From the IMG/VR virus record IMGVR_UViG_3300043446_003355, positions 1 through 28,053 of that record: a DNA stretch of 28,053 nt; one strand, 5' to 3'. The notes beneath the pieces were generated by a model. That model ran no database searches, had not been told where the DNA came from, and saw only the letters and a program-made list of their open reading frames with translations. Made by a program: the position numbers and the translations under genes. The DNA is from a virus. Positions within the stretch are counted from its first letter, which is position 1. Each line of letters opens with the position of its first letter. Below are positions 1-28,053 of this stretch, one piece after another.

Positions 1-242
1 GTTCGGTTCTGGGACGTCTGGACGGACTCCTGGGACCCGACTATACGGTTACGGTCAAGTACGCGGAACGGGAACTCAACCATACCAGTGCTAAGGCAAA
101 GCTGATCGGCTCCGACCCAGCTGGGGCTTGGCAATACCGTTCCCGTATACGTCTTGAACTCGGCTATGGGATAACCGTAACTATGACGGCTTGGCCATAG
201 CGGATTTTTTACGGTTAAGGTAACGCTATCACCAACTTTCAT
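1..242 (-). CDS. Small conserved phage protein, 3' end cut by window edge
   Basis: An ORF reads from an ATG at 242 for 80 codons and runs off the left edge without a stop. It begins MKVGDSVTLTVKNPLW and later contains GTVLPSPSWVGADQLCLSTG, then FPFRVLDRNRI. This alternating pattern, with a Trp-Val-x-x-Asp block and a Phe-x-Phe-Arg-Val block, resembles short beta-rich proteins I recall from T4-like marine phages, but I cannot name a function. A sigma70-type promoter (249-277) lies immediately upstream. Its -10 box ends only six bases before the ATG, so the message would be leaderless or nearly so, unless it is read through from the gene above, in which case AGGG about 11 bases upstream could serve as a weak ribosome site. 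The gene is probably real, from its promoter and protein-like composition. Confidence 0.7.
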   Translation of the reverse strand, partial: MKVGDSVTLTVKNPLWPSRHSYGYPIAEFKTYTGTVLPSPSWVGADQLCLSTGMVEFPFRVLDRNRIVGSQESVQTSQNR

Positions 243-248
243 TTTATC

Positions 249-277
249 ATCTTACCCTAGATTTAAAATTAAAGCAA
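249..277 (-). promoter_or_regulatory. Sigma70-type promoter, TTGCTT family
   Basis: On the minus strand, -35 TTGCTT (277-272) and -10 TAAGAT (254-249) are separated by 17 bases. The -35 and the start of the spacer (GCTTGCTTTAATTT) are nearly identical to the promoters at 936-964 and 1400-1428, which argues for a real conserved element. It points at the partial gene at 1-242. Confidence 0.75.
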
Positions 278-302
278 GCGGTATTTTTACTTGACCTTAG
301 CT

Positions 303-521
303 TTAGTCGCACGAGTCCGCTGTCTTAAGCGTAAGATAAACTTGACCGTTGCTTTCTTCCCATAGCTTGAGCTTTTCGGGAAAATAAACGTACCAGTTTT
401 CTTTGTAATAGCGAACGTATTCTTCGGCTTCATCGACCGAAGCGAAGCCTGTGTACGTTGTATGCTCGTTACGACCGCGCTTCTCGCGCGAAACGTAAGT
501 CAGGTGAGACCATCGTGTCAT
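303..521 (-). CDS. Hypothetical 72-aa protein
   Basis: 72 residues beginning MTRWSHLTYVSREKRGRNEH, with an acidic/aromatic middle (DEAEEYVRYYKENWYVYFPE) and a short beta-like C-terminus (GQVYLTLKTAD). It has no recognisable enzymatic motif, signal peptide or membrane segment; the aromatic-rich amphipathic pattern is typical of small accessory phage proteins. The ATG overlaps the stop of the gene upstream by four bases (ATGA), and AAAGGT lies about ten bases before the start, which supports translational coupling. Just after the stop, a 15-base sequence (288-302) is repeated exactly at 1502-1516. Function unknown. Confidence 0.7.
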   Translation of the reverse strand: MTRWSHLTYVSREKRGRNEHTTYTGFASVDEAEEYVRYYKENWYVYFPEKLKLWEESNGQVYLTLKTADSCD

Positions 522-709
522 TGTGCTTCTACCTTTTCGATTTCATTCGCTAGCGTATTCATCACGACCATAAGAGCGGTCGTGGCAGCTAGCTCGTTCG
601 GACCGAGTGTACGGAACACAGAAAAGGCATAGTCCATTGCCTCTTTCAACGTCTCACGCTCGGCGAAGAGCTTGTGACGGATAGCCTTAGCGAGTTCTTG
701 ATTAGTCAT
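518..709 (-). CDS. Hypothetical 63-aa helical protein
   Basis: The longest open frame extends to 799, but the better start is the ATG at 709, preceded by AAGGA with seven bases of spacing and beginning MTNQELAKAIRHKLFAERET. The longer version would overlap the neighbouring gene almost fully at its own 3' end. The protein is 63 residues, almost entirely alpha-helical in composition, with an Ala/Leu/Met-rich second half and an acidic C-terminus. No family is recognised. It lies between two small genes with one base before it and a four-base overlap after it, so it belongs to the operon driven from the promoter at 936-964. Confidence 0.7.
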   Translation of the reverse strand: MTNQELAKAIRHKLFAERETLKEAMDYAFSVFRTLGPNELAATTALMVVMNTLANEIEKVEAQ

Positions 710-710
710 C

Positions 711-908
711 TTACAGTCCTTCAAAGTAGCGAACATCAGCTTCAGTAGTATAGGGATCCTCGGCGCACACCAGCTCGACCAGCTTGTCCTGGAGCGCACG
801 GATCTGCGGGAGAAGATGCTCCGCCAGCGGATAGGCTTTGAAATTCATCGCCATGGCATAGTTAGACTCGAGCATCTCGAGTTCGTTGCGGATCTGGTCA
901 ACAGTCAT
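711..908 (-). CDS. Hypothetical 65-aa helical protein, first gene after a promoter
   Basis: An open frame reaches 968, but that extension translates the promoter at 936-964. The start at 908 (MTVDQIRNELEMLESNYAMA) has AAAGGA upstream at suitable distance. The 65-residue product is helical and acidic, with ELEMLE and LLPQIRALQDKLVELV suggesting two amphipathic helices that could pair as a small coiled coil or helical hairpin. No family recognised. It heads a three-gene unit (908 to 303) of tiny proteins, a context common in early or host-takeover regions of T4-like phages; a role in host takeover is only a guess. Confidence 0.72.
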   Translation of the reverse strand: MTVDQIRNELEMLESNYAMAMNFKAYPLAEHLLPQIRALQDKLVELVCAEDPYTTEADVRYFEGL

Positions 909-935
909 TTCATTTCCTTTCTTCATCATATATAC

Positions 936-964
936 ATGATAGCTTGGATTTGAAATTAAAGCAA
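936..964 (-). promoter_or_regulatory. Sigma70-type promoter, TTGCTT family
   Basis: Minus-strand -35 TTGCTT (964-959) and -10 TATCAT (941-936) with a 17-base spacer. The upstream half matches the promoters at 249-277 and 1400-1428. Transcription would start near 929, leaving a leader of about 20 bases containing AAAGGA before the ATG at 908. Confidence 0.8.
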
Positions 965-978
965 GCATTTTTTTATGG

Positions 979-1188
979 TTAAGCTGCAGCTGAAGTTATA
1001 GTCAGCCAACCAGAAATCGGGGAGTAGGCTCTATAGTAAAGCCCACGCCCATGGATTTCGTCGTCGTACTCGATCTTAACCACTGCCTCAAACCCAGCTT
1101 TCTCAGCTTTGCCTAGAGCAGTAGCTAGATCGGAGCCATTGTACAGCTCAGTTCCGAAGTTCGTTAAGGTTACGGTATAGTTATACAT
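979..1188 (-). CDS. Hypothetical 69-aa protein
   Basis: 69 residues beginning MYNYTVTLTNFGTELYNGSD, followed by an Ala-rich helix (LATALGKAEKAGFEAVVKI) and a beta-like C-terminus (GRGLYYRAYSPISGWLTI). The beta-helix-beta layout with a Gly/Tyr-rich end is consistent with a small compact fold; I do not recognise a family. AAGGA lies seven bases before the ATG. The gene sits ten bases after the one at 1199-1378 and is probably co-transcribed with it from the promoter at 1400-1428. Confidence 0.7.
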   Translation of the reverse strand: MYNYTVTLTNFGTELYNGSDLATALGKAEKAGFEAVVKIEYDDEIHGRGLYYRAYSPISGWLTITSAAA

Positions 1189-1198
1189 GAGCTTGTCC

Positions 1199-1378
1199 TT
1201 AGAAGAGCTTCGGCTTCGGTTTAGCTACTTGTTTGAAGAAATGGTTAAGCTCCCTTAAGAATATCTTAAGGCATTTCGTGTCGTGGGCTTCTACTGGCGT
1301 GGTTGGCCAATCGAAACCCTTTTCTATCGCCTTGTCCTGAGCCTTAAGAATCTCGTTGATTAATTCGGTGCGGGTCAT
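1199..1378 (-). CDS. Hypothetical 59-aa protein
   Basis: The open frame extends to 1432, but its first 18 codons are the promoter at 1400-1428. The ATG at 1378 has an AAGGAG ribosome site eight bases upstream and starts MTRTELINEILKAQDKAIEK. The 59-residue product is mostly helical and ends in a basic Lys/Pro tail (KQVAKPKPKLF). No known domain is visible. It is the first gene of its transcript, right after a strong terminator and promoter pair, so it can be expressed independently of the DUF465-like gene upstream. Confidence 0.7.
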   Translation of the reverse strand: MTRTELINEILKAQDKAIEKGFDWPTTPVEAHDTKCLKIFLRELNHFFKQVAKPKPKLF

Positions 1379-1399
1379 TTCGTTTCTCCTTACTTTTAC

Positions 1400-1428
1400 A
1401 TCATAGCCGACCCTTAAAATTAAAGCAA
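1400..1428 (-). promoter_or_regulatory. Sigma70-type promoter directly after a terminator
   Basis: Minus-strand -35 TTGCTT (1428-1423) and -10 TATGAT (1405-1400), 17-base spacer. It begins two to three bases after the T-tract of the terminator at 1431-1469, so one transcript ends and the next begins in about 70 bases. The leader carries AAGGAG before the ATG at 1378. Confidence 0.82.
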
Positions 1429-1430
1429 GC

Positions 1431-1469
1431 AAAAAAATAGCTAGACCATAAAAAAAGTATGGTCTAGCT
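1431..1469 (-). terminator. Rho-independent terminator
   Basis: On the minus strand, a perfect 12-bp stem (1469-1458 with 1450-1439, AGCTAGACCATA and its complement) with a seven-base loop is followed by A and then seven T (1437-1431). It would end the transcript that comes from the exonuclease and DUF465-like genes. There is no T-tract on the plus-strand side, so it acts in one direction. Confidence 0.9.
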
Positions 1470-1470
1470 T

Positions 1471-1490
1471 ATTCGGGTGTATTCGGGTGT
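1471..1490. repeat. Tandem 10-bp duplication
   Basis: ATTCGGGTGT occurs twice in exact tandem just upstream of the terminator stem. No function is evident; it may be a replication-slippage product in the non-coding gap. Confidence 0.85.
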
Positions 1491-1513
1491 TTAAATGGCG
1501 CTACTTGACCTTA

Positions 1514-1573
1514 GCTATAACCTTAGCCTTAGCCATAGAGCTATAGCTAGGCTATAATCTTAGCCTTAGCCAT
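1514..1573. repeat. 23-bp direct repeat duplicating the 3' end of the DUF465-like gene
   Basis: 1514-1536 and 1551-1573 match over 23 bases with one difference (C/T). The right copy encodes the C-terminus MAKAKIIA of the gene at 1547-1729. The left copy lies after its stop and could encode only an 11-residue peptide (1501-1536) without a ribosome site, so I read it as a duplicated gene end, not a gene. Confidence 0.75.
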
Positions 1574-1729
1574 TTCAATTTCGGTCTTGAGCTTGAGCTT
1601 TTCGATCTTATGCTTTCTTACAACTTCATCTTGAGCATAGTGGTTGAATTCCTCTTTGATAGCTTTATCTAGAGCATGGTGCTTTTCTTCCAAATGCTTG
1701 ATGTGGCTTTTCAATGATGCTTCGCTCAT
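1547..1729 (-). CDS. Small coiled-coil protein resembling DUF465/YdcH
   Basis: 60 residues forming one charged helical hairpin. The pattern SHIKHLEEKHHALDKAIKEE, then a KHKIEKLKLKTEIEMAK segment, matches the DUF465 (YdcH-like) layout: a His/Leu helix with LD-x-x-I, a short linker, then LK-x-x-KLxLK-x-E. Family members are short helical proteins with no settled function. AAGGAG lies eight bases before the ATG, and the ATG overlaps the exonuclease stop by four bases, so the two are coupled. Its C-terminal codons are duplicated downstream (1514-1536), and the terminator at 1431-1469 ends this transcript. Confidence 0.7.
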   Translation of the reverse strand: MSEASLKSHIKHLEEKHHALDKAIKEEFNHYAQDEVVRKHKIEKLKLKTEIEMAKAKIIA

Positions 1730-2379
1730 GAGAAAATCTCCTTGACTCGATTAATATACGGCTGCTTTTCTTTCACAAATATCTGCGGATCTTCATGATC
1801 AACAGCTATCATAATAACAAACTGAGGAATGATAAGACCAGTACGCTCTTCAGCCATTAGAGCATACGTTGTCGCTTGAAGTAAGTAATTCTCAATCCAT
1901 TCTTCCTTCTTTAATTTGCGGGCAGTTTTAAAGTCGATAATTGAAGGAACACCATTCCACTCGGCGATACAATCGGTGCGACCAGCTGCTGCTAATGCAT
2001 ACGAATAGAGTGGTGCTTCTATACCAAAGACGCGACCAATATGATCATCCATGTGTGGACGCAATGTACGAAACAGGTCGATGTTAGTTGGCATCGAGTT
2101 TTTAGGATACGTAGGCTCATTCATCAAATAGCTTTCGCAAATACTATGAATAGCAGTTCCGCGAGCAGCTGCTTGCGTAGAAATCTTTTGTGCTTCTTCT
2201 ACACCCACTCTGGCTCTCCATTCCATCAGCGCTGTTTTATCTGATGCTTCGCCAATTCGAGTTGTAACAGACTGCGCCAAAGTTCCATTTGGCAATTCAT
2301 AGTATCGTTTATCGTGCATTATTACTGTTTTGAGTTGTTCAAAATCAAATAATGCGTGCTCAAAAAATCTACGCGACAA
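1726..2379 (-). CDS. PD-(D/E)XK nuclease, phage exonuclease type
   Basis: 217 residues. The nuclease core is visible at about 130-170: AGRTDCIAEWNGVPSIIDFK gives the Asp, then the IIDFK Asp-x-Lys pair, followed by a Gln-rich helix (LLQATTYALM) typical of lambda-exonuclease/RecB-type folds. A metal-binding His/Glu helix (GTAIHSICESYL) precedes the core. Similar proteins in T4-like marine phages are annotated as exonucleases and are thought to help recombination or host DNA breakdown. The start is unusual: the frame opens at TTG (2379) inside the last codons of phoH, and the next ATG would remove 20 residues including the conserved-looking FFEHALFDF. I keep TTG, with moderate certainty. It overlaps phoH by 11 bases. 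Confidence 0.85.
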   Translation of the reverse strand: MSRRFFEHALFDFEQLKTVIMHDKRYYELPNGTLAQSVTTRIGEASDKTALMEWRARVGVEEAQKISTQAAARGTAIHSICESYLMNEPTYPKNSMPTNIDLFRTLRPHMDDHIGRVFGIEAPLYSYALAAAGRTDCIAEWNGVPSIIDFKTARKLKKEEWIENYLLQATTYALMAEERTGLIIPQFVIMIAVDHEDPQIFVKEKQPYINRVKEIFS

Positions 2380-3109
2380 TCCTTAGCCTATCTTTGGTTA
2401 TGATGTATTCCTTGACCATTGCTGATCTCACAATATCATTCTCGTTAAAGTCAACAAACTCAAAAGATTTCATCTTCTGAATTATTCTCATAAAGTCAGT
2501 CAATCCATTTTTCTCATGCTCGCGAGTGAAATCTGACTGTCTGAAATCACCGCAAAATATTACTTTACAGTTTCGACCTACACGAGTGATGACAGAATCT
2601 AATTCGTGTAAAGTCATATTTGCTATTTCATCAACAACAATAATGCAATCATTGAGAGTAATACCACGTATGAAAGAAGTACTGATGAAATCGACAAGAT
2701 TTTTCGACTTAAGATACTCATAGGCGTCTCCGCGCTCAAAGAGCTCTGAAAAGATAGCTTGATACGGTGCTTCGTATACTTTAGCTTTTTCTTTGTTGTT
2801 GCCAGGAAGGAATCCCATGTCTCGCGTTGGTACGACTGATCGTACGATGACGAGCTTTTTGTACTTGCTGTTGTCTGATAGTATTGATCGAAGAGATAGG
2901 TATATGGATAAGAAAGACTTACCCGTGCCCGCGATCCCGTGGAGTAGTAAGTTTTTGTTTTGTTCATAATAATCAAATGTCAACTTTTGGTTGGCTGTTA
3001 ATGGTTCAACATTTTTTAAATGAAAATTTAATTTTGGTTCTTCATACTTCCCTGTTTGTCTTAAAATGCGCTTTTCTTTTCTTGTTAGTCTCTGTGTTTT
3101 CTGCTGCAT
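2369..3109 (-). CDS. phoH: PhoH-like P-loop ATPase
   Basis: 246 residues. A basic N-terminus (1-35) precedes the ATPase core: Walker A GIAGTGKS at 58-65, Walker B IIVVDE at 156-161 followed by a conserved ANM, and the sensor-like IFCGDFRQSDF at 184-194. The RSVVPTRDMGFLPG block at 90-103 is diagnostic of PhoH. PhoH is common in marine T4-like phages. It is an NTPase linked to phosphate stress in bacteria, and a helicase/RNase role has been proposed for relatives; its phage function is not established. The Lys-rich N-terminus could bind nucleic acid. It lies 12 bases after the FmdB-like gene and overlaps the exonuclease gene. Confidence 0.95.
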   Translation of the reverse strand: MQQKTQRLTRKEKRILRQTGKYEEPKLNFHLKNVEPLTANQKLTFDYYEQNKNLLLHGIAGTGKSFLSIYLSLRSILSDNSKYKKLVIVRSVVPTRDMGFLPGNNKEKAKVYEAPYQAIFSELFERGDAYEYLKSKNLVDFISTSFIRGITLNDCIIVVDEIANMTLHELDSVITRVGRNCKVIFCGDFRQSDFTREHEKNGLTDFMRIIQKMKSFEFVDFNENDIVRSAMVKEYIITKDRLRIVA

Positions 3110-3121
3110 TTATTCACTGCT

Positions 3122-3364
3122 CTAAAATGTGTTGATAGTACTCCTAGTAATTCCTTTACTATGCTTTTTCTTCATATCTTTAAGCAAGTCTCGGAAACCC
3201 TGATCTGGCTTACCCATACCACGACCAGAGGCAAGTGCAGGAGCACCATTAACGAGTTGAGTAATATGAGGATTAGCGGCGAGGTATTCGTCAAGAGCGG
3301 AAATGCTCATGAAGTCCTGCCATTCTTCCCCAGTGTTGTTATCGCGGAATGCGTAAGTCGGCAT
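3122..3364 (-). CDS. FmdB-like small protein lacking zinc-ribbon cysteines
   Basis: 80 residues beginning MPTYAFRDNNTGEEWQDFMS. The MPTY-x-[FY]-R start is that of FmdB-type zinc ribbons, but the C-x-x-C pair that normally follows is replaced by DNNTGE, so zinc binding is not expected. The middle has a helix (ALDEYLAANPHITQLVNG) and the C-terminus a conserved-looking GRGMGKPDQGFRDLLKDMKK. Cysteine-poor relatives occur in T4-like phages beside RNase H and PhoH. No function is known. It overlaps the next upstream gene by 26 bases in another frame. Confidence 0.75.
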   Translation of the reverse strand: MPTYAFRDNNTGEEWQDFMSISALDEYLAANPHITQLVNGAPALASGRGMGKPDQGFRDLLKDMKKKHSKGITRSTINTF

Positions 3365-3581
3365 CTTGCTCTTCTTCTAGACGTTTAAAGTATTCATAAT
3401 CATCAGGGTCAATTCCATCGTCTTCTATGTTTACAAGATCCTGGATGTTCTTTGTTCGCAGTGCTCGATCAAAACGCTTTTCTTTAGAACGATTACGGTT
3501 TGGACGAGCGTCGTAATCACCATCATCATATTCTCTGTCTAGATGATAGTTGTAGTACTTACTGTTTTTAGACTTGCCCAT
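3339..3581 (-). CDS. Hypothetical 80-aa charged protein
   Basis: 80 residues, mostly Asp, Glu, Arg and Lys, starting MGKSKNSKYYNYHLDREYDD and containing KRFDRALRTKNIQDLVNIED. The composition suggests a largely disordered, possibly nucleic-acid-associated protein with one short helix. It sits directly after the DUF6433-like gene (the stop at 3582 abuts the ATG at 3581) and overlaps the FmdB-like gene. I recall similar charged proteins at this position in marine T4-like phages, but no function. Confidence 0.7.
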   Translation of the reverse strand: MGKSKNSKYYNYHLDREYDDGDYDARPNRNRSKEKRFDRALRTKNIQDLVNIEDDGIDPDDYEYFKRLEEEQDADLRIPR

Positions 3582-4019
3582 TTATGCCTTACTCTCCTCT
3601 GGTGGCAATAAGTCAGGGAATGCTTCTCTAACAATATCTGCCGTGATTCCCTTGTACGGCAATTTCTTATCCTTAATAGCGCAGAGCAGTTTTGCGTCAG
3701 AAGGACTTACTGTTTCCAATAATTCGATAAACATTGATTCGCGCTTGAGTTGCTTTAGACCAGGAGATCCGCCCTCTACAAAATATATTAGTTTACGGCA
3801 ACTATGTATTAAAACATTTTCTTGATCGACGAGAGTTGTTGGATTGTACGGTGGGACGCCTGCAGGCAACTGCCACCTAATACGTGGATCAAATGCTCCC
3901 TGCAAAATAGTTCTGATGTGAAACGAATCATTTGCTTTTAATACTTCAATTTTTTCTGCACGCTTTTTGAGCTTCGAAACATTTTCGAGAAACTCAGCAA
4001 TACCAACACGCATAGCCAT
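3582..4019 (-). CDS. Conserved T4-like phage protein, DUF6433-like
   Basis: 145 residues. It starts MAMRVGIAEFLENVSKLKKR, has a motif-like IRTILQGAFDPRIRWQLPAG at 36-55, and ends in an acidic, proline-rich tail (FPDLLPPEESKA). I recognise this as the protein that sits next to RNase H in many marine T4-like phages, and I believe its Pfam name is DUF6433; the number should be checked. The middle resembles proteins that count or sense helical substrates, but there are no catalytic residues to point to. It starts one base after rnh stops, so it is probably made with RNase H. No function is known. Confidence 0.75.
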   Translation of the reverse strand: MAMRVGIAEFLENVSKLKKRAEKIEVLKANDSFHIRTILQGAFDPRIRWQLPAGVPPYNPTTLVDQENVLIHSCRKLIYFVEGGSPGLKQLKRESMFIELLETVSPSDAKLLCAIKDKKLPYKGITADIVREAFPDLLPPEESKA

Positions 4020-4868
4020 TCAAAACTCCTGTATGTGTTCCATTAAATGTTTCAACTTATTAGAAATGAAATAGTTGAACATCTTATCACGACCTTTATC
4101 ATTTTGATTTTCGTAAGACGCCAGCACCTTCAATTGTATTTCTTTGGGCACAAAAGCCAAATCAATCAGCTGCTGATTACGAAGATAATTACGCAGATAC
4201 TCACTATCTATATTTTCTGATGTTTTACCAATCAAAGTTTCCATACGCTTTGCGGTCAGTGGGCGCTGTCTGTCGCCAAGAACAAAACAATTGTCAGCAG
4301 ACAGTATGTTAGGAACGCCATCGCCAGCATCTCCCTTCAAAATATGTTCCTGTAAATACAGTTTAGGGTTGTCATGTTTGATCCACTTCTTACGAACAGG
4401 ATCGTACTGCTTCACATCTGAACGATGCAGCTGAATGAAATCCTTGTCGCCCGACAAGATTAGGAATTCTTCCTGCATCGGAACATCAAGAACACTCGTG
4501 AGAGTATAGATGATATCGTCCGCTTCCGCAGACTCAATATCGATAACTCTGTAGGGGAAAAACTCTTTCAGCTCTGCTCGAATCTTGTTCAAGCACTCGA
4601 AGATCTGCTTCCAATCAAGCTCAGAAGTTTCCTGATTCTTTTTTCGGTTAGCCTTGTAGTAGGGGAAGATCTGTTTACGCCAGTAGTTGGTATTGTCGCA
4701 CGCAATTACCATCTCACCGAACTCGTTGCCAAACTTTTGGTTATAAGAACGCAAAGAGTTTAGCACCATATGACGAACCATGTTTTCTTCGATTTCAGCG
4801 TTGGTGTGGTTACCCAGCTGCATCATAAGATTGGAAAGCATGACTTGACTCAAGTCAACGATAATCAT
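4020..4868 (-). CDS. rnh: T4-type RNase H / 5'-3' exonuclease
   Basis: 282 residues, near the T4 Rnh length (305). It shows the FEN-1/5'-nuclease signature: D5 in MIIVDLSQV, D58 in VIACDNTNYW, the YYKANRKK helix at 70-77, the metal cluster ESAEADDI at 112-119, LSGDKDF at 138-144, and GDAGDGVPNIL at 179-189, which holds the second acidic pair. The family removes RNA primers and flaps during lagging-strand synthesis and has 5'-3' exonuclease activity. The T4 enzyme works with the phage single-stranded DNA-binding protein and clamp. It is 11 bases after the gene at 4880-5257 and probably shares the strong promoter at 5271-5299. Confidence 0.95.
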   Translation of the reverse strand: MIIVDLSQVMLSNLMMQLGNHTNAEIEENMVRHMVLNSLRSYNQKFGNEFGEMVIACDNTNYWRKQIFPYYKANRKKNQETSELDWKQIFECLNKIRAELKEFFPYRVIDIESAEADDIIYTLTSVLDVPMQEEFLILSGDKDFIQLHRSDVKQYDPVRKKWIKHDNPKLYLQEHILKGDAGDGVPNILSADNCFVLGDRQRPLTAKRMETLIGKTSENIDSEYLRNYLRNQQLIDLAFVPKEIQLKVLASYENQNDKGRDKMFNYFISNKLKHLMEHIQEF

Positions 4869-4879
4869 AATATAGAACC

Positions 4880-5257
4880 TTACTTGTCCTGTGTCAGTTT
4901 GATATTCAACTTGTCAACTACTACGAACTTTGTATCCTCTCCATCCTGAACCATTGCAAATACCTTATCGGCAATTTGTTGGAAAGGATGAGATATTCCG
5001 TAATGCTTGCAAAGCAGAGATCTGATTGCTTCAACAACAAACGCGCCATCTTTAATATCTGAATCGTTTTCATCTGGATCTTCCAGTAAGAAACCAGATG
5101 ACTCCATTGCTGAAAAAAGATTCGGGATAATTGTGGCGAGAGTTTCGTTGATATGGTGATGGCGAAGGTTAAGGATTTTATTTTCAACATCTTCCATCTC
5201 AACAGGAGCTGCAGCCAAATCGTCACGCTTTTTTGGAAACTGGATTACATTATCCAT
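4880..5257 (-). CDS. Hypothetical 125-aa protein leading the rnh operon
   Basis: 125 residues starting MDNVIQFPKKRDDLAAAPVE. The N-terminal NVIQFP-K motif recurs in proteins of T4-like and other phages. The middle is helical (NKILNLRHHHINETLATIIP), followed by an acidic DPDENDSDIKDG loop and a C-terminal beta-like segment (TKFVVVDKLNIKL). No enzymatic motif. It is the first gene after a full-consensus promoter whose predicted transcript start is only about seven bases before the ATG, with AGGA in that short leader. Function unknown. Confidence 0.75.
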   Translation of the reverse strand: MDNVIQFPKKRDDLAAAPVEMEDVENKILNLRHHHINETLATIIPNLFSAMESSGFLLEDPDENDSDIKDGAFVVEAIRSLLCKHYGISHPFQQIADKVFAMVQDGEDTKFVVVDKLNIKLTQDK

Positions 5258-5270
5258 TTATCCTACCTTT

Positions 5271-5299
5271 ATTATACGGGACATGTTATAATTTGTCAA
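5271..5299 (-). promoter_or_regulatory. Full-consensus sigma70 promoter
   Basis: Minus-strand TTGACA (5299-5294), 17-base spacer, TATAAT (5276-5271): both boxes match consensus exactly. The predicted start near 5264 leaves a seven-base leader (AGGATAA) before the ATG at 5257. It should drive the 5257 gene, rnh, phoH and the exonuclease. Confidence 0.92.
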
Positions 5300-5313
5300 C
5301 TTGTTTATTTAGG

Positions 5314-6300
5314 TTAACAGTGAGCTGCGATTCTACTGCCATGGAAGTAGAACTTGAAGTCGTAGACACGACATTCTGTTTCTTTTGTAATAGCTTCAAC
5401 AACTTCTTCGCGGCGATCCTTTGTTACATAAAACAAAAAGAAACCTCCACCACCAGCGCCGAGTAGTTTGCCGCCGAGAGATCCTGCATCTATAGCTTTG
5501 CTATAGATCGTATCGAAGTAATCCTGCGTGATCTCACTGACGAGTCCCTTCTTTTCCATCCATGCTTCGTGGAGTAGAGCGCCGAACGAATCGGTGTCGC
5601 CTTTCATCAGCAACTTAACACCCTCATACGCCTTGTCACGCGAGCTACGAACAAGATTGAACTTATCCTTATCACCCATCGCAGCTTGTTGTTTTTGAAG
5701 AATACTGTTAGCAGATCTCCCGCGACCACTATAAACCAACAGTAGATTGTCCTCTAAACGATTGAACGCTTCATGACCGATGCGAATTTCGCGTACATTC
5801 ACATCGCCATCTTTCATAAACTCAAAGATGTTCATGCCACCATACGCAGCTGCAAACTGATCCTGCTTACCGACAGGATATCCGCACTTATCCATTTCGA
5901 TATGACAGGCAATGTCAGCAAGGTAACGCTTTGACGCGACCTCCCACTTGGTGCTAGCAAGAGAGTTTACCAACCCAACAGTGAACGCTGATGATGAACC
6001 AAGACCTGAACCCTTCGACAAAATGTCAGAAATTGAAGCGATCGTCACTTCCTTCGAAACATTAAAATACTTCAACGCTTCCTTGGTAATCAAATGCTGC
6101 ATCTGCTCCACATCTGGGGTCTCTTCAATAGTGTCGTACATGATTTTGACGCCCAGATGTGGAGTCTTATGAACACAGACATAAATGAATTTGTCGATAG
6201 TACAAGACAGCGCCGCGCCCTGTTCCTTTTCATAGAACGATGGCATGTCACTACCACCAGAGAAGAAACTAATACGCAGCGGTGTTTTGGAAATAATCAT
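5314..6300 (-). CDS. hddA: D-glycero-D-manno-heptose 7-phosphate kinase-like GHMP kinase
   Basis: 328 residues, a normal length for the family. GHMP motif 1 is near the start (TPLRISFFSGGSDMPSFYEK, 6-25), motif 2 GSGLGSSSA is at 97-105, GKQDQFAAAYGG at 144-154, and motif 3 KLLGAGGGG at 278-286. The TPLRISFFSGGSD start and the GKQDQ block are those of HddA rather than galactokinase. The family phosphorylates D-glycero-D-manno-heptose 7-phosphate at C1 to the alpha-1,7-bisphosphate. It shares the operon with transaldolase, GmhA, GmhB and a nucleotidyltransferase, which supports heptose as substrate; a fucokinase-like role is less likely. It overlaps the glycosyltransferase by one base and is the last gene of the operon. 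Confidence 0.9.
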   Translation of the reverse strand: MIISKTPLRISFFSGGSDMPSFYEKEQGAALSCTIDKFIYVCVHKTPHLGVKIMYDTIEETPDVEQMQHLITKEALKYFNVSKEVTIASISDILSKGSGLGSSSAFTVGLVNSLASTKWEVASKRYLADIACHIEMDKCGYPVGKQDQFAAAYGGMNIFEFMKDGDVNVREIRIGHEAFNRLEDNLLLVYSGRGRSANSILQKQQAAMGDKDKFNLVRSSRDKAYEGVKLLMKGDTDSFGALLHEAWMEKKGLVSEITQDYFDTIYSKAIDAGSLGGKLLGAGGGGFFLFYVTKDRREEVVEAITKETECRVYDFKFYFHGSRIAAHC

Positions 6301-7304
6301 TATGCAGTCCTATAAACGAATTGCTCTTTAGGGATAGCTCGACTTTCAACTGTTGGGTATTTTGCTAACAATTCATTTAGCGTGCGTTCCCACTGAGACT
6401 TAATTAGCTGAATATTGTACCTTCGATCAACGAAGTACTTATTGAATCTGATCATATCATTTTGTTGATTATCGCGCACCATGTTTATTGTTGCATTTAG
6501 ATACGTCGCAAACATGTTTGCATGATTATTTTTATTATCTATATCTAACTGATACATTACATTGAGCGAGCCAGAGGTTTCTGGTAGAGCAGCGAGATTT
6601 GAATGCACACAAACAAGACCAGCAGACATAGCCTCAAGCATTGCGCGGCAGCTAGTTTCATACCAGATGCTAGGGTAAGCAAAAATATGCGACTTGTTCA
6701 AATGATCCTTGAGAACATCGTTGGGAACAAACCCGTGATATGTCATCTTCGGATGATTGCGAATCTTATCATAGAGAGGTTCGAACTGCTTATCAGCATC
6801 ATCCCAGCCATAGATCTTAAAGCTCGAAAAAACATCGAGATGAACATCGTTGTGAATTTCGGCGAGCTTTTCAAAAACTGGCACAAGAATTTCTAAACCA
6901 CGCTGTGGCGTAGAAGTGTAAACAATTCTTATTGGACCTTCTGGTTTATCAAAACAATTTTCTGGCGCAGGATCAATACCAGTTTCCAAAACAACTGATT
7001 TAAAGTCGTAAGGAATACCATGAATTAATTGATAACGCTGATACTGCCAGTTGCTAATGAATACGAATTTGTGAAAGCTATCTTGAAACTTTCTATCTTG
7101 AAACTTTTTTGATTCTGGATCTTCGGGCAAATCGTGACACCAGAATACGCGAATCTTATCTTCCTGCAGCTCTCGTGGGCGAGAGCAGATAATTTGAAAG
7201 TTTTCAAGCAAAGAAGGATCAATTATAGAGGCTAGTTTGCGCTTGGCAATTTCAGTACCGCCATTCGCATTTTTAGAAATTTCGTTTTCCTCAAACCCAC
7301 TCAC
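6300..7304 (-). CDS. Glycosyltransferase, GT-B fold (GT4-like)
   Basis: 334 residues. The N-terminal half is shortened and lacks the usual long acceptor domain, although SGFEENEISKNANGGTEIAK near the start carries the NGGTE glycine loop of GT4-type enzymes. The donor half is clear: IRIVYTSTPQRGLEILVPVF, a DVFSSFKIYGW segment, YHGFVPNDVLKDHL, then the SHIFAYPSIWYETSCRAMLE block with the E-x7-E pattern that binds the sugar nucleotide. Similar proteins occur in cyanophage and pelagiphage genomes. It probably transfers the sugar made by this operon, but the acceptor (phage DNA, tail fibre or host surface) cannot be seen. Stop and start overlaps of 1 and 4 bases couple it to its neighbours. Confidence 0.88.
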   Translation of the reverse strand: MSGFEENEISKNANGGTEIAKRKLASIIDPSLLENFQIICSRPRELQEDKIRVFWCHDLPEDPESKKFQDRKFQDSFHKFVFISNWQYQRYQLIHGIPYDFKSVVLETGIDPAPENCFDKPEGPIRIVYTSTPQRGLEILVPVFEKLAEIHNDVHLDVFSSFKIYGWDDADKQFEPLYDKIRNHPKMTYHGFVPNDVLKDHLNKSHIFAYPSIWYETSCRAMLEAMSAGLVCVHSNLAALPETSGSLNVMYQLDIDNKNNHANMFATYLNATINMVRDNQQNDMIRFNKYFVDRRYNIQLIKSQWERTLNELLAKYPTVESRAIPKEQFVYRTA

Positions 7305-7843
7305 TTGATATCCTCCTCGAGGAACTGTATAATAGCTTCGGGAGAAGTTTCACCATAAGGATCAGTAGAACAATCATCACAAATACCTGGCTCTTCGAAC
7401 CATGCTTCAATGACGCCATTATTAACAATAGCAGCATAGCGCCAAGAACGTTGACCGAAACCAAGGTTCAACTTGTCGACAAGCATTCCCATTTCAAATG
7501 TAAACTGACCATTGCCATCTGGAATAACTTTAACATTTTTAAGATTTTGCTGTTTCGCCCAAGCATTCATTACGAAGGCATCATTAACGGACATACAGTA
7601 AATTTCGTCAATACCAAATTCTTGTTTAAACCGTTCATAATTAGCTTCAAAACCAGGAAGCTGATATGTAGAGCAAGTAGGTGTAAATGCTCCAGGCAAC
7701 GAAAAAAGAAGTACACGTTTACCAGTAAAATACTCTGCAGATTCTTTCAATTCCCACTTATATGGGTTAGGTCCACCAATGCTGTCATCTCTAACACGAA
7801 CCATAAACGAACAATCTGGTACACGCGCTCCAACATTACTCAT
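7301..7843 (-). CDS. Peroxiredoxin, Prx5 family
   Basis: 180 residues. The peroxidatic site is PGAFTPTC at 50-57 with C57, followed by YQLPGFE; the Arg partner lies in GFGQRSWRYAAIV at 128-140 (R132/R135). The VRDD-x-GGPNPYKW start and VNDAFVMNAWA are Prx5-type. A second CxxC-like pair (C155 and C158, in GICDDC) near the C-terminus may act in disulphide exchange. Such enzymes reduce peroxides using glutaredoxin or thioredoxin; a glutaredoxin is encoded at 11408-11671. The gene lies inside a sugar operon, 11 bases after transaldolase and overlapping the glycosyltransferase by four, which is odd. Confidence 0.93.
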   Translation of the reverse strand: MSNVGARVPDCSFMVRVRDDSIGGPNPYKWELKESAEYFTGKRVLLFSLPGAFTPTCSTYQLPGFEANYERFKQEFGIDEIYCMSVNDAFVMNAWAKQQNLKNVKVIPDGNGQFTFEMGMLVDKLNLGFGQRSWRYAAIVNNGVIEAWFEEPGICDDCSTDPYGETSPEAIIQFLEEDIK

Positions 7844-7854
7844 AATATATCTCC

Positions 7855-8592
7855 TTAGCAGTGAATTTTAAATCCAGAACTGGCAGCATCATTGTAAAAC
7901 ATCTGCACAGTTTCAAGTGAATACTGATTCAAGTTTTTACCAAACGTCTTCATCTTATCTATCATTGCTGGTGGCATAGTGATAATGTCGCAACCACTAC
8001 GATCAGCTTGGATATAATTGAAAGGCTCGCGGCAAGATGCCCAAAGGAACTCGAGCTTTGTATTGCTGTTCTTATAACGCTGATAGTATCCAGTTGCGAA
8101 CTTAATCATTTCTTCTGGATCCATACCAGCATCAGCAATACGACCAGCGAAAATAGAAACAATGCTTGGTACAAAATGATTTAGGTTATCCACAACTTCC
8201 ATAATTTGCTGCTGAGTAAACACTGCAGTCACGTTGCACTTGACGCCACTATCAGACAACATCTTGTATGCAGGCGCAGTAGAAATACCAGTAGTCGTTG
8301 TGACAGGAATCTTGATATAAACATCGTAGTCGTATTCTTTAGCCCAATCATTAATCTTCAATGCCTGTTTAGTCATTGTCGGAAGATCATCAGCGAACAC
8401 TTCGAGACTCAGTGATGTTCCTGGGCGATTAGTAGCAAGGTGCATGATAGCACCACGAGCAAAAGACTCATAGTCGACAATACCAGCTTGTTTCATAAGA
8501 GTTGGGTTCGTAGTAAATCCAACAATCTTTTCGTTTTTGGCAGCTTCGGCGATACCGTTAAAGTCCGCGCCATCAGAAAACAACTTAACCAT
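7855..8592 (-). CDS. talC: Transaldolase, TalC-like
   Basis: 245 residues, slightly longer than the usual 215-225 of TalC/FSA-type enzymes. The Schiff-base lysine is K94 in VYIKIPVT (91-98). GFTTNPTLMKQAG (25-37) is the phosphate-loop start of the family, and NVTAVFTQQQ and SIFAGRIADAG follow. Transaldolase moves a three-carbon unit between sugar phosphates; one product is sedoheptulose 7-phosphate. Cyanophages carry a related talC to redirect host carbon. Here the neighbours use sedoheptulose 7-phosphate (GmhA) instead of photosynthetic intermediates, so the likely role is substrate supply for heptose synthesis. It overlaps gmhB by eight bases. Confidence 0.93.
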   Translation of the reverse strand: MVKLFSDGADFNGIAEAAKNEKIVGFTTNPTLMKQAGIVDYESFARGAIMHLATNRPGTSLSLEVFADDLPTMTKQALKINDWAKEYDYDVYIKIPVTTTTGISTAPAYKMLSDSGVKCNVTAVFTQQQIMEVVDNLNHFVPSIVSIFAGRIADAGMDPEEMIKFATGYYQRYKNSNTKLEFLWASCREPFNYIQADRSGCDIITMPPAMIDKMKTFGKNLNQYSLETVQMFYNDAASSGFKIHC

Positions 8593-9124
8593 ATTCGTGT
8601 AACTCCTTGATCAGTAGGCATGCCTGTAGTACATCAGAACAGATATAATCTGGTTGGATATGTTCATATTCGGGAGGAGAGTGATATACATCACCAATGT
8701 ATATAGTGCTCAAATGACTACGTCTACCAGCCACTATATCTTTCCAACGATCGCCAATCATCCAGCAATCTCTACGATGTATTTTATGTTTTTTCAAAAG
8801 AAATTCTATCATACCATTGTTAGGTTTATAGAACTTGGCGCCTCTGTCGAAAGCGCAAATAACTTCTTCGATACCCAGCCAATTTTTTAACATCCGCGTC
8901 ATCAAACGAAGATCTTCTACTGGCAATTTACCATCGTTTACGTCTGGCTGATTAGTAACCACAAAAACATTATAGCCTAATTCTTTAGCTATGTCAACTG
9001 CTTGTTTTGCATCTCTCGTGAATCGAAACTCATCTACTGACCATGGCGCAGTTAGCACTCCGTCATGAAGCGCTAACTCGTTTAATACGCCATCGCGATC
9101 AAAAAATATAGCTTTTTTTACCAC
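8585..9124 (-). CDS. gmhB: Heptose bisphosphate phosphatase-like HAD protein (GmhB-like)
   Basis: 179 residues. HAD motifs: FFDRDGVLN with D9 and D11, VVTNQPD for motif II, KPNNGMIEF for motif III, and MIGDRWKDIVAGR for motif IV, all of the HAD-IIIA histidinol/heptose phosphatase type. GmhB removes the C7 phosphate from the 1,7-bisphosphate. Classic GmhB carries a zinc-binding Cys/His loop before the KP motif; here the stretch ICAFDRGAKFYKP has only one cysteine, so zinc is probably absent. Such zinc-free HAD-IIIA enzymes exist, and the substrate may differ. It overlaps gmhA by seven bases. Confidence 0.85.
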   Translation of the reverse strand: MVKKAIFFDRDGVLNELALHDGVLTAPWSVDEFRFTRDAKQAVDIAKELGYNVFVVTNQPDVNDGKLPVEDLRLMTRMLKNWLGIEEVICAFDRGAKFYKPNNGMIEFLLKKHKIHRRDCWMIGDRWKDIVAGRRSHLSTIYIGDVYHSPPEYEHIQPDYICSDVLQACLLIKELHEYG

Positions 9125-9705
9125 TTTGTATTTTTAATTTGAAGTTTCGGATTAGAGACTAAGCTATGCCAGATAACTGCTTGAAATGCTTCGCTGTGGG
9201 GAGTGATGCGTTCAGGAGCGATCGGTGGGACGCAAACACAAACGTCTGCCATCTTGTAGGTGTAACCATCGTTGCGACCTACGATGCCAAGCACAGTGCC
9301 ATCTTTAGAACGAGCGTACTTGATAGCCTTGATCAAACCAACAGAAACATTCTTTTCTTCGTTACCACCACCTACGGAGAGAACGAACAAAGCGTCTTTG
9401 TAGCTAAACCTGCTGACTCGAAGATATTCTTCAAATATTGTATCGAATCCTTCGTCATTTGTTCGCGCAGTAATTTCTGATGCGTTATCTGTAGGCGCAT
9501 AACATTCGATGCCACAGAGCTTACGTAAATCGTTGACCATATGAGAGGCATTGCCAGCGGAGCCGCCGACTCCCAAAATAAATACGCGTCCTTCGCTGAC
9601 ATCTCTGACTGTAACGAGTGCATCGGCTAACCTTTCGACTGCAGTAATATTCATCTGCTGTGCAATAAGCTGTACTTCTTGGAAAAATGATTCACTAAAT
9701 GTCAT
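9118..9705 (-). CDS. gmhA: Sedoheptulose 7-phosphate isomerase (GmhA-like)
   Basis: 195 residues, the normal GmhA length (about 192). SIS-domain signature: FILGVGGSAGNASHMVNDLR at 42-61, CGIECYAPTDNASEITARTN at 64-83, and SVGGGNEEKNVSVGL at 110-124. GmhA turns sedoheptulose 7-phosphate into D-glycero-D-manno-heptose 7-phosphate, the first dedicated step of heptose synthesis. In the operon it follows a nucleotidyltransferase gene and precedes gmhB, a standard pairing. The catalytic Glu and His of the family probably fall in the DNASEITARTNDEG and ERITPHSEAFQAV stretches. It overlaps the nucleotidyltransferase by four bases. Confidence 0.92.
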   Translation of the reverse strand: MTFSESFFQEVQLIAQQMNITAVERLADALVTVRDVSEGRVFILGVGGSAGNASHMVNDLRKLCGIECYAPTDNASEITARTNDEGFDTIFEEYLRVSRFSYKDALFVLSVGGGNEEKNVSVGLIKAIKYARSKDGTVLGIVGRNDGYTYKMADVCVCVPPIAPERITPHSEAFQAVIWHSLVSNPKLQIKNTKW

Positions 9706-10103
9706 CGCATACGACTCCTCAACTCAGTAGAGCTATACTTGTGTTTTCTATTATTATAGACAATCTGAATACCACGCTTTTCACAGATATCCTGACCTGT
9801 TAAGTATGTATCACTGTACTCTTCACCAACAAAACGAACATCAATTTTTTCAACAGCAAGTAAATTGATTAGATCAGTTTCTGTTTCGTATGGGATAATT
9901 TTATCTACAAACTTGCAGCCTTCGAGCTGCAAGTATCTTTCGTATACTGATTGAATCGGCTTATTCTTACCAGCTCGATCAATGGAGGGATCAGTGTGAA
10001 GACCTACGATAAGATAATCACACTGACTAGCACATTCACGCAGCATTGCGACATGTCCAGGATGGAGCAAGTCGAACGCGCTACAAGTAAATCCTACAAT
10101 CAT
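9702..10103 (-). CDS. Cytidylyltransferase-fold nucleotidyltransferase (HldE C-terminal/TagD type)
   Basis: 133 residues, one nucleotidyltransferase domain. Motifs: GFTCSAFDLLHPGH at 4-17 with the HxGH signature (H14, H17), an NKPIQSVYERYLQLEGC segment, and YSSTELRSRM near the C-terminus, matching the family's Ser/Thr-containing motif. HldE C-terminal domains activate heptose 1-phosphate with ATP, while TagD uses CTP and glycerol 3-phosphate; this sequence fits between them. Given the neighbours, the likely product is ADP- or CDP-heptose, but an HddA kinase makes the alpha anomer normally used for GDP-heptose, so the nucleotide is uncertain. It overlaps both neighbours by four bases. Confidence 0.85.
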   Translation of the reverse strand: MIVGFTCSAFDLLHPGHVAMLRECASQCDYLIVGLHTDPSIDRAGKNKPIQSVYERYLQLEGCKFVDKIIPYETETDLINLLAVEKIDVRFVGEEYSDTYLTGQDICEKRGIQIVYNNRKHKYSSTELRSRMR

Positions 10104-10468
10104 GCTTGCCTTTCGACATATGCAGTCTTATACTTTTCAAACTTGAACCACTTCTGTGCAACCTTTACCACAGTTTCAGGGTCATATGGCTTGCAAGAAA
10201 ATACGTCAAGATACATACCGTTGCCGCCCTTGAGATCATCAGGGACGAAATGAGCGCAGATGTTGCTAGTCTCAATTAGCTGAACTAGGGTATAACCTGC
10301 TTTGTTGCCAGATCCAAAGTTAACGATCTGTGGTTCACCGTAAGCAACCATGTCAATTTCTTTTACAAGATCTTTGACAAAGTTATAGATGTTATCATAA
10401 GAGGTAATCGACTCTGGATCGCAACCAGAAGCATCTAGAATAGTGTGATATCCCCAGTACTCTGCCAT
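10100..10468 (-). CDS. S-adenosylmethionine decarboxylase-like protein
   Basis: 122 residues from the ATG at 10468. The longer frame to 10510 is less likely because AGGAG sits ten bases before 10468. The fold matches the bacterial SpeD proenzyme: WGYHTILDASGCDPE at the start, IETSNICAHF at 65-74 with the conserved His at 73, and YLDVFSCKPYDPETV at 86-100 with the conserved Cys at 92. The autocleavage motif, normally Glu-Ser-His, is ETSN here, so pyruvoyl formation is doubtful. Cyanophages carry SpeD-like genes. It may have another role, such as a non-catalytic partner. It precedes the nucleotidyltransferase with a four-base overlap. Confidence 0.72.
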   Translation of the reverse strand: MAEYWGYHTILDASGCDPESITSYDNIYNFVKDLVKEIDMVAYGEPQIVNFGSGNKAGYTLVQLIETSNICAHFVPDDLKGGNGMYLDVFSCKPYDPETVVKVAQKWFKFEKYKTAYVERQA

Positions 10469-10493
10469 CTCATTTGAACTCCTATTATTAGGG

Positions 10494-10520
10494 AAAAATA
10501 AATCCACCAAGAACTGGTGG
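10494..10520 (-). terminator. Hairpin with T-rich tail before the sugar operon
   Basis: CCACCA (10504-10509) and TGGTGG (10515-10520) form a perfect 6-bp stem with a five-base loop. On the minus strand it is followed by ATTTATTTTT. It sits between the gene at 10535-10813 and the SpeD-like gene. It could end the upstream transcript or stabilise the 5' end of a transcript started at the TATAAATA box at 10526-10533. Confidence 0.6.
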
Positions 10521-10525
10521 CTCTT

Positions 10526-10533
10526 TATTTATA
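10526..10533 (-). promoter_or_regulatory. Possible T4-type late promoter box
   Basis: Minus-strand TATAAATA, identical to the T4 late promoter -10 consensus, two bases after the stop of the 10535 gene and just upstream of the hairpin and the SpeD-like gene. In a T4-like phage it could drive late expression of the sugar operon. This is the only full match I saw in a non-coding spot. Confidence 0.5.
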
Positions 10534-10534
10534 A

Positions 10535-10813
10535 TCAATAGCCATCAACAATCTGTGCATATTCAACAGATTCTATGCGGAAAGAACGCCAGCCATTAGC
10601 TCGAAGATCCCAAACTACTATGGTGTTGAGATTTTCTGGTTTCTTATGCTGCTCTTCAAGCTGTTCAAACTGATCATCATTAACGGGTAGAACAGACTTC
10701 ATCAATGTACAACGCATAACTCGAGTTTCGCCATTAACCTTTTTAAACCTTATTTCTAAAGGATGCAGTTTTAAATCATACATAAGTGCATCTCTCTCAT
10801 ACTTCATAACCAT
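10535..10813 (-). CDS. SH3-barrel WYL_2-like protein
   Basis: 92 residues beginning MVMKYERDALMYDLKLHPLE. The layout is a short beta barrel: a KVNGETRVMRCTL strand pair, an acidic linker with QFEQLEEQHKKPE, then NTIVVWDLRANGWRSFRIES, where the VWD-x-x-x-x-x-WRSFR pattern is typical of the phage SH3-barrel (WYL_2, Sm-like) proteins. These small domains often bind RNA or DNA; no function is proven. AAAGGA precedes the ATG. It starts one base after the methyltransferase gene ends and is followed by a hairpin and possible late promoter. Confidence 0.75.
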   Translation of the reverse strand: MVMKYERDALMYDLKLHPLEIRFKKVNGETRVMRCTLMKSVLPVNDDQFEQLEEQHKKPENLNTIVVWDLRANGWRSFRIESVEYAQIVDGY

Positions 10814-10814
10814 A

Positions 10815-11408
10815 TTAGTTTCCTTTCGGTGTCAAAATACAAATAGATGAGTACTGATCTTTGTCGTTAAATACCTGAACGTCAAAAAACTGAACAACCC
10901 AATGATACCAATCTTCGCGACCAACATAGTCATGAATCATAATTACTGCATCATTTTTCTTTTTCTTATGCAAAATAGTAGAAAGGCAAGCACCTCTTAC
11001 AATACCATCAACAAAGAAAAAGTCAGCGTTCCAAATGTCATCTTCTGGGTTAATGTATTCATCAGTACCGCATGGATGCTCTTCGATCAAACTACCATAA
11101 CCATGTTCTATATGCTTTTCTGGTCTGTAGTGAAACTTGAATTTGTTACTAACGTCGCCAAACTCAGCACTAATAGCTCTCGTTACACGATTATACCAAT
11201 TCTCATTGTGTTCAATAGTAATGAGGCGCTGATTGTCAGTAAGGGTTTCAAGCCATTTACATGTAGACCCACCACTGCCCCACTCAACCATTAATCCATC
11301 CTTTGGCATATTTTTGATGGCATTGCAAATAACTTCCATATCAAATTCAACCATTTGAATTTCAGTCAGTACATTACCATAATCCACTCTCACGGGCATA
11401 GCTGGCAT
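10815..11408 (-). CDS. Class I SAM-dependent methyltransferase-like protein
   Basis: 197 residues. The glycine-rich SAM loop is at about 42-54 (VEWGSGGSTCKWLE), followed by acidic LITIEHNENWYNRV at the end of strand 2. A WNADFFFVDG segment follows, then a KKKKNDAVIMIHDYVGRED block in which HDY-x-GR is the catalytic-type motif of related sugar and small-molecule methyltransferases. The substrate cannot be read; near glycosyltransferases it could be a sugar or surface polymer. It overlaps glutaredoxin by one base and leads directly into the SH3-barrel gene. Confidence 0.8.
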   Translation of the reverse strand: MPAMPVRVDYGNVLTEIQMVEFDMEVICNAIKNMPKDGLMVEWGSGGSTCKWLETLTDNQRLITIEHNENWYNRVTRAISAEFGDVSNKFKFHYRPEKHIEHGYGSLIEEHPCGTDEYINPEDDIWNADFFFVDGIVRGACLSTILHKKKKNDAVIMIHDYVGREDWYHWVVQFFDVQVFNDKDQYSSICILTPKGN

Positions 11409-11671
11409 TAATATTCTCCTTCATTCAACAATTTACGAGTTTCGTTTTTTTGTTCTACTAATACTTTTAGTTGATCGTATCCACCAATATTATAGCCATC
11501 TACGACTATGACTGGAAAAGTTTTGGCGGAAGGAAATAATTCCAGCAGATTTTCTTTTGTAAAATCTTCATCTAAAACAAGAGAAGTATATTCAATTTTA
11601 TTCTTTTCTAATAATTTTTTTGCATATTCGCAGTACACGCAACTTTTTTTAGTATAAAGAATTATTCTCAT
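11408..11671 (-). CDS. grx: Glutaredoxin
   Basis: 87 residues. The active site is CVYC at 11-14 (SCVYCEYAKKLLE), and the GSH-binding TFPVIVVDGYNIGGYDQL at 51-68 holds the cis-proline and the GG-Y segment. Phage glutaredoxins (T4 NrdC) supply electrons to class Ia ribonucleotide reductase, which is encoded at 18960-22744; the peroxiredoxin at 7301 could also use it. It overlaps a 34-residue gene by four bases upstream and the methyltransferase by one base downstream. Confidence 0.95.
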   Translation of the reverse strand: MRIILYTKKSCVYCEYAKKLLEKNKIEYTSLVLDEDFTKENLLELFPSAKTFPVIVVDGYNIGGYDQLKVLVEQKNETRKLLNEGEY

Positions 11672-11772
11672 GATAGCCTTTCCCTCCAGTACTGTTTGAT
11701 ATGTTCTGAATTAGATGGATCGTAGCCATTCATATACATATCATACTGCACCAACAGTTCTAATTCACTCAT
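11668..11772 (-). CDS. 34-aa small protein
   Basis: A short ORF from ATG 11772 to TGA 11668, 34 residues: MSELELLVQYDMYMNGYDPS, then a basic end QYWRERLS. GGAG lies seven bases before the ATG, and the stop overlaps the glutaredoxin start (ATGA), so translation is coupled. It is acidic and aromatic, probably one amphipathic helix with a Tyr-rich core. No family recognised. It is below normal gene-finding length, but the ribosome site and overlap make it likely. Confidence 0.72.
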   Translation of the reverse strand: MSELELLVQYDMYMNGYDPSNSEHIKQYWRERLS

Positions 11773-11784
11773 ATCATACTCCGT

Positions 11785-12474
11785 TTAATTCAATTTGTCA
11801 ACAACTTTTAATTTTCTTTTTTTCTTGTGAAACTTTTTTGTAGTTTCTCCTGTGATGTTATTTTCTACACCATCCATATATGGATCGCCATCATAAGGAA
11901 TATCAGTCCACATCTGATGTTTATTATACAAGTCAGGATTTGACATAATGGTGTCGATTTTCAATTCAAAATTATCTAACTGTCTGTGAGGAACTACAGT
12001 AACAAATCCAAGAGGTTCGCCCTTTGTGAATGTTACTTTTCCAGGATAAGTCATTTTCCAGTTTAAGAAAAATGTCATGTGCGCCCAGTTCGATTCAATA
12101 ATCGAAGACATCTGTACAGCTCCATCTTTAAAAAAGTTAGGAGCGCCAGTAACAAGTATTGCATAATCTTCTGGTGTTTCTATCACATAACCAGCTCTAA
12201 TACTACAAACACCATAACCCATGCCAGTATAAAAAAGATGCGAATGATCTATGTTAGAATGAACAACCAAATCAGTAGAATTATTACCACCATTCCATTC
12301 AATAGTAAAGTCGCCAGGAGCTCTAAATTCCCACCCCGACTGATGAGCCATGGTCATGGACAAATCTTTGTAGAACTTACCCTCCGCCTTATCAATCCAG
12401 TCTCTTTTGTTTTTACCAGGAACTACTGGCAGAGCTCTGTTGTAGTTAATGGCATAAAATTTTATTTCCATCAC
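11785..12474 (-). CDS. DUF6065 family protein
   Basis: 229 residues. The region DFTIEWNGGNNSTDLVVHSN followed by GYGVCSIRAGYVIETPEDYA, LVTGAPNFFKDG, IIESNWAHMTFFLNWKMTYP and FTKGEPLGFVTVVP matches the family I know as DUF6065: a beta-rich protein with a WNGG start, a GxP-N loop and a FTxNWK strand. The C-terminus ends in a basic KKFHKKKRKLK patch. It has been linked to glycosylation or surface gene clusters in other genomes, but its activity is not established. It overlaps the GlcNAc-transferase-like gene by four bases. Confidence 0.78.
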   Translation of the reverse strand: MMEIKFYAINYNRALPVVPGKNKRDWIDKAEGKFYKDLSMTMAHQSGWEFRAPGDFTIEWNGGNNSTDLVVHSNIDHSHLFYTGMGYGVCSIRAGYVIETPEDYAILVTGAPNFFKDGAVQMSSIIESNWAHMTFFLNWKMTYPGKVTFTKGEPLGFVTVVPHRQLDNFELKIDTIMSNPDLYNKHQMWTDIPYDGDPYMDGVENNITGETTKKFHKKKRKLKVVDKLN

Positions 12475-13394
12475 AAATATACCTTCTGTAAATCTATATG
12501 GGGATGTTCAGCTCTCATTCTTCCGTAAAATTCCAGGTACAGTTTTTGATCCTGCACGCCATATTTACCATACCATTCACCACGACATATATGTTGCACT
12601 TTTATTTTGCTGGTTCTATCTCTCTGCATCCAATTAATTTTACGAGTACGCTCTTCTTGTTTATCCCAGAAGTTATTACGCTTTTGATCTTTTGGTTGAG
12701 CGACTTGATAAAGATGAGCGCAAATAAATTTAGTCGGAGCAAACATAAAATACCCAGCAGTATACGCACGAATGGCTAGTGTAATTTCTTCGCCGAGGAA
12801 AAAAATTTCTTCATCGTATGGAACTTCATTGACAAAATCACCAACAGTAAATAAAAAACCACCAGCAATAAAATATTCTTGCTCTGGGTAATCATAATCA
12901 TCAGCTGCAAATTTAGCAGCCGCCGAAGGAATAATATTGACATTGTTCATGTCAAATCTAGTTGGTTTGTATTCTAAAATACGTCTGACGCCATCTATTT
13001 CAAATTCATATGCTGGTGGGTATGCAGTTAAAATAACTTTTCTACCATAATCTTTTGATTTTTCAAAATCTTCCAGAAGCAATCGATCCCAGTTGTCAAT
13101 AAACATTATATGCGAATCTATTTGCATATAATAATCTTCGCCATCATAGTAAGACTGGCACATTTTACGCGCCCAGCACACGCCCTTGGCTTCCCGATAA
13201 TCATATCGAACATGATAAACTTCTGGAATAGTATCCAGTTCGTCAAATGAATTATCTTCTAAATCTATTTGGGAAAATACGCAAATGCGAATTTTTAAAT
13301 CGCCAGATGCTTTTTCCAGCAAATTACGAACAGTAAAAATACACTCAGGATCTTTATAATTTGCTATCGAAACGAATAAACTTTTTTTACTCAT
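12471..13394 (-). CDS. GlcNAc-transferase-like glycosyltransferase (PF11397 type)
   Basis: 307 residues. It starts MSKKSLFVSIANYKDPECIF, with SIANYKDPEC as the family's donor-binding block, then ARKMCQSYYDGEDYYMQIDS followed by HIMFIDNWD, in which QIDSH is the DxD-like metal site. Later LEYKPTRFDM and EYFIAGGFLFTVGD hold the acceptor region, and FLGEEITLAIRAYTAGYFMF is the conserved GEE helix. Such enzymes transfer GlcNAc or related sugars from UDP donors. In phages they may glycosylate tail or surface proteins. It overlaps the DUF6065 gene and the small membrane gene by four bases each, so the three are made together. Confidence 0.85.
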   Translation of the reverse strand: MSKKSLFVSIANYKDPECIFTVRNLLEKASGDLKIRICVFSQIDLEDNSFDELDTIPEVYHVRYDYREAKGVCWARKMCQSYYDGEDYYMQIDSHIMFIDNWDRLLLEDFEKSKDYGRKVILTAYPPAYEFEIDGVRRILEYKPTRFDMNNVNIIPSAAAKFAADDYDYPEQEYFIAGGFLFTVGDFVNEVPYDEEIFFLGEEITLAIRAYTAGYFMFAPTKFICAHLYQVAQPKDQKRNNFWDKQEERTRKINWMQRDRTSKIKVQHICRGEWYGKYGVQDQKLYLEFYGRMRAEHPHIDLQKVYL

Positions 13395-13612
13395 GTGTTA
13401 GTTATCAATCCTGCGACATATATTACAGTTACAACAATTTGAATAGTAATAAGCGACCATTTACGCCACATAACACCAATGATTGCCCAACCTAAATTAC
13501 CAGCCAAAGAAAAATATACATTGAGTGGATAAATGTTCCAAGCTGTCAACGCTACACCAATAATTAGTATAGCTGTTGACGACCATTCAACCCAAAACTC
13601 GCGCGTTTTCAC
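13391..13612 (-). CDS. Small three-span membrane protein
   Basis: 73 residues. After a short cytoplasmic MKTREFWVEW there are three hydrophobic stretches: STAILIIGVALTAWNI, a VYFSLAGNLGWAIIGVMW stretch, and LITIQIVVTVIYVAGLI, separated by a basic RKWS turn. I recall similar tiny proteins in marine T4-like phages, sometimes described as PnuC-like; no transport motif is visible here. It overlaps both neighbours by four bases. It could anchor or accompany the glycosyltransferase, but that is only an inference from position. Confidence 0.72.
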   Translation of the reverse strand: MKTREFWVEWSSTAILIIGVALTAWNIYPLNVYFSLAGNLGWAIIGVMWRKWSLITIQIVVTVIYVAGLITNT

Positions 13613-14304
13613 TTGACTTTGCGATAGCTAGCTTTGATATTTTTCTTTTCATAAGTTTCGAAACCAGCGTCAAACAACATTTTTTCAACAGCATCATGGT
13701 CATACATCCAGATGTCGTCGTAAACAAACATTGATCCTACATTAGCGCGGGAAAGGAAAAATTCTGTTTCAAGAAAAAGTGTCGCATTGTCGTGTGGACC
13801 ATCGAAAAACACAAGAGCATACTTATCTTGAATTTTCTTATACTGATCATAAACTGGTACGCCATCAGCATAACGCTTGAAAAATTCTGTATCCTCGAGG
13901 CAAAAGAAAATGAAATTCAAACCAGCCTGATAGGCATAAAAGTACAGCGAAGGAATAGTGCGATTGCGCATACTATTATCATAATCGAACCGCTGTGGTG
14001 AAGTGATTTCTTTAGACTGAGGATCGCCTTCAATTTTACGATCTGGATTATGAATAGCCATATTCAAATTGGTACATTCAATTTCGATATTTCCATAAGG
14101 ATCGATACAGAACATCGATCTGTTGGTGTCGCCTTGTTGCGCTAAACAATCAATGATCAATTTAGCGGAACCACCACGACGAGTGCCAATTTCTACAATT
14201 GCGCCACCAACACCCTTGACGTTTAAAGCAGCGTTGGCAAGAATTTCATACTCTTGAGAATCTGTACCAAAAACTTCTTCAGTGCTAAAACGAATAATGC
14301 TCAT
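13609..14304 (-). CDS. Class I methyltransferase-like protein
   Basis: 231 residues from the ATG at 14304, chosen because AGGAG sits seven bases upstream; the longer frame would need a TTG at 14319. The SAM loop is AIVEIGTRRGGSAKLIID, then MFCIDPYGNIEIE as the acidic end of strand 2, and ALVFFDGPHDNATLFLETEF with the FDGPHDN motif of cephalosporin-hydroxylase and TylF-type enzymes. The substrate is unknown, though sugar or natural-product methylation fits the glycosyltransferase neighbours. It follows ClpP by 11 bases and ends overlapping the small membrane gene. Confidence 0.8.
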   Translation of the reverse strand: MSIIRFSTEEVFGTDSQEYEILANAALNVKGVGGAIVEIGTRRGGSAKLIIDCLAQQGDTNRSMFCIDPYGNIEIECTNLNMAIHNPDRKIEGDPQSKEITSPQRFDYDNSMRNRTIPSLYFYAYQAGLNFIFFCLEDTEFFKRYADGVPVYDQYKKIQDKYALVFFDGPHDNATLFLETEFFLSRANVGSMFVYDDIWMYDHDAVEKMLFDAGFETYEKKNIKASYRKVK

Positions 14305-14315
14305 TATGTTTCTCC

Positions 14316-14873
14316 TCAATAAAAATCAACGATCTCATCTGCGATGCCATACTTAACTGCTTCCTTGGCAGTGAGCCAAACGTCTTCAGGTGGAAGCAAA
14401 TACTTACGGATATCTTTTTCCGACAACCCAGTGCAACGTTTGTAGTGTTCAACGATGCGTGTCTGTGTGTTGTTGAACTCTTTAACTCGAGCCATCAGCT
14501 CATGGTCTTTGCCCCACGAACCCCAGCTATATTGGTGTGAAAGAATTGCTGTATTGCGAGTAATAAATCTCTTACCCTTTTGACCAGCAATAAAAGTCAT
14601 TAAACCACAGCTGGCAATCTCACCAAGTCCATAAGTGTATATAGGAACCCTGGAACCCTTAATTGTGTCAATAAGAGCAAATGCTGAAGCAACATCACCA
14701 CCAGGAGAGTTGATAATAAACTTCATCCATGCTGGTTTCTTTTTCATAAGATTACGTTCAAGAATGAACGCTATGGCATCCGCTGTAGAGTCAGCGTTGA
14801 AATCTTTATAGAACATGTAGTAGTGATGATCTTCGATACTAGGAACTTCAGGCTTGTCGATCTTCACGTTCAT
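14316..14873 (-). CDS. clpP: ClpP-like protease
   Basis: 185 residues, close to bacterial ClpP (about 195-207). The catalytic triad is intact: S88 in YGLGEIASCGLM, H113 in AILSHQYSWG, D164 in PPEDVWLTAKEAV. The INSPGGDVASAFALID strand and helix are typical. Phage ClpP copies may cut host or phage proteins, for example in head maturation or takeover; no Clp ATPase is in this window, so it would depend on the host one or act alone. It has its own leader and a promoter-like element (14921-14948) and heads the row of genes down to 11408. Confidence 0.92.
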   Translation of the reverse strand: MNVKIDKPEVPSIEDHHYYMFYKDFNADSTADAIAFILERNLMKKKPAWMKFIINSPGGDVASAFALIDTIKGSRVPIYTYGLGEIASCGLMTFIAGQKGKRFITRNTAILSHQYSWGSWGKDHELMARVKEFNNTQTRIVEHYKRCTGLSEKDIRKYLLPPEDVWLTAKEAVKYGIADEIVDFY

Positions 14874-14920
14874 TGTATATCCTCAAATGATCCATAGCTA
14901 ATTTGCGATTCGCAGTTATT

Positions 14921-14948
14921 AGTATAACCTGATTCTGTAAAGAATCAA
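14921..14948 (-). promoter_or_regulatory. Promoter-like element for clpP
   Basis: Minus-strand TTGATT (14948-14943), 16-base spacer, TATACT (14926-14921), with a leader of about 40 bases before the clpP ATG at 14873. A short inverted repeat, GATTC...GAATC, lies within the -35 and spacer. It is placed just after the terminator at 14950-14987, which supports it. Confidence 0.6.
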
Positions 14949-14949
14949 G

Positions 14950-14987
14950 TAAAATATACTGACTCGTCTTTCGTTGAATCAGTATAT
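14950..14987 (-). terminator. Terminator after the exported hydrolase gene
   Basis: A 12-bp stem with one G-U pair (14987-14976 with 14965-14954) and a ten-base loop, followed by TTTT on the minus strand. It lies nine bases after the stop of the gene at 14996-15763 and should separate that transcript from clpP. Confidence 0.75.
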
Positions 14988-14995
14988 ATCTTTCG

Positions 14996-15763
14996 TCAGC
15001 TCTGTGCTGTTCTGTATCCAAGAACTTTTCTCGCAGGAAAGTAAGCTACGTTAACAGCTTTGTTTTGATTCCCACCAAGAACTTTTACGTATAGTTCGCT
15101 ACCATACCACTCATAACCTTGGAAAAACCCAACATGTCCTGCGTACTTACTCTTACCGCGAGTAAGAACGACGATGTCGCCTTCTTTTGGATCTTTTGTT
15201 TTTGCTCCCCAGCTTAGGAAGCTGCGAGCTTGTAGACTTTCTGTCGTTTCGTGACCTGTGCGAGCGAGGATAGCGTTGACGAAACCAGCGCACCACGGGA
15301 TACGGACAGGGTCCACAGGTTGCTGGTTGTTACCATCCCTCATAAGATTAGCAAGCTCTGCTCTGTTCGAGCGCGCATGCTTACCTTCCCACTTTTTAGC
15401 TTCAGCAACAACCTTAGATGCCTGACCGCAGTTGAACATATTGCAGTTCTTAGCAATCAATCTACGCTTGTCGTCAGTCGTCAGCTGTTTAGGCGTAATA
15501 GATGCGAGTGCTTCATTACGAGCTCTTTCTGCCAACCAATATCCGTGAGCAGTGTTCTCGTCGTACTGAACAACTGGCGCTGGTGCGGGCTGCACTGCAG
15601 CTACCGTTTGTCTATTGACTTTCTTCTTAGCCTTCTTTTTTACAGGCTTCTTTTTTACTTGTGTCTGTTCTGCAGTTGTAGAAGTTGGTCGCGCTGCAGC
15701 AGATGTTGTCGGCGCGACGTAAATCGCTAATGCGACAGCTGCAGTTAAAATTGCCTTATACAT
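14996..15763 (-). CDS. Exported peptidoglycan hydrolase, CHAP-type (TIGR02594-like)
   Basis: 255 residues. A signal peptide (MYKAILTAAVALAIYVAPTT, cut probably near SAAA) is followed by a Lys/Pro-rich, probably disordered linker (31-65). The C-terminal domain (about 110-255) is CHAP/NlpC-like: IPWCAGFVNAILARTG with C158, EGDIVVLTRGK, YAGHVGFFQG with H210, and VKVLGGNQ. The C-H pair and WCAGF, GDIVV and GHVGF blocks match the family I know as TIGR02594, often phage lysins. It may work as an endolysin exported by the host Sec system, or a cell-wall remodelling enzyme. It follows rlpA by 15 bases and is closed by the terminator at 14950-14987. Confidence 0.88.
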   Translation of the reverse strand: MYKAILTAAVALAIYVAPTTSAAARPTSTTAEQTQVKKKPVKKKAKKKVNRQTVAAVQPAPAPVVQYDENTAHGYWLAERARNEALASITPKQLTTDDKRRLIAKNCNMFNCGQASKVVAEAKKWEGKHARSNRAELANLMRDGNNQQPVDPVRIPWCAGFVNAILARTGHETTESLQARSFLSWGAKTKDPKEGDIVVLTRGKSKYAGHVGFFQGYEWYGSELYVKVLGGNQNKAVNVAYFPARKVLGYRTAQS

Positions 15764-15778
15764 ACCGTTCTCCTTTCG

Positions 15779-16162
15779 TCATTGACGCTTATCGAGAACC
15801 TCTATCAGCAACTTTGCTGTGCCACTATGGAAGAAACCTAGTGCCTGAGCGGTTCCACGAGAAACATCAATTTCTTTATCTCTGACAAACGGACCTCTAT
15901 CGTTCACGATAACGTCAATGCTATTTCCATTTGCTACGTTTGTCAATCTTAGCATCGTCCCAAAAGGTAGCGTACGATGCGCCACTGTGTATTTATTCGG
16001 ATCAAATGCTTCACCGCTGGCTGTGCGTTTGCAGCACTGGTACCAGCTGGCGGTCCCATGGTAAGCTCTATTAACGACTTTCCCAGAGCTGGTTAGGCTC
16101 TGGGATTCTGTGGAGGCGCAACCTGAAACCAGTAATGCACCCAGTAATACTAGATATCTCAC
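15779..16162 (-). CDS. rlpA: RlpA-like lipoprotein
   Basis: 127 residues with a lipoprotein signal: MRYLVLLGALLVSGC, lipobox LVSGC, C15 as the lipid anchor. The RlpA double-psi barrel follows: AYHGTASWYQCCKRTASGEA at 34-52, PNKYTVAHRTLPFGTMLRLT, and VIVNDRGPFVRDKEIDVSRG. The NDRGPF Asp and the AHRTLPFG His are the catalytic-type residues of RlpA lytic transglycosylases. It starts with GTG, overlapping the stop of the 34-residue basic gene (GTGA). Most RlpA proteins are cellular and act at the septum or on denuded glycan; a phage copy next to an exported hydrolase suggests a lysis or wall-entry role. Confidence 0.9.
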   Translation of the reverse strand: MRYLVLLGALLVSGCASTESQSLTSSGKVVNRAYHGTASWYQCCKRTASGEAFDPNKYTVAHRTLPFGTMLRLTNVANGNSIDVIVNDRGPFVRDKEIDVSRGTAQALGFFHSGTAKLLIEVLDKRQ

Positions 16163-16263
16163 TTCTTGCCCTTACGCTTCCCCTTCAAGCGCCTCGCCTT
16201 GCGCTTCTTTGAACCAACCTTACGGCGACCTCTGCGCGGACGATTCTTATGTGGATGTGGCAT
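16159..16263 (-). CDS. 34-aa highly basic, protamine-like protein
   Basis: From ATG 16263 to TGA 16159, 34 residues, 19 of them Lys or Arg, beginning MPHPHKNRPRRGRRKVG and ending in a Lys/Gly run. A perfect AGGAGG ribosome site lies seven bases upstream, the strongest in the window. The stop overlaps the rlpA GTG start. The charge suggests nucleic-acid binding, protamine-like or ribosome-related, but no family is recognised. It starts 20 bases after the tRNA 3' end, so tRNA processing would create its message 5' end. Confidence 0.8.
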   Translation of the reverse strand: MPHPHKNRPRRGRRKVGSKKRKARRLKGKRKGKK

Positions 16264-16283
16264 AATATAACCTCCTGTTGAAA

Positions 16284-16359
16284 TGGTGCTCGCGGAGGGA
16301 CTCGAACCCCCGATAAGACCGTTATGAGCGGTCGGCTTTGGCCACTAAGCTACACGAGC
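16284..16359 (-). tRNA. tRNA with CAU anticodon (Met elongator or Ile2)
   Basis: 76 bases including an encoded CCA (16286-16284). All arms fold: acceptor GCTCGTG/CGCGAGC, anticodon stem GACCG/CGGTC around loop CTCATAA (anticodon CAU), T-stem GGGGG/CCCTC with TTCGAGT. The anticodon stem lacks the three G-C pairs of initiators, so it is elongator Met or lysidine-modified Ile. Its 5' 38 bases overlap the end of the ClpP-fold gene at 16322. Confidence 0.93.
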
Positions 16360-16729
16360 GTACACCTAACTGGATAAGCTGTTTTCCAGTTAGCGTTTTA
16401 AACTCTCTTTCGAGAGAACCAAGTTTTTGTTGAACTGCTATCGGATACATGTTGAACAAGATCTTAGTTTCTCTTTCAGCAATATGCTTTGAATCCTCGT
16501 AATAAGCAGCATGAAATTTCAATACCGAATGTGGATATACGCAAACATTAGGTAAACTCAGTGCCATCGTGCAAGCGGAACGACAATTTATTAAAGCGAC
16601 TCGTGTTCCGCTAATACGGTATTTATTCATACGAAGCATGTATTCGTAAAATTCCCCACCAGAATCATCAACGATAGTAACGATAGCTGGTGGGGTGTTT
16701 TGTATCAATTCTGGATTAAAGAAATCCAT
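16322..16729 (-). CDS. ClpP-fold/COG3904-like putative serine protease
   Basis: 135 residues. The core AIVTIVDDSGGEFYEYMLRM (15-34) is a ClpP/crotonase-fold strand and helix, followed by VALINCRSACTMAL at 44-57 with S51 in the C-x-SAC position and VLKFHAAYYEDS at 69-80 with H73. This C-x-SAC / FH-A pattern is that of COG3904-type periplasmic-protease-like proteins. No Asp partner is certain and no signal peptide is seen, so activity and location are open. The last 12 codons and the stop are formed by the tRNA gene at 16284-16359. It overlaps the stop of the BI-1 gene (TAATG). Confidence 0.7.
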   Translation of the reverse strand: MDFFNPELIQNTPPAIVTIVDDSGGEFYEYMLRMNKYRISGTRVALINCRSACTMALSLPNVCVYPHSVLKFHAAYYEDSKHIAERETKILFNMYPIAVQQKLGSLEREFKTLTGKQLIQLGVRSCSLVAKADRS

Positions 16730-17427
16730 TACTCTTTCTTTTCACCCATAATTTGGAGAAGGCTGACGTAGATATTGATGAAGTTGATATAAAGATTCAG
16801 CGCGCCAGTCACGCCAGCTTTTTCCATTTCTTCATCATACAACTCGTCATAAACTTCCTTCAATTCCTGCGTGTCGTACGCTGTAAGACCAGTGAAGATC
16901 AGAACAGAAATACAGCTGATAACAAAAGTCATCATTGAACTTTGAAGGAAAAGGTTAACTAAACCAGCAATAACTAGACCAATGACGCCCATCATCAAGA
17001 ACGAGCCCATGCTAGTCAGATCGCGCTTCGTAGTGTAACCATAAATCGAAGCAGCGCCAAACGTAGCAGCTGTAATGAAGAATACATTGACAATGCTACC
17101 GAGCTTGAAGATCATAAAAATGAAACTCAAACTAATTCCCATCGCAGCTGCGAATGTGAACATGTAAGCTCGAGTCATTGTCAGCGACATTTTAGCTTGA
17201 AAGAAAGCATATGCCAAAGACATAGCCAGTGGGGTGAAAATAGCAACCCACTTGAATGGCGTTCCCCAAATGAGCTGCATTGCGATTGGGCTCATGTTAA
17301 TCATAATCGCAAACAACCCACTAATCGCAAGAGCGAGAGTCATGTGGTTGTATACGCCAAGCATAAACTGACGCAAACCTTCGTCGTACTGAAGTCCAGT
17401 CTTTTCTACCTTATCTGTATAAAACAT
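16729..17427 (-). CDS. Bax inhibitor-1/YccA family membrane protein
   Basis: 232 residues, the normal length, with seven hydrophobic spans starting at LALAISGLFAIMINM. The family signature is seen in the YDTQELKEVYDE segment (loop after span 6) and in YINFINIYVSLLQIMG at the end, with the conserved Asp-rich turn. YccA-type proteins sit in the inner membrane; in E. coli YccA is a substrate and modulator of the FtsH protease. A phage copy could protect phage or Sec proteins from FtsH or affect membrane leak, both inferences. AAGGAGGT precedes the ATG. It lies nine bases after the DUF458 gene. Confidence 0.93.
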   Translation of the reverse strand: MFYTDKVEKTGLQYDEGLRQFMLGVYNHMTLALAISGLFAIMINMSPIAMQLIWGTPFKWVAIFTPLAMSLAYAFFQAKMSLTMTRAYMFTFAAAMGISLSFIFMIFKLGSIVNVFFITAATFGAASIYGYTTKRDLTSMGSFLMMGVIGLVIAGLVNLFLQSSMMTFVISCISVLIFTGLTAYDTQELKEVYDELYDEEMEKAGVTGALNLYINFINIYVSLLQIMGEKKE

Positions 17428-17436
17428 TTTACCTCC

Positions 17437-17916
17437 TTATGCCGCTTGGGCTAGAATTTCTTTTAGTCTGTCTGCTGCGTAAGAAGCTGCGAATGCTTCT
17501 GGCTTTACCAAAGGTACTACATTGCATACACCGCGTACATAACCAATAGCTTGCTGCACGACGCAAGATGAACCGTGCACCACATCTGGATTTATATCAA
17601 GATGAACTTCACAGTGGCGATCGCCGATTACTTCAGCAAGATCAAGATACATCTGTGAAGCTCGATATACTTCATTCATTAGACGCATGGCTGGACGATC
17701 GTGTCGATTATCGAAGTCGCGTTCCGTGTCAACCTTACCGAAGATCTTGCATCCGTGTTTGCCATCGTGGTGAATAACTATCGCTACCGTATAGTCAGCA
17801 AAGAACACTTCATCCTTGCGATATCGTTCGCTATCAGCACCAATATAAATGCAAGTTGCCTCTGAACTGTTAGAGATAAACTCACGAACTTCTTCGATAT
17901 TAAATTCTCTAGCCAT
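17437..17916 (-). CDS. DUF458 (YkuK-like, RNase H-fold) protein
   Basis: 159 residues. CIYIGADSERYRKDEVFFAD at 22-41 gives the first acidic block of the RNase H-like fold, RPAMRLMNEVYRASQMYLDL is the family helix, and CEVHLDINPDVVHGSSCVVQ with LDIN plus VKPEAFAASYAADRL at the C-terminus match DUF458/YkuK. Acidic residues D28, D128 (in LDIN) and the C-terminal AAD are candidates for a metal site. Function is unproven. The ATG is only 17 bases after the tRNA-Leu-like gene and its ribosome site (GAGTGAAGC) is weak. Confidence 0.85.
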   Translation of the reverse strand: MAREFNIEEVREFISNSSEATCIYIGADSERYRKDEVFFADYTVAIVIHHDGKHGCKIFGKVDTERDFDNRHDRPAMRLMNEVYRASQMYLDLAEVIGDRHCEVHLDINPDVVHGSSCVVQQAIGYVRGVCNVVPLVKPEAFAASYAADRLKEILAQAA

Positions 17917-17933
17917 GCTTCACTCTTGATGAT

Positions 17934-18009
17934 TGGTACCCACGGTCGGACTCGAACCGACACTTGAGAGATTTTAAGTCTCTTGTCTCTGCCGTTGGAC
18001 TACGTGGGC
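17934..18009 (-). tRNA. tRNA with UAA anticodon (Leu codon) and a short variable loop
   Basis: 76 bases with encoded CCA (17936-17934). Acceptor GCCCACG/CGTGGGT, D-stem of three pairs, anticodon stem AGAGA/TCTCT around CTTAAAA (anticodon UAA, reading UUA), T-stem GTCGG/CCGAC. The variable region is only CAAGT, five bases, whereas bacterial Leu tRNAs carry a long variable arm, so the anticodon and body disagree. The first ten bases overlap the end of the SegE-like gene. Confidence 0.88.
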
Positions 18010-18410
18010 ACATGTTTTTTGTGTACTTTTACCATAATCCATGTATTATAATACTCGTCTTTTTCTAAAACGTCAAGCAAAAATTGGTGTTTCGCTTCCC
18101 AATAATTGCACTCTCCTTTTGTTTTACAAAGTCGAATAATTGTTCTTTTAAAATTATTAACGCCAAACTGCTCGACGTCAGCGTTCAACTCTTTGTTCGA
18201 ACCGTAATATTGCTTCCAGTCTGACTCGACGAGCATACGTTTCTTCTTACCCTTGACTTGTTTTGTCTTGGATCTTTTTAATAACTTCTTACCGATGTAC
18301 TTGCGATTGTTCGTTAGGTTGGTAATATTATACACGAAACCGATATATTCATCAAGCAATTCAGAATCTACAACTTGACCATTGTATAGCCAGGGGTTAT
18401 CATACGACAT
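18000..18410 (-). CDS. SegE-like GIY-YIG protein
   Basis: 136 residues. The region EYIGFVYNITNLTNNRKYIG at 21-40 is the GIY-YIG core (G-F-V-Y and K-Y-I-G) with a following GKKLLKRSK basic segment, then a YYGSN block and VNNFKRTIIRLCKTKGECNY with an acidic WEAK helix. This arrangement matches the T4 SegE-like GIY-YIG family, in which such proteins are free-standing homing-type endonucleases. The stop (TAG) falls in the first ten bases of the tRNA gene, and a 7-bp hairpin sits against the ATG. Its insertion beside a tRNA is typical of mobile phage endonucleases. Confidence 0.82.
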   Translation of the reverse strand: MSYDNPWLYNGQVVDSELLDEYIGFVYNITNLTNNRKYIGKKLLKRSKTKQVKGKKKRMLVESDWKQYYGSNKELNADVEQFGVNNFKRTIIRLCKTKGECNYWEAKHQFLLDVLEKDEYYNTWIMVKVHKKHVPT

Positions 18411-18434
18411 AGAGGGAGCTCCATTGTTCCCTCT
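18411..18434 (-). promoter_or_regulatory. Hairpin enclosing the ribosome site of the SegE-like gene
   Basis: Minus-strand AGAGGGA (18434-18428) pairs with TCCCTCT (18417-18411), ten-base loop containing the only good ribosome site (GGAG), and the ATG follows at once (18410). The stem would hide the start region. T4 homing endonuclease genes such as I-TevI have similar inhibitory hairpins. Confidence 0.65.
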
Positions 18435-18436
18435 AC

Positions 18437-18787
18437 TTATTCATTCGTCCCAATCTGCTTCTTCTTCTTCATCTTCGTAAGATAGCTTTTCGCTACAAAA
18501 TGGGCAATACTCTGGTTCGTTAATTTCTTCGTGTTGTACGTTAAATTGTGCACCGCATTCTTCGCATTCAAATTCCATTCTTTTTTTTCCTCTATAATTT
18601 TCTTTACGTCAATAACTGTTTCCTTTTCAATAATTTCAATACAAATGTTTGTGATTTCGATGTCCTTTTGAAGGAAGAACATCTTCTGCTTTAGCTTGTC
18701 AAGTTGCTCATGATAATATGCTAATTCTTCTTCTTTTCTACGACGCATCTCGTAGATGTCGTTCAATAAAATAATTTTGCCTGTCAT
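18437..18787 (-). CDS. Coiled-coil protein, possible frameshift fusion partner
   Basis: 116 residues in the zero frame starting MTGKIILLNDIYEMRRRKEE. Residues 10-68 form one heptad-rich coiled coil (EELAYYHEQLDKLKQKMFFL). The last part (KEWNLNAKNAVHNL onward) reads through another, more plausible gene, the CxxC zinc ribbon at 18441-18578, in the -1 frame. A run of eight A on the minus strand (18588-18581) sits just before the crossover: a -1 shift there would fuse 69 coiled-coil residues to an Arg and the 45-residue ribbon. The true C-terminus is therefore uncertain. The ATG overlaps the upstream 59-residue gene by four bases. Confidence 0.65.
   Translation of the reverse strand: MTGKIILLNDIYEMRRRKEEELAYYHEQLDKLKQKMFFLQKDIEITNICIEIIEKETVIDVKKIIEEKKEWNLNAKNAVHNLTYNTKKLTNQSIAHFVAKSYLTKMKKKKQIGTNE
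18441..18578 (-). CDS. Small zinc-ribbon protein
   Basis: From ATG 18578 to TGA 18441, 45 residues: MEFECEECGAQFNVQHEEIN, then a YCPFCSEKL block and an acidic tail (DEEEEEADWDE). Two CxxC pairs (C5/C8 and C26/C29) form a classic zinc ribbon. AGAGGA lies about nine bases upstream, before the A-run. The composition is far more protein-like than the overlapping zero frame, so I take it as real, translated either on its own or by -1 frameshift from the coiled-coil gene. Small zinc ribbons in phages can modulate transcription, but there is no direct evidence here. Confidence 0.75.
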   Translation of the reverse strand: MEFECEECGAQFNVQHEEINEPEYCPFCSEKLSYEDEEEEADWDE

Positions 18788-18963
18788 TTACTCTTTAACC
18801 AACTCCTATAATCAGTAGGTGTTGTATATAATTTATCAAGTTTGTCGAGCATTGTGCAAACATCTTCAGGGAATAGGTCTGCCCACTTAGTCACAAGAAT
18901 GTCGAAATGAACTTGCTTGCTCCACAGTCGGCAATTCTTCATACGTTTCAATACTTCGTTCAT
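18784..18963 (-). CDS. 59-aa hypothetical protein after nrdB
   Basis: From ATG 18963 to TGA 18784, 59 residues starting MNEVLKRMKNCRLWSKQVHF. It is helical with aromatic and basic residues (TKWADLFPEDVCTMLDKLDK, then TDYRSWLKSK). The ATG overlaps the nrdB stop by four bases and the TGA overlaps the ATG of the coiled-coil gene by three, so it is translationally coupled on both sides. No family recognised. Its position inside the ribonucleotide reductase operon may indicate a link to nucleotide metabolism, but that is a guess. Confidence 0.72.
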   Translation of the reverse strand: MNEVLKRMKNCRLWSKQVHFDILVTKWADLFPEDVCTMLDKLDKLYTTPTDYRSWLKSK

Positions 18964-20066
18964 AGCGAGAAACCTTTGAATGTATCAGCGCTAACATCTT
19001 TCTTGACGCCGCCAACAACGTAGCTGGTGATCTCAGTTTCCTGTGGTGCTACCTGCACTTCAGAGCCACTGATCCACTTCTGCGTCCAAGGCAACGGATT
19101 GCTGCCACCCTTGTATGGCGAAGGCAGACCAACTGCCTGCATACGCTTGCCTGCGATCCACTCAATGTATTCGCTCAAGAGAGCTTCGTTGAGACCCACC
19201 ATCGAGCCGTCTTTGAATAGATAATTCGCCCATGTTTTTTCCTGCTCAACAGCATCGGTGAAAAGTCGAACGCAATCATCCTTTGTTTCTTCTGCAATTT
19301 TGGCGAAGTCTTCATCTTCTTTAAATAGCGCTTTGAGTAGCTGTTGTGTTCCAGCAAGATGTAAGTTTTCGTCACGTGCAATGAACTTGATAATCTTTGC
19401 ATTGCCTTCCATTTTCTTAACTTCGGCGAATGCCCACGAGCAAGCAAACGAGACATAGAAACGAACTCCCTCAAGAATATTCACAGACATAAGAGCAAGC
19501 CACAATGCCTTCTTATGTTCATATTCATAATCACTGACACACAATGCATCGTGATCGCTCGCAAGCTGATTGTTCATTATAATCAATTCATCATAGTACT
19601 TGCTGATATCTTTAGCGCAATCGACGATCTCAGCAATGTCCATCATTTCATCAAAGATTTTCGATGGGTTTGGATAGATGTTTCGGATAATGTGAGTATA
19701 ACTGCGGGAGTGGATTGTTTCTGAGAATGCCCACGTTGTGATCCACGTTTCGAGTTCTGGTAGCGAGCATATCGGTCCAAACGCAGCAGTAGGCGCTCGT
19801 CCTTGGACGGAGTCAAGCAAAATTTGACGTTTAAGATTGGATGTAAAAATATGCTGCTCATGGACAGTAAGATCCTTAAAGTCTTTCGCATCCTTATAGA
19901 TGTCAACTTCCTCTGGACGCCAGAAGAAACCAAGCTGACGATCTGTCAACTTATCAATCCAAGCATACTTCTGCTTGTCATAGCGTGCAACAGTTGGCGC
20001 GCCCTCAAAAAATGCTTTTACTGTTGTATGATCTTTTCTATTATTAGAGTCGAAAACAGATGTCAT
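18960..20066 (-). CDS. nrdB: Ribonucleotide reductase class Ia, small (beta) subunit
   Basis: 368 residues. The diiron and radical residues are all visible: D85 in LKRQILLDSVQGR, E116, H119 and Y123 in FSETIHSRSYTHI, E199 in NILEGVRFYVSF, E233 and H236 in ARDENLHLAG. Y123 is the radical-bearing tyrosine. With NrdA it reduces ribonucleoside diphosphates to deoxyribonucleotides for phage replication. The C-terminal tail (KKDVSADTFKGFSL) is the type that docks to NrdA. It overlaps the 59-residue gene and the 71-residue gene by four bases each. Confidence 0.97.
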   Translation of the reverse strand: MTSVFDSNNRKDHTTVKAFFEGAPTVARYDKQKYAWIDKLTDRQLGFFWRPEEVDIYKDAKDFKDLTVHEQHIFTSNLKRQILLDSVQGRAPTAAFGPICSLPELETWITTWAFSETIHSRSYTHIIRNIYPNPSKIFDEMMDIAEIVDCAKDISKYYDELIIMNNQLASDHDALCVSDYEYEHKKALWLALMSVNILEGVRFYVSFACSWAFAEVKKMEGNAKIIKFIARDENLHLAGTQQLLKALFKEDEDFAKIAEETKDDCVRLFTDAVEQEKTWANYLFKDGSMVGLNEALLSEYIEWIAGKRMQAVGLPSPYKGGSNPLPWTQKWISGSEVQVAPQETEITSYVVGGVKKDVSADTFKGFSL

Positions 20067-20278
20067 TCTTTTATCTCGCTAATCTTCTTCCTACCTGCAG
20101 TGCGATTCACTCTGGCTCTTATATAGGCATTCTCCCAGGTCCAGCACTCACCAGTATCATCTTGAAAGCACACCCATTGTAAATCGTTCTCAACGCCAGT
20201 GTCAATAATAAAATGAGCTAGTGCTCGACCTTTTGGCGTCATAATCGGAATGGGTGGATCAATCCTCGTCATGCTCAT
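20063..20278 (-). CDS. Conserved 71-aa protein between nrdA and nrdB
   Basis: 71 residues starting MSMTRIDPPIPIMTPKGRAL. The segment DTGVENDLQWVCFQDDTGEC followed by WTWENAYIRARVNRTAGRKK resembles the short proteins that sit next to ribonucleotide reductase or in the replication region of many marine T4-like phages; the pattern is IxPPIP, a TPKG loop, an acidic strand with LQWVCF and a WTW-x-N block. Beta-rich, no catalytic motif. It overlaps the nrdB start by four bases and the upstream gene by 20. Function unknown. Confidence 0.75.
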   Translation of the reverse strand: MSMTRIDPPIPIMTPKGRALAHFIIDTGVENDLQWVCFQDDTGECWTWENAYIRARVNRTAGRKKISEIKE

Positions 20279-20465
20279 TTAATTCTCCAACAATATCCAT
20301 ATCAGTGTCTTTGTCGTCCCACCTGTATCGACCTACGCTGTTTCTGTGGGTTCGACCAAGTATGTCTTCAAAAACAGTAACACCTGCACGTTTCTCGACG
20401 AAAACATACTGATTACCTATACGATCCAAGTATATCTTATCTTTTTCAAAAGTCAAATTTTGCAT
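20259..20465 (-). CDS. Hypothetical 68-aa protein
   Basis: 68 residues starting MQNLTFEKDKIYLDRIGNQY, followed by a VFVEKRAGVTVFEDILGRTH stretch and an acidic tail (DDKDTDMDIVGELNEHDED). The first half suggests a small beta barrel (SH3- or KOW-like), the tail is disordered. It overlaps the C-terminal codons of nrdA by 13 bases and the following gene by 20, so it is co-translated within the operon. No family recognised. Confidence 0.68.
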   Translation of the reverse strand: MQNLTFEKDKIYLDRIGNQYVFVEKRAGVTVFEDILGRTHRNSVGRYRWDDKDTDMDIVGELNEHDED

Positions 20466-22744
20466 GAGTCACAATCATCCTCGACATTTTCACTAGCTGG
20501 CAATGGCTTCTCTTCGTATTCACCAGCGCCATCATTGGTATTGAAATAATATAGCTGCTTGCCACCATACTTGTAGAACATGAGTAGGTGACCGATCATC
20601 TCACTCATAGGGATCTTTTCTTCTTCATAGAACTTTGGGTTGTACGAAGTGTTGACCGAGATCCCTTGGTCGATAAACTTTTGGAGGACAGCAACGATCT
20701 TGAGATAGCCTTCTGGGCTCTTCTGATCCCAAAGAAGATCGTACTTTTTCTTAAGTTTTCGCACTTCAGGAACGACTTGTTTAAGGACGCCATCTTTTGA
20801 TTGCTTAACGGAAACAAGCGACCTTGGAGGTTCGATTCCATTCGTCGCATTGCTAATCTGCGCTGATGTTTCAGATGGCATAAGCGCCATGAGTGTAGAG
20901 TTTCTGATTCCGTACTCTCTTGCTGCGTTTGCCAGTTCTCCCCATGCAAAACGGTATTGCGGGGTAGCCAATTCATCAACATCTCGTTTGTAAGTGTCAA
21001 CAGGGAAAATGCCTTTGCCATACTTTGTTTCTCCACTCTTAGGACAAGCACCCTTTTCTTTCGCAAGATCAATCGATGCCTTGATCAAATAATAGGACCA
21101 TGCTTCTGCGTAGGAATGTAACTTGTTCAACCCATCGTGATCTATATTTTGATAAGAAAGATCATTACGAGCAAGCCAATATGCAAGATTGATAATACCG
21201 ACACCAAGAGGACGTCGATCCATAGTACCTTTTCTAGCAGCCAGAACTGGATAATCTTGATAGTCAAGCAGCTCGTCCAGAGCGCGTACAGCAAGAGTAC
21301 AAGGACGTTCAAAGTCAGAAGGGTCACGCACTTTTCCCCAGTTAACAGCTGCTAGTGTGCAGAGAGAAATTTCTCCGTCAGGATCATTTATATCATTCAA
21401 TGGCTTAGTTGGTAGATCGATTTCGCAGCAAAGGTTTGACTGACGAATAGGCGCAACTTCCTTGATGAATGAACCATGATCGTTCGCGTGATCAACATTC
21501 ATCAAATAGATGCGACCAGTATCCTTACGTTCCTGCATAAAAGCAGAAAACAACTCAATCGCAGGAATAGTTTTCTTGCGCAGCTTAGTTGAACGCTCAT
21601 ACTTCTCATACAGCTCTCTGAATTTATCAACATCTGTGAAGAACGCATCATACAGATCAGGCACATCGTTTGGCGAGAACAGAGTGATGTTACCACCAGA
21701 TAACAGACGCTCATACATTACCTTGTTGAACTGAACACCGTAGTCAAGTCCACGGATACGATTGTCTTCAGTGCCCTTGTTGTTCTTGAGAACAATTAGA
21801 TCTTCAACCTCAAGATGCCAGACAGGATAATATAGAGTTGCTGCACCGCCTCGGACACCTCCCTGCGAGCAAGATTTAACCGCAGCTTGGAAGAGTTTGT
21901 AGAAGGGAATAACTCCAGTATGCGTAGCATCACCCTTGCGAATTGGAGAGCCCAAAGCACGAATACGCCCAGCACCAATACCGATACCAGCCTTCTGAGA
22001 AACGTACTTAACGATCGAAGAAGCTGAGGCATTGATTGAATCGAGCGAGTCATCAGTTTCGATAAGTACGCACGAGCTGAATTGCTTTTGAGGCGAGCGG
22101 AGACCTGCCATAATAGGAGTCGGCAGCGAAATTTCAAAATTGCTTGTCGCATCGTATAGATCCTTTACCCACTTGAGTCGTGTCTCTTTTGGATAGTTGC
22201 GGAACAGTACCATCGCGATCAACATATACGCCATCTGTGGCGTCTCATAGATGTGACCAGTGGCTCTGTTCTTGATTAGATACTTACCGCGAAACTGCTC
22301 CATGCCAACATAAGCGATAGAAAAGTCCCGCTTGTGATCAAGAAAAGAATTAAGAGTATCAAGATCATCAGAAGAATACCAGCTTTCAATATCTTTATCG
22401 TAATATCCAGCGTCAATAACCATACGAATATGATCGCGCAGATGAGGAATATTATAATCTCCATAGACCTGTTTCCTTAAATGATAGTTAATGAGACGAC
22501 CCGCGACATATTGATAGCCTGGAGTTTCCTCACTGATCAGGTCAGCTGCAGCTTTGATGAGGGTTTCTTGGATATTACTTGTTTTGATTCCATTGTAAAA
22601 CTGGATGTGAGACTTGATCTCGATCTCACTCTCGGAAACGTTGTTAAGTCCTTCACAAGCCCAAGCTACTACACGATGAAATTTGTTCAGATCTAGATTT
22701 TCTCGAGTACCATCGCGCTTCGTTACTTGGATTTGTGTGATCAT
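20453..22744 (-). CDS. nrdA: Ribonucleotide reductase class Ia, large (alpha) subunit
   Basis: 763 residues, close to E. coli NrdA (761). An N-terminal ATP-cone (VTKRDGTRENLDLNKFHRVV, 8-27) is followed by the catalytic core. C225 lies in FSSCVLIETDD, N437, C439 and E441 in RQSNLCCEIDLPT, C462 in ISLCTLAAVN; numbering coincides with the E. coli enzyme. The radical-path tyrosines are Y732 and Y733 in QLYYFNTND, and the C-terminal redox pair is C758/C761 in DDCDSCKI, which can be reduced by the phage glutaredoxin (11408). The ATP-cone implies dATP feedback control. A TTGCTT-type promoter (22767-22795) drives the operon. Confidence 0.97.
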   Translation of the reverse strand: MITQIQVTKRDGTRENLDLNKFHRVVAWACEGLNNVSESEIEIKSHIQFYNGIKTSNIQETLIKAAADLISEETPGYQYVAGRLINYHLRKQVYGDYNIPHLRDHIRMVIDAGYYDKDIESWYSSDDLDTLNSFLDHKRDFSIAYVGMEQFRGKYLIKNRATGHIYETPQMAYMLIAMVLFRNYPKETRLKWVKDLYDATSNFEISLPTPIMAGLRSPQKQFSSCVLIETDDSLDSINASASSIVKYVSQKAGIGIGAGRIRALGSPIRKGDATHTGVIPFYKLFQAAVKSCSQGGVRGGAATLYYPVWHLEVEDLIVLKNNKGTEDNRIRGLDYGVQFNKVMYERLLSGGNITLFSPNDVPDLYDAFFTDVDKFRELYEKYERSTKLRKKTIPAIELFSAFMQERKDTGRIYLMNVDHANDHGSFIKEVAPIRQSNLCCEIDLPTKPLNDINDPDGEISLCTLAAVNWGKVRDPSDFERPCTLAVRALDELLDYQDYPVLAARKGTMDRRPLGVGIINLAYWLARNDLSYQNIDHDGLNKLHSYAEAWSYYLIKASIDLAKEKGACPKSGETKYGKGIFPVDTYKRDVDELATPQYRFAWGELANAAREYGIRNSTLMALMPSETSAQISNATNGIEPPRSLVSVKQSKDGVLKQVVPEVRKLKKKYDLLWDQKSPEGYLKIVAVLQKFIDQGISVNTSYNPKFYEEEKIPMSEMIGHLLMFYKYGGKQLYYFNTNDGAGEYEEKPLPASENVEDDCDSCKI

Positions 22745-22766
22745 CTTGTTCTCCTGTTAGACCTAA

Positions 22767-22795
22767 ATAATACTATATCCCGCCCAAAAAAGCAA
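22767..22795 (-). promoter_or_regulatory. Sigma70-type promoter of the nrd operon, TTGCTT family
   Basis: Minus-strand TTGCTT (22795-22790), 17-base spacer, TATTAT (22772-22767). The leader of about 15 bases carries CAGGAG before the nrdA ATG at 22744. The -35 is the same hexamer as the three promoters at the left end. The divergent plus-strand gene starts 20 bases beyond, but I see no convincing plus-strand promoter. Confidence 0.82.
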
Positions 22796-22814
22796 TAAAA
22801 AAGAGGGGATGAAT

Positions 22815-23102
22815 ATGGACGTAAATTCTTGGTTTAAATTAGTAGCAGACGTAGGTTTCCCAATAGCTGCAGCCTGTGCTGGTGGCTATTTTGTTTTTCT
22901 TACAATGAAATTTATTCTGGCTGGAGTTATGAGTTCTGTACAAGGTCTTAGCGGAATCATTACTGCCCTCGATAATCGTGTTAAAACAATGAACCATGAC
23001 GTTATTCGTATCGACACTCTAGTTTCTAATGCTATGGGTGTTAAGCCAGATATTGACCGTATCGCTCGCGCAGACGGTAAGAACGACGCAAGGAGAGACT
23101 AA
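22815..23102 (+). CDS. Single-span membrane protein, holin/YvrJ-like
   Basis: 95 residues from the second ATG (22815), chosen because AGGGG lies six bases upstream; the ATG at 22809 abuts that site. It begins MDVNSWFKLVADVGFPIAAA, with one hydrophobic span (about 12-38, GFPIAAACAGGYFVFLTM), then a coiled-coil segment (ITALDNRVKTMNHDVIRIDT) and a charged tail. The layout, GFP-x-A near an N-terminal span followed by a short coiled coil, resembles YvrJ and class-III-type holins. With the next gene it forms a paralogous pair on the opposite strand to all others. The stop overlaps the next ATG (TAATG). Confidence 0.72.
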   Translation: MDVNSWFKLVADVGFPIAAACAGGYFVFLTMKFILAGVMSSVQGLSGIITALDNRVKTMNHDVIRIDTLVSNAMGVKPDIDRIARADGKNDARRD

Positions 23103-23443
23103 TGGGTGACATTGCACAACTAATCTCTAAGTACGGTTTCCCAATCGTTGCTGCTGGCGGTATGGGCTATCTTATATATTATGTCTGGATCTGGGCTACT
23201 CAGCAAGTCAAGCCTGTTCTTTCCGACGCTAACAAAGTATTGATTGCTCTCATCGACCGCATTCGCATGCTAGACAACGACCTCATTCGTTTGAACCAGA
23301 AGGTGAATATTGTTCTTATGCTACGTGAAATGCAACAAGATGAATTACTAGCAAAAGCTAGCGAGTTCCGAAAGAATGACGAGTTGACCAAAGCGGAACC
23401 AAAGCAGGAAACCGCTAAGAGCGAAGAAAAGAAAAGCAAGTAA
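23102..23443 (+). CDS. Paralogous single-span membrane protein
   Basis: 113 residues beginning MGDIAQLISKYGFPIVAAGG. The YGFPIVAAGGMGYLIYYVWI span aligns with its neighbour's VGFPIAAACAGGYFVFLTM, and LIALIDRIRMLDNDLIRLNQ with its coiled coil, so the two arose by tandem duplication. A longer Lys/Glu-rich tail (KAEPKQETAKSEEKKSK) distinguishes it. A holin/antiholin pair is one reading, since such pairs are often duplicated; a scaffold or spanin-like partner is another. It ends ten bases before the stop of the convergent cyclase gene, with no terminator visible between them. Confidence 0.72.
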   Translation: MGDIAQLISKYGFPIVAAGGMGYLIYYVWIWATQQVKPVLSDANKVLIALIDRIRMLDNDLIRLNQKVNIVLMLREMQQDELLAKASEFRKNDELTKAEPKQETAKSEEKKSK

Positions 23444-23453
23444 CAGTAGTATC

Positions 23454-25511
23454 TTACTTACTGGTAGCACGATAAATTCCATCCCAATGATAGTCGAGGT
23501 TCGCGTTGCGTAATTCAGCGATGCGTTCCTCCATCATATGGTAGTAATAACTTAGCTCGCCATCAAATGCCTTTTCCAATACCTTGATATATTCCAGTGC
23601 CTTGTCCCAATGCTGGCGACGGTAGTGAAATAGAAACTCATTATGGCTTTTACGATATACGCGATTGATTTGCTTATCAGCAACTACCGTGTATATCTTT
23701 ACTCCTTGTGATTTTCCTTTAACAGCGATTTCATCGAGCTCGATGAGATTATAGAATTCTTTAACAAGCTCTGCCGTTCTTTGACCGAGGATAATTCTAA
23801 CGCCGTATGGCTTTGATTGTCCTTCGAGTCGCGAAGCAAGATTGACAGAGTCGCCCAGGCAAGTATAGTCGAAACGTTGACTACTTCCCATATTACCCAC
23901 CACAACAGAACCAGTATTAATACCCAAGCCCATTCCAAATGCAGGCACTCCTTCTTTGGCAATTTCTTCATTAAACTTATCTAAGTCGCCAAGCATCGCT
24001 AGTCCTGTAGCAACTGCATTTTTAGCATGGTCAGCGTCGTCGAGTGGTGCATTCCAGAAAGCCATCTGTGCATCACCAATGTACTTATCAAGTGTGCCGT
24101 TGTTCTCAAGTATCTTAGCAGTCATCGCTGTCATATAGCGATTCATTATTTCCGTAAGACCTTGCACATTAGCGCCATAGTGCTCAGAAATAGAAGTAAA
24201 ACCACGAACATCCGTAAACATAATTGACAGCTCACGGGTCTCTCCCCCGAGTTTAAGTAGCTCTGGATTCTTTTGTAGTTTCTCAACCAGCGCTGGTGAT
24301 AGATAGGTGCCGAATTGTTTTTTAATCTGTTGTTTCAGGCGGAACTCGCGAGCAAAGTTATTGAATACAAGATGAGCAAACGTAAATGAACCAGCCAGAA
24401 CTAAATATGATACATCCCATAGCTGCATGTACTCTGTGAACATATAATAAGAACCGTAAATCGATGCAGCTATAAACGTAACATAGACAGGAACGGTGTA
24501 CTTCACAGATGTCTTTGGGAGGATTATCACTATTAGACATAATATGGTACTCAATAGCGCTACCTCTAGGTATCTGGCTATTGATAAACGACTGGCGGAA
24601 TCCCCGTTAACCATCGTCTGAATTGTTGCTGCCTGAATATCGTGCGCCCACTTCTCGCCGACTGGCGTAGCAATAATTCCGCCAACACCTTCAATCGCAA
24701 TACCTAGAACAACAACCTTACCATTGACGCGCTGATCAATCTGCGTTGCTTCTATTCTTTCGAAGCTCGTGTTCCAAGTCGCCCAGATTCTTCCTCTTTC
24801 ATCGATCGATATCGGCGGGAAAGCAGGTATGCGGACGAACTCTGTTCCAATTTCACTTGTCTTAATTTGGTAGCTAGGGTCTCCCGCAGCGACTCTGAGC
24901 GTTTCCAAAGGTAAAGAAGGATAGAGGCTCCCAGCAATATTGACAAGTAGAGGGATACGGCGCACCACACCATCCACTTCAGGAACAGTGGCGACAATTC
25001 CCACACCTGCAGCGGCTTCGGCATGCTCACGTATTGGACGTATACCACCATTCCAACGATAAACATAGCTAGCAGGATCAACAGGACCGATCGCAGCAAA
25101 CCCGCGACGTACTGCATCTGGTGGAATATTTTGAGTAGTTGGTGTTTGAGCGATGACAACACCATCAAGAACTTTTGCCAATTCATTGTCGCCTCCTGCC
25201 CTATCCTTTTCCGAGAATAGAATTGGCATTGCAATTACTGCTGCGCCGTTTTGTTTTAGTTTGTTGATTGTTTTTGCTACGTCGCGGCGATCAAATGGAT
25301 ACTGACCAAACTCTTTTACCGATGGCTCGCCGAAATCTACTATGATAATTTCTTCGGACTTCTTAGGCTCCAAAGATGTAATCAGAAAGTCAAATGTTTT
25401 AAGTTGTAATACTTGTACAGGGGTAGGATTCCAAACATAGACCAGCACCAGCAAAGCTGCTACGATAAATGCTGCCAGTCTGCTTGTTAGGAGAATGCCG
25501 AGCTTTTCCAT
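23454..25511 (-). CDS. CHASE2-domain class III adenylate cyclase
   Basis: 685 residues. An N-terminal span (about 8-27) leads to a CHASE2 extracytoplasmic sensor (about 33-305, with LQLKTFDFLI, DFGEPSVKEFGQYPFDRRDV and VVVLGIAIEGVGG), then three spans (about 313-385) and a cyclase domain (about 425-610). Catalytic residues are all present: metal Asp D434 (FTDVRGFTS) and D480 (YIGDAQMAFW), the adenine-specifying Lys K476 (TLDKYIGD), Asp D548 in FDYTCLGD, and N557/R561 in SVNLASRLEG. It should make cAMP in response to an outside signal. A C-terminal 70 residues look TPR-like. It overlaps the small curlin-like gene by one base (TAATG). A cyclase is very unusual in a phage. Confidence 0.95.
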   Translation of the reverse strand: MEKLGILLTSRLAAFIVAALLVLVYVWNPTPVQVLQLKTFDFLITSLEPKKSEEIIIVDFGEPSVKEFGQYPFDRRDVAKTINKLKQNGAAVIAMPILFSEKDRAGGDNELAKVLDGVVIAQTPTTQNIPPDAVRRGFAAIGPVDPASYVYRWNGGIRPIREHAEAAAGVGIVATVPEVDGVVRRIPLLVNIAGSLYPSLPLETLRVAAGDPSYQIKTSEIGTEFVRIPAFPPISIDERGRIWATWNTSFERIEATQIDQRVNGKVVVLGIAIEGVGGIIATPVGEKWAHDIQAATIQTMVNGDSASRLSIARYLEVALLSTILCLIVIILPKTSVKYTVPVYVTFIAASIYGSYYMFTEYMQLWDVSYLVLAGSFTFAHLVFNNFAREFRLKQQIKKQFGTYLSPALVEKLQKNPELLKLGGETRELSIMFTDVRGFTSISEHYGANVQGLTEIMNRYMTAMTAKILENNGTLDKYIGDAQMAFWNAPLDDADHAKNAVATGLAMLGDLDKFNEEIAKEGVPAFGMGLGINTGSVVVGNMGSSQRFDYTCLGDSVNLASRLEGQSKPYGVRIILGQRTAELVKEFYNLIELDEIAVKGKSQGVKIYTVVADKQINRVYRKSHNEFLFHYRRQHWDKALEYIKVLEKAFDGELSYYYHMMEERIAELRNANLDYHWDGIYRATSK

Positions 25512-25813
25512 TAGTATTGATTAACGTAGTATGGGCTACTCGCGCATGCGCTCGTGCATGTGATGTTTACGTCGATCGTCTTATTAGTAGAACCAGATTG
25601 ATTGATCGTAACAGGAATGTCGTTACCGTTTGTTGTAACAGTAGCAGTATGATAGCCAGTACCCGACTGATTGATGATAATGTTTTGAAAACTGCCTGTG
25701 ATATTGACAGTCGCATTGTTCATCGTTGATGTAGTGGTGAGTGTTTGTGCATTAGCGAGACCGCTGAAAACTACGAAAAACGATAAAAACGACGTGTATA
25801 CTAATTTTCTCAT
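25511..25813 (-). CDS. Small exported curlin-like protein
   Basis: 100 residues. The signal peptide MRKLVYTSFLSFFVVFSGLA ends near ANAQ. The mature part has curlin-like repeats: VNITGSFQNIIINQSGTGYH and DIPVTINQSGSTNKT, each with an I-x-Q-x-G core, and a Cys pair (TCTSAC) near the end. This is the spacing of curlin repeats (S-x5-Q-x-G). It is short, so it may be a nucleator or minor subunit (CsgB-like) rather than the main fibre. It sits between the FecR-like gene and the cyclase, with a one-base overlap on the cyclase side. Confidence 0.75.
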   Translation of the reverse strand: MRKLVYTSFLSFFVVFSGLANAQTLTTTSTMNNATVNITGSFQNIIINQSGTGYHTATVTTNGNDIPVTINQSGSTNKTIDVNITCTSACASSPYYVNQY

Positions 25814-25814
25814 G

Positions 25815-26933
25815 TCAGTTACTCTGCTTTATTGTTATCGTTGTTGAACCTGCATGATTAACCATCTGCTTCACAGTAATGCCTTCCTGAATGATATTCA
25901 CCGTACCAGCTCTTGTAGTTTGCATGCTTACTTCAGCAAAGCTACTGACTGTTTCGCGATATAATGTTAGCGTTTCATTTTCAACAAAATATTTTAAACC
26001 ACTCGCCTGATTGTATTTCGGCAGTAGTTGCCCGAACTCATCAAGAGCGTTATCTAATAACTGGGTGGCAATAACATCCATAAAATTATACAGATAGTCA
26101 GTGCCAAGAAAATCTCTATCAAGTTTATTAAACTCCTTAAGAAGATCGCGTTCTAGCTCATCATATTTCAAATGATCTTTTTTCAGCAAATCTTCATCAA
26201 GAAAGTTAAACGCTTTCTTTTCTTCCCTTCTGCTCGTGTCTGCCACTACTTTTGGCGGAGTAACGATCAGCATGTTATTTATTTGATTGAGATCTAGATT
26301 AAGAATACCAGCGCTTTGTGGGCGAGTCATATTAGTATCAACTGTTACTGCCTCAAATGCTTTTGTTAGCAGTATAGTTCCCATATCAGTCGTGACACTG
26401 ATCTTGCCAGTGACGCAATCTTTGTCGATGTTTTTCCAACCAGCTGGGCAAGAAGGAAGAAGAATAATCTGCGAGCGACCTAGCTCGTCGACTGTACTTG
26501 AGAAGTCAGTACCACGAACACCAATCGTAGCAGTTGGTGTTGTAACAACTACTTGTTGAGGATCATTCTTTGCGATCTGACCGCTGGCGTATTTGACTGT
26601 ACCAAGAGCCATCTTGATACCGAGCTTGCCAGTTTTCTTTTCGCCATCATATACAAAATTATCAATAACAAGTTTAGAATGTTCTGTTATTTGTACACGA
26701 GTATCATCTTGAAATGTGATACCAGCTTTAGCATTAGCTGTAGTAATAACATCTTGCATCTCGATCCCCAGCTGTGTTTGACTGGGGATCGTTTCCGCCT
26801 TGCGTTTTATTTCAGTGGGTCCAGTTTGTTCTGTTACAGTTCCAACCGCAGCATTAAGGGTGGTTGGACTTAATAGTAACAGCGTTGCTAGAACCAGTGA
26901 TTGAAGTAACAATCTTACTATCAACTGTTCCAC
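25815..26933 (-). CDS. FecR-domain protein with curlin-like C-terminus
   Basis: 372 residues, starting at GTG (26933); a TTG at 26924, with AAGG eight bases upstream, is an alternative start. A signal peptide (LLLQSLVLATLLLLSPTTL, cut near NAA) leads to a FecR domain: VGTVTEQTGPTEIKRKAETI, then FQDDTRVQITEHSKLVIDNF and VVVTTPTATIGVRGTDFSS, whose TPTATIGVRGTDF is the family signature. The middle (about 235-300) is a charged helical region, and the last 35 residues (VNIIQEGITVKQMVNHAGST then TITIKQSN) look like curlin repeats. FecR proteins relay envelope signals, and FecR-CHASE2 neighbours are a known pairing. Its first 80 bases overlap the curlin gene. Confidence 0.85.
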   Translation of the reverse strand: MEQLIVRLLLQSLVLATLLLLSPTTLNAAVGTVTEQTGPTEIKRKAETIPSQTQLGIEMQDVITTANAKAGITFQDDTRVQITEHSKLVIDNFVYDGEKKTGKLGIKMALGTVKYASGQIAKNDPQQVVVTTPTATIGVRGTDFSSTVDELGRSQIILLPSCPAGWKNIDKDCVTGKISVTTDMGTILLTKAFEAVTVDTNMTRPQSAGILNLDLNQINNMLIVTPPKVVADTSRREEKKAFNFLDEDLLKKDHLKYDELERDLLKEFNKLDRDFLGTDYLYNFMDVIATQLLDNALDEFGQLLPKYNQASGLKYFVENETLTLYRETVSSFAEVSMQTTRAGTVNIIQEGITVKQMVNHAGSTTITIKQSN

Positions 26934-27546
26934 CTTGTCTAAAATCTACTACGTTCATTGCGCCATAAATTGTCAAATCGACTTGATGACCAACGCTAGT
27001 GGATGCTGTTCCAGTTCCAGCCTGTACTACGTCAACAATGTTACCTGAACCACCAGCAATATCAACAACGTTAGTAGTACCAGCAACGCTAGATGCAGTG
27101 CTGTTAAAATTAACAGTGTTGTTATCTGATGTGATAGACAATGTTGTATTAGTTAAGCTGTCAGTGTTTTGAGTGATTTGGTTGCCATCGCCAGTTACTG
27201 TTTTAGTAATCGTTGATGGTCCGCAAGCGCCACCATTAGCGCCGCACTCCAAGTTAATGATATTAGAACTGCCAGTTGTAGTTGATGTGATAGTAGCACC
27301 ATTGCCATTAACAGTCATGTTAGTGACATTGTTGTTACCGATCTGTTGAATTGTTATTGTATTATTATCGCCTGTAAATGTACTTCTTGAAGTTGAAGTA
27401 CCTATCGCGTTGCCTGCACCTGTTTGCGTAATTGAAATAGCTGAACCATCTCCAACTTGGTCCATATATACCGAGTTCGCCGCATAAGCATTTTGAAACA
27501 TAACCAAGAATGATAAAAGTGCCATCATTCTGGTGAGTAGTTTCAT
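26854..27546 (-). CDS. Curlin-repeat protein (CsgA-like amyloid subunit)
   Basis: 230 residues. The signal peptide is MKLLTRMMALLSFLVMFQNA, cut near YAA. The mature chain is Gly, Asn, Thr, Ser, Gln-rich with irregular repeats carrying the curlin I-x-Q-x-G-x-x-N pattern: ISITQTGAGNAIG, ITIQQIGNNNVTN, and VDVVQAGTGTASTS, then VVDFRQGGTVDSK. About eight repeats can be drawn. Two cysteines (LECGANGGACG) in the middle are unusual for curlin. Such proteins are secreted by CsgG and form amyloid fibres. Its C-terminal 26 codons overlap the FecR-like gene. It starts directly after the CsgG stop. Confidence 0.85.
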   Translation of the reverse strand: MKLLTRMMALLSFLVMFQNAYAANSVYMDQVGDGSAISITQTGAGNAIGTSTSRSTFTGDNNTITIQQIGNNNVTNMTVNGNGATITSTTTGSSNIINLECGANGGACGPSTITKTVTGDGNQITQNTDSLTNTTLSITSDNNTVNFNSTASSVAGTTNVVDIAGGSGNIVDVVQAGTGTASTSVGHQVDLTIYGAMNVVDFRQGGTVDSKIVTSITGSSNAVTIKSNHP

Positions 27547-28053
27547 TTACTTCCCTTTCTTTTTCTCTTTTGTTTTAAACGACCAGAGCTTTTTCTTTGC
27601 TCCCTCTTTGATCATATCAGCGACTGCTGCCTCTATGGCAATTCTTACAGCATAGGTTGTAGGTTCGTTGATGCTGTTACCAGCTTCAAACTCCACAGAT
27701 CTTGTACCAGCATCGACAAATTTAAATACGTTAGCACTCACGCCAGTACTGAAAACAGTCTTGGTTGCACCAGTTGAGAGTAGAATTTCGCCAGTGTTAA
27801 CCGAAATCAATCTAAGCATGACAGTAACTTCATCTTTTCTGTACTCTTGTGTGGCGCCGATACCGAGATATCGAGCACCAATACCACCAGAGCCAAGATT
27901 GCTGTCATAACCAACAATGCCACCATCAATCATAACACCTGCTACAATCAGCGGTGTCAGTGGCTTTGCTTCTTCTTTCTCGTATACTTCGCGCTGACTA
28001 CGAATCAGCTGACGCTCTTTAACAAGATTGTCAAGACCAACACGCTCAACTGG
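27547..28053 (-). CDS. csgG: CsgG-like outer-membrane secretion channel, 5' end missing
   Basis: 169 residues remain in frame and the gene continues past the right edge. Visible text: VERVGLDNLVKERQLIRSQR, then a MIDGGIVGYDSNLGSGGIGA segment followed by RYLGIGATQEYRKDEVTVML, RLISVNTGEILLSTGATKTV, and EPTTYAVRIAIEAAVADMIK. These match the CsgG C-terminal half: the GYDSN-x-x-SGG-x-GARY-x-GIG block and V-x-x-GEIL. CsgG forms the nine-fold outer-membrane pore that exports curli. The end KTKEKKKGK is basic. The gene abuts the curlin start with no gap. The lipoprotein signal and any CsgF partner would lie outside the window. Confidence 0.93.
   Translation of the reverse strand, partial: PVERVGLDNLVKERQLIRSQREVYEKEEAKPLTPLIVAGVMIDGGIVGYDSNLGSGGIGARYLGIGATQEYRKDEVTVMLRLISVNTGEILLSTGATKTVFSTGVSANVFKFVDAGTRSVEFEAGNSINEPTTYAVRIAIEAAVADMIKEGAKKKLWSFKTKEKKKGK

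Follow-up and report, generated by a model that had tools for sequence, protein, structure and literature searches.

We found in a group of T4-like phages a gene cluster that, as judged from gene families and their conservation, probably serves to make activated D-glycero-D-manno-heptose while the phage infects its host; a transaldolase (TalC) dedicated to the pathway would stand at its entry. This group keeps or loses its heptose genes jointly. We analyzed the cluster in a 28,053-nucleotide stretch of viral DNA (IMG/VR record IMGVR_UViG_3300043446_003355), hereafter the window, where it occupies positions 5314-10103 on the minus strand and is transcribed in the order NTase-GmhA-GmhB-TalC-peroxiredoxin-GT4-HddA.

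Organization of the heptose gene cluster

The cluster and its landmarks are as follows, in the direction of transcription.

10100..10510, minus strand: SpeD-like gene, upstream landmark (AdoMet_dc, 69.3 bits)
9702..10103, minus strand: stand-alone PF01467-type nucleotidyltransferase (NTase), HldE/RfaE domain II-like, first heptose gene (PF01467, TIGR02199, phrog_7878)
9118..9705, minus strand: GmhA-like sedoheptulose 7-phosphate isomerase of the SIS family (SIS_2 and gmhA models)
8585..9124, minus strand: GmhB-like HAD phosphatase (HAD-IIIA and GmhB models)
7855..8592, minus strand: TalC, TIGR02134-like transaldolase (TIGR02134 score, catalytic residues)
7301..7843, minus strand: peroxiredoxin, insert within the cluster (Redoxin, 84 bits)
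6300..7304, minus strand: GT4-type glycosyltransferase (GT; Glyco_trans_1_4, 46.9 bits; phrog_2170, 155.9)
5314..6300, minus strand: HddA-like GHMP kinase, heptose 7-phosphate 1-kinase (NF049969)
4880..5257, minus strand: conserved gene, downstream landmark without a family match, beside HddA in relatives too
4020..4868, minus strand: T4-type RNase H, downstream landmark and core marker gene (RNaseH_C, 54.1 bits; phrog_107, 179.8)

All genes that the original prediction had named as one coupled cluster were recovered on the minus strand, overlapping or nearly touching, while its list was incomplete in having overlooked the peroxiredoxin. Open reading frames overlap by 4 nt (SpeD/NTase, NTase/GmhA, and peroxiredoxin/GT), 7 nt (GmhA/GmhB), 8 nt (GmhB/TalC), and 1 nt (GT/HddA), and an 11-nt gap separates TalC from the peroxiredoxin gene. 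This gene order was seen again in dozens of other contigs, which is beyond chance, and the surroundings of the cluster are replication genes rather than structural genes. The SpeD-like gene is retained in loci without heptose genes. We considered the peroxiredoxin as a member of the module and ruled it out, as most relatives lack it at that position; in other relatives it adjoins SpeD or falls outside the stretch fetched, and judging from these arrangements it is a local insert. A methyltransferase gene lies within the heptose cluster of two other loci (L038 and L039).

Family-level identity of the heptose enzymes

TalC scored 145.2 bits against PF00923, above the gathering cut-off of 27, placing it in the transaldolase superfamily, and 278.2 bits against TIGR02134, narrowly below the curated cut-off of 281.95, which three cellular TalC relatives exceeded (335-346 bits). 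Aligned with E. coli TalB, its catalytic residues were unchanged across 22 phage sequences; these are Lys, Asp, Asn, Glu, and Phe, presumably acting as the catalytic transaldolase set. Lys94 is present, and Glu64 and Phe148 match the TalB positions, not the Gln and Tyr of FsaA. Purifying selection was evident in three close pairs (dN 0.03-0.09 vs dS 0.49-1.12).

The NTase scored 61.4 bits against PF01467 (cut-off 21) and 117.6 against phrog_7878, and 77.4 bits against the rfaE_dom_II model TIGR02199, below its cut-off of 181.5. GmhA matched SIS_2 (31.6 bits, cut-off 27) and reached 45-49 bits with gmhA equivalog models, well below the NCBIfam cut-off of 209-320; it retains the active-site His of the E. 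coli enzyme, and the neighboring Glu is replaced by Asp, likewise in cellular relatives. GmhB matched HAD-IIIA (70 bits, cut-off 44.6) and scored 37-60 bits, below cut-off, with GmhB models; it retains DRDG, VTNQ, KP, and GDRWKD. For HddA, the GHMP kinase Pfam domains scored above cut-off, and NF049969 was by far the best model, at 149.6 bits against an equivalog cut-off of 600; the closest solved structures were 3k85, 4n3o, and 4usm. Given these scores below equivalog cut-offs, the names GmhA, GmhB, and HddA rest on family and context. The enzyme pairing is mixed, an alpha-1-phosphate-type HddA accompanying an NTase whose superfamily is HldE-C/TagD rather than HddC. In a scan of 10 proteins (4020-10510), none matched PF00483, the HddC-type guanylyltransferase of the GDP-heptose pathway, and none was a PfkB-type kinase of the ADP-heptose/HldE pathway. 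A tblastn search with GmhA at 1e-5 matched no phage isolate; phage Cr30 nonetheless has an annotated isomerase.

The distance of GmhA, GmhB, and HddA from characterized members, together with the lack in GmhB of the Cys/His loop that the E. coli enzyme has and the methyltransferase gene in the L038 and L039 clusters, would fit a TalC with other substrates, used in an aldolase or transaldolase reaction, the cassette then leading to another ketose phosphate and to a sugar that is not D-glycero-D-manno-heptose. Against this stand the transaldolase-type Glu and Phe of TalC and the identity of HddA's closest solved relatives, which are heptose kinases, and we consider such an outcome improbable.

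Joint presence and absence in phage loci

We examined 80 loci selected by GT plus L346, of which 46 cover the site fully. TalC, GmhA, HddA, and NTase were concordant in 46/46 of these, with no mixed locus, and so the expectation that talC and gmhA would occur together in relatives held. NTase, GmhA, GmhB, TalC, and HddA were all present in 41 loci; the other five lacked NTase, GmhA, TalC, and HddA and retained GT, two of them also keeping GmhB. HddA co-occurs with TalC, GmhA, and NTase despite its position across the GT gene. Among the 49 loci L002-L050, picked by TalC or HddA, 41 had TalC, and in the remaining eight the contig ends inside GT or just ahead of it.

Pairwise identities of TalC correlated with those of GmhA (rho 0.77), GmhB (0.75), and HddA (0.80), and less with those of GT (0.49) and RNaseH (0.43). 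The heptose-gene state required four changes on the RNaseH tree, a number that shuffles matched or undercut in 142/500 and 156/500 cases (two labels); this tree had 44 rows, two of the 46 loci being left out with RNaseH short or missing, and has long branches meeting (L398, L418). On the GT tree there were two changes, and 0/500 shuffles were as low. Given the fewer changes on the GT tree, the heptose state tracks GT, not the core gene, a pattern that exchange of the whole cassette would equally produce.

Lineage and cellular relatives of TalC

A tblastn search with the window TalC matched 476 phage records, mostly cyanophages, and its sole PHROG match was phrog_440, cyanophage TalC (103.9 bits). 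Identity was 30-33% to cyanophage proteins and 44-51% to cellular relatives; cellular and staphylococcal relatives are far closer to it than the cyanophage proteins are. In the tree, phage TalC rows fell on one side of a branch and 80 cellular rows on the other (support 80). By these comparisons, the window TalC is of another lineage than cyanophage TalC. Two "Staphylococcus phage" records with TalC matches were set aside as phage precedents: they are probably host DNA, and SA 1306 Kay is an unverified, unannotated record.

Cellular relatives often sit among heptose genes, with gmhA or gmhB at most 2 kb from the TalC relative in 74 of the 80 best-matching cellular loci among the matches listed. 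Searched by family alone, TIGR02134 was found in 5/185 genomes of one class, and in all five a gene for GmhA or GmhB lay no more than about 1.5 kb away. Some cellular relatives (L098, L115) lack heptose genes nearby, and none were seen within the 4.5 kb fetched around the staphylococcal relative; the TalC family therefore has other uses as well.

Transaldolase is an enzyme of central metabolism, and carbon rerouting is reportedly the usual account for cyanophage talC, with a literature of its own. The window TalC could likewise reroute host carbon via the pentose phosphate pathway, its heptose neighbors being a chance acquisition, and the wide occurrence of cyanophage talC (most of the 476 matched records) speaks for this. 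However, the all-or-none occurrence of TalC with GmhA, HddA, and NTase, its different lineage, and the placement of its cellular relatives in heptose operons make this explanation very improbable. The same three lines of evidence favor precursor supply, the role first suggested for talC, and on these comparative grounds TalC would supply the heptose pathway. The accompanying description of the operon as self-supplying was too strong, because the phage would still depend on its host for fructose 6-phosphate and erythrose 4-phosphate.

Proposed route to activated heptose

In the proposed route, TalC would transfer three carbons of fructose 6-phosphate onto erythrose 4-phosphate, the presumed direction yielding sedoheptulose 7-phosphate, which GmhA would convert to heptose 7-phosphate. 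HddA would then phosphorylate C1, presumably in the alpha form, GmhB would remove the 7-phosphate, and NTase would add a nucleotide. The neighboring GT4 enzyme may use the cassette product and transfer heptose to an acceptor. Support for this route comes from family-level gene identities, co-conservation, the transaldolase residues, and the same type of transaldolase in cellular heptose operons. Points against it are the scores of GmhA, GmhB, and HddA far below equivalog cut-offs, the mixed pairing of HddA and NTase, the retention of GT (and twice of GmhB) in loci lacking the other heptose genes, the TalC relatives with no heptose neighbors, and the reversibility of transaldolase, which could deplete sedoheptulose 7-phosphate. 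Among the open-access papers searched, we found none linking phage, transaldolase, and heptose genes.

Glycosyltransferase and candidate acceptors

The predicted GT model (pLDDT 88.3) resembled GT4 structures (Z 23-26), and the fold search returned generic GT4 matches only. The phrog_2170 search was poorly specific, with the control positive in 14/14 genomes, and at the threshold used no GT alignment column divided loci with and without heptose genes. Since GT is kept in the five loci without heptose genes, it is independent of the pathway or uses another donor. The phrog_1574 model was weak (pLDDT 67.2), its best Foldseek matches being GT-A and nucleotidyltransferase folds (E about 1e-3).

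There is about an even chance that heptose is placed on a host envelope glycan or a virion protein. Nearby in the window lie genes for a second glycosyltransferase (PF11397) and for a DUF6065 protein, the GT of phage HTVC027P adjoins a phrog_1574 gene and has a putative structural gene a few genes away, and the acceptors of GT4 neighbors in the PDB range from lipids and proteins to teichoic acid and small molecules, although a similar fold cannot name the acceptor and the replication-gene setting of the cluster is not that of structural genes.

We regard phage DNA, modified at hydroxymethylated pyrimidines, as an unlikely acceptor. All eight TalC-bearing records covering the gp46-gp45 interval, which lies outside the window, encode a hydroxymethyl-pyrimidine enzyme, either TET/JBP (seven) or a T4 gp42-like dCMP hydroxymethylase (G002), and G002 had no match to T4 a-gt, b-gt, or TAGT. 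Phage-borne sugar-donor genes for DNA are described for RB69, with arabinosylation of DNA (PMC6024577), and for Thanatos, with a pentose on DNA (PMC12838424). However, GT was concordant with TET in only 2/7 named phages and with phrog_1574 in 7/7: phiM12, RHph_I1_18, OC, and HTVC027P had GT and no TET match, and Melnitz had TET and no GT match. In addition, G001 and G009 have their own TET-associated GT, and G211 has TET and GT without heptose genes. It is rather doubtful that TET/JBP or dCMP hydroxymethylase hydroxymethylates a base to which the phage GT would attach cassette heptose, the heptosyl-DNA resisting host nucleases.

Implications and comparison with known systems

Our results suggest for phage talC a second, testable role, that of feeding one biosynthetic enzyme, GmhA, as opposed to general carbon rerouting. 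A rare type of transaldolase in cells, which has gmhA or gmhB beside it in most sampled loci, also receives a proposed function. Finally, phages gain or lose this sugar pathway as a block and keep the glycosyltransferase, which provides matched phages, some carrying the pathway and some not, in which to search for the acceptor.

Like RB69 arabinose (PMC6024577) and Thanatos pentose (PMC12838424), this is a case of T4-like phages with sugar-processing genes; in those systems, the sugar is another one and the DNA product was measured, whereas the present cassette is known from its genes. Caulobacter phage Cr30 has a GT of like kind with HddA and phosphoheptose isomerase adjacent, but no TalC match, and an annotated epimerase replaces the NTase, GmhB, and TalC genes. 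Cyanophage talC (phrog_440), likewise found in T4-like phages, has the PF00923 superfamily in common with the window TalC; cyanophage TalC differs in being shorter and, as noted, distant in identity, and talC of S-WAM2 has no annotated heptose genes alongside. Cellular gmhA-gmhB-talC clusters in Polynucleobacter (L072) and Lachnospiraceae (L083) place the phage's type of transaldolase beside GmhA and GmhB or HddA, L072 with a fused PF01467-PfkB protein and L083 with an HddC-GmhB-like fusion, while the phage has HddA and a stand-alone PF01467 NTase. The known heptose pathway from sedoheptulose 7-phosphate, in whose paper the word "transaldolase" is absent from the main text, proceeds, like the proposed phage route, through an isomerase, then a GHMP-type 1-kinase, and then a 7-phosphatase. 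The phage cassette differs in its added transaldolase, its PF01467 NTase in place of the HddC type, and its phage carrier.

Gene cluster and gene identities

The 28,053-base IMG/VR window contains T4-type genes, for example RNase H and an nrdA match. On its minus strand, from 10103 to 5314, lie genes for a nucleotidyltransferase (NTase), GmhA, GmhB, the transaldolase TalC, a peroxiredoxin, a GT4 glycosyltransferase (GT) and HddA, with five of the six junctions overlapping by 1–8 nt and the sixth being an 11-nt gap. Family scores assigned each cluster protein to its superfamily, and together with gene order they bear out the original prediction of a heptose gene cluster with a transaldolase at 5314-10103. 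GmhA, GmhB and HddA are named by context only, because their scores were under the equivalog cut-offs. A second glycan-related stretch (10815-13394) held three family matches:

10815-11408, Methyltransf_24 (weak match)
11785-12474, DUF6065
12471-13394, PF11397 glycosyltransferase

In two fetched loci (L038, L039), a methyltransferase akin to the 10815-11408 gene was placed between TalC and GT. Elsewhere in the window (23454-27933), 23454-25511 encodes a 685-aa protein that by eye is CHASE2-adenylate cyclase-like, and 25511-27546 holds genes that by eye are FecR-like and curlin-repeat-like, a content unusual in phage.

Co-occurrence in related phages

TalC was found in 41 of 49 phage loci (L002-L050) obtained by TalC (5) and HddA (46) scans, with certain contigs counted twice; the contigs of the remaining eight stop inside GT or just short of it. 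Given that these loci were selected by pathway genes, we repeated the co-occurrence test with GT-selected loci (80 plus L346 from phage record G211, 81 in all), 46 of which reach from an upstream to a downstream landmark. NTase, GmhA, GmhB, TalC and HddA were all present in 41 of the 46, while NTase, GmhA, TalC and HddA were missing together in five (L407, L421, L424, L419 and L346), and no spanned locus had a mixed state for these four. GmhB was also gone in L407, L421 and L424 and was retained in L419 and L346. The predicted association of talC with gmhA therefore held in 46/46 spanned loci (41 full, five lacking both). HddA sits past GT, and in two loci GmhB persists with both flanking genes missing, so the change affects several junctions together. 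L346 (6217-10062) had three junctions without NTase, GmhA, TalC and HddA, with GmhB and GT retained.

The 46 loci are non-independent (34 distinct GT sequences), and the minimum number of cassette-state changes was four on the RNaseH tree and two on the GT tree. Pairwise-identity correlation was highest among GmhA, GmhB, TalC and HddA (rho 0.75-0.85) and lower for pairs including NTase, GT or RNaseH (0.30-0.61); none of 499 permutations was as high as any observed value. Among records chosen by phrog_1574, a sample not free because the query came from a TalC-bearing phage, TalC occurred in 5/11, and in 4/5 of those >110 kb, the fifth being G211, the natural cassette-less case. No NTase was found adjoining the heptose genes in L048 and L049; the record of L048 (G007) has an NTase match at 29959, apart from the heptose genes and close to gp32/gp59.

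Cellular context and transaldolase type

Scanning genome contigs with TalC gave at least 573 cellular relatives, of which 80 loci were kept. In these 80, phage-built profiles matched GmhA in 71, GmhB in 69 and HddA in 35 anywhere in the fetched stretch, and GmhA or GmhB lay ≤2 kb from TalC in 74. Among the other six, HddA was 12 bases from TalC in L102, HddA, GmhB and GmhA were all within 3 kb in L136 and within 7.3 kb in L070, L137 had a weak GmhB match, and none of the three was found in the stretches fetched for L098 and L115. In a second sample, drawn without regard to similarity to the phage protein, the transaldolase model TIGR02134 (E 1e-60) was present in 5/185 genomes of one class, one being the centre genome itself; in all five, a GmhA or GmhB gene lay no more than about 1.5 kb away. 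A staphylococcal relative had no GmhA/GmhB in the 4.5 kb fetched. Precursor supply, as originally proposed for talC, is the best-supported reading, based on all-or-none co-occurrence in phages and the cellular gmhA/gmhB context.

The window TalC scored 278.2 bits with the TIGR02134 model, compared with 74.9 bits for the fructose-6-phosphate aldolase/talC model. It shared 44-51% identity with cellular relatives and 30-33% with its best cyanophage relatives. Positions aligned with the TalB active site were invariant in 22 phage TalC sequences, including Glu64 and Phe148, where FsaA aligns Gln and Tyr. Because Glu and Phe are also found in the S-WAM2 cyanophage protein, they fail to distinguish the two phage TalC types. 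TalC dN/dS was low in three close pairs. In the trees of TalC and GmhA, a branch separated the phage sequences from the cellular ones (support 80 and 64, respectively; neither starred).

Possible acceptors

All fetched TalC records spanning gp46-gp45 (G001, G002, G004, G005 and G207-G210) encode TET/JBP, except G002, which has a gp42-like hydroxymethylase instead; heptose on phage DNA is therefore possible. G211, without TalC, also encodes TET. A family search of 19 records found TET in seven and phrog_842 in three (one weak), and TAGT occurred in two of 13 IMG/VR records searched for it. From gene content, hydroxymethylated DNA looks general in this phage group. Against DNA as the acceptor stand named phages with GT in which no TET was found. 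Of these phages, phiM12 and RHph encode PF00303 proteins with the Asn motif typical of thymidylate synthase, and OC and HTVC027P had no PF00303 match. GT and phrog_1574 agreed in 7/7 named phages, the HTVC027P GT being found by tblastn. Structure modelling gave GT an ordinary GT4 fold, from which the acceptor cannot be read.

The phrog_1574 gene adjoins gp45, near a TET or hydroxymethylase gene (L209, L160, L151 and others), and its weak structure model resembles GT-A folds. In L151 (G002, 534-3598) and L150 (18600-19289), the gp42-like dCMP hydroxymethylase has as neighbours a match to dCMP deaminase, the PLP-enzyme-like phrog_7093 gene and a pair of genes lacking Pfam matches, which may together form a DNA hypermodification set.

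Comparison with known heptose pathways

What is new is the transaldolase-led heptose pathway in phages and its all-or-none behaviour, rather than any single enzyme. In the GDP pathway, HddA serves as the alpha-heptose kinase (PMC10680097). The phage cassette nonetheless pairs HddA with a PF01467-type NTase, whereas cellular locus L072 encodes a fused PF01467-PfkB protein and cellular locus L083 an HddC-GmhB-like fusion.

Follow-up and report, generated by a model that had tools for sequence, protein, structure and literature searches.

The right-hand end of the window, i.e., the complete linear IMG/VR record of 28,053 bases analyzed here, carries a curli gene block that ends in a membrane-sensor cyclase and is a further copy of the marine-phage combination of curli genes and cyclase already published in 2022. 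As the best explanation, to which we assign roughly even chances of being correct, we propose a pelagiphage-type curli module of alphaproteobacterial origin that would be expressed late and in which a FecR-curlin protein would feed a CHASE2 sensor making cAMP.

The ORF list and Pfam searches show that five minus-strand ORFs fill this end, coding for CsgG, a curlin-repeat protein, a FecR-domain protein, a small curlin-like protein, and a CHASE2 adenylate cyclase. Their positions agree with those given in an earlier sequence-only reading, whose gene identities, operon-like order, and phage context were also borne out by the ORFs, Pfam matches, and motif tests. The ORF ends abut or overlap: 1 nt is common to the cyclase and the small curlin, and the FecR ORF, which begins at a GTG and whose true start is uncertain, shares 80 nt with the curlin ORF. 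Scans for sigma-70 promoters and terminators inside the block yielded matches at chance level only. Three of the proteins belong to PHROGs families that have no annotated function, namely phrog_20175 (CsgG), phrog_37870 (FecR), and phrog_35576 (cyclase). The remainder of the window is clearly of phage origin, with genes for NrdA/NrdB, PhoH, a T4-type RNase H, an exonuclease, and two tRNAs. A chimeric assembly, raised earlier as a possible source of the block, was rejected because the junction between the cassette and nrdA/nrdB recurs in two IMG/VR contigs from other data sets, with identities to the window across the junction of 91.7% over 9.1 kb (L004/L026) and 92.5% over 7.7 kb (L005).

The csgF/csgG cluster of phages was described in 2020 (PMC7029224) and the version of phage Melnitz in 2022 (PMC9004378). 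In the same year, pelagiphages of the podo and myo types were explicitly described as carrying T8SS modules that include FecR and adenylate cyclase, and ocean metatranscriptomes provided evidence of expression (Wittmers et al., PMC9599517). The sequence-only reading had regarded the coupling of curli genes to FecR and a CHASE2 cyclase as unfamiliar, but this description and the identical order csgF-csgG-curlin-FecR-curlin-cyclase in Pelagibacter phage HTVC008M and Methylophilales phage Melnitz show otherwise. Window and close kin together exhibit this order on a phage genome, placing the block among the pelagiphage-type T8SS modules. A megablast search of the window against named phages returned no match, and in a tblastn search of 50,697 phage records, HTVC008M and the four Melnitz isolates were the only ones with matches to all three of cyclase, FecR, and CsgG (38-55% identity). 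Scans of IMG/VR identified 22 relatives of CsgG and, for the cyclase, at least 597, the best 80 of which were kept. Recurrence was counted among those viral loci that were recruited by the cyclase alone, from these best 80 of at least 597, and offered at least 7 kb of upstream sequence (n=41). The genes csgG, curlin1, and FecR were present in all 41 and always in the same order, csgF in 37, and curlin2 in 34. Consequently, the gene order recurs in phage and metagenome databases, as the sequence-only reading had asked, and the cassette is not confined to bacterial chromosomes but occurs in dozens of viral contigs. It was also found on a viral contig of 285304 bases (L084), where, as in related lineages, FecR/curlin2 and the cyclase do not adjoin but are set apart by additional sequence.

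The module of HTVC008M (gp014-gp019) resembles that of the window and its kin in the six-gene order, the T4-like myophage carrier, and the lack of csgE (PMC9599517). However, identity between the proteins of the window and their HTVC008M counterparts amounts to only 41-55%, GC content is 41% in the window as compared to 34% in the HTVC008M stretch, the second curlin comprises 100 instead of 441 aa, and no histidine kinase was recognized upstream in the window's kin. A literature search retrieved no prior report of a late promoter before csgF, a conserved curlin-like tail of FecR, or the cassette in alphaproteobacterial contigs.

The csgG gene for the outer-membrane curli pore (27547-28053, minus strand) runs off the contig at its 5' end; the remaining part matches Pfam CsgG at model positions 56-207 (E 3e-39) and is 55% identical to CsgG of HTVC008M. 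The missing start is supplied by the kin L004 and L005, which encode a full-length, lipoprotein-type relative of 96% identity with the lipobox-like start LASC. In both, csgF sits directly upstream of the full-length csgG and thus just past the window's end. The expectation that csgF or csgE might be found upstream of position 28053 is therefore borne out for csgF, while csgE, which encodes the gate of the curli system, was detected in none of 11 related phage records. Its absence has also been reported for the pelagiphage T8SS module (PMC9599517).

A fiber subunit of the CsgA/B type is represented by the curlin-repeat protein curlin1 (26854-27546, minus strand), which carries a signal peptide. 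Its match to the Pfam curlin repeat has an E value of 0.004 and lies under Pfam's curated cut-off; it contains four [hydrophobic]x[hydrophobic]xQxG motifs where 0.18 would be expected from shuffles (P<0.0005), and an alignment of 27 sequences revealed invariant Gln, Gly, and Asn positions. The AlphaFold model (mean pLDDT 85.5, pTM 0.79) shows short beta strands throughout the chain after the signal peptide and gave no significant match in a comparison with the PDB. The second, small curlin-like protein of 100 aa (25511-25813, minus strand) has no Pfam match; it was recognized by a curlin2 profile and by two motifs as compared to 0.06 expected from shuffles (P=0.001).

An indication of when the module is expressed was obtained from the region preceding csgF. 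The exact T4 late-promoter core TATAAATA is located just before the gene, at a distance of at most 45 nt, in 17 of 52 distinct viral loci including HTVC008M; these 17 are related and do not represent independent events, though they span several lineages. In contrast, the core is found in 0 of 156 control windows farther upstream, with about 0.8% expected from shuffles, and is also absent from the windows placed in front of those other cassette genes that were tested. The match is thus exact in only a third of the loci. Nine more loci show a 7/8 match, among them the window's closest kin with AATAAATA; the corresponding site of the window itself lies off the contig, so that the motif is read in relatives. 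The motif points to a putative T4-type promoter from which the whole unit is likely expressed late in many members. Late expression would be more consistent with a function in the final phase of infection than with an early exclusion of superinfecting phages.

Curli contributed by phages are documented, and the published proposals for their function disagree, naming clumping, shielding, a lysis pore, or uptake. The choice among these is narrowed by the late-promoter motif before csgF, the conserved tail of the FecR protein, and the pairing of FecR with CHASE2 in bacteria. That the module forms true curli, which clump neighboring cells for a subsequent infection cycle ("sibling capture") or protect the cell against other phages, was proposed in PMC7029224 and PMC9599517 and has a real, though less than even, chance of being right. 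Indeed, pore, chaperone, and fiber genes form a complete set. However, no clumping was seen in Melnitz-infected cells (PMC9004378), late expression would fit poorly with early superinfection exclusion, and this explanation by itself does not account for the cyclase. From AlphaFold models, the Melnitz study proposed that the CsgG(F) pore now times lysis as a pinholin or gated pore, with the curlin, FecR, and cyclase genes as regulators or plugs (PMC9004378); we consider this unlikely. A late promoter would suit such a release-phase function, and the failure to find a csgE gate in the 11 related phage records also speaks for it. However, a pore alone would have no use for the curlin-repeat and FecR genes, which are present in 41 of 41 contigs and keep curlin motifs. 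In addition, Melnitz was stated to be devoid of csgA/B (PMC9004378), yet its record annotates two curlin-repeat proteins within the cluster.

The cyclase gene (23454-25511, minus strand) encodes a CHASE2 domain (Pfam E 3.8e-37) and a class III catalytic domain (Guanylate_cyc, E 9.9e-21). All six catalytic residues of class III adenylate cyclases, i.e., two metal-binding Asp, the substrate-binding Lys and Thr/Asp, and the transition-state Asn and Arg, are present (D434, K476, D480, T550, N557, and R561), and the closest solved structures are adenylate cyclases. From these features, the protein is predicted to be a cAMP-producing membrane sensor. Almost all viral relatives of full length retain the catalytic residues. 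Melnitz has the six-gene order in common with the window and its kin but differs in its cyclase, in which, as in three MAG-binned contigs, the transition-state Asn that is intact in the window is replaced by Ser; because of this exchange, cyclase activity may be dispensable in some carriers. A search for a phage-encoded cAMP receptor found no cNMP-binding domain in any of the 11 related phage records, nine of which are IMG/VR contigs of 139-285 kb, and any cAMP would therefore have to act on a host protein.

The FecR-domain protein (25815-26933, minus strand; Pfam FecR, E 1.3e-11) starts, by inspection, with a signal peptide and is thus classed as secreted. Its last 45 aa form a curlin-like tail, with three motifs on a looser pattern as compared to 0.22 expected from shuffles (P=0.0005), exemplified by TTITIKQSN and NNIYIKQN. 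A Gln in this tail (Q370) is invariant over 31 aligned viral FecR proteins, which are 32-94% identical to that of the window. The Caulobacteraceae cassettes described below share the ending in the form of TVINVTQD or TIINVTQD, and no such tail was seen among the inspected FecR ORFs of FecR-CHASE2 pairs that lack curli genes. An assignment of the tail to the Pfam curlin repeat was rejected since Pfam detects this repeat in none of the 31 viral members; the tail is consequently defined by motif, position, and conservation. The structure model is of low confidence (pLDDT 61, tail <50), and its FecR domain weakly matches FecR/PupR-type signaling domains. An uptake pore for iron compounds or cofactors with FecR as its iron-linked regulator, suggested in PMC9599517 on account of the FecR name, is highly improbable, as the FecR domain is the sole well-supported Pfam match in the 31 viral proteins with no anti-sigma region reported, the phage cassette contains no recognizable sigma factor or TonB receptor, and similar FecR-domain proteins adjoin CHASE2 sensors in bacteria. 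Given its make-up of signal peptide, FecR domain, and curlin-like terminus, we do not regard the FecR protein as an anti-sigma factor.

A scan of bacterial genomes with the FecR alignment revealed that the coupling of FecR and cyclase is not unique to viruses. The full cassette was found on a 705-kb contig of Hyphomonas (TMED17) and on two contigs of Caulobacteraceae MAGs, in each case with ordinary bacterial flanks. Gene set and order are shared with the window and its kin; the differences are that the alphaproteobacterial cassettes lie on contigs with bacterial genes and that those of Caulobacteraceae have two curlin genes before FecR and none between FecR and the cyclase. In contrast, FecR or CHASE2 genes occur in 0 of 19 ordinary Caulobacterales-type curli loci within the fetched regions, and the coupling therefore belongs to a sub-lineage. 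FecR and CHASE2 genes also occur together without curli, as 19 of 71 other bacterial FecR loci have a CHASE2 gene within 4 kb. A known example is the BiofilmReg operon of Burkholderia, in which a secreted FecR-domain protein is likewise encoded beside a CHASE2 receptor; this operon was linked to biofilm formation, and a mutant of its response regulator lost biofilm (PMC5192318). It differs in encoding a FecR-LysM protein, a CHASE2 histidine kinase, and a response regulator, and has no cyclase, curlin tail, or csg genes. As the whole cassette is present in alphaproteobacterial contigs, the FecR-cyclase coupling was probably inherited by the phages as a cassette in which two bacterial themes had been joined.

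In the cyclase tree, all csg-linked cyclases form one clade (support 100/100), within which the three cellular alphaproteobacterial sequences constitute one group (100/100) beside the viral cyclases. Support for the split between the viral clade and the cellular group is only 91/53, which leaves the direction of transfer tentative. The cassette was additionally observed on contigs binned in MAGs of Bacteroidota, Planctomycetota, and Rhodobacteraceae (L113, L106, L108, and L110-L112), which look like mis-binned phage contigs. L113, from a "Sphingobacteriales" MAG, was rejected as cellular evidence since its flanks are phage genes. The others were set aside, as their cyclases fall among the viral ones where placed; L106 was not placed in the tree.

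Returning to the late curli module with a cAMP sensor, we suggest that phages obtained it in one piece from a curli lineage of Alphaproteobacteria that already included the FecR protein and the CHASE2 adenylate cyclase, and that in many relatives it would be transcribed late as a whole from the T4-type promoter before csgF. CsgG and CsgF would form the outer-membrane pore exporting the curlin subunits. The FecR protein, located in the periplasm or at the fiber base, would touch both the fiber and the periplasmic CHASE2 domain, and the cyclase would thereby signal, through cAMP within the infected cell, how export or assembly is proceeding. Any benefit might consist in cell clumping, surface shielding, or release timing. 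Points against this explanation are the lack of a cNMP-binding domain in the 11 phage records, the Ser in the Melnitz cyclase, the inexact late-promoter motif in most loci, the low confidence of the FecR model, the absence of clumping in Melnitz-infected cells, and the weak support for the split between viral and cellular cyclases. The proposal of the sequence-only reading that amyloid export is joined to a cAMP sensor is a plausible hypothesis. A more specific version, which we hold only tentatively and consider rather doubtful, is that FecR-curlin acts as a fiber-sensing adaptor whose tail would associate with nascent amyloid or with the CsgG pore and whose FecR domain would bind CHASE2, converting export into a late cAMP signal. 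The ligands of CHASE2 domains were called unknown in PMC5192318; if true, the adaptor model would name a ligand class for CHASE2 in general, namely secreted FecR-domain proteins.

Several other features were observed in the window. Between the cyclase gene and nrdA, two tandem, related small proteins with hydrophobic N-terminal stretches are encoded on the plus strand (22809-23443); both belong to phrog_18771, one shows a weak holin-like match, and L004/L005 contain similarly sized ORFs on the opposite strand. A gene cluster reminiscent of nucleotide-heptose biosynthesis (5314-6300 and 7855-10103, minus strand) comprises an HddA-like kinase, a GmhA-like isomerase, a GmhB-like phosphatase, an HldE-type nucleotidyltransferase, and a transaldolase, with all matches below the NCBIfam equivalog cut-offs, and may serve LPS or surface modification. 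A membrane protein of the Bax-inhibitor-1 family is encoded at 16729-17427 (minus strand; Pfam Bax1-I, E 3.8e-55). Finally, the minus strand harbors a ClpP-type protease and a short ORF overlapping the tRNA-Met gene (14316-14873 and 16322-16729); the short ORF, whose sole match is phrog_19619, reads like a second, diverged ClpP-like protein.
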